In this document: in pieces, positions 1 through 64,000 of the stretch
Numbering within the stretch: position 1 is the stretch's first letter
Layout of the letters: every line of letters starts with the position of its first letter
The notes under the pieces: generated by a model
What the model saw: only the letters and a program-made list of their open reading frames with translations
The model's database searches: none
What the model was told of the DNA's origin: nothing
Translations under genes and position numbers: made by a program
DNA from: Castellaniella sp. S9
GTDB lineage: Bacteria > Pseudomonadota > Gammaproteobacteria > Burkholderiales > Burkholderiaceae_B
Reading direction: 5' to 3'
NCBI RefSeq assembly: GCF_027257175.1
Contig: NZ_JAPFGD010000001.1
Location: 186,001-250,000 of the forward strand
DNA length: 64,000 nucleotides

Positions 1-1203
1 GGCGGCGGCCGCCTCTTCCGGATCCTCGACCGGTCGCGTCATGGACAGCAGGGCCGCCAGGTCGGCCTCGGTAGGGGCGTACAGCGTGCGCCCGCCCTGT
101 GCCGGCGCCAGGGCATGGTCGACCAGCGCGGCCGCCGACAGGAACAGCAAGTGTTCGGGCACCTTCTGCCCGTTGGAGACGTAATGGATGGGCAATTGAT
201 AGCGGATCGCGGTGTCCAGCGCGGCACCCAGGCGGCTGGCTTCGTCCAGCTTGGTGATGATGCAGCCGCGCAGCGGCGTGCCGCCGTCTCCGGCGTACGA
301 GCGCGCCACCTCGTCGAGGGTATCGCCATGGCTGGAGGCATTGAGCACCAACAACCGCGAGACGTCGCGCCCCGCGCCCGCCAGCAGGGCCGCCTGCTCG
401 GGCAGGGCCTGGTCGCGCTGGCTGATGCCGACATTGTCGATCAGGACCGTCTGGTCGTCCCGCACGCCCTGGACGACGCACCGCATCTCGTGGATGTCCT
501 GCACCACGTGTACGGGCACGTGCAGCATCTGGCCGTAGATCTTCAGTTGCTCGTGCGCCCCGATCCGGTAGGTGTCGGTGGTGACCAGGACGAGGCTTCC
601 GGGACCGGCCCGCCGCACGCAGCGCGCCGCGAGCTTGGCGATCGTGGTGGTCTTGCCGACCCCGGTGGGGCCGACCAGTGCCAGGACGAGCCCCGGCCGC
701 CACAACGCCTCCTCGGTGGCCAGGACCGGCAGGTGCTTGACGAGCTCGCCGCGCGCCCACTGGAATGCGGCTCGCTCGCCCAGGTGTTCGGGCAGGCGCT
801 TGAGCATGGCCCGCAGCAGGGCCGTGCTGAAACCAAAGCGCAGCAGCGTCTGAAACAGCATCACCGCAGCCGGCGCACGCCGCAACTGGTTGCCCCACAA
901 CAGCTCGTCGATGCGGCTCTCGAGCGAACCGCGCAGCTCGCCGATGGCGCCCACGACGTCCTGCTCCTGCGGCGGCACGGCGGGACGGACGGCCGCCGCC
1001 GGCCGCGCGGATGGGGCCGGAGGTATCGGCGCCGCGGGCGCGCCGGCAACCGGCGGGGACTCGGGGGTCTGGTCGGTCGCCAGGATCTCGACCCCGCCGT
1101 TGATGCGCTTGTTCGAGATGATCAGGGCGTCGGGGCCCAGCGCCAGGCGCACCTGGCGCATGGCCTCGCGATTCGTGGCGCCGAAGAAACGGCTGATGTT
1201 CAT
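1..1203 (-). CDS. flhF: FlhF, SRP-type GTPase for flagellar placement (5' part, runs off the window)
   Basis: FlhF is an SRP-family GTPase that helps direct flagellar assembly at the membrane. 401 residues are visible and the frame is still open at base 1. The start MNISRFFG is typical of the family. A Pro/Ala-rich basic linker covers residues about 45-80, followed by a helical N domain. The G domain has the P-loop GPTGVGKTT (about 178-186), TTDTYRIGA (about 208-216), a DNVG motif (about 256-259) where DTAG/DTVG is more usual, and TKLD (about 317-320). The ATG overlaps the flhA stop by 4 bases (ATGA). Identification is secure; the C-terminus lies outside the window. Confidence 0.95.
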   Translation of the reverse strand, partial: MNISRFFGATNREAMRQVRLALGPDALIISNKRINGGVEILATDQTPESPPVAGAPAAPIPPAPSARPAAAVRPAVPPQEQDVVGAIGELRGSLESRIDELLWGNQLRRAPAAVMLFQTLLRFGFSTALLRAMLKRLPEHLGERAAFQWARGELVKHLPVLATEEALWRPGLVLALVGPTGVGKTTTIAKLAARCVRRAGPGSLVLVTTDTYRIGAHEQLKIYGQMLHVPVHVVQDIHEMRCVVQGVRDDQTVLIDNVGISQRDQALPEQAALLAGAGRDVSRLLVLNASSHGDTLDEVARSYAGDGGTPLRGCIITKLDEASRLGAALDTAIRYQLPIHYVSNGQKVPEHLLFLSAAALVDHALAPAQGGRTLYAPTEADLAALLSMTRPVEDPEEAAAA

Positions 1204-3311
1204 CCGGTGCTCCCGCCGATGACGGCGGTGATGCGCATCATGCGCTCGTCAGGGATCTCGGCGCTGGACAGCACCCCCATTTGCGGAATGTGATGGCGCA
1301 GGAAGCGCGACAGCGAGGCGCGCAGGGACGGCGGAACGACGAGCACCGGCGCCTCGGCCTTGTCTTCCTGCTCCTGCACGACCCGCAGGGTGTCGGCCAG
1401 CAGACTCTCGGCCAGGCCGGGTTCGAGTGCGCCGTTGCCGCCCATGGCCTGCATGAGGACGCGCTCGAGGCGGGCATCCAGGCCGATGGCCCGCAACTCG
1501 CCCTCGCCCGGGAACCAGTGCTGGGTGATGGCGCGGCCCAGGGCCACGCGCACCAGGGCCAGCAATTCGCCCTGGTCGGGCCCGCCCGAGGGATTGAGCG
1601 CAGCCAGGCGCGGGGCGTGCTCGGTGACCGTCTCAAGGATGGAGCGCACGTCGCGGATGGGCACCTCCTCGTCCAGGAGGCCGCGCAGCAGGTTCTGCAG
1701 CTGCGACAGGGAAAGGGTCTTGGGCACCAGGTCCTCGACCAGCTTGGGCAGCTCGCGCCCGACGTGATCCAGCAGTTGCTGGACCTCCTGGCGGCCCAGC
1801 AGCCGGGCGCCATGGCGGTGCATCAGGTGGTTCAGGTGGGTGGCGACCACCGTCGCGGCATCCACCACCGTATAGCCGGCGATCTGGGCCTGCTCGCGCA
1901 AAGACACATCGATCCAGGTCGCCGGCAGGCCGAAGGCGGGATCGGTGGTCTCGGTGCCCTGCAGCTTCATCGTCACGCCACCCGGATCGATCGCCAGCCA
2001 CTGGCCCACCAGGGCCACGCCGCGGCCGATCTCGACACCGAACAAGAGGATGCGGTAGTCGGTGGGCTTGATCTCGAGGTTGTCGCGGATGTGCACGACC
2101 GGCGGCAGAAAGCCCATTTCCTGGGCGAATTTCTTGCGCAAGCTGCGGATGCGGTGCAGGAGTTCGCCGTTTTGCTCGTGATCGACCAGGGAAATGAGGC
2201 GGTAGCCGACCTCCAGGCCCAGTGGATCCACCACCGAGACATCGTCCCAGCTGGCCTCGGCCGCGGCGGCGGCCACGGCCGCCTCCGCGCGGGCGGGTTC
2301 CTCGGCGGCGCTGGCCTGGTCGCGCTGCTGGCGCTGGTACAGCGCCCAGCCCACGCCGCCGATGATCGCCGCCAGCAGCAGGAAGGCGACGTGCGGCATG
2401 TTCGGGATCAGGCCCATCAGCGTGAGGATGCCGGCGGTGATGAACATGACGTTGGGGTTGGAGAACAACTGGCCCATCATCTGCTGGCCGATGTCCTGGT
2501 CGGTCGCCACGCGCGAGACCACCACGCCCGCCGCCGTCGAGATCACGAGGGCGGGAATCTGGGCCACCAGGCCGTCGCCGATCGTCAACAGGGTATACAC
2601 CCGGCCGGCCTCGCCCACCGGCATGTCGTGCTGGGCCACCCCCACGATCAGGCCGCCCACGATATTGATGATCATGATCAGCAGGCCGGCCACCGCATCG
2701 CCGCGCACGAACTTGCTGGCGCCGTCCATGGCGCCGTAGAACTCGGCCTCCTGCGAGACCTCGGCACGGCGGCGGCGCGCATCGTCCTCGCCGATCAGGC
2801 CCGCATTCAGGTCGGCGTCGATGGCCATCTGCTTGCCGGGCATGGCGTCCAGCGTAAAGCGCGCACCCACCTCGGCGATGCGGCCGGCGCCCTTGGTGAT
2901 GACGACGAAATTGATGATGACCAGGATGACGAAGACCACGATCCCGACCGCAAAATTGCCCCCCACCAGGAAATGGCCGAAGGCCTCGATGACCTGGCCG
3001 GCGGCGGCCGGCCCCTTGTGGCCGTTCAGCAGCACCACGCGCGTCGAGGCCACGTTCAGCGACAGGCGCAGCAGCGTGGCGAACAGCAGCACCGACGGGA
3101 AGGCGGCAAAGTCCAGCGGCTTGCGGGTGAACATGGCCACCAGCAGGATCATCACCGACAGCGAGATATTGAAGGTGAACAGCAGGTCGAGGATGAAGGG
3201 CGGCAGGGGCAGGATCATCATGGCGAGCACCATGAGGATCAACACCGGGCCGGCCATCAGACGGGCCTGGCCGGCGCCTTGCGACTTGAGAAAAGCGAGA
3301 AATGCGTTCAT
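1200..3311 (-). CDS. flhA: FlhA, flagellar type III export gate protein
   Basis: FlhA (703 aa) is the large export-gate subunit of the flagellar type III secretion apparatus. The N-terminal half has about eight membrane segments and the FHIPEP-family cytoplasmic loop (GARFTLDAMPGKQMAIDADL and the EDDARRRRAE stretch). The C-terminal half is the soluble substrate and chaperone docking domain. The reading frame stays open upstream to about 4331, but family homology starts at MNAFLAFLKSQ, and its ATG overlaps the flhB stop as ATGA. It also overlaps flhF by 4 bases, so flhB-flhA-flhF looks translationally coupled. Confidence 0.97.
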   Translation of the reverse strand: MNAFLAFLKSQGAGQARLMAGPVLILMVLAMMILPLPPFILDLLFTFNISLSVMILLVAMFTRKPLDFAAFPSVLLFATLLRLSLNVASTRVVLLNGHKGPAAAGQVIEAFGHFLVGGNFAVGIVVFVILVIINFVVITKGAGRIAEVGARFTLDAMPGKQMAIDADLNAGLIGEDDARRRRAEVSQEAEFYGAMDGASKFVRGDAVAGLLIMIINIVGGLIVGVAQHDMPVGEAGRVYTLLTIGDGLVAQIPALVISTAAGVVVSRVATDQDIGQQMMGQLFSNPNVMFITAGILTLMGLIPNMPHVAFLLLAAIIGGVGWALYQRQQRDQASAAEEPARAEAAVAAAAAEASWDDVSVVDPLGLEVGYRLISLVDHEQNGELLHRIRSLRKKFAQEMGFLPPVVHIRDNLEIKPTDYRILLFGVEIGRGVALVGQWLAIDPGGVTMKLQGTETTDPAFGLPATWIDVSLREQAQIAGYTVVDAATVVATHLNHLMHRHGARLLGRQEVQQLLDHVGRELPKLVEDLVPKTLSLSQLQNLLRGLLDEEVPIRDVRSILETVTEHAPRLAALNPSGGPDQGELLALVRVALGRAITQHWFPGEGELRAIGLDARLERVLMQAMGGNGALEPGLAESLLADTLRVVQEQEDKAEAPVLVVPPSLRASLSRFLRHHIPQMGVLSSAEIPDERMMRITAVIGGSTG

Positions 3312-4468
3312 GGGGCGGTCGATGCGGCAAACGAGCCTGCGCGCGTATCCAGTTCGGACGGCACGGACAGTGCGCGCGGCGCCGTGGGCGGCGCGCCCGC
3401 GCCCTCGTGCCAGCGGCGCAATTGGTACACCCAGGCCAGCACCTCGGCCACGGCCGAATAGAGGACGGCCGGGATCTCGTGGTCGAGCGGTACGTGGTGG
3501 TAGAGGGCGCGCGCCAGCGGCGGCGCCTCGAGCGTGGCGACGCGATGCTCGGCGGCCAGTTCGCGGATGCGGGCGGCGATCAGGCCGGACCCCTTGGCAA
3601 CGACGGTGGGCGCCCCGCCCTGCCCCTCGAGATAGCGCAGGGCCACCGCATAGTGCGTGGGATTGGTGACGACCACGTCGGCGCCGGGCACCGCCGACAT
3701 CATCCGGCGGCGCGCCATCTCGCGCTGCTGTTGGCGGATGCGGCCCTTGACGTGCGGGTCGCCGTCGCTTTCCTTGTGTTCCTGCTTGACGTCCTCGCGC
3801 GACATGCGCAACTGCTTGTAGTGGTTCCACAATTGCCAGGGCACGTCGATCAGCACGACGATGATCAGCGAGGCCGCGATCAGCAGGCAGCACAAGGCCA
3901 CCAGGCCGAGGCCGCGCACCAGCGCCTCGGTGGGCGCCATGTGGGTCAAGGACAGCATGTCGCCCCGATAGTGCCAGATCACCATGACGCCCACCGTGCC
4001 GATCAGCAGCGCCTTGGCAATGGTCTTGATCAGCTCGATCAGGGTCTGCATGGCGAACAGGCGCTTGAAGCCCTTGAGGGGATTCATGCGCTCGAACTTG
4101 GGCTCCAGCGCCTTGGGCGAGAGCAGGAAGCCGCCCAGCGCCACCGACGAGAACACGCCCACCAAAGCGAGCAGGCCAAAGATCGGCAGCACCAGGATCA
4201 GGGCCTGCCAGGCGGCATCGCCCGCCTGGTCGATCATGACCGTCGTGTCGCGCGCGATGCGCGGATCGAACCACAGACCGCCGCGCAGCACGCCGTTCAG
4301 GGTGCGGTACATGTGCTCGGCGCCAAACCACAGGCTGCCGGCCCCGACCATGATCGCCAGGAAAGTACCCAGCTCGCGGGAACGCGCAACCTGCCCCTCC
4401 TCGCGCGCCTTTTCCAGGCGCCGGGGCGAGGCGGGTTCGGTTTTTTCGAGATCGCTATCCTCGGCCAT
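3308..4468 (-). CDS. flhB: FlhB, flagellar export switch protein
   Basis: FlhB (386 aa) controls the substrate-specificity switch of the flagellar export gate. It starts with the family signature MAEDSDLEKTEPASPRRLEKAREEG (read in two parts), followed by four membrane segments and a cytoplasmic domain with the autocleavage motif NPTH (within VVVTNPTHYAVALRY). The C-terminal tail is Ala/Pro-rich. It is the first gene of flhB-flhA-flhF and is separated by about 90 bases from the upstream receptor gene. The stop codon overlaps the flhA start. Confidence 0.97.
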   Translation of the reverse strand: MAEDSDLEKTEPASPRRLEKAREEGQVARSRELGTFLAIMVGAGSLWFGAEHMYRTLNGVLRGGLWFDPRIARDTTVMIDQAGDAAWQALILVLPIFGLLALVGVFSSVALGGFLLSPKALEPKFERMNPLKGFKRLFAMQTLIELIKTIAKALLIGTVGVMVIWHYRGDMLSLTHMAPTEALVRGLGLVALCCLLIAASLIIVVLIDVPWQLWNHYKQLRMSREDVKQEHKESDGDPHVKGRIRQQQREMARRRMMSAVPGADVVVTNPTHYAVALRYLEGQGGAPTVVAKGSGLIAARIRELAAEHRVATLEAPPLARALYHHVPLDHEIPAVLYSAVAEVLAWVYQLRRWHEGAGAPPTAPRALSVPSELDTRAGSFAASTAP

Positions 4469-4560
4469 GCGGGCGGGCGTCGGGAAATTGAGACAGCCTG
4501 GATTCTAGCCCCCGCGCCGTCCCCGCGATCCGCCAAGCAAGGCCGCTTAAGCGAGGCAGT

Positions 4561-6102
4561 TCATGTGCTTGCCAGCCGGGGCTGGGCGGTGGCCTGGCCG
4601 GTCAGTTCCTCGTAGCGCAGATAATCCAGGCCCATGCGCACCGCGCCCCAGCGGGTGCCGTCCAGATCGACCGGGATCGACACGTCGGTGATGATCTCGC
4701 CCGTGTCGCGCATGTAAGTCTGGCACATGACGCTGCCCTTGTTGGCGATGGCGTTCTTGCTGATCTGGTCGTCGAACAGGCGTTTGTCGCGCACATTCAA
4801 TGTGTCGTGCACGACGTCGCCGGTCGGCTGGCGCGCATAGCGGGCATTGTGGGTGGGCGCATAGCCGTTGGCATCGATCAGGATCGCATAATAGCCGGCC
4901 GGCAACTGGTCCAGGACGAAATCCAGGATCCGCTGCAGGGGCTGGTCGATGGTGGCATCGTAGCCGACGTGATAGCGCGGCGGATTGCTGCCCGGGATCT
5001 GGCGGTACGACCGATCGAAGACATCGAGCCCCTGCTGCTGCGCTTGCCGCAACAGGCGGATGCAGGCCTCGCGCATGGACTCCAGGATATTGACCACGGC
5101 ATCGAAGGGCGTGCGTCCGGTGCGCAGGGCCGCCAGCATTTCCTGCAGGCTCTCGGTTTGCAGGCGCACGCCGCGCACCTGGCCGCGCATGGTGCCCATC
5201 CGGTCCAGCACCTGGACGCTGTGCGAGGCGATGCGCGCAATGGCGTCGCTCATGTCGTGATTGGTCTGGTTGACCTGCGACACATTGTCGGCGACCAGGT
5301 CCATCTGCCGCCCCATGTCCTCGAGTTCACCCACCAGCGCTGCGAACTGCTGGGAGAAATCCCCCACCATGGTGTTGGAGGCCGACATGTCGGAATGGAT
5401 ATGGCTGGTCTGTCGCCGGGTGCTGGTGACCAGATCGAGGATCTCGCCCGTGTGCCGGACGATGTCGCCGGTGGCGGCGTTGACGCGTTCGGCGAGCTTG
5501 CCGACCTCGCTGGCGACCACGGCGAATCCCTTGCCCGCCTCGCCCGCGCGCGCCGCCTCGACCCCGGCGTTCAGCGCCAGCAGGTGCGTCTGCAGGGCGA
5601 TGTCCTTGATCAGGTGGCTGGTGTCCTCGACCGAGCGGGCGCGCTCGTTCAGTTGCGCCACCACGCCGGAAAAGGTTTCCATCTGCGCCGCCACGCGGCC
5701 GACCCGGTCATGCAGCTCGTCGAGGCGCGAGCGCGTATCCACCAGGGATTGCAGCTGCGTGCGGAAGGACTCGGCCATCTCGATGACGGTCTCGTTGGTC
5801 TGTTCGGACAGGCTGGCGATCTGGCTGCCCTGCGCCGACAGGCCGTCGGCCTCGTGCGCCTGTTCCTGGGCCAAGGTCTCGCATTCCTCGGTATAGGCCT
5901 GCAGGCGGGCGGCATTGATGGAGATCTGGATGCTGGAATGGCGCATCACCACAAAACGCGTCCTCAGGGAATCCAGGAAACGGCCCACCGACCAGGCCAC
6001 GGGGCTGAGTGTCCAGGAGCGGTCGGCGAGCGTCGCACGTCCGTGGCTGAGACGATTGAGCAATCGTCCAAGGCCGAAGGTCCTCCCGTGATTCTTTTTC
6101 AT
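4561..6102 (-). CDS. Methyl-accepting chemotaxis-type receptor without clear membrane anchor, C-terminal Cache-like domain
   Basis: A 513-residue protein with an MCP signalling hairpin in its first half: IALQTHLLALN and [22 protein letters not shown] at about residues 165-200. The usual tip QTN is QTH here. The C-terminal third (about 330-500) resembles a Cache-type ligand domain, with GYAPTHN, FDDQISKNA, YMRDTGEIITD and a WGAVRMGLDY end. No strong transmembrane helix is visible, so the sensor is downstream of the signalling module and probably cytoplasmic. The ATG at 6102 has AAAGGAGG just upstream; an in-frame start 24 bases earlier lacks one. It lies between cheZ and flhB. The ligand is unknown. 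Confidence 0.85.
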   Translation of the reverse strand: MKKNHGRTFGLGRLLNRLSHGRATLADRSWTLSPVAWSVGRFLDSLRTRFVVMRHSSIQISINAARLQAYTEECETLAQEQAHEADGLSAQGSQIASLSEQTNETVIEMAESFRTQLQSLVDTRSRLDELHDRVGRVAAQMETFSGVVAQLNERARSVEDTSHLIKDIALQTHLLALNAGVEAARAGEAGKGFAVVASEVGKLAERVNAATGDIVRHTGEILDLVTSTRRQTSHIHSDMSASNTMVGDFSQQFAALVGELEDMGRQMDLVADNVSQVNQTNHDMSDAIARIASHSVQVLDRMGTMRGQVRGVRLQTESLQEMLAALRTGRTPFDAVVNILESMREACIRLLRQAQQQGLDVFDRSYRQIPGSNPPRYHVGYDATIDQPLQRILDFVLDQLPAGYYAILIDANGYAPTHNARYARQPTGDVVHDTLNVRDKRLFDDQISKNAIANKGSVMCQTYMRDTGEIITDVSIPVDLDGTRWGAVRMGLDYLRYEELTGQATAQPRLAST

Positions 6103-6222
6103 GTTGCCTCCTTTCGACCGGCCCATTCTGTCATGGGCTGGATTAGCGCTTCAATTCATGATTCATCCCGATCGCTGGTTTTCATCCGCAATGGCATACT
6201 ATCCCGTCGCGCGGCGTCCCGG

Positions 6223-6867
6223 TCAGAACCCCAGGCTCGCCAGCAGGTCGTCGACCTGGTCCTGGTTGGTCACCACGTCGGCCTTGCCCTCGGGCTTGAC
6301 GGCCGGCCCGTTCAACAGGGTGCGGGTTTCCTCGCGCCGCTCCTGGGGCGCATTGTCGATCAATACCTGCACCAGCTCGGTCTCGATGGCGGTGACCACG
6401 CCCAGCATTTTCATGATCACCTGGCCGGTCAAGTCCTGGAAATCCTGGGCCATGATGATTTCCATCACGTTCTGCTGCGTGGCCTGGGTTTTCTGCGGAA
6501 TATCCTTGAGCAGGGTCCGCGTGGCGTCCACCAGTTCACGCGCCTGGTCCAGTTCGACCGGATGGTCGAACCATGCCTGCCAGCGGGCATCCAGGTCACG
6601 CGCCTGGCTGTCCAGGGCGTCCTGCCAGGGCTGGATCTGCTCGGCGGCGTTGAGGACGCGATTGGCGGCCTGCTCGGTCATCTGGGCGACGTAGTGCAGC
6701 CGGTCGCGCGCATCGGGGATCGCGTGCGCCGCGTCCTTGATGGCCTGGTCCAGGCCCAGTTCGCGCATGCTTTCGCGCAGCATCCGCGTCAACTGCGCGA
6801 TCCGGTGAATCAGGTCGACCGATTCGTCGGGCAAGGACCCGATCCCGATGTTGTCATCCGTTGTCAT
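6223..6867 (-). CDS. cheZ: CheZ, CheY-P phosphatase
   Basis: CheZ (214 aa) dephosphorylates CheY-P. It is a long helical protein with the catalytic segment AQDFQDLTGQVIMKML at about residues 135-150, including the conserved D-L-T-G-Q, and the C-terminal CheY-binding peptide DQVDDLLASLGF. It lies 12 bases behind cheY and ends the che part of the cluster. CheZ is typical of beta- and gammaproteobacteria. Confidence 0.96.
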   Translation of the reverse strand: MTTDDNIGIGSLPDESVDLIHRIAQLTRMLRESMRELGLDQAIKDAAHAIPDARDRLHYVAQMTEQAANRVLNAAEQIQPWQDALDSQARDLDARWQAWFDHPVELDQARELVDATRTLLKDIPQKTQATQQNVMEIIMAQDFQDLTGQVIMKMLGVVTAIETELVQVLIDNAPQERREETRTLLNGPAVKPEGKADVVTNQDQVDDLLASLGF

Positions 6868-6879
6868 GAGGGCCTCCGT

Positions 6880-7263
6880 TCAGAGTTTCTCGAAGATCTT
6901 GTTGAGTTTTTCCTCGAGGGTCGCCGCGGTGAAGGGCTTGACCACGTAACCGCTTGCCCCGGCCTGGGCCGCCGCGATGATGTTTTCCTTTTTGGCCTCG
7001 GCCGTCACCATCAGGACCGGGATCGAGGACAGGTTCGGGTCGGCCCGGACCTGCTGCAGCATCGTCAGCCCGTCCATGTTGGGCATGTTCCAGTCCGAGA
7101 CCACGAAGTCGAAACTGCCGTTGCGCAGCTTCTCGAGGCCGATGACGCCGTCCTCGGCCTCGTCGACATTCTCGAAGCCGAGGTCCTTGAGCAGGTTCTT
7201 GATGATCCTGCGCATCGTCGGAAAATCGTCGACGATCAGGATTTTCATGTTTTTCTGTACCAC
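6880..7263 (-). CDS. cheY: CheY, chemotaxis response regulator
   Basis: Single receiver domain (127 aa) that carries the signal from CheA to the flagellar switch. The acidic pair is in ILIVDDFP, the phospho-acceptor Asp is in [12 protein letters not shown], the switch Thr in VLMVTAEA, and the conserved Lys in [12 protein letters not shown]. The chosen start is a GTG preceded by AGGAG at a spacing of about 8 bases; the internal ATG (MKILIVDD) five codons later is too far from that site. It lies between cheB and cheZ. Confidence 0.97.
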
Positions 7264-7320
7264 CGATCACTCTCCTAAAGGTGTATGTACATATTCAATG
7301 TGAATCCAGGGCGGTCGGCC

Positions 7321-8382
7321 TCAGACCCGGTGCCCGTACGCACCGGCGCTCTTGAGTATCCGCTCGCTCATGTCGGCCAGCGGCACGGCCTCCTCGGCCG
7401 CGCCGATCAACAAGGCCTCGCGCGGCATCCCGAAGACGACGCAGCTGGCCTCGTCCTGCGCAAACGTGCGCGCCCCCGCCTCGCGCATGGCCAGCATGCC
7501 CTGGGCGCCGTCCTTGCCCATGCCCGTGAGGATGACCCCGATGGCATTCTTGCCCGCCACCTGCGCGGCCGAATGGAACAGCACGTCCACCGAGGGCCGG
7601 TGGCGGTTGACGGGCTCGGAATATTCCAGCTTGACGACATAGTTGGCGCCCGAGCGCGCAAGCTTCATGTGGGCGACGCCGCCGGGCGCCAGGTACACGT
7701 GGCCCGGCAGCACCCGCTGGCCGTCCTCGGCCTCGTGCACGCTGACCGCGCACAGGCCGTCCAGGCGCTGGACGAAGGATTTGGTAAAGCCGGCGGGCAT
7801 GTGCTGGGTGATCATGATGGCGGGGCTGTTGGCCGGCAGCGGCTCGAGGACGTGCCGGATGGCCTCGGTGCCGCCCGTGGAGGAGCCGATCAGGACGAGT
7901 TTCTCGGTCGTCGAGAAGGCCTGCGCCAGGCGCTGCCGGACGCCGCTGTCCACCGCCTGGCGCCGGCGCGGGCGGGCCAGCGCGGCGGCGCGGATCTTGT
8001 CGGCGATCATGTCGCTGTATTCCAGCAGGCCATCGCGCAAGCCGAGCTTGGGCTTGGTCACGAAATCCACCGCACCGAGCTCCAGCGCGCGCAGGGTGAC
8101 CTCGGAATTGCGCTCGGTCAGCGAGGACACCATGACCACCGGCATCGGCCGTAGGCGCATCAGGCGCTCGAGGAAGTCCAATCCGTCCATGCGCGGCATT
8201 TCGACGTCCAAGGTCAGCACGTCCGGGTTGTGCTGCTTGATGAGTTCGCGGGCGACGAGCGGGTCGGGCGCGGTGGCGACGACCTCCATGTCGGCCTGCC
8301 CATTGATGATCTCGCTCATGAGGCTGCGGACCAGCGCCGAGTCGTCCACACACAAAACGCGAATTTTCTTCATGGATGCCAT
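7321..8382 (-). CDS. cheB: CheB, protein-glutamate methylesterase/deamidase
   Basis: 353 residues: N-terminal receiver domain ([11 protein letters not shown], phospho-acceptor in [12 protein letters not shown]) joined to the methylesterase domain with the catalytic Ser motif [20 protein letters not shown] and the C-terminal [10 protein letters not shown]. It removes methyl groups from receptors and opposes CheR. The stop of cheR is 18 bases upstream. A second possible start lies three codons in (MKKIRVLC). No cheD gene is present in this cluster. Confidence 0.97.
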
Positions 8383-8400
8383 GCTGTTGCGCCCCCGCGA

Positions 8401-9246
8401 TCAAGCCAGGGTATAAACGGTCTGTCCCTTCAGGCGCCAGGCCTTGGTCAGGTACGTGAAGTTCTCGGAATGTCCGGCAAACAGCAGGCCGCCGGGCTTG
8501 AGCAGCGGCGCGAAGCGCTCGAGGATCCGGGTCTGGGTTTGCTTGTCGAAGTAAATCATGGTGTTGCGGCAAAAGATGGCGTCGAATTTCTGGCTGAACG
8601 GCCACTGCGGCGCCACCAGGTTCAGGACGTCGAAGGACACGATGTCACGCAGCACGGGCTTGACCATGGCCATGCCCGCCTGCCGGCCCGATCCGCGCAG
8701 GAAATAGCGCTTGAGGAATTCGGGCGGCACGGGCTTGACCCGGTCCAGCGTATAGATTCCTTTGCGCGCCTGCTCGATCGCCTGGACGTCGATGTCCGTG
8801 GCGGTCACCGACAACCCGGCCTCGGGCTGCCCGCAAGCATCATGCAGCGTCATGGCGATGGTGTAGGGCTCCTCGCCGGTGGAGGCGGCGCAGCACCAGA
8901 CGTTGACGGGCCGCCGGCGCGCCCTGACCAGGTCGCCCAGGATCGCGAAATGGTGCCGCTCGCGAAAGAAGGCCGTATGGTTGATCGTGAACGCACTGAT
9001 GAATCGTTCCCATTCAGGGGCGTTCGGATCGAGCTCCAGCATGGACACGTAGTCGCGCACCGATTCCAGGCCCACCTGGCGCGTACGCAGGCCCAGGGTG
9101 CGCGCGGCCATGTCCATCTTGTGTTCGCCAAGGATGATGCCGGTGCGCCGGCGCAGGATCTGGACGGCGCGCAAAAGCTCGGCCGGTTCCGCCTTGGGCA
9201 GAACCGGCTGGGAAAAGAACGAGGTCGCCAGCGCCTCGCCGCTCAT
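8401..9246 (-). CDS. cheR: CheR, chemotaxis receptor methyltransferase
   Basis: 281 residues. It has the N-terminal CheR all-helical domain and an SAM-dependent methyltransferase domain: NVWCCAASTGEEPYTIAM (SAM motif) and ATDIDVQAIEQARKGIY, followed by FDAIFCRNTMIYFD. It methylates glutamates of chemoreceptors and works opposite CheB, which follows directly. The neighbouring transmembrane receptor does not end in the NWETF-type pentapeptide that tethers CheR in enteric bacteria. Confidence 0.96.
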   Translation of the reverse strand: MSGEALATSFFSQPVLPKAEPAELLRAVQILRRRTGIILGEHKMDMAARTLGLRTRQVGLESVRDYVSMLELDPNAPEWERFISAFTINHTAFFRERHHFAILGDLVRARRRPVNVWCCAASTGEEPYTIAMTLHDACGQPEAGLSVTATDIDVQAIEQARKGIYTLDRVKPVPPEFLKRYFLRGSGRQAGMAMVKPVLRDIVSFDVLNLVAPQWPFSQKFDAIFCRNTMIYFDKQTQTRILERFAPLLKPGGLLFAGHSENFTYLTKAWRLKGQTVYTLA

Positions 9247-9271
9247 GTCACGCGCCCGGGCATCGCGGGCC

Positions 9272-10996
9272 TCATGTATTCAATGCCAGGACCGGTCTGG
9301 AGGGCGAAGGCTGGTAGTCCAGCGTGCCGCCCGGCACATCGATCACCTCGCCGCCCTCGCGGATCTTGAAGACCGCGACGGCCTCGGCGAGGCGTTCGGC
9401 CTGTTCCTGCAGGGATCCCGCCGCGGCGGCGGCCTGCTGGACGAGCGCCGCGTTCTGCTGCACGACCCCGTCCATCTCGGTCACCGCCTGGTTGATCTGT
9501 CCGATGCCCTCGGATTGTTCGCGCGAGGCCGAGGAGATTTCGTGCATGATCGCGGTCACGCCCTGGACGGACTTGACGATGTCCTCCATGATGCGGGCCG
9601 CGTCGCCGACGCGCTCGGAGCCTTCATTCACCCGTCCGATGGACTCGTCGATCAGGCCCTTGATTTCCTTGGCGGCCTGCGCGCTGCGCTGTGCCAGCGA
9701 ACGCACCTCGCCGGCGACCACGGCAAAGCCCTTGCCCTGCTCGCCGGCGCGCGCGGCCTCGACCGCGGCGTTCAGCGCCAGGATGTTGGTCTGGAAGGCG
9801 ATGCCGTCGATGACGCTGACGATCTCGGACATCTTGCCCGAGCTGGCGGTGATCCCGGTCATGGTTTCGGCCACCACCGCCACTGCCGCGCCGCCGCGGT
9901 GTGCCACCTCGGCGGCGCTCTTGGCCAGGCGGTCGGCCTGCTCGGCATTGTCCGAATTCTGGCGCACGGTGCTGGCGAGTTCCTCCATGCTGGCGGCGGT
10001 CTGTTGCAGGGAGGCGGCCTGCTGCTCGGTCCGGCTGCTGAGATCGGTGTTGCCGGCAAAGATTTCCTGCGAACCGCTGCGGATCTCGCCCACACCGCTG
10101 CGCACCGAGGCCACCGTCCGGGACAGCCCGTCCTGCATGCGGCGCATGGCCTCGTACAGCACGCCGATTTCATTGCGCGAGGTGACCGCGATCGGCCGGG
10201 TCAGGTCGCCCGCCGCGATCCCGTCGAAATGCGAGCCGGCGTTGACCAGCGGCCGCAGCACGACCCGCTGCAAAAACACATAGGCCGAAATCGCAAACAG
10301 CAGGGCGACCAGCATCGAGACGGCGACGATCAGCACCACGCGCTGGAAATGGACTTGCTCGCGGGCAACGGCGTCGTTGATGTGCAGCCGCTGGTATTGC
10401 TTGAGGCTCTCGTAGGCCTGCTGCAGGTTGGTCTCCATGGGCACGACCAGATTGACGAGGACGTCGTTGTAGGCCTCCATCTCGCCGCGTTTGAGCGCAT
10501 CGAGGAGCTTGGTGACGCCGCTGGAGGTGAGCTCGTCATAGGCGAAGATGACGCGCTGGTAGCCGCTCTCCGGTGCCATGGTGGCATCGGCGCGCTTCTC
10601 GAATGCGGCGAAGGCCTCGCGCGAGCGGGCGATCTGGGTTTCGGCCTGCTGCAGCAGGGCCTGGCTGGCATCGCTCAGGCCGCTGGCCTGGTCGTCCCCG
10701 CCGCCCCAGGTGGCGGCGATACTGTTGTTCAGCAGGTCGCTGTTGACGGTGAAGCTTGCCATCGCGCGCCCCATCATCACCTGGACGTCCTGGTATTGAT
10801 TGATGGCCTCGTCCATGCTGGAGGCGGTCTCCTGATCGCGAACGATCCTCTGCAGGGCGTCATTGTTGATCTTGAGCGAGTACACGCCCAGCGCCGCCCC
10901 CGCAATCAGCATGAAAAAGAAGAAAACCAGCACCAGGATGAGACTGGTGCGAACCTTGAGGGCGCCGAACAGGGCCTTTTTTTTGCGTGCTTGCAT
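9272..10996 (-). CDS. Transmembrane methyl-accepting chemotaxis protein (Tsr/Tar type)
   Basis: 574 residues. A basic N-terminus ([11 protein letters not shown]) is followed by TM1 (about 14-38), a periplasmic four-helix-bundle-like domain rich in Gln/Ala (about 40-195), TM2 (about 198-220), a HAMP domain, and the signalling helices with the hairpin [14 protein letters not shown] and [20 protein letters not shown]. The C-terminus ([10 protein letters not shown]) lacks a CheR-binding pentapeptide. It lies between cheW and cheR, the position of tsr/tar in related clusters. The ligand cannot be read from the sequence. Confidence 0.94.
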
Positions 10997-11062
10997 GAAG
11001 AGTCTCGCCTCTGGATGCCTACGATGGGATGACTGGAGAACGACGGCAAAAGAGCCCTCGCA

Positions 11063-11557
11063 TCAAGCCGACGCGCTTTCGACCAGCGCCATTTCATCGC
11101 TGGTCATGAGTTTCTCGATGTCCACCAGAATCAGCATGCGCTCGCCCAGCGTGCCGATGCCCATCAGGTGCTCGGTCGAGAACGCGGATCCGAATTGCGG
11201 CGCCGGGCTGATCTGCGAGGACTGCAGCATCAGGACGTCGGACACGCCATCGACGACGACCCCCACCACGCGTGAATGGACGTTGAGGATCACCACCACG
11301 GTCTGGTGGTTGTATTCGACCTTGTCGAGGTTGAACTTCATGCGCAGGTCGACGATGGGCACGATGACCCCGCGCAGATTGGTCACCCCCTTGATGAAGG
11401 ACGGCACATTGGCGATCCGCGTGACCGACTGGTTGTCGTAGCCGCGGATTTCCTGCACCTTGAGGATGTCGATGCCGTATTCCTGCTCGGCCAGCGTGAA
11501 GACCAGGAATTCCCTGCCCTGCCCCTCGGCCTGATCCTGCTTTTGGTTGAGATTCAT
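11063..11557 (-). CDS. cheW: CheW, receptor-kinase coupling protein
   Basis: 164 residues forming one CheW domain: [21 protein letters not shown], the conserved [13 protein letters not shown] segment, and [11 protein letters not shown]. It couples CheA to receptors. It lies 26 bases behind cheA, with the shared direction indicating one operon, and its start has an upstream GGAGGCAATC ribosome-binding region. Confidence 0.97.
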
Positions 11558-11583
11558 GATTGCCTCCCGGAGACTTGAAGGAC

Positions 11584-13647
11584 TCAGGCTGCGGCGCGCA
11601 GGGCGGACGCGCGCCGCAGCGCAAAGACGTCCACGATCAGCGCGACACTGCCGTCGCCCAGAATGGTGGCCGCGGATATGCCCGGCACCTTGCGGTAATT
11701 GGCTTCGAGGTTCTTGACCACCACCTGGTGCTGGCCGATCAAGTGGTCGACCATCAAGGCGAAGCGCACGTCCTCGGCCTGCAAGACGACGGCGATCGCG
11801 CGCGTCAGGTCGGTCTCTGCGCCCTCGACGTCGAAGACCTCGTGCAGGGCGACGATCGGCAGGTATTCGCCGCGCACGTGCAACATGCGCTCGGTGTCCG
11901 AGATGTGGTGGATCTGATCGGCGGTGGCTTGCATCGATTCGGTGACGTGGGACAGCGGCAAGATGAAGGTTTCGGGGCCGACCCGCACCGACATGCCGTC
12001 CAGGATCGCCAGCGTGAGGGGCAGCACGATCCGCGTGGTCGTGCCCTCGCCCGCCCGGGACGAGAGCTGCACGTGCCCGCCCATGCTTTGGATATTGCGC
12101 CGCACCACATCCATGCCGACGCCGCGCCCCGAGATGTCGGTGACCTTTTCCGCCGTCGAGAAGCCCGGCGCGAAGATCAATTGCCAGAGTTCCTCGTCGG
12201 GGGTGGCGTCGGACACCGGAAAGCCTTGCGCGATCGCCTTTTTCAGGATGCGCTCGCGGTTGAGGCCCGCCCCGTCGTCGATGACGTCGATGATGATCTG
12301 GCCGCCGCTGTGCTGGGCCGACAGGGTCAGGGTGCCCTCGGGATCCTTGCCCTGCGCCTGCCGCGCCTCGGGCATCTCGATGCCATGGTCCAGGCTGTTG
12401 CGCACCAGATGGGTCAGCGGATCGATGATGCGCTCGATCAGGCTCTTGTCGAGTTCGGTCGCCTGACCCTTGGTGACCAGACGGATGCGCTTGCCGATCC
12501 GGGTGGCGCTCTCGCGCACCACGCGCGGAAAGCGGCTGAAGACGTAGTCCATGGGCATCATGCGGATCGACATGACGGCCTCCTGGAGGTCGCGGGCATT
12601 GCGCTCGAGCTGCTCGATGCCGTTCAGCAGCCGATCATGGAGGACCGGGTCCAGGGACTGCGACGTCTGCAGCAGCATGGCCTGCGTGATGACCAGCTCG
12701 CCGACCAGATTGATGATCTGATCCACCTTTTCCACCCCGACGCGGATGGTGCCGTTTTCCTTGGGCTTGCCGGCCCTGGTGCCGGGGCCGGCCGTTGCGG
12801 CGGTGCCATCGACGACGGACTGGGGCTGTGCGGGCGATGGTTTTCCGGAGGGCTCGGCGGCCACCGCGGGCGGGGTCGCAGACTGGACCGCCTCGGGCTG
12901 CGCGCCCGCAGCAGCACCCTGGTCCGCCGCGGCGCCAGGCAGCGCCTCGGCCCGCACGGTGACCTGGTCGGCGTTGACCACGAAGCAGCACACCGCCTCG
13001 ATATCGCCGGCCGTGGCGGTGGTCTCGAGCCAGAGCGAAAGCCTGCCGTCGCGGTGTTCCTTGTGCAACACCTCGCCCATCAGCGCCATCTCGGCCGACA
13101 GGGGCTCGACGTCCTTGTCCTTGATCCGGTCGATGCGCACCAGCAGCGGCAGGCCGGCGCAGGGGGGCGCGTCAACGGCAGGCGCGTCGGCCGCCTCAGC
13201 CTCGACGGCCGCCGCCGGGACGATCTCGGCAAGCGCCGCCTCGCCCTGCTGCTCGAGCGCCAGCTGGCGCAACTGCGCGCAAATGCGCTCGTAGGCGTCT
13301 TGGTCGGGTTTCCCGGATCCGCGGTAAGCGGCAACTTGCTCGGTCAGCACGTCTTTGGTTTCCAGAAAGAGGTCGATCATGTCCTGGCGCAAGGGCATTT
13401 CGCCATGGCGGATGAGGTCCAGCTGATTCTCGAGCAGGTGCGTGGTCTTGGCCAGCTCGTCGAAGCAGCCGAAGGTCGCCGCGCCGCCCTTGATCGAGTG
13501 CGCCGCCCGGAAAATGGCGTTGAGGTCGTCCGCATCCGGCGCGCTGGGGTCGATGCCGAGCAGGAGCTGCTCCATTTCGGCGAGCAGCTCGTCGGCCTCG
13601 TCGAAGAATGTGTCAAAGAATTCGCTCAGATCCACACCAGCGCTCAT
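11584..13647 (-). CDS. cheA: CheA, chemotaxis histidine kinase
   Basis: 687 residues. The Hpt domain carries the phospho-accepting His in [13 protein letters not shown] (about residue 47). A long Ala/Pro-rich linker follows, then the P3 dimerisation helices ([11 protein letters not shown]), a GHKL kinase domain ([31 protein letters not shown]) and a C-terminal CheW-like domain ([10 protein letters not shown]). The chosen ATG at 13647 ([10 protein letters not shown]) has GAGGA at good spacing; the frame opens four codons earlier with a TTG. The ribosome-binding site overlaps the motB stop codon. Confidence 0.97.
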
Positions 13648-13655
13648 TGTCGTCC

Positions 13656-14747
13656 TCAACCATCATGGGTGTGTTCGCCATGCGCGGACACCGCCCCTTG
13701 GGCCTCGTCCGCGGCATCCCCGGCACCGGTCCCCGCCGGCGAGGCGGGCGCGGCGACCGCCGGCGACGCCTCGCCGTCCGCCGCCGGACCCTGGGGCGCC
13801 GCCTCGACCGATGCCGGCGCCGGACCGGTTTCGGAGGACCCCGCGGACGCAGCCTCGGGCACCGACACCGTCCCGCCCGTGAGCTCGCGCAAACGCAGGG
13901 CGTCCTGCCCGGCGGCATTCTGCTGGTCGATCTGGCGCTCGGCCCGGCGATTCAGCACCAATATACTGATACGGCGGTTAACGGCCGCGAGCGGATCTTC
14001 TTTAATGAGGTTGACCGTGTCGGCCAGGCCGAGGATGCGCTTGATCTTGTTTTCGACCAGGCCGCCGGCCACGAGCTCGCGCCGCGCCGCGTTGGCGCGG
14101 TCGGCCGACAGCTCCCAATTGCTGTATTGCCGGTCGCCGGCGGCATAGCGCATGGCGTCGGTATGGCCCGACACCGTGATCGAGTTGGGCAGGCGGCTGA
14201 GCACCGGCGCCAGTTCGCGCAGGATGTCGCGCATGTACGATTGCACGATGGCGCTGCCGGTGGCGAACATGGGCCGCGCCTGCTGGTCCAGGATCTGGAT
14301 GCGCAGGCCGTCGGGCGTCATGTCCAACAGCAGCTGCGGCCGGAACTGCTGCAGGATGGGGTTGTGCTCGATCAGGTTCTCGAGCTCGCGCTGCAGGTTT
14401 TCGAGGCGGGCGGCGTCCTCCCGATCCTCGGCGCCGTCGCTCTGGTGGGGCGCGGGCAGCGGAAAAGTATTGGGAACGATGCTGGGTTGCCCGCCTGGGA
14501 TCACCGATTCGCTGGTATCGATGTTGGCGCCGCCCGAGATCGCCGTCATGAGCGGCATCCGGAAATACTCGGCGATGATCTTGAGGTCGCGGGTCGGCAC
14601 CAGCATCAGCAGCCACATGACCAGGAAAAAGGCCATCATCGCCGTCATGAAGTCCGCGTAGGCGATCTTCCAGCTGCCGCCGTGGCTGGATTCGCCGTAG
14701 ACGCGCTTGCGCCTGACGACGACCCGGCCTGCATCGAGCTTGGCCAT
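13656..14747 (-). CDS. motB: MotB, flagellar stator protein with peptidoglycan-binding domain
   Basis: 363 residues. A short basic N-terminus is followed by a plug and single transmembrane helix with the ion-binding Asp in KIAYADFMTAMMAFFLVMW. The periplasmic OmpA-like domain has ITVSGHTDAMRYA and NWELSADRANAARRELV. The tail (about 290-363) is Ala/Pro/Glu-rich and ends in HGEHTHDG. The start MAKLDAGRVVVRRKR matches the family; the frame runs open further upstream into motA. MotB forms the stator with MotA, whose stop lies 11 bases upstream. Confidence 0.96.
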   Translation of the reverse strand: MAKLDAGRVVVRRKRVYGESSHGGSWKIAYADFMTAMMAFFLVMWLLMLVPTRDLKIIAEYFRMPLMTAISGGANIDTSESVIPGGQPSIVPNTFPLPAPHQSDGAEDREDAARLENLQRELENLIEHNPILQQFRPQLLLDMTPDGLRIQILDQQARPMFATGSAIVQSYMRDILRELAPVLSRLPNSITVSGHTDAMRYAAGDRQYSNWELSADRANAARRELVAGGLVENKIKRILGLADTVNLIKEDPLAAVNRRISILVLNRRAERQIDQQNAAGQDALRLRELTGGTVSVPEAASAGSSETGPAPASVEAAPQGPAADGEASPAVAAPASPAGTGAGDAADEAQGAVSAHGEHTHDG

Positions 14748-14758
14748 GCCCCGGCGTC

Positions 14759-15628
14759 CTAGCGGGCCGCCTGGCTCTTGGCCTGGCGCACGTGCGACTC
14801 GAGTTCGGTGAACGAGGGCCGCACCGACGAGAACAGGACCTTGCGCCCGAATTCGATGGCCAGGGGCGGCGGATATCCGTTCATGCTGGCGAGCAGCGTG
14901 ACCTTGATGCACTCCAGCACCTTGATCGACGCCACAGACTGGCGCTCGACGGCCGAGGCGAACGGCGCGACGAACCCATAGGACAGCAGGATGCCCAGGA
15001 AGGTACCCACCATGGCCTTGGAAATCAGATCGGCCAGCACGACGGGCGGCTGGTCGACCGCGGCGAGGGCCTTGACCACCCCGAGCACGGCCGCAACGAT
15101 GCCGAAGGCGGGCAAGGCATCGGCGACGGCGCGCACCGCATTCACCGGATTGTGGTGTTCGCTGTGCAGGGCCTCGATCTCCTGGTCCATCAGGGTCTCG
15201 ATTTCGAAGGAATTCATGTTGCCGCTGATCATGATGCGCAGGTAGTCCGTGAGGAACTCCATGAGCTTGGCATCGCGCAGCACGCGGGGGTACTGGGAGA
15301 AGATCGGGCTGGAGGCGGGATCCTCGATGTCGGACTCGATGGCCATGAGGCCGTCGCGCCGCGCCTTGTTCAGCAAGGTGTACAGCAGCGCCATGAGTTC
15401 CATGTACAGGGATTTCCCGTAGGGATTGCGCCGCACCGCCTTGGGGATGGCCTGCAGCAGCAGGCGGACCGAGGCGCCGTTGCTGGCGGCGATGTAGGCC
15501 CCCAGGGCGGAGCCGCCGATCAGGACGAATTCGAACGGCTGGTACAGCGCGCCCAGATGCCCGCCCATGGCGATGTAGCTGATGAGCACCGCGCCCAGGA
15601 CGATCCCATACCCAAAGATGATAAACAC
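14759..15628 (-). CDS. motA: MotA, flagellar stator ion-channel protein
   Basis: 289 residues with four membrane segments and the conserved cytoplasmic loop (SQYPRVLRDAKLMEFLTDYL and ISGNMNSFEIETLMD). The proline and GTFLGILLSYGF motifs of the channel are present. I chose the GTG start at 15628 (VFIIFGYGIVLG) because it aligns with family N-termini (LILLGYLVVLG) and follows an AGGGCGGG site; the frame opens ten codons earlier. The upstream gap to flhC is 122-152 bases, so motAB may have its own promoter, but I see no clear sigma-28 site. Confidence 0.94.
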   Translation of the reverse strand: MFIIFGYGIVLGAVLISYIAMGGHLGALYQPFEFVLIGGSALGAYIAASNGASVRLLLQAIPKAVRRNPYGKSLYMELMALLYTLLNKARRDGLMAIESDIEDPASSPIFSQYPRVLRDAKLMEFLTDYLRIMISGNMNSFEIETLMDQEIEALHSEHHNPVNAVRAVADALPAFGIVAAVLGVVKALAAVDQPPVVLADLISKAMVGTFLGILLSYGFVAPFASAVERQSVASIKVLECIKVTLLASMNGYPPPLAIEFGRKVLFSSVRPSFTELESHVRQAKSQAAR

Positions 15629-15780
15629 GTGCCCGCCCTGAAATCTAAATACCGTCAATCATCGCCCGGCCCGCCCCAGCCAAAAACGTCATTCAACAGG
15701 GTCTTTTGTCGTCAAATCCCTGCACCGTGCGGACTGCCGGCCGACGGACGACCCCGGCGGCATGGAACCGCGGCGCCCCT

Positions 15781-16359
15781 TCAGGCCTGCATGGATCGGC
15801 GATCCCCCGCCTCGGAAGCCTTGCGGCGCGCCCGGGTCTTGCCCGCGCGGGGCGGCGGCTTGCAGATCGCACAGATGAAGCCATTGTGTGGATCGTGCGC
15901 GTGCGCCACGTACGCGCCGGTACACTGCTCGCAGTGGGACAACTGCAGCAGGCCGCTGTCGAAGAACCGGATCAGCATCCAGGCACGGGTGAAACTGAGG
16001 ACGGGTTCGCCGACCGCGTCGCCGGGCAAGGTGCCCGCATGGGACTGTTCGAGGTAGAGCTTGTAGGCCTCGACCAGGGCGTGGGCTTTCTTGGCCGGCG
16101 TAAACCGGTCCATGAACTGGTAGATGCCGTAGAACATGCTGGAATGGATGTTCGGCAGCCAGGTCATGAACCAGTCGACGGAAAACGGCAGCATGCCCTT
16201 GGGCGGCGAAGCCCCCTTGACCTCGCGGTACAGGCGCGCCAGCCGGTCGTAGCTGAGCGAGGTTTCCGCCTGCAGGACTTGCAGGCGCGCCCCGAGATGG
16301 ATCATCTCGGTGGCCAGGCGGATTTCGCTGGCCTCGCGGGCCACGCTTTTCGTCGACAT
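15781..16359 (-). CDS. flhC: FlhC, flagellar master regulator subunit
   Basis: 192 residues. FlhC combines with FlhD to activate class II flagellar promoters. The structural zinc site is visible as CEQCTGAYV and CAICKPP near residues 145-170. The C-terminal tail is basic (KTRARRKASEAGDRR). The gene is 20 bases behind flhD. The master regulator sits directly upstream of the mot/che genes that it probably controls. Confidence 0.96.
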   Translation of the reverse strand: MSTKSVAREASEIRLATEMIHLGARLQVLQAETSLSYDRLARLYREVKGASPPKGMLPFSVDWFMTWLPNIHSSMFYGIYQFMDRFTPAKKAHALVEAYKLYLEQSHAGTLPGDAVGEPVLSFTRAWMLIRFFDSGLLQLSHCEQCTGAYVAHAHDPHNGFICAICKPPPRAGKTRARRKASEAGDRRSMQA

Positions 16360-16379
16360 GGGGAGCCGTCAGGGAAGAA

Positions 16380-16700
16380 TCAGGCGAGCGAGGTATCCTG
16401 CTGCGCCAGCAGGATGGTGGAATGCGCCTGCTGCAGCACGCCGCCCAGCACCTCGTGCGTGAGCGACGACAGCAGTTGGCCGTCATTCAGGCGGAAGCCG
16501 CAGATCACGGAGTTGGACCCGGCAAGCCGGACGAGTTGGGCGGGAGAGAGCTTGAGGATGGTGTCCGCCACGTCGGCATCGAAACCGAGGCGAAACATGC
16601 CGGCGGCCAGGTTCTCACGCAGCAGGCGTTGCGCCAGCATCAAGTACGAAAGATTGACTTCCTGGATGTCGTTCAGAAGCGCGGAGTCTAGAGTTGACAT
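16380..16700 (-). CDS. flhD: FlhD, flagellar master regulator subunit
   Basis: 106 residues, all-helical FlhD family: [40 protein letters not shown] and [16 protein letters not shown]. It forms the FlhD4C2 activator with FlhC. It is the first gene of this block and is preceded by a long AT-rich leader and promoter region, as expected for a heavily regulated master gene. Confidence 0.95.
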
Positions 16701-17016
16701 GGGTTTCCTTGAAGGATCTAGGGTTCGGTTTGGGTCCCGCCACGTCCGAAAAGCGAGGCCCCGCCGATCTCTCTCGATTCAAAATGTCATATTTAAACTA
16801 ATTTTAAAATTAGAAAATGACATTAAAAATACATTTCCATGCATTTTTTACATGACCGGGGCCAGTATAGTTCGAAATCCGGAGAAAATCACGAGTAGTT
16901 TTCCCTGCCACGAGGTCTTTGTGTGTCTTTTCTTTTCTTTTGAAAGAAAAAAACATTTCTTATTTTTTCTTTCGAGGAGCAGGCCTCGAGGCCGCCGGGC
17001 GGCATCCCGCAGGGCG
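16701..17016. promoter_or_regulatory. AT-rich upstream region of flhDC with nested inverted repeats
   Basis: No gene is visible in these 316 bases between the glpD stop and flhD, both on the minus strand. The region contains a perfect 16-bp palindrome CTAATTTTAAAATTAG (16798-16813), flanked by the arms AATGTCAT (16783-16790) and ATGACATT (16817-16824). A separate perfect 11-bp inverted repeat, GAAAGAAAAAA with TTTTTTCTTTC (16942-16952 and 16963-16973), lies near the glpD end, next to the 12-bp palindrome GGCCTCGAGGCC. The first group could be regulator-binding DNA for flhDC; the second could be a terminator for glpD. Both roles are inferred. Confidence 0.6.
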
Positions 17017-18636
17017 TCAGCCGCCGTATCGTCGCGCAAGTGTCCTGAACGCGCGGGCATCCTGCGCGGCACCGGTCTCTTCGGCCAGAATGTCGGCCAC
17101 CCGGCCCGCGGCTTGCGCGGCCAGGGCCGCGTCCAGGAACAGCATCCGGTGGCGTCGCGCCAGGACGTCCTCGATGGTGCGCGCGTATTCGTAGCGGACC
17201 GCAAAACGCACCATGGCCTCGCTCAGACCCAGGCCCAGCATCGCGTCGGCGCCCGGCAGGCCCGCCAGGAACGGCGCCTCCGTGCCATACAGCGCCGGTC
17301 CGGGCGCTGCGGCCAGCCGCGGCGCAGCCGCGTCGGCGGGGGGGGGCGCGCCGATCAGTGGGAAGTCCGCCGTCCGGCAGGCGGGCAGGCGATCAAAGAG
17401 TGTGGCCTGCACGCAACGGTCCAGGACGTCTTCGGCCATGGCGCGATACGTGGTCCACTTGCCGCCGGTGACGGTCACCAGGCCGCCAGGGCTGACCAGC
17501 ACCGTGTGCTCGCGGCTGATCGCCTGGGTGTCGCCCTGCTCGTCCCAGGCGGGACGCACCAGCGGGCGCAGGCCGGCCCACTGGCTGCGGACGTCCTCGC
17601 GCCGCGGCGGCCGCGCCAGCACCTTGCCCGCCTCAGACAAAATGAACTCGACCTCTTGCTCGAAAGGCAGCGGTTCCCGCGCCAGGTCGCTGCGCGGGGT
17701 GTCGGTGGTCCCCAGGATCAGACGGCCCATCCAGGGCACGGCGAAGAGCACCCGCCCATCGCGCGTCCGGGGCACCAGCAGGGCCTGGTCTCCGGGCATG
17801 AATGCACGGTCCACGACGAGGTGCGCGCCCTGGCTGGGCACGACCATGGGTTGGGCCTCGCGCCCCTGACCCAAGCCGTCCATGCGCCTGACCCCATCCA
17901 CCCAGACACCGGTGGCGTTGATGACGCAGCGGGCGCGGATTGCAGCCCCGCCCTGGCCCAAGGTGTCCCGCCAGCGCGCGCCACACAGCCGTCCGCCCTC
18001 GTGCAGCAGACCCTCGACACCACAATAGTTCACCAATAGCGCGCCCTGGGCGGCGGCGGTGCGGGCCAGCGCCAGCGCCAGACGCGCGTCATCGAACTGC
18101 CCATCCCAATAGCGCACCCCGCCGCGCAGGCCCTCGGCGCGCGCGCCCGGCAGGCACTCGAGCGCCCGGGCGCGGCCCAGCCACTGCGTGGGGCCGAGAC
18201 TGGCGGATCCGGCCAGGCAGTCGTAGAGCTTGAGCCCCGCCCCATAGAAGGGAACCTCCCAGGCCCGATAGCCGGGCACGACGAAAGCCAGGGGCTGCGC
18301 CAGATGGGGTGCGTTGCGCAGCAGCGCGCGGCGCTCGTGCAGCGCCTCGCGCACCAGGGCGATATTGCCTTGCGCCAGATAGCGCACCCCGCCATGCACG
18401 AGCTTGGTGGCTCGCGACGAGGTGCCGCCGGCGAAATCGTGCGATTCCAGCAGGACCACGGACAGGCCGCGCAAACGGGCGTCCAGCGCGACGCCCAGGC
18501 CCGTGGCGCCGCCGCCGATCACCAGCAGGTCCACCTCGCGCGTGGCGCGCAGTGCGGCAAGCAGCCGCGCACGATCAGTTTCGAGCGGCGCGGGCACGGC
18601 CGGCCCGGACGCCATCGGATACACTGGCTTGTCCAT
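17017..18636 (-). CDS. glpD: GlpD, FAD-dependent glycerol-3-phosphate dehydrogenase
   Basis: About 540 residues. GlpD oxidises glycerol-3-phosphate to dihydroxyacetone phosphate and feeds electrons to quinone at the inner membrane. The N-terminal FAD site is [17 protein letters not shown], followed by [14 protein letters not shown], typical of the family, and GTTDTPRSD and [14 protein letters not shown] further on. The frame is open for more than 1.5 kb upstream but only the part from about 18640 is homologous. Candidate starts are 18645, 18636 and 18615; none has a good ribosome-binding site. It is divergent from glpK with only about 33 bases between start codons. Confidence 0.92.
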
Positions 18637-18669
18637 CCCTATCATTATCGTCGGTTTCGCCCACGTAAA

Positions 18670-20163
18670 ATGAGCCATCTCCTCGCACTCGACCAGGGAA
18701 CCTCCAGCACCCGCAGCATCGTGTTCGACCGCGGGGGGCGCATCATCGCCCTGGCGCAGCGCGAACTCACGCAGCGCTACCCCCAGCCGGGCTGGGTCGA
18801 GCACGATCCCATGGAAATCTGGCGGGCGCAGCGCGACACCATGGTCGAGGCCCTGGCCCGCGCGGGGATCGGCGCGCAGGCGGTGCAGGCGATCGGCATC
18901 ACCAACCAGCGCGAGACCACCATCGTCTGGGACCGCAAGACCGGACAGCCGGTGCACCATGCCATCGTCTGGCAGGACCGGCGCGCCGAGCCGGCCTGCG
19001 CCGAGTTGCGCGAGCGCGGCCTGGAACCCCTGATCCTGCAAAAGACCGGCTTGCGCGTGGACGCCTATTTCTCGGCGACCAAGCTCAAGTGGATACTCGA
19101 CCACGTCCCCGGGGCCCGGGCCCGCGCGCAAGCCGGGGACCTGGCCTTCGGCACCGTGGACAGCTGGCTGATCTGGCAGCTCACCGGCGGCGGCCGCCAC
19201 CTGACCGACGTCAGCAACGCCGCGCGCACCATGCTGCTGGACGTGCATCGCAATGCCTGGGACGAGGAACTGCTGGACACGCTGGGGATCCCGCTCGCAA
19301 TGATGCCCGAGGTCCTGCCCTCCGCGGCGGATTTCGGCGAAACCCGGGCCGAGCTGCTGGGCCGCGCCCTGCCGATCAGCGGGGTCGCCGGCGACCAGCA
19401 GAGCGCGCTGTTCGGCCAGGCCTGCTTCCATCCCGGCATGGCCAAGAACACCTATGGCACCGGCTGCTTCATGCTGATGCACACGGGTCCGCGGTTTCAG
19501 CTGTCGGACAACGGCCTGGTGACCACCAGCGCCGCGCAGACCGGCCCCCAGCTGGAATACGCCCTGGAGGGCGGCGTTTTCGTGGGCGGGGCCGTGGTGC
19601 AGTGGCTGCGCGACGGCCTGGGCGCGTTCGAGCGCAGCAGCGACGTCGAGGGGCTCGCCCGTTCGGTGCCGGATTCCGGCGGCGTCATGTTCGTGCCCGC
19701 CTTCACGGGCCTGGGCGCGCCCTACTGGAACCCCGAGGCGCGCGGCACGATCGTGGGCCTGACGCGCGGCACGACGATGGCGCACGTGGCGCGCGCCGCC
19801 CTCGAGAGCATCGCCTATCAAAGCGCCGCCCTGCTCCTGGCCATGAGCCGCGACGCCCGGGCCGCCGGTGCCGCGCCCCTGGCCGAGCTGCGGGTGGACG
19901 GCGGCGCCTGCGTCAACGACTTGCTGATGCAGTTCCAGGCCGACCTGCTGGGAATCCCGGTGCTGCGGCCCGCCATGATCGAGACCACGGCGCTGGGCGC
20001 GGCCTTCCTGGCCGGCCTGCAGGCCGGGTTCTACCGCGACCGCGAGGAACTTTCCGCCCTGTGGCGGATCGAGCGCCGCTTCACCCCCACGATGCCGCGC
20101 GACCAGGCCGAGGAACGCCTGGATCGCTGGGCGCGCGCGGTGCGCCAGGCCTGCGCGCCCTGA
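18670..20163 (+). CDS. glpK: GlpK, glycerol kinase
   Basis: 497 residues, FGGY carbohydrate-kinase family. It phosphorylates glycerol to glycerol-3-phosphate, the substrate of the divergent GlpD. Visible landmarks are [16 protein letters not shown] near the start, [26 protein letters not shown], and the second FGGY signature region [20 protein letters not shown]. The start [10 protein letters not shown] is fixed by the family; no convincing Shine-Dalgarno sequence is seen before it. No glpF is present nearby. Confidence 0.96.
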
Positions 20164-20243
20164 GGCGGACGAAAAACAGCATAGAATGAGCCTTCCGGCA
20201 TCCCGGCCGGGCCGCTTGCGGCCCCTGCCCCACGACAACCGCC

Positions 20244-20714
20244 ATGCTCAAGAACATCGTCCTGATCCTCGCGATCTTCATCATCATCCTGCTGGCGCTG
20301 AGCTTCGGCGAAACGGCGTTCCACGAGGTCCTGGCCTGGATCTCGGCCTTCACGGGCGTCCTGGTGCGGAATTTCGGCGAACTGTTCGACGCCGTCACCC
20401 GCTACCTGCACCTGCACACCGGCAAGGTGCTGCTGGCCCTGCTGCTGACGATTCCGATCAGCATCTGGGTGCTGCGCTCGCGCCGCGACACCCTCGCCAC
20501 GCCGTCGACGCAGCGCAAGATCGCCATCGTCCTGGCCTTGTTCCTGGGCTGGCTGGGGGCGCACCGCTTCTACCTCGGCCAGGTCGGCTGGGGGCTGGGC
20601 TATCTGCTCATCTGGTATTGGTTCACGCCGCTGGCCGTGATCCTGGGCCTGATCGATGCGATCCGCTATCTGTTCATGGACGAAGAGGCCTTCGCCGCCT
20701 CGCGCCAGCCCTGA
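20244..20714 (+). CDS. TM2-domain membrane protein
   Basis: 156 residues with about four hydrophobic segments. The C-terminal half is a TM2 domain: a basic KIAIVLALFLGWLGAHRFYLG helix pair with the GAHRFYLG signature, then GYLLIWYWFT and an acidic end (LFMDEEAF). The N-terminal half has two further helices. TM2 proteins are small membrane proteins of unclear function. It lies 80 bases behind glpK and 22 bases before the next gene on the same strand. Confidence 0.75.
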   Translation: MLKNIVLILAIFIIILLALSFGETAFHEVLAWISAFTGVLVRNFGELFDAVTRYLHLHTGKVLLALLLTIPISIWVLRSRRDTLATPSTQRKIAIVLALFLGWLGAHRFYLGQVGWGLGYLLIWYWFTPLAVILGLIDAIRYLFMDEEAFAASRQP

Positions 20715-20736
20715 GGCGCGCGGGGGCACGCATCGC

Positions 20737-21459
20737 ATGCGGTTCCTGAGCCTGCCGGCCGAGCCGGCCACCGACGGGCGCGCGGACGAGGATTTGATCC
20801 CGCGGGCGGCGGCCCTGGGCCCGGTGGCCCGGGTATGGGACGCTCCTCGAGGCCTGGTCGTGCCGCGCACCTATGCAGCCCTCCCGGGCTTCGACACCGC
20901 TTGCGCGGCTTTTGCCCGCGAGGGCTGGCCGATCGCGGTCCGGCAGTCGGGCGGCGGCGTGGTGCCCCAGGGCCCGGGCATCCTCAACCTCAGCCTCGCA
21001 TTGCCGGTCGACGGCCGGCCACTGGATCATTCCGAGACACTGTATCGCCTGCTGTGCGACGTCATCCAGGCCGCCCTGGCCCCGCTGGGCATCGAGGCGC
21101 GCCCCCAGGCCGTGGAGGGCTCGTTCTGCGACGGGCGCTTCAACCTCGCCGTCGGCGCGCCGGCCCGCAAGATCGCGGGCACCGCCCAAGTCTGGCGCCG
21201 CGTCCCCGAGGGGCCGCCGGGCAGGCACATCGGCCTGGCCCACGCCCTGATCCTGGCCCAGATCGACCCGGCCGTCCTGACCCGCCAGGCCAATCGGCTT
21301 GAAACGATGCTGGGCACGAGCCGGCGCTATCTGTCCGAACGCATCGCCTCGCTGGACACGCTGGCGCCGGCGCCGGCGTCGGGCTTTCCGGATGCGCTGC
21401 GGACCCGCCTCGAGGATGCGCTGGCCGCGGCCTGGCCGGATCTCACCACGGATCGCTGA
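20737..21459 (+). CDS. Lipoate-protein ligase A family protein
   Basis: 240 residues of the biotin/lipoate A/B ligase fold. RQSGGGVVPQGPGILNLSLA corresponds to the conserved RxxGGGxVxHDxGNL region of LplA, with H replaced by Q, and the catalytic Lys region is VGAPARKIAGTAQVWRR. It probably attaches lipoate or octanoate to a carrier protein, but the partner is not visible here. The ATG at 20737 starts right behind the TM2 gene. Its 3' end overlaps the convergent SulP gene by 17 bases. It could equally be one of the LipM/LipL-like transferases. Confidence 0.75.
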   Translation: MRFLSLPAEPATDGRADEDLIPRAAALGPVARVWDAPRGLVVPRTYAALPGFDTACAAFAREGWPIAVRQSGGGVVPQGPGILNLSLALPVDGRPLDHSETLYRLLCDVIQAALAPLGIEARPQAVEGSFCDGRFNLAVGAPARKIAGTAQVWRRVPEGPPGRHIGLAHALILAQIDPAVLTRQANRLETMLGTSRRYLSERIASLDTLAPAPASGFPDALRTRLEDALAAAWPDLTTDR

Positions 21460-23110
21460 GCGGTCCCGGCGACCCGGCCCCGACGTTCAGGCGCGCCAGC
21501 GCGCGCGGCAGGTCGGGTTGGGTGCCGTCCTCGCCCAGGCGATCGAGCAGGCCCATGCGGCGCAACTTGCCGGCTACGCGCGCATTGGCGCCGCACAACA
21601 CCAGGCGCACGCCGTGCGCCGCCAGGCTGGTGGCCAGTTCGTCCAGGGCCTGCAGGGCGGTCGCATCGGCGAAGGGCACCCGTTCAAGCCGCAACACCAG
21701 CGCCTTGGCGTGCGAGCCGGCCAGCGCATGATGCAGGCGCTCGACCGCGGCGAAGAACAGCGGGCCGCGCACCTCGTGGACCTCGACGCCGGGCGGCATG
21801 CGGGCGAAGCCCTCGGCCCCCAGTTCGCGGCGCAGATGGTCCTCGCCTTGCACGACCACGTCGACGCTGTCGGCCATGCGGCGCAGGAAATGCAGCACCG
21901 CCAGCACGATGCCGATGTTCACCGCCACCACCAGGTCGGCGAACACCGTCAGGAAAAAAGTGACCAGCAGGATCACCACATCGGCGCGCGGCGCGCGGCG
22001 CGCCAGGCGGATGAAGCGCGGCGCCTCGCTCATGTTCCAGGCGACGACGAACAGCACCGCCGCCAGCGTGGCCAGCGGAATATGGCGGGCCAGCGGCGCC
22101 AGCAGCAGCAGGACCAGCAGCAGCGTCAGCGCGTGGACGATGCCCGCCAGCGGGCTGGTGCCGCCGCTGCGGATGTTGGTGGCGGTCCGGGCGATCGCGC
22201 CGGTGGCGGCGATGCCGCCGAACAAGGGCGAGAGGATGTTGGCCAACCCCTGCCCGACCAGCTCGGCATTCGAATCGTGGCGCGTGCCCGCCATGCCGTC
22301 GGCGACCACGGCGGACAGCAGCGACTCGATGGCGCCGAGCATGGCGATGGCGAAGGCCGGCCCGATCAGGCTGAGCAGCCGGTCCAGCGTCCATTCGGGC
22401 CAGGCGAAGGCCGGCAGGCCGCGTGGAATGTCGCCAAAGGCGCTGCCGATGGTGGCCACCTGGGGAAACTGGAAGACCCCCTGGATCAGCGTGGCGGCCA
22501 CCAGGGCGAGCAGCGGCCCGGGAACGCGGCCCAGGGCGCGGACCCAGCGCGGCGCGAGCACCAGCGCGAGCGAACCCAGCCCGAACAGCGTGGTGAGCGG
22601 ATCGAATTGCGGGAAGACCTGCAGAAGCTGCCAGATCTTTTCATGAAAGTAGCGCCCCTGCACGGCGGGCAGGCCGAAGAAATCCTGCCATTGCCCCACC
22701 CAGATGATGACCCCGATGCCCGCCGTGAAGCCGATGATCACCGGCATCGGGATATAGCGGATCACCGCACCCATCCGGGCCAGGCCAAAGCCGCACAATA
22801 TCAGCCCCGCCATCAGCGTGGCCAGTTGCAGCCCGTCGACGCCGTGATCGGCCACGATGCCCGAAAGGATGACGATGAAGGCGCCGGTGGGCCCGGCGAT
22901 CTGGATGCGGCTGCCGCCGAACACCGAGACCACCAGCCCGGCGATGATGGCCGTGTACAGGCCTTGCTCGGGCTTGACCCCCGAGGCGATGGCGAACGCC
23001 ATGGCCAGCGGCAGGGCGACCACGCCCACGATGACGCCGGCGACGATATTGGACAGCCAATGGCGCGGGGCCAACAGGCCGGCCCGCCGGGCCTCGAGCA
23101 AAGCGAACAT
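21443..23110 (-). CDS. SulP family anion transporter with C-terminal STAS domain
   Basis: 555 residues. The SulP core has about 10-12 membrane helices, with GLYTAIIAGLVVSVFGGSR and IQIAGPTGAFIVIL in the signature region. A C-terminal STAS domain follows (about 430-540; VLRLERVPFADATALQALDE). It is probably an inner-membrane sulfate or bicarbonate/anion symporter; the substrate is not readable. I chose the ATG at 23110 (MFALLEARRAG), which follows GGTGGA. A perfect TATAAT box at 23135-23140 on this strand would place transcription start just before it. Confidence 0.88.
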   Translation of the reverse strand: MFALLEARRAGLLAPRHWLSNIVAGVIVGVVALPLAMAFAIASGVKPEQGLYTAIIAGLVVSVFGGSRIQIAGPTGAFIVILSGIVADHGVDGLQLATLMAGLILCGFGLARMGAVIRYIPMPVIIGFTAGIGVIIWVGQWQDFFGLPAVQGRYFHEKIWQLLQVFPQFDPLTTLFGLGSLALVLAPRWVRALGRVPGPLLALVAATLIQGVFQFPQVATIGSAFGDIPRGLPAFAWPEWTLDRLLSLIGPAFAIAMLGAIESLLSAVVADGMAGTRHDSNAELVGQGLANILSPLFGGIAATGAIARTATNIRSGGTSPLAGIVHALTLLLVLLLLAPLARHIPLATLAAVLFVVAWNMSEAPRFIRLARRAPRADVVILLVTFFLTVFADLVVAVNIGIVLAVLHFLRRMADSVDVVVQGEDHLRRELGAEGFARMPPGVEVHEVRGPLFFAAVERLHHALAGSHAKALVLRLERVPFADATALQALDELATSLAAHGVRLVLCGANARVAGKLRRMGLLDRLGEDGTQPDLPRALARLNVGAGSPGPLSDPW

Positions 23111-23253
23111 GATTCCACCCATGGAAGGCGGTCCATTATAGTCGGTGGCGCGCGGCGCGGCGGCCGTCCCGGGCGTCGGCACCGGATCCTTCGCCGGGAC
23201 CTCGGGGACAGGCTTGCGGGCGCCGCCCGCGCCGTCCTACAATCATCCGCACA

Positions 23254-23339
23254 CGAGCGTCGCTAGGGGTGCCGCATGCGCGGCTGAGACAGTCCCTTCG
23301 AACCTGATTGAGATCATCCTCGCGCAGGAAAGCGGCTAG
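23254..23339 (+). ncRNA. TPP riboswitch (THI element)
   Basis: The conserved thiamine-pyrophosphate aptamer is directly readable: CTAGGGGTGCC (P2/J region), GGCTGAGA, CCTTCGAACCTGAT, and GAGATCATCCTCGCGCAGG with a closing AAGCG. The order and spacing match the THI element. It lies 57 bases before the cytX start on the same strand, so TPP should repress this transporter. The outer boundaries are approximate. Confidence 0.95.
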
Positions 23340-23343
23340 CCTC

Positions 23344-23369
23344 GGCCGCCCTGCGGCCAGCGCCTTTTT
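23344..23369 (+). terminator. Possible riboswitch expression platform / terminator hairpin
   Basis: A GGCCGC-CCT-GCGGCC hairpin follows the TPP aptamer, then six bases and a run of five T. It lies in the leader of cytX and could act as the regulated terminator. The stem is short and the T-run is not adjacent, so control of translation is equally possible. Confidence 0.4.
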
Positions 23370-23396
23370 CCCGTGCTCACGACCAAAAGGCGCAGC

Positions 23397-24683
23397 ATGT
23401 CTACCTCCTCACCCACCCCCGCCAACCAGGCTTTGGCCCCCTTGCCCGATGCGCAGCGCGTCTTTGGCTGGCGCGACCACACGGCGCTGTGGTTCAGCCT
23501 GGGCGTGGGCCTGCTGGTCATGCAGGTCGGCGCCTATCTCGTGCCCGCCCTGGGGGTGCGCGACGCGCTCACGGCGGTGGTCTTCGGCTCGATCCTGGGG
23601 GCCGGACTGCTGGCCTGGGTGGCGCGCCTGGGCTGCGACAGCGGCCTGTCCAGCGCCGGGCTGATGCACACCGTCTACGGCAGCCGCTTCGCGCGCCTGC
23701 CGGTGTTCCTCAACATCGTCCAGCTGCTGGGCTGGGCCACCTTCGAGCTGGTGGTGATGCGCGACGGCACCATCGCCATCGGGCGCCAGGCCTTCGGCCT
23801 GGAGCTCGGCCTGGTGCTGCCGACGCTGTTCTGGGGCCTGGTGGTCACGGCCTTGCTGTGCGGCTCGATGATCACCCTGGTGCGACGCTTCGTCAGCCGC
23901 TTCGGCCTGCCGCTGGTGGCTGCCTCGCTGGTCTGGCTGAGCATCCAGTTCCTGATGAAACTCGACGCCGAGGGACTGCAGGCCGCCTGGCTGCGGCCCG
24001 GCACGGGCGGCCTGGGGGTGTTCGGCGCACTGGACCTGGTGATCGCCATGCCGGTGTCCTGGCTGCCGCTGGTGGCGGACTACGCGCGCCACGGACGCAG
24101 CGGCCGCTCGGCGTTCGCCGGCACCTGGCTGGGCTACACCGTGGCGAACATCTGGTGCTACGCGCTGGGCGTGCTGGTGATCACGGTGGCCGGCGCCGAC
24201 ACCGACATGATCGGCGCCCTGCTGCTGGCGCAGGGCGGACTGGTGGCCCTGGGCCTGATCCTGATCGACGAACTGGACAACACCTACGGCGACCTGTATT
24301 CGGGCTCGATCTCGGCCCACAGCATCGCACCGCGCCTGGGCGTGCGCGGCTGGGGCGTGGCGCTGGCCGCACTGTCCATGGTGCTGGCCATGATCCTGCC
24401 CATGCACAGCCTGGAGCCCTTTCTGCTGACGCTCAGCTCGGTATTCGTGCCCCTGTTCGGCACGATCCTGGGCCGATTGGGCCTCGCATCGACGCCCGCC
24501 GCGCCTTCGGGCCACGGCGTGCATGCCGTCCCGGCGGCGATCTGGGTGCTGGGCATCGCCTGCTATCACGCCCTGGCGCAGTGGGCACCGCAGTACGGCA
24601 GCGCCCTGCCGACGCTGGTCTTGACCTTTGCCCTGGGCGCGCTCAGCGCGCACGGCGCCGGGCGGCGCCGCGCCGCGGCCTGA
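23397..24683 (+). CDS. cytX: CytX-type hydroxymethylpyrimidine transporter (NCS1 family)
   Basis: 428 residues with about 12 membrane helices, a nucleobase:cation symporter-1 relative (codB-like). N-terminal WRDHTALWFSLGVGLLVMQVG and the GLSSAGLMHTVYGSRF loop are typical of the CytX branch. CytX is predicted from TPP-riboswitch regulons to import hydroxymethylpyrimidine for thiamine salvage. The upstream TPP riboswitch supports that assignment. The ATG at 23397 has AAAAGG seven bases upstream; another in-frame start lies eight codons earlier without one. Confidence 0.88.
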   Translation: MSTSSPTPANQALAPLPDAQRVFGWRDHTALWFSLGVGLLVMQVGAYLVPALGVRDALTAVVFGSILGAGLLAWVARLGCDSGLSSAGLMHTVYGSRFARLPVFLNIVQLLGWATFELVVMRDGTIAIGRQAFGLELGLVLPTLFWGLVVTALLCGSMITLVRRFVSRFGLPLVAASLVWLSIQFLMKLDAEGLQAAWLRPGTGGLGVFGALDLVIAMPVSWLPLVADYARHGRSGRSAFAGTWLGYTVANIWCYALGVLVITVAGADTDMIGALLLAQGGLVALGLILIDELDNTYGDLYSGSISAHSIAPRLGVRGWGVALAALSMVLAMILPMHSLEPFLLTLSSVFVPLFGTILGRLGLASTPAAPSGHGVHAVPAAIWVLGIACYHALAQWAPQYGSALPTLVLTFALGALSAHGAGRRRAAA

Positions 24684-24749
24684 GGTTCCCCGGGGCGCCC
24701 GCCTGCCCGTATCATGATGCTTTCCACGACGGAACAGGGAGGCAAGACC

Positions 24750-25190
24750 ATGAACGATGCATGCATGCGGGCGGCCATCGAGGAGGCGCGCAAGGGACTG
24801 GCCGAGGGCGGCATTCCCATCGGCTCGGTGATCGCGCACCACGGACGCATCATCGGCCGTGGCCACAACCAGCGCGTGCAGAAAGGCAGCGCCATCCTGC
24901 ACGGCGAAATGGACGCCCTGGAAAATGCCGGCCGCCAGCCGGCCGAGGTCTATCGCGACTCGGTGCTCTATACCACCTTGTCGCCCTGCGCCATGTGCAG
25001 CGGCACGATCCTGCTGTACGGCATTCCCCGCGTGATCATCGGTGAAAACCAGACTTTCATGGGCGAGGAGGACCTGCTGCGCGCGCGCGGCGTCGAGGTC
25101 GAAGTCCTGCAGGATGAGGAATGCCTGGCGCTGATGCGCCGCTTCATCGCCGACAAGCCGGAACTCTGGAACGAGGACATCGGGGTCTGA
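24750..25190 (+). CDS. Yeast-type cytosine deaminase homologue
   Basis: 146 residues, small zinc cytidine/deoxycytidylate-deaminase fold. The zinc ligands and proton shuttle are HGE (H51, E53) and PCAMC (C80, C83). The flanking text (GRGHNQRVQKGSAILHGEM, SVLYTTLSPC, and a C-terminal DIG) closely follows fungal FCY1-type cytosine deaminase rather than TadA or bacterial CodA. The start has GGGAGG at proper spacing. It lies 66 bases behind the riboswitch-controlled cytX, so the real substrate may be cytosine or a related aminopyrimidine. Confidence 0.82.
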   Translation: MNDACMRAAIEEARKGLAEGGIPIGSVIAHHGRIIGRGHNQRVQKGSAILHGEMDALENAGRQPAEVYRDSVLYTTLSPCAMCSGTILLYGIPRVIIGENQTFMGEEDLLRARGVEVEVLQDEECLALMRRFIADKPELWNEDIGV

Positions 25191-25206
25191 GCCGATCCCG
25201 CGCACG

Positions 25207-25247
25207 GCGACGCGCGGCCGGCCCGTTTCGAGCCGGCCGCGCGTCGC
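25207..25247. terminator. Strong GC-rich hairpin between convergent genes
   Basis: A perfect 16-bp stem (25207-25222 with 25232-25247) with a 9-base loop lies between the stop of the deaminase (+) and the stop of norB (-). There is no long T-run on either side. Its position supports a bidirectional terminator. Confidence 0.7.
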
Positions 25248-25263
25248 GGGACATGCGCCGGTA

Positions 25264-27543
25264 TCAGGAGCGCTGTGCCGCCAGCGCGCCTTCGGGCGCC
25301 ACGTCGGTGGCCCGCGAGCCGCGCAGGGCCGTCACGACCTGCCACATGACCGCCAGGCCGCCGACGATGAACACCACGTCGCCGATGGTGCGCAGCCAGC
25401 GCAGCGTCTGCAGGATGTCCTGCTGCATGAAGGTCTCGCCGCGCGCCCACCACGTGCCCTCGCTGACGCTGGCATGGAACTGCATCAGGCCGATCGGCAG
25501 CAGGCTCAGGACGATCATCAGCACCAGGCCGAGGTTCAGGCACCAGAAGCCCGTGCGCATGAGGCCTTCATTGAACTGCATGGTCGGGCGGATGTAGCGC
25601 AGCACGAAGATCGTGAAGCCCAGCGCGAGGAAGCCATAGACCCCGAAGAGCGCCGCGTGCGCATGGACCGCCGTGGTGTTCAGGCCCTGGATGTAATAGA
25701 GGGCGATCGGCGGATTGACCATGAAGCCGAAGACGCCGGCACCCAGCATGTTCCAGAAGGACACCGTCACGAAGAACACCAGGGGCCAGCGCAAGGTTTC
25801 CATCCAGGGTGCGCGGGCCTTCAGGCGCCAGTTTTCCCAGGCCTCGTAGCCCAGCACCACCAGGGGGACGACCTCGAGCGCGCTGAAGGTTGCGCCGATG
25901 GCCATGATGGGGGTGGTGGTGCCCGAGAAATACAGGTGGTGCATGGTGCCCGGCACGCCGCCCAGCATGAACAGCGCGGCCGAGGTCAGGCTGGCGGTGG
26001 TCGCGCCGCGCCGCGACACCAGGCCCATGGTCGAGAAGATGAAGGCCAGCGCCGTGGTCGCAAAGACCTCGAAGAACCCTTCCACCCACAGGTGCACCAC
26101 CCACCAGCGCCAGTACTCCATGACGGACAGGTGCGTGTGTTCGCCGTAGGTCAGGCCGGCGCCGTAGAACAGGCCGATGGCGATGACCGACGAGCTGAAC
26201 AGGGCCAACAGGTTCTTGTCGCCCTTGACCTTGAAGGCGGGCAGAATGCCGCGCAGCATCAGGATCAGCCAGAACACCACGCCGAGGAACTTGCCCCACT
26301 GCCAGAGGCGGCCGAGCTCGACATACTCATAGCCCTGGTGCCCCAGCCAGAAGTTCCATTCGGCCGGCATGATGTGCGCGATCGACAGAAAATTGCCGCT
26401 GAACGAGCCGACGACCACCAGGATGAGGGCCCAGAACAGGATGTCCACGCCGAGCTTCTGGAATTTGGGATCCTTGCCGCCGTTGATGATGGGCGCGAGG
26501 AACAGGCCGGCCGCCAGGAAGCCGGTGGCGATCCAGAACAGCGCCGCCTGGATGTGCCAGGTGCGCACCAGCGAGTACGGCAGCCATTCCGAGACATTGA
26601 CGCCGTAGAAGGTCTGACCCTCGACGGTGTAGTGCGCGGTGAAGCCGCCGATGAAGATCTGCGCCACGAACAGCGCGACCACCAGAAACAGGTATTTGCC
26701 CAGCGCGCGCTGCGAAGGCGTGAGCTGGATCTGGAGGATGGGATCGCGGGCGGGCGCCGGTTCATCCACATGGTCGCGGTGGATGAAGGCCCAGCCCCAG
26801 ACCAGCAGGCCCACGCCGACGATCAGCACGATCACGCTGATGATGGACCAGACCACGTTCTCGGCCGTGGGCACGTTGTCGATCAAGGGCTCGTGGGGCC
26901 AATTGTTGGTGTAGGTGGCGCTCATGCCCGGCCGCTCGGTGGCCGCGGCCCAGGCCGTCCAGAAGAAGAAGTCCCCCAGGTAGGCGCGCGCCTGCGCGCT
27001 GGGCAGGGTGGCCTCCTTCATCGCGAAGCTCTCGCGCGAGGGGCGTAGCGCCGGATCGTCGCCAAACAGCTTGTCATAATAGGCGGCCGTCTGGGCCATC
27101 GCCTGGGCACGCCGCTCGGACACCATCATCGTGCCGCTGGCCTCATCGAAGGTGTTCTTGCGGTATTCCTCTTTCAGGCGATGCTGCAGCACCATCTGGG
27201 AATCGCCGTCAAGTTGCGCGTACGACACGCCGGCGAGTTCCCGGGACGCCAGATCGAGCCAGGCGGTCAGTTCGCGATGCAGCCAGTCGGCCGTCCAGTC
27301 CGGCGCCTGGTAGGCGCCGTGGCCCCAGATCGAGCCGACGGTCATGCCGCCCGCGGACTGCCAGGCGCTCTGTCCCTTGAGGACGTCCTCCTGGGTCATC
27401 AACACCTTGCCGGAGGCGGTCACCACCTGCTGGGGAATCGGGGGGGCCTGGTTGTAGACCTCTTTGCCCATCCACCCCAGCAAGCCGAAGGTCACCGCCA
27501 GGACGCCGATCAGCGTCCACCATAACTTCTTGTATTCACCCAT
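25264..27543 (-). CDS. norB: Quinol-dependent nitric oxide reductase (qNor)
   Basis: 759 residues with about 14 membrane helices, haem-copper oxidase superfamily. It reduces NO to N2O using quinol. The N-terminal extension (VVTASGKVLMTQEDVLKGQ, WTADWLHRELTAWL) is typical of single-subunit qNor, which lacks a separate NorC. Haem and iron ligands sit in VRTWHIQAALFWIA, HLWVEGFFEVFATTA, GTMHHLYFSGTT and HAHAALFGVYGF. The ATG has AGAAGGAG upstream. It is divergent from norR and read from a sigma-54-type promoter at 27624-27638. Confidence 0.97.
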   Translation of the reverse strand: MGEYKKLWWTLIGVLAVTFGLLGWMGKEVYNQAPPIPQQVVTASGKVLMTQEDVLKGQSAWQSAGGMTVGSIWGHGAYQAPDWTADWLHRELTAWLDLASRELAGVSYAQLDGDSQMVLQHRLKEEYRKNTFDEASGTMMVSERRAQAMAQTAAYYDKLFGDDPALRPSRESFAMKEATLPSAQARAYLGDFFFWTAWAAATERPGMSATYTNNWPHEPLIDNVPTAENVVWSIISVIVLIVGVGLLVWGWAFIHRDHVDEPAPARDPILQIQLTPSQRALGKYLFLVVALFVAQIFIGGFTAHYTVEGQTFYGVNVSEWLPYSLVRTWHIQAALFWIATGFLAAGLFLAPIINGGKDPKFQKLGVDILFWALILVVVGSFSGNFLSIAHIMPAEWNFWLGHQGYEYVELGRLWQWGKFLGVVFWLILMLRGILPAFKVKGDKNLLALFSSSVIAIGLFYGAGLTYGEHTHLSVMEYWRWWVVHLWVEGFFEVFATTALAFIFSTMGLVSRRGATTASLTSAALFMLGGVPGTMHHLYFSGTTTPIMAIGATFSALEVVPLVVLGYEAWENWRLKARAPWMETLRWPLVFFVTVSFWNMLGAGVFGFMVNPPIALYYIQGLNTTAVHAHAALFGVYGFLALGFTIFVLRYIRPTMQFNEGLMRTGFWCLNLGLVLMIVLSLLPIGLMQFHASVSEGTWWARGETFMQQDILQTLRWLRTIGDVVFIVGGLAVMWQVVTALRGSRATDVAPEGALAAQRS

Positions 27544-27623
27544 TCTGCGCTCCTTCTGCAGCTGTCAGGCGTTCTCGACACGGCGCCGGCCGGCGCCCCT
27601 AGTTCACTTCGACACAATCAAAA

Positions 27624-27638
27624 GCAAATGTCATGCCA
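27624..27638 (-). promoter_or_regulatory. Sigma-54 promoter for norB
   Basis: On the minus strand this reads TGGCATGACATTTGC, matching TGGCAC-N5-TTGC with the invariant GG and GC separated by ten bases. It points toward norB, about 80 bases from its start. NorR is a sigma-54 activator, and three NorR-type boxes lie upstream of this promoter. Confidence 0.85.
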
Positions 27639-27679
27639 GGTATAAACCCTAGGAAGGAGGCTGATCTATATCAAATTGG

Positions 27680-27734
27680 GTATTTTCAACCTTATTCAAA
27701 ATGGTATAAATGACCATTGAAAAGTGATTTATAC
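27680..27734. promoter_or_regulatory. Three NorR enhancer boxes (GT-N7-AC)
   Basis: Three copies of GT-N7-AC are present: 27680-27690 (GTATTTTCAAC), 27704-27714 (GTATAAATGAC) and 27724-27734 (GTGATTTATAC). In E. coli three NorR sites of this type lie between norR and norVW. The spacing here is 24 and 20 bases. The third copy overlaps a possible GTG start of norR, which favours the ATG at 27739 and suggests that NorR can limit its own expression. Confidence 0.78.
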
Positions 27735-27738
27735 CCTG

Positions 27739-29403
27739 ATGGAAGACAAGCTACTGGCCGACCTGGCCGAGGAATTGCCCGACGGCGTGCGGCTGCAGCG
27801 CGCAGCCCAGGCCATCCGCCATGCATACGCCTGCGACGCGGTCGGCTTGCTGGTCCTCGACGGCGAGGACACCTTGCGCCTGGTGGCCGCCGCGGGCCTC
27901 GCGCACGAGGCCCTGGGACGGCGCTTTCTGGTGGCCCAGCATCCGCGTTTCGCCGCCATCCTCTCGCGGCGCGAACCCACCTGGTTCGACATGGACAGCG
28001 TGTTGCCCGATCCCTATGACGGCCTGCTCGACGACCGCAAGGGCTCGCCCTTGCCCGTGCACGACTGCATGGGCATGACGCTGTACGGCAACGGCCGGCC
28101 CTGGGGCATCATGACGCTGGATGCGCTGACCACGGGCGCCTTCGACGAGGCGGCGCGCGTGCGGCTGCAGCGCCTGGGCCTGATCCTGCAGGCCGCCGTG
28201 CGCCTGACCGACCTCGAGCGCGAGAACCGCCAGCTGCGCCTGCTCGGCAGCACCCAGCACGGCATCGAGCGCATCGGCGAAAACGCCGAGATCCTCGGGC
28301 ACAGCGAGGCCATCCAGTCCCTGTTGCACGAACTCGACCTGGTGGCCGATTCCGACCTGCCCATCCTCCTGCTGGGGGAAACCGGGGTGGGCAAGGAACT
28401 CTTTGCGCGGCGGCTGCACCGCCATTCGCGCCGCGGCCACAAGCCCATGATCCACGTCAATTGCGCCGCCCTGCCCGAATCCCTGGCCGAAAGCGAACTC
28501 TTCGGCCACGTCAAGGGGGCCTTCTCGGGCGCGACCAGCGATCGGCCGGGACGCTTCGAGGCCGCCCAGGGCGGCACGCTGTTCCTCGACGAAGTGGGCG
28601 AACTGCCCCTCGGCCTGCAGGCCAAGCTGTTGCGCGCCCTGCAGAACGGCGAAATCCAGCGCCTGGGCACCGACGAGACCATCAAGACCGACGTGCGCAT
28701 CATCGCCGCGACCAACCGCGACCTGAAGGCCAATACCCTGGCGGGCAACTTCCGCGCCGACCTGTACCATCGCCTGTCGGTGTACCCGGTGCCCATCCCG
28801 CCCCTGCGCGAACGCGAACGCGACATCCTCATCCTCGCGGGCCATTTCCTCGAATTCAACCGCGCGCGCCTGGGCCTGCGCGGCGTGCGCCTGTCGTATG
28901 GCGCCGAACGCGCGCTGCTGCGCTATCCGTGGCCGGGGAACGTGCGCGAACTGGAACACGTCATCAGCCGCGCCGCCCTCAAGATGCTCAGCCGCGGCGC
29001 CTCGCGCGACCAGGTCATGACCATAGGCCCGGAACTCCTGGACCTCGACATACCCGAGACCCCCGCGGCCGAGGACCACTACGAGGGCCAGTACGGCACG
29101 CCGGCCGAGCCCTCCCGCGCGGCGGAGGCGCCCACCGAGGACGCGGATCTCTACGATACCGAGCCGTTCTACGGGCCGGGCGCGCCCATCGCGCCCGACC
29201 TCGCCAGCCCATCAGGCACGCGGCAAGACATCCAGGCCGTCCGCGCCTTGCGCGAGAGCGTCGAGTCCTGCCAGCGGGCGGCCATCCAGCACGCGTTGGC
29301 GACGACCAATTACAACTGGGCGCAGGCGGCGCGCGCCCTGCAGATCGACCCCAGCAACCTGCACAAGCTGGCCCGCCGCCTGGGCCTCAAGGCGCGACGC
29401 TGA
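27739..29403 (+). CDS. norR: NorR, nitric-oxide-responsive sigma-54 activator
   Basis: 554 residues from the ATG at 27739; an alternative GTG at 27724 lies inside a NorR box. Domain order: GAF sensor (about 1-160, with LPDPYDG), AAA+ domain with Walker A GETGVGKE (213-220), GAFSGA (260-265; usually GAFTGA), Walker B LFLDE (281-285) and WPGNVRELEHVISRAAL, then a Fis-type HTH (about 505-552). Between the AAA+ and HTH parts lies an acidic, Pro/Tyr-rich linker (about 438-496), longer than in typical NorR proteins of about 504 residues. It should activate the divergent norB in response to NO. Confidence 0.94.
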   Translation: MEDKLLADLAEELPDGVRLQRAAQAIRHAYACDAVGLLVLDGEDTLRLVAAAGLAHEALGRRFLVAQHPRFAAILSRREPTWFDMDSVLPDPYDGLLDDRKGSPLPVHDCMGMTLYGNGRPWGIMTLDALTTGAFDEAARVRLQRLGLILQAAVRLTDLERENRQLRLLGSTQHGIERIGENAEILGHSEAIQSLLHELDLVADSDLPILLLGETGVGKELFARRLHRHSRRGHKPMIHVNCAALPESLAESELFGHVKGAFSGATSDRPGRFEAAQGGTLFLDEVGELPLGLQAKLLRALQNGEIQRLGTDETIKTDVRIIAATNRDLKANTLAGNFRADLYHRLSVYPVPIPPLRERERDILILAGHFLEFNRARLGLRGVRLSYGAERALLRYPWPGNVRELEHVISRAALKMLSRGASRDQVMTIGPELLDLDIPETPAAEDHYEGQYGTPAEPSRAAEAPTEDADLYDTEPFYGPGAPIAPDLASPSGTRQDIQAVRALRESVESCQRAAIQHALATTNYNWAQAARALQIDPSNLHKLARRLGLKARR

Positions 29404-29506
29404 CGCCCTGCGCCGCACGGCAAGATCGCCATGCGGCGCGGTCAGGCCCTAAAATGCCGTCCATCGCTTACGGCACGCCAACCCTCGACAAGGAAAAAGA
29501 CACACC

Positions 29507-31309
29507 ATGGACTGGAGCAAGGTCTTGATCGAAAGCGGCCTGTGGCTGCTCAAAGCCTACGTCATCACCGCCATCGTCTCGGTCGCCGCCGCCTGGTGCG
29601 TCATCCGATACACGCGCTGGGGGCGGCAATTCTGGCTGCTCAGCAAGGATTATTTTTCGCCGCGCCGCAGTTGGCGGCCGCTGGCCGGGGTGGCGCTGAT
29701 CCTGCTGCTCACACTCGCGGCCGTGCGCCTGGATGTGCTGTTCTCGTACTGGTACAACACCATGTACACGGCCCTGCAGGAGCTGAACGAATCCGGCTTC
29801 TGGGCCGCCATGCTGCTGTTCGCCTTGCTGGCGGCGGTGCACGTCGTGCGCTCGCTGTTCGATTTCTACGTCCAGCAGGCCTTCATCATCCACTGGCGCA
29901 CCTGGCTGAACGAAACCCTGCTCACGCGCTGGATGGACCGCCAGGCCTATTACCGCGGCCAACCCCTCAGCCACCTGGCCGACAACCCCGACCAGCGTAT
30001 CCAGCAGGACATCACCACCTTCGCCCAGGACTCGATGACCTTGGCCGTCGGCGTGATCAACGCCGTGGTCTCGACCATCGCCTTCACCCTGATCCTGTGG
30101 TCGCTGTCGGGCCCCATGACGGTGTTCGGCACCGAGATCCCGCGCGGCATGGTGTTCCTGGTGTTCATCTATGTCTTCATCGCCACCCTGCTGGCGATCC
30201 GCATCGGCCGCCCCCTCATCCGCCTGAATTTCCTGAACGAGAAATTCAACGCCGACTACCGCTATGCGCTGGTGCGCGTGCGCGAATACGCCGAGAGCAT
30301 CGCTTTCTACCGCGGCGAGCGCGTCGAGGGCAGCGCGCTGCGGCGCTGGTTCGCACAGGTGATCGCCAACGCCTGGGCCATCATCTACCGGTCGCTGAAG
30401 TTCCTCGGCTTCAACTTCATCGTGACCCAGACGGCCGTGGTGTTTCCCTTCATCATCCAGGCGTCGCGATTCTTTTCCAAGCAGATCAGCCTGGGCGACC
30501 TGATCCAGACGGCCCAGGCTTTCGGCCGCCTGCAGGACAACCTGTCGTTCTTTCGCAATGCGTACGACAGCTTCGCCACCTACCGCGCCACCCTCGATCG
30601 TCTGACCGGATTCAACGACGTGATCGACGCGGCACACGCGCTGTCCCTGCCGCCGGCGCGCGAGGACGGCGACCGCCTGGCGCTGCACGGCGTGTCCCTG
30701 CGCACGCCCGACGGGCGCCTGCTGCTCAAGGACCTGGACCTCGAGGTGGCGCCGGCCCAGCCCCTGCTGATCCGCGGCCCCTCGGGATCGGGCAAGACCA
30801 CCCTGTTGCGCATGATCGCCGGCATCTGGCCTTACGGCGAGGGCGAGGTCGTGCGCCCGGAGGAATCGGCGCTGTTCCTCGCACAAAAGCCCTACCTGCC
30901 GCTGGGGTCCCTGCGCGACGCCCTGCGCTATCCCAATCCCGTTACCGCCCAGGCCGACGAAGCCATGCGCGCGCGCGACCGCGAGGTGCTGCGCAAAGTG
31001 CAACTCGGCCACCTCGAGGACCGGCTCGACGAGGTCGAGGACTGGGGCCGCATCCTGTCCCTGGGCGAGCAGCAGCGGCTGGCCTTCGGGCGCCTGCTGC
31101 TCGCCCGGCCCAGTGCCGCCTTCCTCGACGAGGCCACCTCGGCGATGGACGAGGGCCTCGAGGACGCCATGTACCGCCTGGTGCGCGAGGAGCTGCCGGA
31201 TACGCGGCTGGTCAGCGTCGGCCACCGCAGCACGCTGCAGCGCCACCACGGTGCCCAACTGACGCTGGCCGGCGCCGATGGCGGCTGGACGCTGGCGCCG
31301 ATTGCCTGA
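29507..31309 (+). CDS. SbmA/YddA-type ABC transporter (fused permease and ATPase)
   Basis: 600 residues. The N-terminal part (about 1-350) has six membrane helices with SbmA/BacA-family motifs (WYNTMYTALQELNESGFW, NPDQRIQQDI). The C-terminal ATPase has Walker A GPSGSGKTT (about 424), the signature LSLGEQQR, and Walker B SAAFLDEATS. Fused proteins of this kind (YddA, Rv1819c-like) are implicated in transport of peptides or vitamin B12; the substrate here is unknown. It starts about 100 bases behind norR and is preceded by AAGGA. A GC hairpin follows. Confidence 0.88.
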   Translation: MDWSKVLIESGLWLLKAYVITAIVSVAAAWCVIRYTRWGRQFWLLSKDYFSPRRSWRPLAGVALILLLTLAAVRLDVLFSYWYNTMYTALQELNESGFWAAMLLFALLAAVHVVRSLFDFYVQQAFIIHWRTWLNETLLTRWMDRQAYYRGQPLSHLADNPDQRIQQDITTFAQDSMTLAVGVINAVVSTIAFTLILWSLSGPMTVFGTEIPRGMVFLVFIYVFIATLLAIRIGRPLIRLNFLNEKFNADYRYALVRVREYAESIAFYRGERVEGSALRRWFAQVIANAWAIIYRSLKFLGFNFIVTQTAVVFPFIIQASRFFSKQISLGDLIQTAQAFGRLQDNLSFFRNAYDSFATYRATLDRLTGFNDVIDAAHALSLPPAREDGDRLALHGVSLRTPDGRLLLKDLDLEVAPAQPLLIRGPSGSGKTTLLRMIAGIWPYGEGEVVRPEESALFLAQKPYLPLGSLRDALRYPNPVTAQADEAMRARDREVLRKVQLGHLEDRLDEVEDWGRILSLGEQQRLAFGRLLLARPSAAFLDEATSAMDEGLEDAMYRLVREELPDTRLVSVGHRSTLQRHHGAQLTLAGADGGWTLAPIA

Positions 31310-31318
31310 CCCGCGGCA

Positions 31319-31343
31319 CCGGGCGGCGCGGCGCGCCGCCCGG
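31319..31343 (+). terminator. GC hairpin after the ABC transporter gene
   Basis: A perfect 11-bp stem (CCGGGCGGCGC with GCGCCGCCCGG) with a 3-base loop begins 10 bases after the stop codon. Only a short TGTT follows, so termination strength is uncertain. Confidence 0.5.
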
Positions 31344-31406
31344 GCCTGTTAAGATCGCAACGACCGGGCTCGCCGAGCCGCACCCCCGCATCCCCCGGAA
31401 AACGCC

Positions 31407-31781
31407 ATGGATTATTACTTCATCAAGCACCTGCACGTCACGGCCGTCGGCCTGAGCATCACACTGTTCCTGATCCGCGCCTGGTGGTCGATCACCGAAT
31501 CCAGCCTGCTGCAGGCGCGCGTCGTCCGCATCCTGCCCCACGTCGTGGATACCGTCCTGCTGGTCTGTGGCGTGATCCTGGCCGCCATGATCGGGCCCAA
31601 CCAGCCCTGGATCCTGACCAAGATCGTGCTGCTGCTGGTCTACATCGGCGTGGGCACCATCGCCATCAAGCGCGGCAAGACCCGCCGCACGCGCCTGATC
31701 GCCGCCTTGATTTCGGTTGCCGTGTTCGCCTATATCGTGGGCGTCGCGATCCATCACGACTCGGCGTCCTGGTTCGCATAG
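31407..31781 (+). CDS. SirB2 family membrane protein
   Basis: 124 residues with four membrane helices. The start YYFIKHLHVTAVGLSITLFL and the RILPHVVDTVLLVCG loop match the SirB2 family (named after a Salmonella invasion-gene locus, real function unclear). The ATG follows GGAAA. It converges on the YeiH-family gene with a 43-base gap. Confidence 0.82.
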   Translation: MDYYFIKHLHVTAVGLSITLFLIRAWWSITESSLLQARVVRILPHVVDTVLLVCGVILAAMIGPNQPWILTKIVLLLVYIGVGTIAIKRGKTRRTRLIAALISVAVFAYIVGVAIHHDSASWFA

Positions 31782-31824
31782 CGAAACACCAGGCCCGTGC
31801 GGACGGCATCGCGCAGGCCCAGCC

Positions 31825-32883
31825 CTACAGCGCGCCCAGCAAGGCCTGCATCCCGAGGCTGCTGAGCGCCACGGCGGCCCAGGTTCCCAGCCCCAGCAGC
31901 ACGGGCCGCAGGCCCGCGCCGGCCAGGCGGCGCAGATCCGAGGACAGGCCGATGGCCGTCAAGGCCATGACAATCAGGAACTGCGCGGCCTGCTGCAGGG
32001 GCCCCTGCAGCGCCGGCGGCACCCAGCCCAGCGTGTAGACCGCGCTGGCCGCGAGGAACCACACGATGAACCACGGAAAGATGCGCAGCAGGGACACGCG
32101 CGCCGCATCGCGGCGCGCGCGCCACGCGACCCAGCCCGCGATCACCAGGCACACCGGGATGATCAGCGTGGCGCGGGTGAGCTTGACGATGGTGGCGATG
32201 TCGCCGGCCGCGGTGCTGTAGCTGTAGCCGGCGGCCACCACCGACGAGGTGTCGTTGATGGCCGTCCCGGCCCAGAGGCCGAAACCGGCGTCGCTGAGCC
32301 CCAGCGCGTGCCCCAGGAAGGGAAACAGCAAGACCGCCGCGATGTTGAACAGAAAAATCGTGGAAACCGCCAGGGCGGTCTCATGACTGTCCGACCGCAG
32401 GATCGGCGCGGTGGCCGCGATCGCCGAACCGCCGCAGATCGCGGTGCCCACGCCGACCAGCGTACTGAGCCGTCCGCCCAGGCCCAGCCGCCGCCCCAGC
32501 GCCCAGGCGGCAATGAACGCCACCGACAAGGTCACCAGCGTGACGGCGAGCGAGGCGCCGCCGGTGTCGACCACCTGGCCCAGGCCGAGGTTGAAACCCA
32601 GGCCGACGATGGACCATTGCAGGATCTGGCGCGAGCCATAGGCGATGCCCGGGGCGCACAGCGGCGAGACGCCGACCAGGTTGCGCCAGGCCATGCCCAG
32701 CACAATGCCCATGACCGGCCCGCCGATCAAGGGCAGCCAGGCGCCCAGTTGCCAGCCCAGCAGGCCCAGGGCCGCCGCCAGGGCCAGGCCGTACAGGCGC
32801 GACGGCGAGCGCCCGCCCGCACCGGCATCCCGGATCCGGGCGGCGGCATGGAGAGGCTGGGGGACGGCGGAAACGGGCGGCAT
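31825..32883 (-). CDS. YeiH-family putative sulfate/anion exporter (UPF0324)
   Basis: 352 residues with about ten membrane helices. The conserved core VGVGTAICGGSAIAATAPIL and WAGTAINDTSSVVAAG identify the YeiH/YadS-like UPF0324 family, predicted anion exporters. I prefer the ATG at 32883 over a GTG three codons earlier because AGGA is better spaced. It is divergent from a LysR gene, the same arrangement as yeiH-yeiE in enteric bacteria, so that regulator probably controls it. Confidence 0.85.
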   Translation of the reverse strand: MPPVSAVPQPLHAAARIRDAGAGGRSPSRLYGLALAAALGLLGWQLGAWLPLIGGPVMGIVLGMAWRNLVGVSPLCAPGIAYGSRQILQWSIVGLGFNLGLGQVVDTGGASLAVTLVTLSVAFIAAWALGRRLGLGGRLSTLVGVGTAICGGSAIAATAPILRSDSHETALAVSTIFLFNIAAVLLFPFLGHALGLSDAGFGLWAGTAINDTSSVVAAGYSYSTAAGDIATIVKLTRATLIIPVCLVIAGWVAWRARRDAARVSLLRIFPWFIVWFLAASAVYTLGWVPPALQGPLQQAAQFLIVMALTAIGLSSDLRRLAGAGLRPVLLGLGTWAAVALSSLGMQALLGAL

Positions 32884-32938
32884 CTGGAACACATCCTGGC
32901 ATATGTTTATGACTGTCCGTTATTTTAGAAAAGCTCTA

Positions 32939-32990
32939 TCCATCAATAAATTCAACAATTATTAATGATCATATAAAATGTATTGATGGA
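32939..32990. promoter_or_regulatory. Inverted repeat in the yeiH-like / lysR intergenic region
   Basis: A perfect 10-bp inverted repeat, TCCATCAATA (32939-32948) and TATTGATGGA (32981-32990), lies in a 128-base AT-rich divergent promoter region. It is a plausible binding site for the adjacent LysR regulator; this role is inferred from position. Confidence 0.6.
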
Positions 32991-33011
32991 AAATTCCGGG
33001 GACGCCGCCTT

Positions 33012-33911
33012 ATGCTGGGCATCAGCCTGCGCCAGATCGAGGTCTTTGCCAGCATCGCCGCCACCGGCAGCGTGCGCGGCGCGGCCGAACAGCTGCACCT
33101 GACCCAGCCGGCCATCAGCATGGCGCTGGCCGAACTCGAGCGCCAGCTGGGCACCCCCCTGTTCGACCGCGAGCGCGGCCGCCTCAAGCTCAACGCCCGC
33201 GGCCGCGAGCAGCTGCCCCTGGCGCGCGAAATCCTCGAACGCCTGCGCGACATGCTGCGCCGCAATCCCGAACACGCGGACGCACTGGACGGCGAACTGC
33301 GGATCGGGGCCAGCAACACCGTGGGCAATTACCTGGTCGGGGAACTTCTTGGGCCTTTCGTGGCCCGACATCCCATGGTTTCCCTGCAACTGGACGTGGG
33401 TAACACCCGCAGCATCACCCAGAAGCTCCTCGACCACGAGGCCGACCTGGCCTGCGTCGAGGGGCCGGTCAATCATCCGCGTCTCGAGACCCTCCCCTGG
33501 CGCACGGACGCCTTGGTGGTCTGCGCCGCACCCTCGCATCCGCTGGCCGCCCGGGCGCGGCTGCGGGCCGAGGATTTCGCCGGCGCCCGGTGGATACTGC
33601 GCGAACGCGGGTCCGCCACCCGCAGCCAGACCGAACAGGCCATGGGCGCCCTGCCGCCGGGCCGGATCCTCCTCGAACTGGGCCAGATCGAGGCCATCAA
33701 GCAGGCCGTCATGGCCGGCCTGGGAATTGCCTGCCTGCCCTACGCGGCCACGCTGGATGCCGTCGCCACCGGCCGCCTGCGCGTGCTGCGCACCCCCTTT
33801 CTGGCGCTGGAGCGCCGCCTGTCCATCGTGCTGCACCGCAGCCGCTACCGGGGCGCACTGATCGACGCCTTCCTGCAATCCCTCACGGAGCCCGCCCATG
33901 ACCACCCGTAA
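33012..33911 (+). CDS. LysR-family transcriptional regulator (YeiE-like)
   Basis: 299 residues. N-terminal winged HTH: LRQIEVFASIAATGSVRGAA and LTQPAISMALAELERQLG. The effector domain follows (GNYLVGELLGPFVARHP, LPWRTDALVVCAAPSHPLA). It is divergent from the YeiH-family permease gene and shares an inverted-repeat promoter region with it. Its 3' end overlaps the patatin gene by 14 bases. Confidence 0.92.
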   Translation: MLGISLRQIEVFASIAATGSVRGAAEQLHLTQPAISMALAELERQLGTPLFDRERGRLKLNARGREQLPLAREILERLRDMLRRNPEHADALDGELRIGASNTVGNYLVGELLGPFVARHPMVSLQLDVGNTRSITQKLLDHEADLACVEGPVNHPRLETLPWRTDALVVCAAPSHPLAARARLRAEDFAGARWILRERGSATRSQTEQAMGALPPGRILLELGQIEAIKQAVMAGLGIACLPYAATLDAVATGRLRVLRTPFLALERRLSIVLHRSRYRGALIDAFLQSLTEPAHDHP

Positions 33912-35130
33912 ATCCGCCGCCCACGCCAGGCGGGACGGCGCGCTGAAGAAAGCCTGCAAGTCCTACGAAACCACGGCGCTGGTGCTCCAGGGCGGCGGCG
34001 CTCTCGGCGCCTACCAGGCGGGCGTCTACGAGGGCCTGCACGAGGCCGGCATCGAGCTGAGCTATCTGGCCGGAATCTCGATCGGCGCGCTGAACGTGGC
34101 CGTCCTGGCGGGCAACCCGCCCGAGCAGCGCATCGACCGGCTGCGGGAATTCTGGGGCACGATCTGCCAGCCCTACAGCGGCCTGGCCCCCAATGCGCTG
34201 GTCGAGGCCAGCCTGTTCCAGATCAACGACATGGCGCGCCAGGTCATCGGCAACCTGCATGCCGGCAGCGCGCTGCTGGTGGGGCAGAAAGGCTTTTTCC
34301 GGCCGCGCTTCCCGCCCGCCGCGTTCACGCCGCTGACCGACCCGGCCAACGTGGGCTACTACGACACCCGGCCCTTGCGGGATACGCTCGAGCGCCTGTG
34401 CGATTTCGATCGCATCAACGACGGCGGACTCCACGTCTCGGTGGGCGCGGTGAATGTGCGCACCGGCAACTTCGCGTACTTCGACAACCGCAGCACACGC
34501 CTGCGGCCCGAGCATTTCATGGCCTCCGGGGCGCTGCCGCCGGCCTTCCCCGCCATCGAGATCGACGGGGAACACTATTGGGACGGGGGGCTGGTCTCGA
34601 ACACGCCGCTGACCAACGTTCTGATGGAGCGGCCCGAGCGCGACACCCTGGTCTTCCAGGTGGATCTCTGGAGCGCCCGCGGCGTGGTGCCGCGCAGCAT
34701 CGGCGACGTCGAGGACCGCATCCAGGACATCCGCTATTCCAGCCGGACCCGCGCGGTCACCGAGCAAATGCGCGCATACCGCAAGATGCAGCGCGCCTTG
34801 CGCGACGTGCTGGACAAGATCCCGGCCGAGATGCGCGAACAGGACCCGGCCTGCCGCCGCGCCGAGTTGCTGGCCGGCCACAAGCGCTACAACGTCATCC
34901 ACCTGATCTATCGCAACAAGCCCTACGAACAGCACCACCGGGATTACCAGTTCGGCCTGGCGACCATGCGCGAGCACTGGGACGGCGGCCTGCAGGACAT
35001 CCGCAACACGCTGGCCCACGAGGAATACCTGGCCATGCCGGACAACGTCGCCGGCTTCGTCACGCACGACGTGCACCGCGACGAGATCGAGCAGACCATG
35101 CACGGCGCCCTCCAACGGAACGCCGATTAG
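33898..35130 (+). CDS. Patatin-like phospholipase
   Basis: 410 residues. The catalytic dyad motifs are clear: oxyanion hole GGGALGAYQ (about 33-41), nucleophile elbow GISIG (about 59-63) and the Asp motif DGG (about 225). The C-terminal part (about 260-400; NVIHLIYRNKPYEQHHRDYQ) resembles the DUF3734 extension found in bacterial patatins. No signal peptide is seen, so it is probably cytoplasmic or membrane-associated. It overlaps lysR and may be co-transcribed with it. The physiological lipid is unknown. Confidence 0.88.
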   Translation: MTTRKSAAHARRDGALKKACKSYETTALVLQGGGALGAYQAGVYEGLHEAGIELSYLAGISIGALNVAVLAGNPPEQRIDRLREFWGTICQPYSGLAPNALVEASLFQINDMARQVIGNLHAGSALLVGQKGFFRPRFPPAAFTPLTDPANVGYYDTRPLRDTLERLCDFDRINDGGLHVSVGAVNVRTGNFAYFDNRSTRLRPEHFMASGALPPAFPAIEIDGEHYWDGGLVSNTPLTNVLMERPERDTLVFQVDLWSARGVVPRSIGDVEDRIQDIRYSSRTRAVTEQMRAYRKMQRALRDVLDKIPAEMREQDPACRRAELLAGHKRYNVIHLIYRNKPYEQHHRDYQFGLATMREHWDGGLQDIRNTLAHEEYLAMPDNVAGFVTHDVHRDEIEQTMHGALQRNAD

Positions 35131-35171
35131 GACTCGCCGGGCCGGGGGTCCGTTCAGCCCCTTGCGGGAGA

Positions 35172-36077
35172 CTAACGCCGCCCCAGCACGATCGCGCTGA
35201 CGGCCACGAAGACGGTGCCCGCGACCTGCATGGCGGTGATGGGCTCGCCCAGGAACACGTAGGCGAGGAACAGGATCGACACCGGACCGATCAGGCCGAG
35301 CTGAGACGCCAGCGGCGCGCCGATGCGCGCCACCGCCCACATCACCATGAAGGTCGGCAGGACCGTGTTGAGCACGGCGTGGATCAATGACAGCTGGTAG
35401 ACCGGCCACGGCACCGACAGGCCCGCCCAGCCCCGAACCAGAAAGAAATGCGCCAGCGTCACGATGGCGGAGACCGTCATGGCGTAGGCCGCCAGGCGCG
35501 TGGCCGTCACCCGCTCGATCAGTTCGCCGGAACCGATCAGGTAGAGCGCATAGGAGATCGCGGCGCCCAGCACGCATAGGGAGCCGATCACCACGCCATC
35601 GCCGCTGAACGACAGGTCGCCCCAGAACGCGAGGGCCACTCCGAAATAGGCCAGGCCCATGGCGATCCACTGGCGCCGCGCGATCGGCCGCTTGAGGAAA
35701 CCGGCGGAGATCAGCAGGACGAAGGTGGGCGCGAGAAACAGGATCAGGCGCTCGAGCCCGGCGGAAATATATTGCAGGCCCAGGAAATCCAGGAAGCTCG
35801 AGAGGTAGTAGCCGATGCAGCCCAGAAAAACGATCCGCAGGCCGTCGCGCCAGTCCAACCGGGCAATGCGGCCCAGACGCGCGCGCCGCGCCTGGAACCC
35901 GGCGATCGCCAGAAAGAACGGCAGCGACAGCATCATGCGAAAACCGATCACGTCCAGCGCATGGACCCCGTACCGGTAGGTCAGCTTGGCGACGATCGCC
36001 TTCGCGGAAAACAGGACCGCGCCCAATCCAGCCAGCGCGAAGCCGGTCCAGAACATCCGCGAGGTCGGAGGCTGCAC
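35172..36077 (-). CDS. EamA/DMT-family permease
   Basis: 301 residues with ten membrane helices in two EamA repeats. The ends of the repeats are visible as SAGFLKRPIARRQWIAMGLAY and LAYVFLGEPITAMQVAGTVF. It is an inner-membrane drug/metabolite exporter of unknown substrate. It is divergent from marR with only 43 bases between, and a MarR-type operator sits in that gap, so it may belong to the same regulon. Confidence 0.88.
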   Translation of the reverse strand: MQPPTSRMFWTGFALAGLGAVLFSAKAIVAKLTYRYGVHALDVIGFRMMLSLPFFLAIAGFQARRARLGRIARLDWRDGLRIVFLGCIGYYLSSFLDFLGLQYISAGLERLILFLAPTFVLLISAGFLKRPIARRQWIAMGLAYFGVALAFWGDLSFSGDGVVIGSLCVLGAAISYALYLIGSGELIERVTATRLAAYAMTVSAIVTLAHFFLVRGWAGLSVPWPVYQLSLIHAVLNTVLPTFMVMWAVARIGAPLASQLGLIGPVSILFLAYVFLGEPITAMQVAGTVFVAVSAIVLGRR

Positions 36078-36084
36078 GATTTAC

Positions 36085-36103
36085 TTGCCTAGTCAGATAC
36101 TGA
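36085..36103. promoter_or_regulatory. Putative MarR operator, copy 1
   Basis: TTGCCTAGTCAGATACTGA with an internal dyad TCAG-ATA-CTGA. It lies between the EamA gene and marR. A copy with 17 of 19 identical bases is found in front of the efflux operon at 36723-36741. Confidence 0.72.
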
Positions 36104-36120
36104 TCGTTTAATATCTTAGC

Positions 36121-36672
36121 ATGTCCCCCGATCCCGAAACGCCGACGGCCGCCCCGGCAGACCGCGCGCCGGAGGCCTGCCAGTATTACCAGGCCAACCC
36201 CAGCGCCCTCAGCCGGGACAACAACGTGGGCCTGCTGATCAAGCAGGTCCACAGCCTGCTGCACCGCGTGATCGACCACAAGGCGGCCCCCCTGGGGCTG
36301 ACGGCCATCCAGTGGCGGCCCCTGATGCTGATCCGGCACCAGGGCATCGACACCCCCGCGGGCCTGGCCCGCGCCATGCAGGCCGACGCCGGGGCCATCA
36401 CCCGCACGCTGGATCGCCTGGAATCCAAGGGTTTTCTGCGGCGCGAGCCCTATCCCGAGGACCGGCGCGTCGTCAAGATCGTGCTCACCGACGAGGGCCG
36501 CGCCGTCGCCAGCCAGATCCTGCCGGCCATTGCCGACACCTTGAACCTGCACCTCGAGGGATTCTCCGACGACGAAATCCGGATCCTGTTCGACCTGCTG
36601 CGCCGCATGATCGACAATGGCGAGCGCTACCTGCGCCAGGCCTCGAGTCCCGTAACCCCCTCCGAATCCTGA
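36121..36672 (+). CDS. MarR-family regulator
   Basis: 183 residues. The winged-helix core is visible as LGLTAIQWRPLMLIRHQG, LARAMQADAGAITRTLDRLE and FLRREPYPEDRRVVKIVLTDEG. It probably represses the following efflux operon and itself; a repeated operator in front of both supports this. No Shine-Dalgarno sequence is seen before the ATG, so translation may be weak or leaderless. Confidence 0.92.
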   Translation: MSPDPETPTAAPADRAPEACQYYQANPSALSRDNNVGLLIKQVHSLLHRVIDHKAAPLGLTAIQWRPLMLIRHQGIDTPAGLARAMQADAGAITRTLDRLESKGFLRREPYPEDRRVVKIVLTDEGRAVASQILPAIADTLNLHLEGFSDDEIRILFDLLRRMIDNGERYLRQASSPVTPSES

Positions 36673-36722
36673 ACTTTCCCGATCATTCGAGGCGTCCCGC
36701 CCATTCTTTGCGCGTTTTATAA

Positions 36723-36741
36723 TTGTCTAGTCAGATACAGA
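36723..36741. promoter_or_regulatory. Putative MarR operator, copy 2
   Basis: TTGTCTAGTCAGATACAGA, 30 bases before the start of the outer-membrane efflux gene. It differs from copy 1 at two positions. Confidence 0.72.
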
Positions 36742-36771
36742 CCAATCAATAATATTCAGCTTATTGTCAGC

Positions 36772-38181
36772 ATGAAGCCCTTATTTGCCCTTGCCCTCGT
36801 CCTGGCCTTGTCGGCCTGCGCCCCCATGGATCCCGGCCAGCCGGCGGTCCAGCCACTGGACGGCGCGGGCATCGGCCTGCGTGACGACATCACCGTCCAA
36901 TGGCCGACCACCGAATGGTGGCGGCGCTATCGGGATCCGCAACTGGAGGGGCTGGTGGCGCGCGCCCTGGCCGGCAGTCCCAGCCTGGAGGCCGCCGGCG
37001 CACGCGTGCGCATGGCCAATGCGGCCGTGCGCAATGCCCGCGCACTGCAATGGCCGCAAGTCGACGCCCGCTACCGCATGACCCGCCAGCACTACAGTGA
37101 AAACTACATCTATCCGCCGCCGCTGGGAGGATCGATGGACACGGACAACAGCCTGACGCTGCAGGTCGATCTGGACCTCGACCTCTGGGGCCGGCAGCGC
37201 GCGCTGAGCGCGGCCGCCCGCTCCAACGCGCTGGCCGCGCAGGCCGAGCAGCAGCAGGCCCGCAGCCTGCTGGTCTCGGCCGTCGTCCAAAGCTATTTCC
37301 AGTTGCAGGACGCCCTGGCGCAATCCACGACGCTGGAATCCATTGTCGGCAAGCAGCAGAACGCGCTCGACATCACGCAGGATCGCTACACCCATGGGCT
37401 CAGCACCCAGGTGGATGTCGACCAGGCGGCATCGGCCGTTTCGGCAACCCGGGTCCAGCTGGCCCAGGCGCGCAACAATGCCGAGCTGTTGCGCCATCAA
37501 CTGGCGGCCCTTGCGGGCACCGGGCCCGACGGCCTGCCCACGGTCGCGCCGCACAAAGGGACGGCCCTGCCCGAGGGCGTGCCCGAGCACATGCCGCTGG
37601 CATTGCTGGGGCGGCGCGCCGACGTCGTGGCGGCGCGCCTGCAGGCCGAGGCCGCCGGCGCCGAGGTCTCGGCCGCCAAGGCCGACTTCTTTCCCAACGT
37701 CAATCTGTCGGCCTTCGCCGGTTTCATGTCGCTGGGCATGGACCAATTGCTGCGCGGCGACAGCCGCAGCTACGGCGCAGGCCCCGCCATCACCCTGCCG
37801 ATCTTCCATGCCGGGGCGCTGAACGCGCAGCTGGAAGGCCGCCGCGCCGCCCGCGACCTGGCGATCGCGCAATACAACCAGACGGTGCTGGGCGCCGTGC
37901 GCGAGGTCGCCGACGCCAGCGCCTCGATCCGCTCGCTGCGCGAGCAGATCCGCCACCAGGAGGCCAGCCTGGCAGCCAGCACCTCCGCCTATGACATCGC
38001 GCTGAAGCGGTACCAGGCGGGCCTGGGCAACTTCGTGCAGGTCCTGCTCGCGCAAAGCGACGCCCTCACCCAGGCCGTCCACGCCACCGACCTGCGCGCC
38101 CGCGCCTACATCCTGGACGCCCGGCTGGCCACCGCTCTGGGCGGCGGCTACCAGCCCGCGCCCGCATCCACAGCCCACTGA
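36772..38181 (+). CDS. RND/EmrAB-type outer-membrane efflux lipoprotein (NodT family)
   Basis: 469 residues. Signal sequence with lipobox LSAC (Cys about residue 16), then two OEP repeats with long coiled-coil helices (SNALAAQAEQQQARSLLVSA; GRRAARDLAIAQYNQTVLGA). It forms the outer-membrane channel for the EmrA/EmrB pair that follows 20 bases later. This organisation (OMF-MFP-MFS) is typical of fatty-acid or drug efflux operons. Confidence 0.93.
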   Translation: MKPLFALALVLALSACAPMDPGQPAVQPLDGAGIGLRDDITVQWPTTEWWRRYRDPQLEGLVARALAGSPSLEAAGARVRMANAAVRNARALQWPQVDARYRMTRQHYSENYIYPPPLGGSMDTDNSLTLQVDLDLDLWGRQRALSAAARSNALAAQAEQQQARSLLVSAVVQSYFQLQDALAQSTTLESIVGKQQNALDITQDRYTHGLSTQVDVDQAASAVSATRVQLAQARNNAELLRHQLAALAGTGPDGLPTVAPHKGTALPEGVPEHMPLALLGRRADVVAARLQAEAAGAEVSAAKADFFPNVNLSAFAGFMSLGMDQLLRGDSRSYGAGPAITLPIFHAGALNAQLEGRRAARDLAIAQYNQTVLGAVREVADASASIRSLREQIRHQEASLAASTSAYDIALKRYQAGLGNFVQVLLAQSDALTQAVHATDLRARAYILDARLATALGGGYQPAPASTAH

Positions 38182-38201
38182 TCCCGCACACTCCATCCAT
38201 C

Positions 38202-39386
38202 ATGACCGCCACCCCACTATTCTCCGAGAGTCCCCGCAAGCGCCTGCTGCTGATCGCCACGCTGATCTTCGCCCTCATCGGCGCCCTCTATGCCGCCTGG
38301 TGGTTCGTCTTTGCCGCCCGCTACGAATCGACGGACGACGCCTACGTGCATGGCAACCTGGTGCAGGTCACCTCGCAGATCCCCGGCACCATCGTCGCCA
38401 TCGACGCCGAGGACACGCAGCGCGTGCACCAGGGCGACGCCTTGCTGACGCTGGATCCCAGCGACACGCGCCTTGCCCTGGAACAGGCCAAGGCGGCGCT
38501 GGCCCAGACCGTGCGCCGCACACGGACCCTGTTCGTCCAGAACGACGCCCTGGCCGCCGAGGTCGCCATGCGCAAGGCCAACATCGAACAGGCGCAGACC
38601 GTGCTCAACAAGGCGGAAAGCGACCTGCAGCGCCGCAGCGCGCTCGGCAGCTCGGGCGGGGTCAGCGGCGAGGAACTGCTGCATGCCCGCATCGCCGTCA
38701 AATCCGCCCAGGCCGGCATCGCACAAGCGCAAGCCGCCTACGCCGCCTCCAGCGCCAAGCTGCAAACCAACCAGGCGCTGACCCAAGGCAGCACGGTGGC
38801 TACCCACCCCGACGTCCTGCATGCGGCCGACCAAGTGCGCAAGGCCTGGCTGGCCGAGGCGCGCACCCGTATCGTCGCGCCGGTGAACGGGATGGTCGCC
38901 CAACGCACCGCCCAACTGGGCCAGCACATCCAGCCCGGCACCCCCCTCATGACCATCGTGCCGCTGGAGGACGTCTGGGTCGAGGCGAACTTCAAGGAAA
39001 ACCAGATCCACGCGATGAAGCCCGGCCAAAAGGCCACCATCACCTCGGATCTGTACGGCAGCGCCGTCACCTACCACGGCACCGTGGTCGACATATCGGC
39101 CGGCTCCGGCGGCGCGTTTTCCCTGCTGCCGGCGCAGAACGCCAGCGGCAACTGGATCAAGGTCATCCAGCGCATCCCCGTGCGCATCCGGCTCGATCCC
39201 GAGGAATTGCGCGCCCATCCCTTGCGCGTGGGCCTGTCCATGCAGGTCGAGGTCGCCCTGTCGGGGTCCGCGGACGACACCGCGCCCGTCGGACTCGAGC
39301 CGCAGCGCACCACCGCCTACACGCATGACGGCCACGAGGTCGACGCGCTGGTCGAATCCATCATCCGCGAGAACCTGGGATCATGA
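38202..39386 (+). CDS. emrA: EmrA-type membrane fusion protein
   Basis: 394 residues. One N-terminal membrane anchor (about 14-36), lipoyl-like halves (TDDAYVHGNLVQVTSQIPGT and the V-A-P-V-N-G-M-V segment), a coiled coil between them, and a beta-barrel region (ANFKENQIHAMKPGQ). It links the inner-membrane transporter EmrB to the outer-membrane channel. Its stop overlaps the emrB start by 4 bases (ATGA). Confidence 0.93.
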   Translation: MTATPLFSESPRKRLLLIATLIFALIGALYAAWWFVFAARYESTDDAYVHGNLVQVTSQIPGTIVAIDAEDTQRVHQGDALLTLDPSDTRLALEQAKAALAQTVRRTRTLFVQNDALAAEVAMRKANIEQAQTVLNKAESDLQRRSALGSSGGVSGEELLHARIAVKSAQAGIAQAQAAYAASSAKLQTNQALTQGSTVATHPDVLHAADQVRKAWLAEARTRIVAPVNGMVAQRTAQLGQHIQPGTPLMTIVPLEDVWVEANFKENQIHAMKPGQKATITSDLYGSAVTYHGTVVDISAGSGGAFSLLPAQNASGNWIKVIQRIPVRIRLDPEELRAHPLRVGLSMQVEVALSGSADDTAPVGLEPQRTTAYTHDGHEVDALVESIIRENLGS

Positions 39387-41005
39387 GCGAACCCTCGCCC
39401 CAGGTGAGCCCGCCGGGCGGCGATGCGGCGGCGCCCGTCGCGCCGGCCCCCGCGCAAGCGCCACGCGAATACCCGCCCCTCGAAGGCAGCGCCCGCACGT
39501 TCGGCACCATCGCCCTGTCGGCCGCAGTGTTCATGAACGTCCTCGATTCCTCGATCGCCAACGTGTCGATCCCGACCATCGCGGGCGACCTGGGGGTGAG
39601 CGCCACGCAGGGCACCTGGGTCATCACCTCGTTTGCGGTGGCCAACGCCATCACCGTGCCGCTGACCGGCTGGCTGACGCAGCGCTTCGGCCAGGTCCGG
39701 CTGTTCGTGCTGTCGGTGCTGCTCTTCGTGCTCAGTTCCTGGCTGTGCGGCTTTGCCTGGTCGCTGGAATCGCTGGTGTTCTTTCGCGTCCTGCAAGGGG
39801 CGGTGGCCGGCCCCATGATCCCGCTGTCGCAATCGCTGATGCTGGCCAGCTATCCCAAGGCCAAGGCCGGGATGGCGCTGGCGATGTGGTCCATGACCAT
39901 CCTGATCGGCCCGATCGCCGGCCCCCTGCTGGGCGGCTGGATTTCGGACAATTATTCCTGGTCGTGGATCTTTTACATCAACGTGCCGGTGGGCCTGCTG
40001 GCCGGCTGGGGAGCCTGGCAGGTCTACAAGGCACGCGACTCGCGCCGCGTGCGCCTGCCCATCGACCGCACCGGCCTGATCCTGCTGGTGGTGTGGGTGG
40101 GGGCGCTGCAACTGCTGCTGGACAAGGGCAAGGAACTGGAATGGTTCGCCAGCCCCTTCATCTGCCTGCTGGCCGTGGTGTCGGTCGTGACCTTCGTGTA
40201 TTTCGTCATCTGGGAACTGACCGCCCGCCACCCCGTCGTCGACCTCACGCTGTTTGCCGGACGCAACTTCACCGCCGGCGTGATCTCGCTGTCGGTAGCC
40301 TACGGCGTGTTCTTCGGCACCGTCGTGCTGCTGCCCCTGTGGCTGCAGAGCACCATGGGCTACACGGCCACCTGGGCGGGCATCGCCTCGGCACCCGTGG
40401 GCATCCTGGCCATCATCCTGTCGCCCATCGTCGGCAAGCTGCTGGCCAAGCACGATCCCCGCCTCATCGCCACCGTGGCCTTCCTGATCTTCGCCCTGAT
40501 CAGCTATATGCGAGCGCAATTCAACACCCAGGTCGACCTGTATGCCGTCATGCTGCCGACCTTCATCCAGGGTGCGGCAATGGCCACGTTCTTCATCCCG
40601 CTGACGACCCTGACCCTGTCCGGATTGAGCGCCGACCGCATCCCGGCGGCCGCCGGCCTGTCGAACTTCGCCCGCCTGGTGTGCGGCGCCTTCGGCACCT
40701 CGATCACCACCACGCTGTGGGACAATCGCGCCACGCTGCACCACAGCCGCATGACCGAGGTGGCGCGGCCGGGCGAACCCGCCTTCGACCAGGTGATGAG
40801 CGGCCTGCACCAACTGGGCCTGAGCAGCCGCCAGGGCGCCGCCTTGATCGACAATGCCATCAGCCAGCAGGCCTACACCATGTCGGCCACCGACATCTTT
40901 TACGCCTCGGCGATACTGTTCCTGGTGCTGATCGGCCTGGTCTGGATGGCCAAGCCCAAATCCGCAGTCCAGAACCTGTCCGGCGGCGGGTCCGGGGCGC
41001 ACTAG
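39383..41005 (+). CDS. emrB: EmrB-type MFS multidrug transporter (DHA2 family)
   Basis: 540 residues with 14 membrane helices. DHA2 motifs are visible: NVLDSSIANVSIPTIAGDLG (motif D1), GWLTQRFGQVRLF (motif A) and GPIAGPLLGGWISDNYSWSW (motif C). It is the proton-driven pump of the operon. The gene ends 38 bases before tRNA-Asn and is the last gene with the typical high-GC host composition before the island. Confidence 0.94.
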   Translation: MSEPSPQVSPPGGDAAAPVAPAPAQAPREYPPLEGSARTFGTIALSAAVFMNVLDSSIANVSIPTIAGDLGVSATQGTWVITSFAVANAITVPLTGWLTQRFGQVRLFVLSVLLFVLSSWLCGFAWSLESLVFFRVLQGAVAGPMIPLSQSLMLASYPKAKAGMALAMWSMTILIGPIAGPLLGGWISDNYSWSWIFYINVPVGLLAGWGAWQVYKARDSRRVRLPIDRTGLILLVVWVGALQLLLDKGKELEWFASPFICLLAVVSVVTFVYFVIWELTARHPVVDLTLFAGRNFTAGVISLSVAYGVFFGTVVLLPLWLQSTMGYTATWAGIASAPVGILAIILSPIVGKLLAKHDPRLIATVAFLIFALISYMRAQFNTQVDLYAVMLPTFIQGAAMATFFIPLTTLTLSGLSADRIPAAAGLSNFARLVCGAFGTSITTTLWDNRATLHHSRMTEVARPGEPAFDQVMSGLHQLGLSSRQGAALIDNAISQQAYTMSATDIFYASAILFLVLIGLVWMAKPKSAVQNLSGGGSGAH

Positions 41006-41018
41006 ACGAAAAAAATTA

Positions 41019-41027
41019 TGCTATAGT
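41019..41027 (+). promoter_or_regulatory. Possible extended -10 box for tRNA-Asn
   Basis: TGCTATAGT fits an extended -10 (TGn-TATAAT type) in an AT-rich stretch 16 bases before the tRNA. No good -35 is visible. Confidence 0.4.
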
Positions 41028-41043
41028 TTCGCTTCTTTGCAGT

Positions 41044-41119
41044 TCCCCGATAGCTCAGTCGGTAGAGCGACGGACTGTTAATCCGCAGGTCCCAGGTTCG
41101 AGCCCTGGTCGGGGAGCCA
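41044..41119 (+). tRNA. tRNA-Asn (GUU)
   Basis: 76 bases including an encoded CCA. The acceptor arms TCCCCGA and TCGGGGA pair, the D-loop region is AGCTCAGTCGGTAGAGC, the anticodon loop is CTGTTAA with anticodon GTT, and the T-loop is GGTTCGAGCC. Its 3' end borders an integrase remnant, so it is the probable attachment site of the island to the right. Confidence 0.96.
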
Positions 41120-41135
41120 AGAAACACTATAAATA

Positions 41136-41345
41136 TCAAGCGCTTAACGCCACCCTTGCCGGTGGCGCTTGTATTTCTGGTTCCGATCTTGACCAAAAAT
41201 TGACCGTGTTGGCGTGGACGGCCACATGACTCGGAGCAAGATGGGCGTACTTCTGCACCATCTCGATTTTCTCCCAACCACCCAGCTCTTTCAGCACCAT
41301 GAGCGGCGTGCCACGCTGGACGTGCCAGCTTACCCAGGCTAGTAC
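41136..41345 (-). pseudogene. Tyrosine recombinase (integrase), C-terminal remnant
   Basis: About 65 residues of a phage-type integrase end: SWHVQRGTPLMVLKELGGW and EMVQKYAHLAPSHVA, including the catalytic Tyr. The upstream HxLRHT/R motif and the rest of the protein are missing; the frame continues into unrelated DNA antisense to a transposase remnant. It sits 16 bases behind tRNA-Asn, where integrases of tRNA-targeting islands usually lie. It cannot be functional. Confidence 0.88.
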
Positions 41346-41397
41346 AACATCCTGTAAATATTTTGAATAATTAGCGGCCCGTACGTACGATGGCTGG

Positions 41398-41534
41398 ATG
41401 AATCGAGGCCGCCCCGTAACGCCAGTGAAGCTGGCAAGAAAGAAAGACAAGAACTGCTGTCGCTGATCGCACGCAAGACCGCCACGCAGCGAGATGTGAT
41501 GCGTGCGCGAATTGCATTGGGGGCTCACGAGGGC
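41398..41534 (+). pseudogene. IS630-family transposase, frameshifted N-terminal remnant
   Basis: Starting at ATG 41398 the frame reads MNRGRPVTPVKLAR; a one-base loss near 41440-41446 then shifts it, and the next frame continues ERQELLSLIARKTATQRDVM and RARIALGAHEG. Together this matches the N-terminus of IS630-type transposases as I remember them. The similarity ends at about 41534. The insertion probably removed most of the adjacent integrase gene. Confidence 0.7.
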
Positions 41535-41587
41535 CGCTCTTGCTTCAACTCAATATTACGTAAGCTATCAGAATCGTTTACCCGAAG

Positions 41588-41603
41588 ATGACAAAAACGT
41601 AAT
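41588..41603. promoter_or_regulatory. Degenerate CopR box before the copper ATPase gene
   Basis: ATGACAAAAACGTAAT fits ATTAC-N6-GTAAT with one mismatch in the left half. It lies about 125 bases before the P-type ATPase start. Three perfect copies occur elsewhere in the island. Confidence 0.5.
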
Positions 41604-41727
41604 TGACGGGTAATCATATTGTCAGATTAGATCAAGCTATGTATGTCATGACGCAACTAAACTGGTTACGTCATGGGGCAATGTCGGCTTCGTGATTCCA
41701 CCGTCCAGTCTTGCAACAGAGGCCATC

Positions 41728-44070
41728 GTGGTAAATACAACAAACTCACCTTCGCAACATAAGCACCACCATGCGGAACCCTCCGCCCAAGCCTTCGGGC
41801 TGACAGATCCCGTATGCGGCATGCACGTCACAAAAGATTCGCCCCATCATCTTGAGCATGCAGGCAGGCATTTCCATTTTTGCAGTACGAAGTGCCTGGA
41901 AAAATTCAAGCACGATCCTGAAAAGTTCATCGCCCCGCAAAGGAAGGACGAAGCCACTTTTCAAGAAGCCGCGCCCGGCACGATCTACACCTGTCCGATG
42001 CATCCGGAAATCCGGCAAGACCATCCCGGAAGCTGTCCGAAATGCGGCATGGCGCTAGAACCACTGATGCCCACCCTGGAAGACGACAACCCAGAGCTGA
42101 AGGATTTTTCGCGGCGCTTCTGGTGGACCTTACCCTTCACGGTCATCGTGACAGTACTGGCCATGTTTGGCCCCCAACTCGGCTGGTTCAGCATGGCCAC
42201 CCAAACATGGATTGAGCTGGTTTTGTCGATCCCGGTCGTACTGTGGGCTGGCCTGCCGTTCTTTACAAGGGGCTGGCAATCGGTCATAAACCGCAGCCCC
42301 AATATGTGGACGCTGATTGGTCTAGGTACAGCCGCAGCCTTCATCTACAGCGTTGTGGCCACGGTGGCGCCAGACGTTTTTCCCGAGACCTTCATGTCCA
42401 TGGGCCGGATCGCCGTCTACTTCGAAGCGGCGGTGGTCATCATCTCGCTCACGCTATTTGGCCAGATGCTCGAACTGCGTGCGCGCTCCCAGACCTCTGC
42501 GGCCATCAAATCGTTGCTGGGACTCGCTCCGAAAACAGCCCGCCGAATCAACGCGGACGGTACGGAAGAAGACATCCCCCTTGCCCATGTCCATGAAGGC
42601 GACCGCTTGCGGGTGCGTCCCGGTGAGAAAGTGCCTGTCGATGGAATGGTGGAAGAAGGCGCCAGTTCCCTGGATGAATCCATGCTCACCGGCGAGCCGC
42701 TGCCGGTCAGCAAACGCCCCGGCGACAAGGTGATCGGTGCGACCATGAATACCTCCGGTGCCCTAGTGATCAGAGCTGAAAAAGTCGGCTCGGCCACCGT
42801 GCTTTCGCAAATTGTTCAGCTCGTCGCTCAGGCGCAGCGCTCTCGTGCACCGATGCAACGCATGGCGGATCTGGTGGCCGGATACTTCGTGATGGCAGTT
42901 GTGGCAATTGCCATTCTTACCCTGATTGTCTGGGGGCTGGTGGGCCCGCAACCCAGCTGGGTGTATGGCTTGATCAACGCCGTCGCCGTGCTCATTATCG
43001 CTTGCCCTTGTGCCCTGGGACTGGCTACGCCCATGTCCATCATGGTGGCCACTGGCCGTGGCGCCACGCAAGGCGTGCTGTTTCGCGACGCGGCGGCCAT
43101 CGAGAACCTCCGCAAGGTCGATACCCTGATCGTCGACAAGACAGGCACCCTGACCGAGGGGCGCCCGGCATTCGAGCAAGCCGTTCCCGCCGGCGACCTG
43201 TCCGCCGACGAAGTGCTGCGCCTGGCGGCAAGCCTGGACCAGGGCAGCGAGCATCCGCTTGCCGACGCGATCGTCAACGCCGCGCGCGAACGCGGGCTGA
43301 GCCTCGGCACCGTTGATGACTTCGAATCCGGCAGCGGCATCGGCGTGCGCGGACAGGTGGACGGCCAACGTCTCGTCCTGGGCAATACGGCACTGATGGA
43401 GCTGGAAAGCGTGGATGTCGGTGCCATGGCCGAGACTGCCGAATCATTACGTGCCAAAGGCGCGAGCGTCATGTATCTGGCGGCCGCCGGCCGGCTGCTG
43501 GGCTTGCTGGCCGTCTCGGATCCGATCAAACAAAGCACACCCGAAGCCGTGCGGGAACTTCAAAACGCCGGGATTCGCGTCATCATGGCCACGGGCGACG
43601 GTGTCGCTACCGCCAAAACCGTAGCCGGGCAACTGGGCATTGATGAAGTGCACGGCGAGGTCAAACCGGCTGACAAGCTGGAGCTGGTCAGCAAGCTTCA
43701 GGCGCAAGGCCGGATTGTTGCCATGGCGGGCGACGGCGTCAATGATGCTCCCGCCCTGGCCAAGGCGGATGTGGGCATTGCCATGGGCACCGGCACTGAC
43801 GTCGCCATGAATAGCGCCCAGGTCACGCTCGTCAAAGGCGACTTGCGCGGTATTTCCATTGCCCGCCACTTGTCCGAAAAAACGATTGGCAATATGAAGC
43901 AGAACCTGGGCTTTGCGTTCATCTATAACGCGCTGGGTGTGCCGCTGGCCGCCGGGGTCCTGTATCCGTTCGTAGGCCTGCTGCTTTCCCCGATGTTCGC
44001 CGCCCTGGCGATGAGTTTGAGTTCGGCATCGGTGGTGTTTAACGCTCTCAGGCTGCGAAAATCGGTATAA
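41728..44070 (+). CDS. copA: Copper-exporting P1B-type ATPase with YHS and heavy-metal-binding domains
   Basis: 780 residues from the GTG at 41728, which follows AGAGG; a GTG at 41692 is a weaker alternative. The His-rich start (HKHHHAE) leads to a YHS domain (TDPVCGMHV) and a Cys-rich domain ([19 protein letters not shown]). Eight membrane helices carry the metal motif CPC (C426), followed by the phosphorylation site DKTGT (D470) and GDGVND (about 667-672). It exports Cu(I), or possibly Ag(I), from the cytoplasm. There is no classical N-terminal HMA domain, as in the SilP/CopF-like branch. Confidence 0.92.
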
Positions 44071-44087
44071 GAGGCCTCCGGTAAGCG

Positions 44088-44504
44088 CTAATCCCTGGAA
44101 AAGGGTCTGCCGGAAAAATCGACGGTAACGAGGTTGCCGTCGAGCATACCCATTCCAGGAGAGTTCAAAGGCATGCCAGGGGCGGAAACGCCCTTGACCG
44201 AGGAATCCGCCAAGAGCTTATGCACGGCGCGGGCAGGCACATGCCCCTCAATGATCTGCCCTGTACTGTCCACGACGCCCGTGTGACACGAACTGAGGTT
44301 CATCGGCACGCCAAGTTTTTGCTTGATCGAAACCATGTCGGTCGTCTTGATGGCCTTTACCTCAAAGCCTGCGTCCCGCATATGCTCGACCCAGCCTGAA
44401 CAGCAGCCACAGTTGGGATCCTGATAGACGGTGATGACGTTTTGACTCGCATGTGCAAAAGTAGAAGCTGCCGCCAAAGCGGCAGCGGTTAGCCAGATTT
44501 TCAT
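44088..44504 (-). CDS. DUF411 metal-binding periplasmic protein
   Basis: 138 residues. Signal peptide (MKIWLTAAALAAASTFAHA) then a DUF411 domain with the Cys motif YQDPNCGCCSGWVEHM, SSCHTG and EGHVPARAV. DUF411 proteins are common in copper and silver resistance clusters and are thought to bind metal. It converges on the ATPase gene and is the last gene of the minus-strand cop group. Confidence 0.87.
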   Translation of the reverse strand: MKIWLTAAALAAASTFAHASQNVITVYQDPNCGCCSGWVEHMRDAGFEVKAIKTTDMVSIKQKLGVPMNLSSCHTGVVDSTGQIIEGHVPARAVHKLLADSSVKGVSAPGMPLNSPGMGMLDGNLVTVDFSGRPFSRD

Positions 44505-44570
44505 AAGCAAAGCTCCGTGATCGAATAGGTTGATTGGATGGTCGCAAGCACCGCAATAGCGGGCACTGCT

Positions 44571-45044
44571 CTAATCGCGCCGTTGCATAGTCACTTCTTT
44601 TTGGGCCTGCAAGACCTTGGGTGGCCAAGTGCTCTTGATATAAGCCAACACTGCAATGATTTCCTCATCAGTCAGCACCGCACCATACGCGGGCATATCG
44701 CTCTGGTAACCCGGTGGTGCCGTCTTGCCTGGAACTAAACCGTTTTTCACCATATCGATCAACATCGCATCGGGATGATGCCAAGTATGGCCTGTCTTAT
44801 CGTGCGGCGGCGCGGGCAACCGGCCATTGGCCATGCGCTCGCGCCAGTTGGGCTGTCCTTGCAGCGACTCGCCATGGCAAGCCGCGCAATTGTTCGCATA
44901 GATCGCCTTGCCTTGAATCACCAGAGACTGATCCGCAGGGTCAATGAATGCCGGGCCTGTTGGCCGCATCGTACTGTAAAGGATGGCGGCCGCGCCGATG
45001 ACGACGACGCCTGCCCCCCAAAAAATCAGCCTTTTCTGGAACAT
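44571..45044 (-). CDS. Membrane-anchored cytochrome c
   Basis: 157 residues. An N-terminal anchor or signal helix (LIFWGAGVVVIGAAAILY) is followed by a single class I cytochrome c domain with haem site CAACH and a distal Met in YQSDMPAYG. It probably sits on the periplasmic face of the inner membrane. It lies 4 bases behind the cupredoxin gene, so both are likely translated from one mRNA. An electron-transfer role with the copper proteins is inferred. Confidence 0.9.
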   Translation of the reverse strand: MFQKRLIFWGAGVVVIGAAAILYSTMRPTGPAFIDPADQSLVIQGKAIYANNCAACHGESLQGQPNWRERMANGRLPAPPHDKTGHTWHHPDAMLIDMVKNGLVPGKTAPPGYQSDMPAYGAVLTDEEIIAVLAYIKSTWPPKVLQAQKEVTMQRRD

Positions 45045-45048
45045 TGGA

Positions 45049-45558
45049 TCAACTGACCTTTACCTTGCCAAGCATCCCGGCCTCCATATGGCCCGGTATC
45101 AGGCAGGCAAAATCCACAGTGCCCGCCTGATCGAACTGCCATACCAGGCCGCCGATTTTGCCGGGGCCCAAGGTGATCATATTCGGCTCGGCATGCTGCA
45201 TCCCCGGCATTTTTTGCATTTCGGCCGCATGGGCCTTCAAATCAGCAATGGATCCGATCACCATCTCATGGGGAATCTTGCCGGTATTTTTGATAAAGAA
45301 ACGAATGGTCTCGCCAGCACTCACCTGGATCTCATCAGGCGTAAACCGCATGGTGTCGTCCATCGTCAGCTCGATGGTTCGGGTCACGTTGGCTGGGTCG
45401 CCCGGTTGGCCTGTTGGCGAAGATGCCTTGGACATCGTAGACATGTCGTGACCAGGCATACCATGCGCCGGTGCGCCATGCCCGCCAGCATGATTGCCCG
45501 CTGCAAGTGCGAAGGCAGGAAGTATGCTCAAAGCCAGAATAGAAAGGGTTTTTTTCAT
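45049..45558 (-). CDS. His/Met-rich periplasmic cupredoxin (CopI-like)
   Basis: 169 residues. Signal peptide, then a His/Gly/Met-rich stretch (NHAGGHGAPAHGMPGHDMS), then a cupredoxin domain with type 1 copper ligands: His in GKIPHEMVIG and the C-terminal cluster FACLIPGHMEAGM. It resembles the copper-induced protein CopI. It binds copper in the periplasm. It lies between copB and the cytochrome gene. Confidence 0.86.
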   Translation of the reverse strand: MKKTLSILALSILPAFALAAGNHAGGHGAPAHGMPGHDMSTMSKASSPTGQPGDPANVTRTIELTMDDTMRFTPDEIQVSAGETIRFFIKNTGKIPHEMVIGSIADLKAHAAEMQKMPGMQHAEPNMITLGPGKIGGLVWQFDQAGTVDFACLIPGHMEAGMLGKVKVS

Positions 45559-45634
45559 GTGAATTGTCTATTGAAGAGATTGTTTTGGCAGGCAGCCGTT
45601 TTAAGCCGCTCATGTGAAAAGGTATCAGGCGGCA

Positions 45635-46840
45635 TCAAAATCGAAAGCTCAAGCCGGCCACAAAACGGGTTTCCTGCTTGGAGTCGCCTGCTGCTCGCGC
45701 ATAATCCGCTGTTTTCCCGAATTTGCTGGACCATTCAACGCCAATGTACGGGACAAACTGACGCGTGACTTCATACTTAAGACGCAAGCCCGCCGTGCCG
45801 TCTGTCAAGCCGCTGCCAATGCCCCAACGCTCATCGTCCCTGCCATAAAAATTCATTTCAACGCTCGGTTGAAGGTAGAGCTTTTGAGTCAGCAAGATGT
45901 CGTATTCCGCCTTTAGCCCCAGAGCAGTGCGGCCGCTCGGACCAACATAAGCGGTAGCATCGATTTCAAACCAGTAAGGTGCCAGTCCTTTGAAGCCGAA
46001 TGCCAACCATTCCCGGTTTGGCGCTCCTTGACCATGATCGAAACGCACACCCAGCTCTGTGTCCCAGAATGTTGACACCGCATGACGCCACAGTAATTGC
46101 GTCTTGGACTCTTGCAGCTTGCCGCTCGCCACTTCGCCCTCGGCTTTGATCACGGCACGGTTATAGGTGCTGCCATACCAAGCCTCACCTTCATAGGCAG
46201 CCCATTCTTCGCCTCGTGCCCTGACGTACTCCAGACGGTCGAAATACACGGAGCCGAAGTTGTGCATGTCGGACATGATCAACTTTTCTGAGGGTGGCAA
46301 CGCATACTTGCCCGCATTGCGCACGTAACCATCGGAATACGCATCCGGGTCACGGGCATCCGGCGGTGCCGAACCGCCTTGCATCTGCATATCACCGTGG
46401 TCCATGGCGTCCATATTGTGGACGGAGGCTGGCGCACTGGAGCTCGGCTGGCCGTGCGTCATCCCCGACATGGCGGAAGAACCTTTGCTCGTTTCAGCCC
46501 GTTTCATCGGCGCCGTCATGGCGTCATGGCCTTGTGCTGGAGCTTGCTCTGCACCATGATTCATACCGGACGTGACCATCGAACCGTGATTCATGCCCGA
46601 CATATCCATCAAACCATGATCCATGCCGGGCATGTTCATGGAGCCGTGATTCATGCCTGGCGCCATCGCCGGTGCGCTTGCCTTGGAAGGTTCCGGCGCG
46701 TGGCCGGCATGGCCCCCATCCGCCTGTGCGTAGGCAAGCATGGGCGTCATCCCCGCTGTAATGATGGTCGCCGCAAGAAACTTCTTCTTCAATTGACTAT
46801 TCATAACCAGAATGCCTAACGGATTGTTCATATTCTTCAT
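45635..46840 (-). CDS. copB: CopB, outer-membrane copper resistance protein
   Basis: 401 residues. Signal peptide followed by a Met/His-rich repeat region (about 40-130; repeated GMNHGSM and GMDHGLM units) and a C-terminal beta-barrel domain (from about 190; SDMHNFGSVYFDRLEYV) ending in Phe (AGLSFRF), as expected for an outer-membrane protein. The ATG at 46840 overlaps the copA stop by 4 bases. It works with the multicopper oxidase CopA in periplasmic copper tolerance. Confidence 0.93.
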   Translation of the reverse strand: MKNMNNPLGILVMNSQLKKKFLAATIITAGMTPMLAYAQADGGHAGHAPEPSKASAPAMAPGMNHGSMNMPGMDHGLMDMSGMNHGSMVTSGMNHGAEQAPAQGHDAMTAPMKRAETSKGSSAMSGMTHGQPSSSAPASVHNMDAMDHGDMQMQGGSAPPDARDPDAYSDGYVRNAGKYALPPSEKLIMSDMHNFGSVYFDRLEYVRARGEEWAAYEGEAWYGSTYNRAVIKAEGEVASGKLQESKTQLLWRHAVSTFWDTELGVRFDHGQGAPNREWLAFGFKGLAPYWFEIDATAYVGPSGRTALGLKAEYDILLTQKLYLQPSVEMNFYGRDDERWGIGSGLTDGTAGLRLKYEVTRQFVPYIGVEWSSKFGKTADYARAAGDSKQETRFVAGLSFRF

Positions 46841-48714
46841 GCGACCACCACTTCGCGGAACATCCCCGCGTCCATGTGCAACATCAGATGGCAATGCCAT
46901 GCCCAGCGCCCAAGGGCATCCGCCGTCACCAAAAAGCTGATCCGCTGAGCCGGCTGCACCGGAATCGTGTGCCGCCTGGCCTGGAACTGTCCGTCCGGCG
47001 TCTCCAGTTCACTCCACATACCGTGCAAGTGCATGGGGTGCGTCATCATGGTGTCGTTGTGCAATATGACTCTGACCCGTTCGCCATAGCTGAAATGAAT
47101 CGGCGTCGATTTTCCGTACTCCACCCCGTCGAATGACCAGGCGTAGCGCTCCATATTTCCAGTCAGGTGCAGCTCAATTTCACGCTCTGCGCCGCGCGAA
47201 TCCATTGGCCCGCCCACGGTATGCAGATCGGACAATGTCAATACGCGTCGGCCACTACTGCGCAGGCCGATGCCTGGGTCGTCCAAGTTGGTGCGCGGCA
47301 TGTCTACCCGCATATCGATGCTCGGCCCGTATTCCGTTCTGGCATGGCGCACCTGGGCGCTGGCGCCGGCCGCCGGCATGGTGCCGTGCTTCATGCCGGC
47401 CATGCCTGCATGATTCATTCCCTGCATGCCCTGCATCCCGCCATGGGTCATCGCAGCCATATTGCCGTGGTTCATTGCGGCCATGCCGCCGTGGTTCATG
47501 CCACCCATCGAAGGCTGGCCAGCCGCACCATGGCTCATGCCCGCCATGCCGCCAGCTCCCATGGCACCCATCATGTCCGCCATGGTCAGCCATTCAACGG
47601 GGTCAAGGCCTGGTACGGGTGCTTCCAGGCCTGCGCGGGCGGCCAACGTCCCGCGGGCGTAGCCTGTACGGTCCATGGCTTGCGCAAAAACCGTGTAGGC
47701 ATCATCTTTCGGTTGCACCAGCACATCGTAGGTTTCCCCCGGACCGAACCGGAACTCATCGACAGTAACCGGCTCGACATTGACGCCATCGGCTTGGACC
47801 ACAGTCAATTGAAGACCGGGAATACGCACATCGTAGAAGGTGTTGGCGGCTCCATTGATGAAACGCAACCGCACACGCTCTCCTGGCTGAAACAGACCCG
47901 TCCAGTTGCCCGCAGGCGTCGTGCCGTTCATTAGATAGGTCAACACATTGGCAGACAGGTCGGCCAAATCCGTTGGGCTCATGCGCATCTCATTCCACAT
48001 CTTGCGCTTGTCGATGGCGGCCTTTAGGCCCATCTGCGAGGCGTCTCGGAAGAAATCCACGGCGGTGGGCTGGCTGTAGTTGTAGTAGTCGCCTTGCATC
48101 TTGAGCTTGGCCAACACCCGCATGGGATCCTCGTCGGTCCAGTCAGATAGCTGAACCACGTACTCACGATCGGTCCGTATGGGTTCTCCGTCCACAGGAT
48201 CGATAATGATCGCCCCATAGACTCCGGTGGCCTCCTGCATGCCCGAGTGGGAGTGGTACCAGTAGGTGCCACTTTGTTGCACTTTGAACCGATACGTGAA
48301 GGTTTCGCCCGGCGGGATTCCCGCAAAGCTGATCCCTGGCACGCCGTCCATCTGATACGGCAGGATAATGCCGTGCCAATGGATGGAGGTGGCTTCCTTC
48401 AGACGATTTTTCACCCGGATAGTGACCGTATCGCCTTCGCGCCAACGCAAGGTGGGCGCAGGTAGCGAACCATTCACGGTCGTGGCGATTCTTGGATTAC
48501 CGGTAAAGTTGACGGGCGACTCGCCAATTTCTAAATTAAATTCGGTGCCGACCAGTATCTGGGCGGAACCTGTACTAGTGCGAGTTGACTGCGCACCAAC
48601 GGCACGGGCATAAGGCGACAGGCCAAGCAGTACACCGCCCGCTGCCAACCCTTGAACAAAGCGGCGGCGAGGCATGAACGGTACGGGAACAGCTAGCGTA
48701 GGCAGACGTTTCAC
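46837..48714 (-). CDS. copA: CopA-type multicopper oxidase
   Basis: About 625 residues, exported by Tat (MPRRRFVQGLAAGG). Copper ligands lie in HWHG, WYHSHSG, HPMHLHG and HCHLMLHMDAGM. Between the second and third cupredoxin domains is a Met/His-rich segment of about 80 residues built from GGMNHGGM-like units. It oxidises or sequesters periplasmic Cu(I). I chose the GTG at 48714, which has AGGA upstream; other starts are 48783 and 48675. A perfect CopR-type palindrome lies about 115 bases upstream. The symbol follows the Pseudomonas cop nomenclature and is distinct from the ATPase. Confidence 0.93.
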   Translation of the reverse strand: MKRLPTLAVPVPFMPRRRFVQGLAAGGVLLGLSPYARAVGAQSTRTSTGSAQILVGTEFNLEIGESPVNFTGNPRIATTVNGSLPAPTLRWREGDTVTIRVKNRLKEATSIHWHGIILPYQMDGVPGISFAGIPPGETFTYRFKVQQSGTYWYHSHSGMQEATGVYGAIIIDPVDGEPIRTDREYVVQLSDWTDEDPMRVLAKLKMQGDYYNYSQPTAVDFFRDASQMGLKAAIDKRKMWNEMRMSPTDLADLSANVLTYLMNGTTPAGNWTGLFQPGERVRLRFINGAANTFYDVRIPGLQLTVVQADGVNVEPVTVDEFRFGPGETYDVLVQPKDDAYTVFAQAMDRTGYARGTLAARAGLEAPVPGLDPVEWLTMADMMGAMGAGGMAGMSHGAAGQPSMGGMNHGGMAAMNHGNMAAMTHGGMQGMQGMNHAGMAGMKHGTMPAAGASAQVRHARTEYGPSIDMRVDMPRTNLDDPGIGLRSSGRRVLTLSDLHTVGGPMDSRGAEREIELHLTGNMERYAWSFDGVEYGKSTPIHFSYGERVRVILHNDTMMTHPMHLHGMWSELETPDGQFQARRHTIPVQPAQRISFLVTADALGRWAWHCHLMLHMDAGMFREVVVA

Positions 48715-48828
48715 GCGTGAGAATCCTGTGGATTGATTTTTTGTTGAAATTTGCCTGTCGAAGATTAAAACGACAGACACCATTACTTAACTTTAAGCAA
48801 GTACGGCTGTCAGGCTAATGACAGGCTG

Positions 48829-48844
48829 ATTACTTTTTTGTAAT
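48829..48844. promoter_or_regulatory. CopR box in front of copAB
   Basis: ATTACTTTTTTGTAAT, a perfect dyad that extends to TGATTAC-N6-GTAATCA (48827-48846). It fits the cop-box pattern ATTAC-N6-GTAAT. Confidence 0.75.
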
Positions 48845-48929
48845 CAATGGATCAGCCCTATCCCAAGTCAAAGAAGAACGAGCCAAAACCTCACTTTCAT
48901 TCCTACCTTCATACCGCACAAACATAGCT

Positions 48930-49511
48930 TCATCTTTGGACATACGAGGCCAGTTGTTGCTTTTCTTGGATGGGATCTACTGGCCGATTATTGACGCGCA
49001 GTTCATAATGCAAATGAGGACCACTGGATACTCCGGTTGAACCAACATACCCAATGATTTGTCCTTTTTCTATCCTGACCCCTTTTCTTAGACCATTCTT
49101 AAAACGACTTTGATGCGCATAGACCGTGGAATAACCATAGTTATGCTCGACGAAGATCACTTTTCCATATCCGCTTTGCGTTCCAATAAAGGAGATCTTC
49201 CCCCGAGCAGTTGCACGGATAGGCGTACCTTTAGGGGCTGGAAAATCAAGACCTTGATGGCCAGCCCACTCGCCCGATAAGGGATGAAGTCGGTAGCCAA
49301 AACCTGAATTGATACGCAGGTGTTCGATAAGTGGCGTATCAAGAAACATCTTTTGCAAGCTCTCAAGTCGAGGAGTTTGGTTATGAGAGTGTTTACCCAA
49401 TATGTAAACAGGGCCTTCAGCGATGGATGTCTGCCTAACTTCCGATGCCATAACGGCATTCGTCACAAGGTAACCAAAAATGAGAAGCAAGCTTTTTAGT
49501 TTAGGATGCAT
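48930..49511 (-). CDS. M23 (LytM) family peptidase
   Basis: 193 residues. Signal sequence, then a LytM peptidase domain with zinc ligands in HQGLDFPAPKG and HLHYELR, plus the GYGKVIFVEHNYGYSTVYAH segment. It cleaves or binds peptidoglycan cross-links in the periplasm. It is AT-richer than its neighbours and seems a recent addition. It follows dsbD on the same strand after 132 bases. Why a wall peptidase sits in a copper cluster is unclear. Confidence 0.88.
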   Translation of the reverse strand: MHPKLKSLLLIFGYLVTNAVMASEVRQTSIAEGPVYILGKHSHNQTPRLESLQKMFLDTPLIEHLRINSGFGYRLHPLSGEWAGHQGLDFPAPKGTPIRATARGKISFIGTQSGYGKVIFVEHNYGYSTVYAHQSRFKNGLRKGVRIEKGQIIGYVGSTGVSSGPHLHYELRVNNRPVDPIQEKQQLASYVQR

Positions 49512-49643
49512 GTCATATAGAAAATAACTGAATTGCAAGAGTGTGACTCACCTTTTGTAGCTCGGAGCAGGCGTGAATCATGCCGGGGTTGTCAAATGAC
49601 GGTTCCATTGCTTATCACTTTTCCGCCATCGAAAGAACAGAAA

Positions 49644-51614
49644 TCAAAGTGGAATCGCCGCCCTCAAAGAATTTAGAAATTTTCTTGAGGATTGGAACCC
49701 AACAACTTGAAAGTTGATTTCTTTTCCTTGTCGATCGAAAAAGATAATTCCGGGCGGGCCGAACAGCCCAAAACGCTTAAGCAATGCCTGGTCGTCCGCA
49801 TTGTTCGCAGTCACGTCCGCCTTAAGCAAAACGACATCCTTGAGACGATTTCTCACCTGAATATCCGTAAACGTGAAGCGCTCCATTTCTTTGCACGATA
49901 TGCACCAGTCAGCCCAGAAGTCGAGCATGACATAACGCCCCGAAGCTGCCTTTACCTGCGAATCCAGATCAGCCAGACTCGTGATTTTCTTAAACTGGAG
50001 CTCGGGCGAACTATTCGTCTGTGCGACTGCAACGCTACCCGTCCGTAAGCCTGCTAACGGCTGCAATACATCGCTGCCCCCTGATAACACCCCGACGAGC
50101 AGGGCGAGGCCAGAAACTAAAGCAATGAATCCTACCCCTTTGCCAAATCTCGCAAATCCGGGCGAATCATCAGGCAGCGGCTCCAACGTCTTCAGGTACA
50201 TCGCGCTTATGATGAGCAAAGCGGCCCATAAGCTCATATGGACAACGGAAGGTATGACTGGCGAAATCATGTAGATGGCAACAGCAAGCATCGTGACGCC
50301 AAAAAAGTGCTGCACGGATTTCATCCACCGACCAGCCTTAGGTAAAAGCGCACCCGCTGTCGTGCCAAAGATCAGAAGCGGAACCCCCATTCCTATAGCT
50401 AGCGAGAACAGCGCAACGCCGCCCAACACGACATCCCCGGTCTGCCCAATGTAAAGCAGCGCACCGGCTAACGGCGCCGCAACGCAAGGCCCGACGATGA
50501 TGGCGGACAATACGCCCATCACAAATACACTTAGAATTTTTCCACCTGCAGATTGGTTTGCTGCGCTTGTCAGACGACTTTGAATGGAAGTTGGTATCTG
50601 GAGCTGATAAAAGCCGAACATTGACAGGGCGAGCAGCACGAAGATGGCGGCGAAGGCTCCCAACACCCATGGATTTTGCAGATAGGCCGCGAGCATCGTG
50701 CCTGCCAGCCCCGCAGCCACACCTGCAATCGCATAGGTGACGGCCATCGACAGCACGTAGACCGAGGAAAGACCGAAGGCACGGCGGCGGCTCATGGAAC
50801 GCCCTTGTCCAATAATCATTCCCGACAGGATCGGTATCATGGGCAGCATGCAGGGAGTAAACGCTAATACCAGCCCAAAGCCAAAGAATGCAGCAATGAG
50901 AGCCCACGCATTATCTTGGGCGAACAGTTCTCCTACAAGGCTTGTCTCCGATACAGGAGCCTTGATGGCACTCTGCTGAATGCTGTTGCTCGTCCCACTT
51001 TGCGCTGACGCAACAACAATGGGGCTATCTGGAGCGGCAGGGAGTTGGCTGTTGTCCACGAGCGCCACAGACAGTGTTTTCTCTATCGGGGGGTAGCAAA
51101 CGCCAGTCGGATCGTTACAGCCCTGATAAGAAGCTCGTAGATCCAGCGTGTTGACTGCCGACCCACTGCTTCTATTCAACGTAATTGGAATCTGGACGGA
51201 TCCGTAATAGACCTCGACCTGCCCGAAAGTGGGGTCGTCCTTGACCTGCCCGGGAAGTAGCGCAACGCCCTTGATCGAGACGTCCGGCGACGAGTCTCGC
51301 AGATCGAAGATAATTCGATCCCTATAAAGATAGTAGCCCTCGGCTGCTACCAACGTGACGACCAGCGTATTGGGACTGCTTGCGCTTGCGAACGATTTGA
51401 ACGCTTCGTCCGGCGGCAACAACTCCTGGTCGGAATCCTCGCCACCAAACCAGCCTCGTAGCGAATCGAAGACGCTTCTGGCTGAAGGGGTAGGCGCCGA
51501 TGCCACGATACTCGTGGAACCCGCCGACATTTCAAAGGACTGTGCGGCACCAACGCCAGGCAACCATGCCAGTGCCAGCACTAGCATGGCTAATAAAGAA
51601 CGGATCGATGTCAC
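49644..51614 (-). CDS. dsbD: DsbD, thiol:disulfide interchange protein
   Basis: 656 residues. Signal peptide, N-terminal DsbD-alpha domain with the Cys pair (CNDPTGVCYPP), eight membrane helices (AFTPCMLPMIPILSG; VGPCVAAPLAGAL), and a C-terminal thioredoxin-like domain with WCISCKEM. It carries electrons from cytoplasmic thioredoxin to periplasmic substrates. In copper clusters such proteins may keep copper-sensitive thiols reduced. It lies 12 bases behind the DUF2933 gene and is probably in its operon. Confidence 0.92.
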   Translation of the reverse strand: MTSIRSLLAMLVLALAWLPGVGAAQSFEMSAGSTSIVASAPTPSARSVFDSLRGWFGGEDSDQELLPPDEAFKSFASASSPNTLVVTLVAAEGYYLYRDRIIFDLRDSSPDVSIKGVALLPGQVKDDPTFGQVEVYYGSVQIPITLNRSSGSAVNTLDLRASYQGCNDPTGVCYPPIEKTLSVALVDNSQLPAAPDSPIVVASAQSGTSNSIQQSAIKAPVSETSLVGELFAQDNAWALIAAFFGFGLVLAFTPCMLPMIPILSGMIIGQGRSMSRRRAFGLSSVYVLSMAVTYAIAGVAAGLAGTMLAAYLQNPWVLGAFAAIFVLLALSMFGFYQLQIPTSIQSRLTSAANQSAGGKILSVFVMGVLSAIIVGPCVAAPLAGALLYIGQTGDVVLGGVALFSLAIGMGVPLLIFGTTAGALLPKAGRWMKSVQHFFGVTMLAVAIYMISPVIPSVVHMSLWAALLIISAMYLKTLEPLPDDSPGFARFGKGVGFIALVSGLALLVGVLSGGSDVLQPLAGLRTGSVAVAQTNSSPELQFKKITSLADLDSQVKAASGRYVMLDFWADWCISCKEMERFTFTDIQVRNRLKDVVLLKADVTANNADDQALLKRFGLFGPPGIIFFDRQGKEINFQVVGFQSSRKFLNSLRAAIPL

Positions 51615-51626
51615 TTCAACTACTCA

Positions 51627-51878
51627 TCATCCGGAATGTTTGGTCGATTCAGGAACCGGTGCCGGCGCGGGTTCGTTTTTCTTTCCGCTATGCTCGGAAT
51701 GGCATGATTGCATTCCCTTCATCATGAAGAGCATCATCAACGGACAGATCAGGAAGAATAAAAAGGGGCTTACGGCAGCAATCCACTCACGCGCAGTCGG
51801 TAACGCCGCGTAAGCCAACGCAACCAGCACAGCCAACCCTAGGCCACCTTTCAACATAGTCTTCATATCGCATTTCAT
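51627..51878 (-). CDS. DUF2933 small membrane protein
   Basis: 83 residues with two membrane helices (KGGLGLAVLVALAYAALP; SPFLFFLICPLMMLFMM) and a Cys/His/Met tail (GMQSCHSEHSGKK). It matches the DUF2933 family frequently found in metal-resistance islands; the function is unknown. It is the first gene before dsbD. A near-perfect CopR box (51981-51996) lies about 100 bases upstream. Confidence 0.8.
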   Translation of the reverse strand: MKCDMKTMLKGGLGLAVLVALAYAALPTAREWIAAVSPFLFFLICPLMMLFMMKGMQSCHSEHSGKKNEPAPAPVPESTKHSG

Positions 51879-52318
51879 TTCTCGAAACTCCTGTTGCCTG
51901 AATGCTCGCCAGAGCTAATTTACATATCCAACGATGACACCACTATAGCGATCCATACCTGTCAGGCGGATTGCTTCGACATTACATCTTTGTCATCTTC
52001 ATATTGCACTCCTGAGCTTCTTGAAATTCCATTGAAACTCCAGGCAATGCAGCACCTTGCATACATTGCAGGGGCATGTATTACAAATATGTAATCTCAG
52101 GGTAATAGTTACGTCAGAAGCGAAACCATATAGTTTCGACTATCGGCCCTGTTGTGAAGAACTCCGACCCGTCGGTCGAAGTTTCTTCGCTACGATGCAA
52201 GGGCATCGCCGGTGTCGCATTGATATTGCTTCGCTTGATCTCGTCCGAAAGGTAAGACTTTCGCTCTGGTACTTGGTCAGCAAGCAGGTTCTCTTTTCCT
52301 GTCTATGTTGGAGGCATC
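51879..52318. promoter_or_regulatory. Divergent control region of DUF2933-dsbD and the beta-propeller gene
   Basis: About 440 bases without a convincing gene. It holds two CopR-type palindromes: ATTACATCTTTGTCAT (51981-51996, one mismatch, nearer to dsbD) and ATTACAAATATGTAAT (52080-52095, perfect, nearer to the plus-strand gene). The second box leaves a leader of about 220 bases before the propeller gene, for which I see no further structure. Confidence 0.7.
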
Positions 52319-53353
52319 ATGCTCAAACTTCGTCCCATTCTTCTGGCTGTCACCCTCGCTTTTTCCGCCAGCATGGTCCACGCTTCATCCCTTCCTAACG
52401 GAGTCGTGTATAGCGCTAATGAAGGAGACGGATCCATTAGCAAAATCACGCTAAGCACAGGTGATGTAAAAACGACTCAGATTAGCGTCATACCCCACAA
52501 TGTGCAGATTGCTCCTGACGGAAAAACATTGCTCGCTGTCGGCACAGCAAAAACGGAAGGAGGTGGGCATGGTAATGGGCATGGTGTCAGCATCGACAGC
52601 CATGGGGATGCCGGCCTGCTGATCCTGGATGTAGATCAACTTGATAAAACGCTGAAAACGCTGCCTTCAGGCGACCATCCTGCTCATGTCGTCACCAGCC
52701 CGGATGGCCGCTACGCCTATATCACGAATGCGGATGCAAACCAATTGTCCGTCGTGGACACCCAAGCAGGGAAACTTACCGCTGAAATTGCCACCGGCGC
52801 TTATCCTCACGGCCTGCGGTTAAGCCCGGATGGACGCGAACTTTACGTCGCGAATGTCAGCGATAACTCTGTGTCCGTCATTGATCCTAAAACCCTCAAG
52901 GAAACAGCCAGAATTGCTGTTGGACGAGCGCCCGTGCAAGTGGCATTCACAAAGGACGGCAAGCAGGTGTATGTCTCATTGCGAGATGAGAACAGCGTCG
53001 CAGTCATCGATATTGCTACAAGAAAAGCCATCAACCAGATAAATGTCGGCCGTGGCCCAATCCAGCTGTATGCCGGCGCCGGCGATACGATGTTTGTGGC
53101 CAACCAGGGAAGCGACACTAAGCCGGATAATACGATATCGGTCATCGACACCCAAAACCAAAGCGTGATCGGGACGGTGGTGACGGGCAAAGGCGCCCAT
53201 GGGGTAGTCGCGAGCGGAGACGGAAAATATGTCTTCGTCACCAACACCCTTGACAATAGCGTGAGCGCGATCGATGTCGGCACCAAAAAAGTGGTTGCCA
53301 CCTACCAGGTCGGACCCAATCCCAACGGGATCACATATCGTAGCCTCCCTTAA
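52319..53353 (+). CDS. YncE-like periplasmic beta-propeller protein
   Basis: 344 residues. Signal peptide (LRPILLAVTLAFSASMVHAS) followed by about seven YVTN-type propeller repeats (DGRYAYITNADANQLSVVD; DGRELYVANVSDNSVSVID; DGKYVFVTNTLDNSVSAID). A Gly/His insert, TEGGGHGNGHGVS, lies between early blades and could bind metal. The function is unknown. A perfect CopR-type box in its upstream region suggests copper control. Confidence 0.85.
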   Translation: MLKLRPILLAVTLAFSASMVHASSLPNGVVYSANEGDGSISKITLSTGDVKTTQISVIPHNVQIAPDGKTLLAVGTAKTEGGGHGNGHGVSIDSHGDAGLLILDVDQLDKTLKTLPSGDHPAHVVTSPDGRYAYITNADANQLSVVDTQAGKLTAEIATGAYPHGLRLSPDGRELYVANVSDNSVSVIDPKTLKETARIAVGRAPVQVAFTKDGKQVYVSLRDENSVAVIDIATRKAINQINVGRGPIQLYAGAGDTMFVANQGSDTKPDNTISVIDTQNQSVIGTVVTGKGAHGVVASGDGKYVFVTNTLDNSVSAIDVGTKKVVATYQVGPNPNGITYRSLP

Positions 53354-53480
53354 CCGGGGGAGGGTATGCGAGCAAGCTTATCGCGCAGCCAATGCGGATT
53401 GCAAACCGACCTCCGTTCTACAAAAAGGCAAATATTGCGATTGCGAAATGGTGGATCCATTTCATCAGAACGGCATGGGC

Positions 53481-53496
53481 ATTACATAAATGTAAT
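53481..53496. promoter_or_regulatory. CopR box in front of copRS
   Basis: ATTACATAAATGTAAT, part of the perfect dyad GCATTACA-TAAA-TGTAATGC (53479-53498), about 75 bases before copR. It suggests autoregulation. Confidence 0.78.
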
Positions 53497-53571
53497 GCTT
53501 ATGTCATGTCCACGACAGTACGGTAGGATTACAGTCATCCACGTAATGTTGATGAAGGGAGGTGTCCAGCC

Positions 53572-54255
53572 ATGAAGCTGCTCGTGGTCGAAGACGAGGT
53601 CAAAACAGGAGACTATGTCCGTCAAGGCTTGACAGAAGCCGGATTTATTGTGGATCTGGCCCGTACCGGCCTTGATGGACACCACTTGGCGCTTACGGGT
53701 GCGTACGATCTGATCATTCTGGATGTCATGTTGCCAGATGTGGACGGCTGGCGAATCGTACAGGCGCTTCGGGATGCGAAGTCCTCTACGCCCGTGCTCT
53801 TTCTGACGGCGAAAGACAGCGTGGAAGATCGCGTAAAAGGGCTGGAGCTTGGCGCTGATGACTACTTGGTCAAGCCATTCGCTTTTTCGGAACTGCTGGC
53901 GCGCGTACGTACCTTGCTGCGTCGCGGCACCGCTTCCGCTTTTCAAGACAAGCTGCAGGTCGCTGATCTCGTCCTTGATATCCCACGCCGTCGTGCCGAG
54001 CGCCAGGAGAGACGCATCACCCTTACCAACAAAGAGTTCGCACTGCTGGAGCTTATGGTTCGTCGTCAGGGTGAGGTATTGCCTCGGTCGCTCATTGCGT
54101 CCCAGGTATGGGATATGAATTTTGACAGCGATACGAATGTCATTGATGTCGCAATAAGACGCCTGCGCGCAAAAATCGACGACGACTTCGAGCCCAAGCT
54201 TATCCATACGGTACGCGGCATGGGCTACATGCTGGATGTCACTCTCCCGGGCTGA
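53572..54255 (+). CDS. copR: CopR-type OmpR-family response regulator
   Basis: 227 residues. Receiver domain with [11 protein letters not shown], the phospho-acceptor Asp in [15 protein letters not shown], and [13 protein letters not shown]. The C-terminal winged helix has [20 protein letters not shown] and [14 protein letters not shown]. It follows the heavy-metal response regulator pattern (CopR/CusR/CzcR). It overlaps no gene but lies 3 bases before copS. It probably binds the ATTAC-N6-GTAAT palindromes of this island. Confidence 0.93.
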
Positions 54256-54258
54256 CAG

Positions 54259-55665
54259 ATGGCTCGACGCCCCGCTTCCTTGGCAGTACGGCTCACCGTC
54301 TCAATAGGGGCTGTGATTACATTCGTGCTCCTCACCTTCGGCTGGATGATTGAGCGGTCCATTAATGAGCATTTCATCCAGCAGGATGTCGATGAACTCA
54401 ATGCCGTTGTTCAAGTTCTACAGCATACCTTAGCCACACTACCTCAAAATGCCACGCCTGAAGACCTGAAAGAACGGTTTGCTACCGCAGTATCCGGGCA
54501 CCACAACGCGCAATATTACATTTCCTCTGGAACCGGTGTGCAGATTTATGCCTCACCTGGGTCAGATCTAGGTCGTTTCGCGAAAATTTCCCGACCCGTC
54601 CAGAAGATTTCCATCGAAACTGTCGGGACATGGCAAGATCATGGGGAAACATTCCGAGGAGCCGTTCTACATACCACGTCAGACAGCACTGCTGGAGAGA
54701 AAATATTCACTATCGCAGTTGCAACGGGCATCAACTTCCATTTGCACTATCTGGAGAGCTTTCGCACCTATCTTCGCCTCATAACGACCGTTGCCTGCCT
54801 GATTGCAATTCTGGCCACTTGGCTGGCTGTCCATCAAGGACATGCCCCCATTCGGCGAATCAGCCGAGAAATACGAAACATCAAATCCGATCAATTGCAT
54901 ATCCGGCTGGAACCTCACACAGTGCCGGCAGAACTAGTGGAACTGTCCATTTCATTCAATGAGATGATCGAACGACTGGAGGATGTATTTCAGCGTTTAT
55001 CTGGCTTTTCTGCGGACATTGCGCATGAATTACGGACGCCGATCACAAATCTGAAGACACAGACTGAAGTCGCTCTTTCTCAGTCACGCAGCATCGAGCA
55101 ATATCGCGAGGTTCTGTACTCCAACCTCGAAGAGTACGAACGTATGGCAAAAATGGTTGGCGACATGCTATTTTTAGCGCAAGCAGACAACAATTTGCTC
55201 AAGCCCGAACTCGTCAAGATTGACTTGGAGGCCGAAATGCGCAATCTCTTCGATTACTTTGGCGCATGGGCTGAAGAGCGTGAGGTGGACCTGAAACTCT
55301 CCGGCGAACAGATATACGTGCAAGGGGATAGGCTGATGATTCGCCGAGCGCTGAGCAACGTGTTATCCAATGCTATTCGCTATACACCGGCAGGACACAC
55401 CATCAACGTGATCCTGGAGTCGAGCGAGAAAGTCGCGACGATACGCGTCAAGAATCCGGGCCCCGTCATTCCTGCGGAACACCTTGACCGAATTTTCGAA
55501 AGGTTTTACCGGATGGATGCTTCACGTCAACGCAGCATAGAAGGAGCGGGTCTGGGGCTGGCGATAGCCAAATCTATTGTGGAGGCCCATGGCGGCAAGA
55601 TCCAGGCAAGCTCCACCTCTGAAGCCACGGAATTCAAAATCAGTCTGCCAGCGGTCGGCTGTTGA
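54259..55665 (+). CDS. copS: CopS-type heavy-metal sensor histidine kinase
   Basis: 468 residues. Two membrane helices (about 13-36 and 170-192) flank a periplasmic sensor domain. HAMP follows, then HisKA with the phospho-His in SADIAHELRTPITNLK, and a HATPase domain with NVLSNAIRYTP and GAGLGLAIAKSIVEAHGG. It matches the CusS/CopS/IrlB heavy-metal kinase family. It forms one operon with copR and should sense periplasmic copper. Confidence 0.93.
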   Translation: MARRPASLAVRLTVSIGAVITFVLLTFGWMIERSINEHFIQQDVDELNAVVQVLQHTLATLPQNATPEDLKERFATAVSGHHNAQYYISSGTGVQIYASPGSDLGRFAKISRPVQKISIETVGTWQDHGETFRGAVLHTTSDSTAGEKIFTIAVATGINFHLHYLESFRTYLRLITTVACLIAILATWLAVHQGHAPIRRISREIRNIKSDQLHIRLEPHTVPAELVELSISFNEMIERLEDVFQRLSGFSADIAHELRTPITNLKTQTEVALSQSRSIEQYREVLYSNLEEYERMAKMVGDMLFLAQADNNLLKPELVKIDLEAEMRNLFDYFGAWAEEREVDLKLSGEQIYVQGDRLMIRRALSNVLSNAIRYTPAGHTINVILESSEKVATIRVKNPGPVIPAEHLDRIFERFYRMDASRQRSIEGAGLGLAIAKSIVEAHGGKIQASSTSEATEFKISLPAVGC

Positions 55666-55712
55666 GCATCAATGCCTACCTATCACGATGAATCACGGCA
55701 GGCGCAGCTGCA

Positions 55713-57206
55713 TCAGCTGACAACAAATTGCCCCATCATTCCGTTATCCTCATGTTCAAGGATATGGCAGTGGTACATGAAAGGGGATGCCGCTGCCGTC
55801 TGAGTAAATTTCACCAAGAGCTCGACCGGTTCCTGAGCGACGACCGTATCCCTAAGCCCTTGGTCACGAATGCCGGGAGCCGAACCGTTACGACCCAACA
55901 CTTCGAAGTGGACACCGTGTATATGAAACGGATGCGCCATCATCTCTCCGGAAACCTCCCAGATTTCCGTGTCACCAAGGCGTACCTGCTCGTCAACCCG
56001 TTTCATATCGAAGGCACGGTCATTGATGCTGAACATTCCCATTCCACCACGCATCATGCCTCCCATGGAAGGACCGCCGCCCATCATGCTCCCCGTCCCC
56101 ATGTTCATGACAAAACGCCGACGCCGAACCGCCTTTGACTCATCCAGCCGCTCATAAACAAGCAGATTCTCCGGCATCTTGGATTCAAGCGCGATTTTTC
56201 CTTGAGGTTCGAACCGGATGACCGTCTCCCGCCCGATCCCTTTCACCAGGTTTGCGGCACCCTTCATCATTCCCGTCATCATCGAGAGATTGCCATCCGG
56301 CCCGGTTTCGAGTGTGGCTGGCCGGCCATCTGAAAAGTCAACCAGGATTTCCGCTCGCTCGCCCGGCGCAAGCCGCAGGGAGCGAAGCACGACCGGCTTG
56401 TCGAGCAAACCACCTTCTGAAGCAATCCAGTGAAAGGGTCGATCATCCGCGAATGCGAGATCGTATTCCCTAGCATTGGAGCCGTTCACCAAGCGCAGGC
56501 GAACCAGGCCACGAGGCACGCGTGCTACCGGGTTGACGGTCCCATTGACTATCAGAGTATCGCCTCGGCGCCCGTGCATGGCCGACATCATGCCCTGAGG
56601 CAGTACGAGAGCACCGTTCTCGAATTGTCGATCCTGCAATATCAAGGGCAGATCATCGATGCCATACTCTGATGGCAGCCCCAGCGCCCGCTCATCGTCA
56701 TCGGTAACGATCAGAAGGCCCGCCAGCCCGGCATAGACTTGCTCTCCGGTGCGGCCATGGACATGCGAGTGATACCAGAGCGTGGCCGCGGGCTGACGAA
56801 TGGGGAGCACCGGTCGCCAGGTAGATCCCGGGCGGATGGTCTGGTGGGGGCCCCCGTCAAGCTCCCCCGGAATGAGCAGGCCATGCCAATGAACCGTCGT
56901 ATCCTCGCCCAGAGCATTCGTGACGGCCATCTCGACCTCGTCGCCACGGTGGACACGCAGCGTCGGGCCAAGATAACTCCCGTTATACCCTAGCGTCACG
57001 CTTTCGCGCTCAGGGAAAAAGGAGGTTTTGCCAAGCTGCGCGGTCAGTGCTATCGACTGACTCTCATCGCGGGCGTCGATCAATTCGGGAATCCGCAGTT
57101 GCCTCGGCTCAGCAGCACTAGCTGGCCTCCATAGCGATGAGGCCGCCCACAACGAACCTCCCGCCAGCACGGCTCCAGTTAAAAACGAACGACGTGTGAG
57201 TGTCAT
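55713..57206 (-). CDS. CueO-like multicopper oxidase
   Basis: 497 residues with a Tat signal (LTRRSFLTGAVLAGG). Copper ligands: HWHGLLIPG, WYHSHVHGRTG, HPFHIHGVHFEV and YHCHILEHEDNGMMG. A short Met-rich loop (GTGSMMGGGPSMGGMMRGG) is in the CueO position. It belongs to a different branch from the CopA oxidase of this island (CueO/bilirubin-oxidase-like). It converges on copS and may be read from its own promoter; no CopR box is visible in front of it. Confidence 0.9.
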   Translation of the reverse strand: MTLTRRSFLTGAVLAGGSLWAASSLWRPASAAEPRQLRIPELIDARDESQSIALTAQLGKTSFFPERESVTLGYNGSYLGPTLRVHRGDEVEMAVTNALGEDTTVHWHGLLIPGELDGGPHQTIRPGSTWRPVLPIRQPAATLWYHSHVHGRTGEQVYAGLAGLLIVTDDDERALGLPSEYGIDDLPLILQDRQFENGALVLPQGMMSAMHGRRGDTLIVNGTVNPVARVPRGLVRLRLVNGSNAREYDLAFADDRPFHWIASEGGLLDKPVVLRSLRLAPGERAEILVDFSDGRPATLETGPDGNLSMMTGMMKGAANLVKGIGRETVIRFEPQGKIALESKMPENLLVYERLDESKAVRRRRFVMNMGTGSMMGGGPSMGGMMRGGMGMFSINDRAFDMKRVDEQVRLGDTEIWEVSGEMMAHPFHIHGVHFEVLGRNGSAPGIRDQGLRDTVVAQEPVELLVKFTQTAAASPFMYHCHILEHEDNGMMGQFVVS

Positions 57207-57287
57207 AGGCTATCGCCTCCGGAATTGAGGATGCTCTGTTCCTATCGGGTTGGGCCGCCCAGGCGGCCAGTCAAGTTGATGCTCATA

Positions 57288-58319
57288 TCAGTGCGGCCCG
57301 CCCATCGTCAGCACCATGCGAAATTTCACGTCGCCCGAGCGCATCCGTTGATAAGCCTCGTTGGCGCGCTCCAGCGGCAGCGTCTCGATCAATGGCCGTA
57401 CGTCGCTCAGCACGCTGAAGTGCAGCGTCTTCTCGTTCTCGTAAGGCGACCCGGTGATCGAACCCAGGACGCTGCGTTCGCCGCCGACCAGAAAGCCGGC
57501 TGATACCGGCAGCGGATCCTTGCCCGCGCCGAGCACCACCAACCGCCCCTGCGGCGCCAAGCCCCCCAGTGCGGCCGTAACCGCTATCGGGTCGCTGATC
57601 ATGGTGATGAGGGCTATCGCCCCGCCCAAGCGCCTAAGCGCGTCGGCGGCCTCTTCCTGGCGAGTGTCGATGTAGACATGAGCGCCCAGTGCCAGCGCGT
57701 CCTCGGCAATGCCCTGGCCACGCCCGATGGCCGCGACCTTGAAACCCATCCTGCGGGCGTACTGCACCGCCATGTGGCCCAGTCCGCCGATACCGAGGAT
57801 GGCGACGAGATCACCCGCCTCAGCCCCGCATTTCTTCAGCGCGTTGAAGGTCGCGAGCCCCGCGCACAGGATGGGGGCGGCTTCCTCGGCATTCAGTTCG
57901 TCGGGAATGGACACCAGCCCGGTGCTGCGCGCAATCATTCTCTCGGCGTAACCGCCGTCACAGGACGCGCCCACAAAGGGCTGGTTGCGGCATAGTTGGA
58001 ACAAGCCCTGGCGGCACTGTTCGCACTCGTTGCAATGGCCCCCCAGGCGGCCCACGCCGACACGCTGGCCGATCCGCCAGCGCGCCGGCACGCTCGCGCC
58101 CAACGCGGCGATGCGACCGACGACTTCATGACCGGGCACACGCGGCGGCCGCAGCTTCGGGTCGGCCCCTTCGATGTCGGAGGCGTCCGCCCCGCAAATG
58201 CCGCAGGCTTCGACCGCGATCAGCACTTCGCCCGCGCCAGCAGGCTCGGGGATGGGACGCTCCACCAGTTCCAAAACGCCGGGTGTCGTGACCTGCATAG
58301 CGCGATAGGTTGTCTTCAT
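57288..58319 (-). CDS. Zinc-dependent alcohol dehydrogenase family protein
   Basis: 343 residues, MDR superfamily. Catalytic zinc ligands are in CGICGAD and GHEVVG; the structural zinc loop is GGHCNECEQCRQGLFQLC; the NAD(P) site is ILGIGGLGHMAVQYA. The ATG at 58319 overlaps the stop of the amine oxidase gene by 4 bases, so it is coupled to it. The substrate is unknown; the cupin and amine oxidase neighbours suggest aldehyde or amine chemistry. The frame is open for another 47 codons upstream, inside the oxidase gene. Confidence 0.88.
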   Translation of the reverse strand: MKTTYRAMQVTTPGVLELVERPIPEPAGAGEVLIAVEACGICGADASDIEGADPKLRPPRVPGHEVVGRIAALGASVPARWRIGQRVGVGRLGGHCNECEQCRQGLFQLCRNQPFVGASCDGGYAERMIARSTGLVSIPDELNAEEAAPILCAGLATFNALKKCGAEAGDLVAILGIGGLGHMAVQYARRMGFKVAAIGRGQGIAEDALALGAHVYIDTRQEEAADALRRLGGAIALITMISDPIAVTAALGGLAPQGRLVVLGAGKDPLPVSAGFLVGGERSVLGSITGSPYENEKTLHFSVLSDVRPLIETLPLERANEAYQRMRSGDVKFRMVLTMGGPH

Positions 58320-59458
58320 GGACAGGGCTCCAAAGGCAAAGACAGAGTCCGCTCGGTCAACCCCTGCACGCCCAGGCGAGCAGCCTCTATGGCACCCGCG
58401 ACATAGCCCGGAAACTGTGGCGACCACTCGCTGGCGATACCGATCAAGCCATGTCGCCACGGGCCGGAAGCCGCCGTGGGGGCAGGCGTATGGGGATGCT
58501 GGCCACCGCTGTGCAAATCATCAGCCGTGGCGGTGAAGGGATCGAACGCCCAATCCTTGATCGTGTCCGCTACCGGCGTGGCGGCCTGTGGCCCAAACAG
58601 GTGTGCGAACTGCGCCCGGCAATGCTGGCGCAACACCGTGCTGGATGCACGCTGGCGCACCGGGGCCGGCACGCCGAAGAAGCCGAACAGCGCTGAGCGG
58701 CCACCGGGCATGGAGGCGTCGTGAATCTCACCCAGCGGGCCGAGCATGCTGCGGGCTTCACCAGACAGGCCTTGTTCGCGCCAGAACGGTTGTTCATAAA
58801 CGGCGATGTACTTGGCGTGCGGCGCCATCCAGGTCGCTGTTTCACGCCACTCGGAGGTGAGCGTCTCCGGCAAGGGTGGAGAAAACGTCATGCCGTGAGC
58901 GATCAACCGAGGCGGCAACGCCAGCAGCACCTGCTCGGCTTGCCAAGTCATGACCTGGCCGGAGGGGTCCTCGCTGTCGAGTTCAATGCACTGATCCAGC
59001 CGGCGAAGGTGGCGCACGGCCTGATTGGTGACGATCCGCTCAGGGTGCAGTTCGCGGCGCAGCGCGTCGATCAGCGCACCCATGCCGCCCAGCAGGCGCA
59101 TGGATGTGGGCACGTTCGCATAGCCGCGCATGCGCATGGGCGCTTCGCTCGCGCTGCGCTCGACCAGCATGTCTCCGGCCTCATACTGCGCGAAGCGTTC
59201 CAGGTCGAGCTCGTGGATCAGTTGGTTCAGCTCACGCTGGTAGTCCGGCCAGAACCAGGTTGGCCCCAGGTCAAACCGATTCAGGTCCTTGACCGGCGAA
59301 CTTGCATCGGCGGGGGCGTCGAAGGAGGCGATGCGGCCGCCTAGGACGTCACGCGCCTCTAGGACGAGGTAATCCCAAATACCCTGGCGGTGCAGCAGCC
59401 AGGCCGCGTACAGGCCACTCAATCCCGCGCCAACGATGGCGATGCGTGGGGTTCGCAT
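58316..59458 (-). CDS. Flavin-containing amine oxidase family protein
   Basis: 380 residues. The N-terminal FAD motif is AIVGAGLSGLYAAWLL with LEARDVLGGRI; the C-terminal FAD-contact region is GLIGIASEWSPQFPGYVAGAI. Length and motifs match the monoamine-oxidase-like NAD(P)-binding family, slightly shorter than typical MAO. It is 2 bases behind the cupin gene and overlaps the alcohol dehydrogenase gene. The substrate is not known. Confidence 0.85.
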   Translation of the reverse strand: MRTPRIAIVGAGLSGLYAAWLLHRQGIWDYLVLEARDVLGGRIASFDAPADASSPVKDLNRFDLGPTWFWPDYQRELNQLIHELDLERFAQYEAGDMLVERSASEAPMRMRGYANVPTSMRLLGGMGALIDALRRELHPERIVTNQAVRHLRRLDQCIELDSEDPSGQVMTWQAEQVLLALPPRLIAHGMTFSPPLPETLTSEWRETATWMAPHAKYIAVYEQPFWREQGLSGEARSMLGPLGEIHDASMPGGRSALFGFFGVPAPVRQRASSTVLRQHCRAQFAHLFGPQAATPVADTIKDWAFDPFTATADDLHSGGQHPHTPAPTAASGPWRHGLIGIASEWSPQFPGYVAGAIEAARLGVQGLTERTLSLPLEPCP

Positions 59459-59460
59459 GG

Positions 59461-60126
59461 TCAGATTCCCACCACATTCAGCAGATGGTCGGTCTTGAGG
59501 TAAAGTGTGACGCCTTGCGCGCCGGCGGTGAAATGGGGAGCGTCGCCGACGGGCAAGCGCAGCCAGCTCCCGCGCGCATAGGTTCGGCCGTCCGCGACCA
59601 GGCTGCCCGCCAGCACCAGCAACTCGGCGCCATCCACCGGGCCGGAGAACAAGGTATCGTCCGCGGCCAGGCGCTGTAGACAGACCTGCTCGGCATCGGC
59701 CGAGAACAGCGGGCAGACCTCGCGGTCACCTTGCAGTTGCCAATTGGAGGGGTTGTTGGTGTCGATGCGCACGCTGCGGCTCTCGTTCGGCGGCATCTGC
59801 CACAGTTTGACGAAAATGATCGCGCCCTCATGGCTCGACGGCGCGTGACTGGAACCGGGCGGGTTGCGCATGTACCAGCCCGCCGGGTAGTGCTGGTCGT
59901 CTTCGGAGAAGGTACCCGACAGCACCAGGATTTCCTCGCCACCCGGGTGCGGATGGCGAGGAAAACGGGAATCGGGCGCATAGCGCACGATGCTGGTGGC
60001 CCTGGCTTTCTCGGCGCCCACGCGATCCAGCATCATCCGCTCGACGCCAGCCTGGGGCGAGGCCACCCATTCATACTGGTGTGGTGTGACGACAGCACGC
60101 TGCGAGAAATCTGAATTAACGAGCAT
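59461..60126 (-). CDS. ChrR-type cupin protein
   Basis: 221 residues with two cupin repeats. The first contains metal-ligand candidates in RHPHPGGEEILVLSG and SSHAPSSHEG; the second is more divergent (DGAELLVLAGSLVADG). This resembles the C-terminal cupin of the anti-sigma factor ChrR, without its zinc N-domain, so it is more likely an enzyme or a small-molecule binder. It is 54 bases behind the membrane-protein gene. Confidence 0.78.
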   Translation of the reverse strand: MLVNSDFSQRAVVTPHQYEWVASPQAGVERMMLDRVGAEKARATSIVRYAPDSRFPRHPHPGGEEILVLSGTFSEDDQHYPAGWYMRNPPGSSHAPSSHEGAIIFVKLWQMPPNESRSVRIDTNNPSNWQLQGDREVCPLFSADAEQVCLQRLAADDTLFSGPVDGAELLVLAGSLVADGRTYARGSWLRLPVGDAPHFTAGAQGVTLYLKTDHLLNVVGI

Positions 60127-60180
60127 TGCCTTCTACCGTCAGGAAAGCAGCCTTGTCGGCCTCGGTCGCACGGCCCCCGC

Positions 60181-60471
60181 TCATGCCTCGGAACCTGACC
60201 GAGCATCGTGCCGACAGCCCCGCTCGGTCAGGAACCGCACAAGCAAGACGATGAGGGCCACGCCGCTAAAAAATAGAATCATCGCAAGGGGGCCAAACGC
60301 CATCATCCACGCCATGCCATTCCACATGCCTGACATCGGGTACGTTGCGCCAAACGCAGATTGCAGCATAAATGCGCGCCCTGGACCGTAGGCATGCAAC
60401 AGAATCATGATTGCGAAGCTTGAGAGCAGCGCGACAGATGCTGCTGTGGCCAACTTTGCGTTCTTGGTCAT
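60181..60471 (-). CDS. Small two-helix membrane protein, hypothetical
   Basis: 96 residues, two membrane helices (ATAASVALLSSFAIMILLHA; AFGPLAMILFFSGVALIVLL) joined by a Met/Trp/Tyr-containing loop (GATYPMSGMWNGMAWMM), and a basic Cys-containing tail. I do not recognise the family. The ATG at 60471 follows GGGGA; the frame is open 24 codons further upstream without a ribosome-binding site. It lies between osmC and the cupin gene. Confidence 0.65.
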   Translation of the reverse strand: MTKNAKLATAASVALLSSFAIMILLHAYGPGRAFMLQSAFGATYPMSGMWNGMAWMMAFGPLAMILFFSGVALIVLLVRFLTERGCRHDARSGSEA

Positions 60472-60546
60472 GGTGTTCCCCAATAAGAATAGTGATCGAC
60501 TCATTGCAGGACGCGCGCCGTTCAATCTGGCGCCCGATCCCATTGT

Positions 60547-60984
60547 TTAGGACTTGACCCAGTGATCAATCATTTCAACATTTGCTGCCTTGATCATCCC
60601 ATACGCCGGACAACGCCGTTCAACGGCTTGCTTCAGCGCCTGGATCCGATCGTCGGACTCCGTCGTCCTCAAGGCTGCCTTCACTTCTACTTTCTCAAAA
60701 TAGACACGAATGTTCGGGTCGCCCATTACCCCGCGCGGATCCAGTTGTGCCGTGATGTCAAAATCAATGCCTTGCAGATCAAATTCCATTTCCTGGGCAA
60801 TAATATGGGCAGTGATACTTTCGCAAGCAGCCAGTGCTGACAACACGGTCTCCATTGGATTAGGTCCCATTCCCTCGCCGCCCATCTCAGCGTCGGCATC
60901 GATCATAAGTTTGTGTTCTCGAGCGGTTGCAGTCGTTACCATCCCTTCACTTGTGGCACTTACAACAAATGTCATTTTTTCCAT
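60547..60984 (-). CDS. OsmC/YhfA-family protein
   Basis: 145 residues of the OsmC fold. The two conserved Cys are in LAACESIT and RRCPAYGM. OsmC-type proteins reduce organic hydroperoxides, but the YhfA branch has no settled role. It is the first gene of the minus-strand cassette osmC / membrane protein / cupin / amine oxidase / alcohol dehydrogenase and is divergent from a LysR gene. Confidence 0.88.
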   Translation of the reverse strand: MEKMTFVVSATSEGMVTTATAREHKLMIDADAEMGGEGMGPNPMETVLSALAACESITAHIIAQEMEFDLQGIDFDITAQLDPRGVMGDPNIRVYFEKVEVKAALRTTESDDRIQALKQAVERRCPAYGMIKAANVEMIDHWVKS

Positions 60985-61061
60985 CCTAATTTCCTTCTAA
61001 AACAATTCAATGTGAGTATCTACCATTTACGAAGCTGCTCGGAGCACCAGCGCCTTAGGTA

Positions 61062-61121
61062 TCAGTTAGGGTCGACCATCGCGCCGCCATCGACGTCCCA
61101 GATAGCACCGGCACCCATGTC
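61062..61121 (-). pseudogene. C-terminal scar of a short-chain dehydrogenase (SDR)
   Basis: The minus strand reads DMGAGAIWDVDGGAMVDPN then a stop, which is the conserved end of SDR-family reductases (GAIWDVDGG). A stop codon occurs just upstream, so only about 19 residues remain. It lies in the 264-base gap between osmC and the divergent lysR gene. Confidence 0.75.
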
Positions 61122-61248
61122 ACTGTGCTACCGTCGACCAATAAATTGCATACAAAAAATTCTTGACCCTAAACTAGATTTTTCCTTGATTTTTCTTTAT
61201 GAACAAATGAGATAAACTTTCCACTATTGAAAGAAAATCTTTATTGAA

Positions 61249-62163
61249 ATGAAATCTCCTGTCCATCTGAACGCCTTGCGGGCATTTGAGGTCAGCGCCC
61301 GCCTCCAGAGTTTTTCCGCAGCAGCAGCCGAACTGAACGTGACGCCTGCAGCCGTCGGTCAGCTCGTGCGCACGCTGGAAGACTGGCTAGGTACGCCGCT
61401 ATTCGTGCGGGGCAACAGCGGGAAGGCGCGGCTAAGCCCAACCGAGGCGGCCGAGCGCGCGTTACCAGACATCCGGACTGGCTTCGACCGGTTGACGCTA
61501 GGCTTGGAACGGCTGCAAGAGGGATCAACAAGCGGGGTGCTCACCGTGACGGTAAGTCCAGCATTTGCCGCCAAGTGGCTGCTGCCTCGGATAGATCGGT
61601 TCCAAACCGCTTGTCCGGACATCGATGTACGCTTGGACACCAATCACAAATCGGTGGACTTCGCCGGCCAGCGCATCGACATCGGTGTGCGCTACGGCAT
61701 GGGGAACTGGCCAGGCCTGAAGGCCGACAAACTCATGGACGAAGAGGCTTTCCCGGTATGCTCTCCTGAGCTGCTACGTCAGCGCAGGCAACTAAGCGAG
61801 CCAGGTGATCTAATTCGCGAAACACTGATTCATGACTTAACGATGGCCGGCCAGGCGGGCTTCCCGACATGGGAGGAGTGGCTGAAGAAAGCTGGCGTTA
61901 ATGACACAGCGACGATCCGACGCGGCATGCAGATCAATAATTCCGCAGCCGTGCTGCAGACAGCTATCGAGGGACACGGCATCGCGCTCGCACGCAGTAT
62001 CATGGCCCGCGACGATCTGTCGAGCGGGCGCCTGGTGAGACTATTCCCGGACATCAGCTTTGCGTTGAATGTGTCTTATTACATCGTTTACCGACCCGAA
62101 TGCGCCAATCTACCCAGATTAGCGGCATTCAGGGAGTGGTTAATCACTGAGGCGGATGACTAA
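61249..62163 (+). CDS. LysR-family regulator (GcvA-like)
   Basis: 304 residues. The HTH has LRAFEVSARLQSFSAAAAEL and NVTPAAVGQLVRTLEDWLG, the GcvA/AmpR-type N-terminus. The effector domain has FAAKWLLPRIDRFQTACPDI and DIGVRYGMGNWPGLKADKLM. It is divergent from the osmC operon. An SDR remnant between them suggests that the original divergent target was lost, so its present target is uncertain. Confidence 0.92.
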   Translation: MKSPVHLNALRAFEVSARLQSFSAAAAELNVTPAAVGQLVRTLEDWLGTPLFVRGNSGKARLSPTEAAERALPDIRTGFDRLTLGLERLQEGSTSGVLTVTVSPAFAAKWLLPRIDRFQTACPDIDVRLDTNHKSVDFAGQRIDIGVRYGMGNWPGLKADKLMDEEAFPVCSPELLRQRRQLSEPGDLIRETLIHDLTMAGQAGFPTWEEWLKKAGVNDTATIRRGMQINNSAAVLQTAIEGHGIALARSIMARDDLSSGRLVRLFPDISFALNVSYYIVYRPECANLPRLAAFREWLITEADD

Positions 62164-62177
62164 TCTCAAAGTAAATT

Positions 62178-63113
62178 TCAAACGGAAGGGCTGCGCTGTC
62201 GCCCAATCTCCCAAAACACTCTACCACCATGCACTGTTGCAGCGATCTGCTGGCCCAGCCGCTGCTCGATCACCGGTCGCCACGGCACCAGACTGAATTC
62301 CATGCCGTCATCAAGCATCGCGTAACGCCCGCTGGCGAGCATGATCGAGCGTCGGTAGATACCGGCCACGCGCTGTCCGTCAAACAAGGGATGATGCTCC
62401 AGTCCTGTGTCGGCGGCAATGTCCTTCGCAGCCCGCGCCAGTTCCCGGTTGCGCAGCATCGTCAGCAGGTTGCGAGCGAAGATCGTGCGCTGCCCACGCC
62501 GCTCGACCAGCCCCTGTTCAGCCAGAAAGTCGGTGCGCTCCTGCAAGGCTTGTTTGGCTTCGCCACCAAAGCCCGTATCCCCCAGTCCTTTGCCTCCACC
62601 GATCAGTTGGTGATCCAGCCACGTGGCGCCGATCGCGCGAGTTTGCCGATCGATTGGCAGGTGCGATTTCAGTTCCACATACACACCGCCCAGCCGCTGC
62701 GCGTCGTATTGGCGGCCTCGTTCGGGCAGATCGCTTGGTATTTTCCATAGTCCTTCGGCTACACGCTCCTCGAGCAGCTCGGGATATTGCACCGGTATGC
62801 CAAGCTGGCGATTCCACTCGTTGGCAATTGGCGCCAGGCGCGGGAACAGCTCGTGACGAAGTCGATCGACCAGATCTGGGAGCGGGTAAGAAAAATACTT
62901 ATATTCCCCACGGCCGAATCCATGGCGAGCCATCGAAATCTTCGTTCGAAAGCCATCATCCTGACCATACAGTGCCGAGAGATTCCTGCACTCAGCAATG
63001 GTCAGTACTCGAGGCAGAATGGCATAGCCATCAGCGTTCAGCGATCGGTGCACCTGATTCCAGAGGCCGAGGTCGGCTGCGCTGTAAGCGGCCTCCATCG
63101 ATTCTGAACTCAT
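62178..63113 (-). pseudogene. In-frame chimera: 2OG-Fe(II) oxygenase N-terminus fused to relaxase (DUF3363) C-terminus
   Basis: 311 residues. Residues 1 to about 111 match the start of a 2OG-Fe(II) oxygenase usually found behind ada (LNADGYAILPRVLTIAECR, SMARHGFGRGEYKYFSYPLP). The HxD...H metal site would lie further on and is absent. From about residue 118 the text is the end of a conjugative relaxase of the DUF3363 type (LKSHLPIDRQTRAIGATWLD, RVAGIYRRSIMLASGRYAML, FSLVPWRPVIEQRLGQQ). The joint is near 62762-62780. The ATG overlaps the ada remnant stop (ATGA). Neither function is likely kept. Confidence 0.82.
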
Positions 63114-63232
63114 TGCTCCGCCTCTTCAGCCAGCAGCGCGCGTTTGCGATCCACGCCCCATCGATAGCCCGAAATCGATCCATCACTGCGCAGCACGCGG
63201 TGGCACGGGATGGCAATATAGAAATCTGAAGA
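63110..63232 (-). pseudogene. C-terminal remnant of Ada/Ogt O6-methylguanine-DNA methyltransferase
   Basis: The active-site region [19 protein letters not shown] and [10 protein letters not shown] is readable, that is the acceptor Cys and the last helix of the methyltransferase domain. Everything before about 63232 is unrelated, although the frame stays open to 63346. The stop overlaps the start of the following 2OG-oxygenase part by 4 bases, showing that ada and that gene once formed an operon. Confidence 0.82.
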
Positions 63233-63346
63233 CTCCTCGAAACTCCAATCCTTGCGGTTGAATTCTGTAAAGGTCACCAGCGGGGAAAGCGCGCGATTAA
63301 CCGTATCCACGGCGCGAGCGCGCCTGTGTCGAACAGGTATAAGCAT

Positions 63347-63706
63347 CGTCCTTCAGTCTGTCCCAACGCTCATTGAAGGCAAGTGCCGACAGGCACGCGG
63401 CAGGCGCGGGATGGAAGCCGTACGGCCGTGACGACAAGGTCGGCACGGGGCGCTGCCCGACAGCCCGGCGGCGCTTGCGCCGACTCGCACGGATTTATCC
63501 ACAGATTCTGTGAGCAAGCCTGTGCATAAGAGATGAAGACTTTATGACAGCCCTTGTCATTCCCTGCCTTGCGCCTGGATGGGCTGCTATATGTCCATTG
63601 AGGTCAAGACCACCTGACACTTGGCCGCACGCGCAGCGATGCTTTTGCCGACACGTTCAGGCTCTGACTGTTCAATTTGCCGCTCGCTTCAACGCAACAT
63701 CTGCAC
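63347..63706. other. Non-coding stretch with paired DnaA-box-like sequences
   Basis: About 360 bases without a convincing gene. It contains TTATCCACA (63495-63503) and the inverse box TGTGCATAA (63521-63529; TTATGCACA on the other strand), with the 13-base dyad CACAGATTCTGTG (63500-63512) overlapping the first. GC-rich, degenerate repeats precede them. This could be a residual replication or transfer origin of a mobile element, but that is inference. Confidence 0.45.
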
Positions 63707-64000
63707 TCACACAGTCTTTGTGCGCTGTACTTCGACCGTGACGTGCGACAGCTCGTGGATCGGCGCCAGCAGCACCTTGTAGTCCTCGGATTCCTTCGGT
63801 TTGCGGGCGATCAACGAGACGATGGCGGCAAAATGACCCGGACCGACCTGCCAGACATGCAGATCCGTGATCTGGTCGCCTGTCGGCTCCAGCACTTCCC
63901 GAATCTCCCGCTGCACTTGTCTACTTTCAGTTGTGGCGTCAAGCAACACGCTGCCAGAGTCGCGAATCAGCCCCCATGACCAGCGAACAATCACCAGTGC
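63707..64000 (-). CDS. dmeF: DmeF-type CDF cation efflux protein (3' part, runs off the window)
   Basis: About 97 residues visible, open at the window edge. The text RWSWGLIRDSGSVLLDATTE and ITDLHVWQVGPGHFAAIVSL matches the last membrane helix exit and the C-terminal cytoplasmic domain of cation diffusion facilitators, closest to DmeF (Co/Ni efflux). It fits the metal-resistance character of the island. The 5' part lies outside. Confidence 0.82.
   Translation of the reverse strand, partial: ALVIVRWSWGLIRDSGSVLLDATTESRQVQREIREVLEPTGDQITDLHVWQVGPGHFAAIVSLIARKPKESEDYKVLLAPIHELSHVTVEVQRTKTV

Follow-up and report, generated by a model that had tools for sequence, protein, structure and literature searches.

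The window analyzed here is a 64,000-nucleotide stretch of the Castellaniella sp. S9 genome. It contains a copper island with a G+C content of 51-60%, versus 64-71% in most of the remaining window. The genes of the island are as follows.

41692..44070, + strand: copper-type heavy-metal P-type ATPase (YHS, HMBD, E1-E2 ATPase; TIGR01511, 585.5 bits, cut-off 397)
44088..44510, - strand: DUF411-like protein, read from its translation
44571..45044, - strand: cytochrome c-like protein, read from its translation without a family search
45635..46900, - strand: copB (PF05275, 280.5 bits)
46837..48783, - strand: copA, copper-resistance multicopper oxidase (TIGR01480, 971.7 bits, above the cut-off of 478.95)
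48930..49538, - strand: M23 metallopeptidase, from a family search
49644..51614, - strand: dsbD, thiol:disulfide interchange protein (NF001419, 577.3 bits, cut-off 330)
51627..51878, - strand: DUF2933 protein (PF11666, 51.4 bits)
52319..53353, + strand: YVTN/YncE-like beta-propeller protein (TIGR02276, 188.1 bits, cut-off 27.85; PF21783, 87 bits)
53572..54255, + strand: copR, OmpR-family heavy-metal response regulator (TIGR01387, 349.1 bits, cut-off 279.2)
54259..55665, + strand: copS, CusS-type sensor kinase (PF21085, 187.6 bits)

The true start of copA is probably downstream of position 48783. The copAB unit possibly continues, after a gap of 590 nt beyond copB, into the cytochrome c-like gene, and possibly ends with the DUF411-like gene. 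An annotated cytochrome c is also present in the pMOL30 copper cluster. In NCBIfam the DUF411-like protein has only a sub-threshold DsbC match; its provisional name follows the neighborhoods of related clusters. The M23 metallopeptidase gene is probably part of the DUF2933-dsbD unit, and the E. coli sil/pco island likewise holds a peptidoglycan metalloendopeptidase. Because the propeller scores 75.6 bits against the YncE equivalog NF052280 (cut-off 400), it is regarded as a YVTN-repeat protein and not as YncE itself. Similarly, CopR falls within the TIGR01387 (cztR_silR_copR) subfamily and scores 368.1 bits against the CusR/SilR equivalog NF007346 (cut-off 420); thus, the regulator is called CopR-type, not CusR.

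A search with Rfam over 40500-57500, which includes the long leader of the propeller gene, gave only a tRNA at gathering score. The tRNA adjoining the island is tRNA-Asn, not tRNA-Arg, and the window contains no second exact copy of the tRNA 3' end of at least 14 bases. Displacement of nos genes by an island is described for other Castellaniella in the available extract of PMC11046850. No NosZ exceeds the model's cut-off in the present genome; given the tRNA-Asn beside the island, however, the idea that it arose by the same event was not adopted.

A preliminary description of this DNA proposed that five promoters of the island share the palindrome ATTAC-N6-GTAAT. All five positions are borne out by a scan of the window, with exact copies at 48829-48844, 52080-52095 and 53481-53496, and copies with one mismatch each at 41588-41603 and 51981-51996. 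The proposal was to be abandoned if the motif proved common at random genome positions. A genome scan finds that it is not: the 3.81-Mb genome carries nine exact copies and no copy of the reversed control, and all nine reside in two copper islands, namely that of the window and a paralogous island on contig C12. When one mismatch is allowed, 31 palindromes are detected genome-wide, versus 12 for the reversed pattern. With up to two mismatches the window has 11 copies versus 4.59 expected, but the relaxed motif alone is just moderately enriched there, because 11 copies were reached in one of 100 shuffles. The five sites are not chance occurrences.

These five palindromes are real, but they are incomplete as a description of the shared feature. 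The palindrome alone is half of it, and the full unit is a directional array of four half-sites with a nearly fixed distance to the -10. Read toward the gene, the five sites conform to ATKAC-N6-GTAAT-N6-GTMAT-N6-GWCAG, with GCAAT as the third half-site once. The four half-sites follow one another at 11-bp steps, and a -10-like hexamer lies 11-12 nt farther on, with no good -35. The predicted operators are listed below with their scores from a matrix built on nine C12 sites, together with one decoy.

41588..41625, + strand: predicted CopR-type operator of the P-type ATPase gene, ATGAC-N6-GTAAT-N6-GTAAT-N6-GTCAG, 34.8 bits; weak -10 TATGTA at 41638-41643, three of six bases off consensus
46082-46097, + strand: decoy palindrome with one mismatch and no extension, inside the copB ORF
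48807..48844, - strand: predicted CopR-type operator of copAB, ATTAC-N6-GTAAT-N6-GTCAT-N6-GACAG, 37.4 bits; -10 TAAAGT at 48790-48795
51959..51996, - strand: predicted CopR-type operator of DUF2933-dsbD, ATGAC-N6-GTAAT-N6-GCAAT-N6-GACAG, 31.5 bits; -10 TATAGT at 51942-51947
52080..52117, + strand: predicted CopR-type operator of the beta-propeller gene, ATTAC-N6-GTAAT-N6-GTAAT-N6-GTCAG, 36.5 bits; -10 TATAGT at 52129-52134
53481..53518, + strand: predicted CopR-type operator of copRS (autoregulation), ATTAC-N6-GTAAT-N6-GTCAT-N6-GACAG, 37.4 bits; -10 TACAGT at 53530-53535

The decoy was absent from the preliminary description. It is probably a chance match, because it lies inside copB without the extension, and it was ruled out as a sixth operator. 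Also ruled out was a two-mismatch copy at 48782, which overlaps the copA -10 region. A palindrome at C2:18248, roughly 300 bp upstream of a gene that reads as mntP-like, has a good core and no extension.

The direction of the sites is apparent even within the core, as the mismatch in both imperfect window sites is a T-to-G change in the gene-distal half-site. An offset scan that starts from the core alone yields peaks for the extra half-sites and the -10 at +22, +33 and +49. Judged by sequence, the -10 is 11 nt from the array in four of the five promoters and 12 nt in the other, and all five show the type II position next to a -10 that lacks a -35. The best -35 candidates at 16-18 nt from the -10 are mismatched at 3-5 of 6 bases. 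All five sites also show the repeat array expected of a CopR/CusR/PcoR/AgrR-type operator, one of them with one mismatch.

With up to three mismatches allowed, 15 of the 17 palindromes in the islands carry the extended pattern, as opposed to none of the 14 elsewhere in the genome. A genome scan at this threshold gives 16 matches, which correspond to 15 distinct palindromes (one is read both ways). All 16 are in the two islands, and the reversed control gives none. The C12 matrix ranks the five window sites at the top (31.5-37.4 bits). Next comes the copR palindrome read in reverse (24.9 bits); all else scores 16.7 bits or below, and five shuffled windows reach at most 15.7 bits. This reciprocal test is not fully independent, since the window's palindrome served to find the C12 sites in the first place and some promoters are paralogous.

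Two close CopR proteins are encoded in the genome, one per island, and are 90% identical over 224 residues; the next-closest regulator stands at 42% to CopR. The C-terminal recognition region of CopR is nearly identical to those of CusR, SilR and PcoR. The CopR of the second island very likely recognizes these sites as well, so cross-regulation between the islands is expected. At three of ten C12 sites (152710, 160587 and 190040), no clear copper gene follows at close distance, and the site at C12:142718 is a former propeller operator.

Among 200 genomes of the family, the array occurs in 58 of the 59 that encode a close CopR, in 21 of the 58 whose CopR is more distant and in 8 of the 83 that have none (close CopR versus the rest, Fisher 3.8e-27, relatedness not corrected). 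The exceptions are the eight genomes without a CopR match, with one array match each, and a genome with a close CopR and no array (G198). A same-strand array lies 54-105 nt upstream of copR in 32 of 37 copR genes checked. The propeller and DUF2933(-dsbD) operators recur in other genera. The propeller operator is conserved in relatives, where 12 of 29 loci pass a matrix trained without the propeller's own site and without C12:142718. Titles and abstract openings retrieved in a literature search make no mention of the propeller as a CopR target.

We consider it very likely that the five sites are CopR operators, with array occupancy, class II activation, one regulon and cross-regulation as parts of a single explanation. 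CopS, as its family suggests, would sense periplasmic copper and phosphorylate CopR. CopR would then bind the two inverted half-sites, ATKAC-N6-GTAAT, about 45-60 bp ahead of the transcription start. Additional subunits would occupy GTMAT and GWCAG, the direct repeats that lie in phase and stop 11-12 nt short of the -10. In the absence of a good -35 at these promoters, CopR bound there probably takes over the role of this element and recruits sigma-70 RNA polymerase, which would constitute class II activation. The fourth half-site departs from GTAAT by reading GWCAG, and may therefore serve as a contact for polymerase, or else as a weaker half-site. The predicted regulon comprises the ATPase gene; copAB, perhaps with the cytochrome c and DUF411 genes; DUF2933-dsbD, perhaps with the M23 peptidase gene; the propeller gene; and copRS. 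As all five promoters carry the same CopR-fitting array, copper probably induces the whole island, propeller included, in concert. The earlier suggestion that CopR controls the whole set, including dsbD and the propeller, thus gains support from the rarity of the motif in the genome, the two close CopR proteins, the recognition region and the operators recurring in other genera.

An unlikely, though not negligible, alternative is that the 16-bp palindrome alone is the site of a CopR dimer and that GTMAT-N6-GWCAG downstream is a promoter element, such as a -35 variant. Extracts of PMC7380067 and PMC12428095 present the classical CusR/CopR/PcoR box as an inverted repeat, CTGACAG resembles TTGACA, and a core without the array occurs beside pcoA. 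However, the TGACAG-like hexamer precedes the -10 by only about 11-12 nt instead of 16-18 nt; at 16-18 nt the best -35 matches are poor in all five promoters. The repeats also hold the same 11-bp step. Moreover, changing the promoter-proximal direct repeat of the AgrR box largely affected activation, according to the portion of PMC7380067 at hand.

Far less probable is that another OmpR-family regulator, for example of the CzcR type, is the main binder and CopR merely shares its half-site. Half-sites are indeed shared between P. aeruginosa CzcR (GAAACn6GTAAT) and CopR (CTGACAn5GTAAT) in the extract of PMC11195947, and some genomes with only a more distant CopR relative carry the array. Nevertheless, the two island copies are the only close CopR-family regulators in this genome, and across the family the array tracks close CopR and usually precedes copR. 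It is scarcely credible that the sites are alike through copying of promoters between genes or through the AT-rich composition of the island, despite its low G+C content and the paralogy of some sites. From promoter to promoter, the N6 spacers that separate half-sites 2, 3 and 4 differ, yet the half-sites themselves remain fixed. Composition-matched shuffled sequence yields no comparable array scores, and the layout is found again in E. coli and Halopseudomonas.

A broader rule can be proposed, which we give an even chance of being correct. Many CopR, CusR, SilR and PcoR promoters would have an operator of one inverted and three direct half-sites at 11-bp steps, ending 11-12 nt before a -10 that lacks a -35. 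On such an operator, CopR subunits would sit partly head-to-head and partly head-to-tail, and the array would replace the -35. The YVTN propeller, whose gene has an operator of this kind in both beta- and gammaproteobacteria, would be a core protein of the periplasmic copper response. The classical palindromic cop/cus box would then be half of the real operator. Apart from this rule, the array found here replaces a loose palindrome with a directional pattern that, in this genome, told the palindromes of the islands from all others, so CopR regulons can be read from sequence. The array also links dsbD/DUF2933 and the little-studied propeller with copper response in the periplasm, and the two duplicated CopRS systems are predicted to show cross-talk within one cell.

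The arrangement resembles the pho box bound by PhoB, in which direct repeats at 11-bp steps adjoin the -10 in place of the -35. Unlike the pho box, the present array is headed by an inverted half-site, and its consensus differs. In E. coli, the K-12 cusC, plasmid silC and silE, and pco-linked sites share the four-half-site layout and steps, with the -10 at a similar distance. Their half-sites are ATGAC/GTCAT, however, and not ATTAC/GTAAT, with GTCAY third and ATCAG or AACAG fourth, and the good core beside pcoA on the E. coli plasmid lacks the array. In C. metallidurans pMOL30, one array-like site is found (near silD, one mismatch), and the copA-copR region has no match; thus, the strict array is not universal.

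Extracts of the literature allow further comparison. CusR, SilR and PcoR, relatives of CopR, are reported to bind such inverted repeats (PMC7380067, PMC12428095). In P. putida, CopR1 and CopR2 both bind all four cop promoters, whose protected regions contain several TGACA-like half-sites; in the excerpted text, no fixed array or -10 spacing is described, and other -10/-35 boxes are proposed (PMC12428095). The portions available of PMC7763554, PMC10141476, PMC10304878 and PMC8478169 present no competing operator model. AgrR of Cupriavidus metallidurans NA4 binds ATKACANNNNTGTMAT, and activation was almost lost when the inverted repeat was altered (PMC7380067). The footprinted AgrR boxes, covering about 24-35 nt, have inverted and in-phase direct repeats in type II placement (PMC7380067); here, a footprint of this size would span the core plus one or two additional repeats, but not clearly all four half-sites. 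The inverted repeat of ATKACANNNNTGTMAT is matched fully by three of the five window sites, and those at 48829 and 41588 have one inner-base mismatch. Compared with the AgrR box as excerpted, the array here is stricter and longer, with two downstream repeats at nearly all island palindromes and, in the five window promoters, the fourth half-site at its set distance from the -10, and the regulator is the CopR of a copper island, not AgrR. The predicted operators are a well-resolved case of a kind of switch that is already known.

The palindrome ATTAC-N6-GTAAT was reported in the preliminary description at five promoters of the copper island, ahead of the P-type ATPase, copAB, DUF2933-dsbD, beta-propeller and copRS genes, and the window sequence bears this out. 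The palindrome is also rare at random places: a scan of the whole genome (3.81 Mb, 33 contigs) yielded nine exact copies, versus none for the reversed control. All nine are confined to the window island (C1:234-240 kb) or to C12:142-190 kb, which gene reading identifies as another copper island, equipped with copRS, copA, copB, ATPase, dsbD and cupredoxin genes of its own. When one mismatch is allowed, 31 copies are found versus 12 for the control. A core-only palindrome, ATGACAAAAATGTAAT, lies at C2:18248 (L073:1749-1764) about 300 bp upstream of a gene read as MntP-like, and has no extension. Another, with one mismatch (G000:C22:145469), is about 52 bp ahead of the gene for a 35%-identical response regulator and might be that regulator's own box.

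The window island begins just past a tRNA-Asn with an integrase-like remnant, and its G+C content is lower than that of most of its surroundings. Both features fit expectation for an acquired element.

41044-41528, reverse strand: tRNA-Asn and, immediately after it, a fragment matching the C-terminal portion of a phage integrase domain (PF00589; 22.8 bits, short of the 27.1 cut-off); probable boundary of a tRNA-targeted genomic island

When oriented by gene, the five sites align well past the palindrome, as ATKAC-N6-GTAAT-N6-GTMAT-N6-GWCAG. The uniform half-site spacing described earlier holds as an 11-bp step at all five. The sole deviation in the window, GCAAT instead of GTMAT at DUF2933-dsbD, is shared by the paralogous dsbD operator of C12. 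Because the pair GTMAT-N6-GWCAG (at most one mismatch) matches only 15 of 127,968 positions in the window, a count that includes the five sites themselves, its in-register presence at every site is not due to chance. The fourth half-site is unlike the other three and may be a polymerase contact.

The positions of the extra half-sites were also asked from core sites alone, using 25 oriented readings from the genome that represent 16 distinct palindromes, because perfect palindromes read both ways. GTMAT peaks at +22 (8 of 25; the +11 position belongs to the core), with further peaks for GWCAG at +33 (10 of 25) and for a TAWAGT -10 element at +49 (6 of 25); other offsets have 0-3. Relatives give the same peaks, with 25, 27 and 16 of 74 readings and at most 5 at other offsets, after rows of identical sequence were dropped from an initial 82. 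With up to three mismatches, the extended pattern has 16 matches genome-wide, all in the two islands, and none in the control. The array accompanies 15 of the 17 one-mismatch palindromes within islands versus 0 of 14 outside. Seven of the ten C12 sites head a fitting gene; those at 152710, 160587 and 190040 lack an evident copper gene shortly downstream.

Fitting genes in C12: DUF2933-dsbD, cupredoxin, ATPase, copA, DUF2933 + F510_1955 propeller, copRS, broken propeller

A matrix trained on nine C12 sites only and run across the whole window ranks the five sites at the top (31.5-37.4 bits), followed by reverse readings of the copR (24.9 bits) and copA (16.7 bits) palindromes; the best of five shuffled windows reaches 15.7 bits. 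Conversely, a matrix of the five window sites scores all nine C12 training sites at 22.2-36.8 bits. Because the C12 sites were found via the window palindrome and some promoters are paralogous, this reciprocal prediction is a check and not a blind test. A weaker array-like site at C12:175517 (L012:1517; 16.4 bits, then TTAAAGT) may be an additional copper promoter of the second island.

A -10-like hexamer lies 11 nt past the array in four promoters and 12 nt past it in the ATPase promoter, and at 16-18 nt the closest -35 candidates of the five promoters have three to five mismatches of six. Thus, the array occupies the position expected of a class II activator. Counted from the -10 element, with start sites predicted from sequence, the core would span roughly -60 to -45, with the two repeats extending to about -24. 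We infer the operon extents beyond the first genes. Within 48675-48844, the first-ATG start of copA (48783) is close to where transcription should begin; the true start is probably downstream of 48783, for example at the Met before PRRRFVQG near 48675.

The genome encodes two close CopR copies, that of the window and one 90% identical to it; all other relatives are at most 42% identical. An alignment with E. coli CusR, SilR and PcoR and with the CopR proteins of pMOL30 and Methylophaga shows hardly any change in the recognition region. We scanned 200 family genomes, drawn evenly from a larger group, for the array at up to two mismatches. By raw genome counts, uncorrected for relatedness, 58 of 59 genomes that encode a close CopR (E <= 1e-109, corresponding to about 78% identity or higher) have the array, and they account for 276 of 311 matches. 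It also occurs in 21 of the 58 genomes whose nearest CopR relative is more distant, and once each in 8 of the 83 that have neither. The reversed control gives 2 matches over all 200. In genomes with a full listing of their array matches, a same-strand array lies 54-105 nt upstream of 32 of 37 close copR genes. Two of the five misses (G103 and C12 of G033) have an array 927 nt upstream by coordinates, and in locus L040 the array is likewise distant from copR, with a methyltransferase gene in between.

The propeller was examined in 29 named loci carrying a relative (nearest, Castellaniella denitrificans, 96%), with a matrix that excluded its own site and the former propeller operator of C12. In 12 loci the 450 bp ahead of the propeller contain a predicted operator (28.0-37.5 bits), including Nitrosomonas eutropha and two Halopseudomonas; the highest of 200 shuffles at any locus is 16.8 bits. 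In two more, L040 and L042, a single unit headed by the operator contains DUF2933 and then the propeller. The other 15 loci have no propeller operator: L043, and 14 with propellers of at most 58% identity, where no array of at least 20 bits occurs anywhere in the stretch scanned. All 53 matches of at least 20 bits (three of them reverse readings) fall within 15 loci, and one shuffled copy of each locus gives none. An operator precedes DUF2933 in seven of the eight loci where DUF2933 was found. Several of the 29 loci are near-duplicates, so these counts are not independent. Among genomes of the same genus as the window, G004 shares its operators with C. denitrificans L029, and G002 and G005 share theirs with C. 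caeni L034, which makes Castellaniella the probable genus.

The stretch between operator and propeller start (52118-52318) spans about 200 nt both here and in C. denitrificans. It is 157 nt long in L037 and 64-127 nt long in the remaining loci where the operator directly heads the propeller. In the window this leader has no Rfam match. At C12:142718-143200 (L010:6719-7200), all that remains of a propeller gene behind an intact operator is its last codons, about 1.1 kb being absent relative to L037. Therefore, the second propeller was probably lost by internal deletion and its promoter retained ahead of a methyltransferase gene. C12 also encodes a different propeller-like protein (C12:183875-185306; L012:9875-11306) of the F510_1955 family, with Sortilin/BNR repeats. 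Its gene comes after that of a DUF2933 paralogue, with an array operator at C12:185269 ahead of both, and in C. caeni (L034) an array lies 109 nt ahead of a gene of this family.

The same four-half-site layout with a -10 element is present at E. coli K-12 cusC, at plasmid silC and silE, and at a site just past pcoS. A relaxed pattern (up to three mismatches) has 10 matches in four reference stretches, 8 of which carry at most one mismatch; shuffling each stretch three times gives 2 in total. Two results speak against a general rule: beside pcoA a good core lacks the array, and the pMOL30 copA-copR region has no match. According to passages of one report (PMC7380067), footprinting placed C. metallidurans AgrR on ATKACANNNNTGTMAT, some operators carry in-phase direct repeats, inverted and direct repeats both contribute to activation, and the placement is type II. 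Excerpts of two others give the P. aeruginosa CopR box as CTGACAn5GTAAT (PMC11195947) and describe two P. putida CopRs that both bind one set of four promoters, with several half-sites (PMC12428095). The likenesses to E. coli, AgrR, P. aeruginosa and P. putida indicate that this kind of operator is already known. The new elements here are how strict and long the array is, its ability to tell island sites apart from other palindromes, and the repeated appearance of the propeller and DUF2933(-dsbD) as predicted targets.
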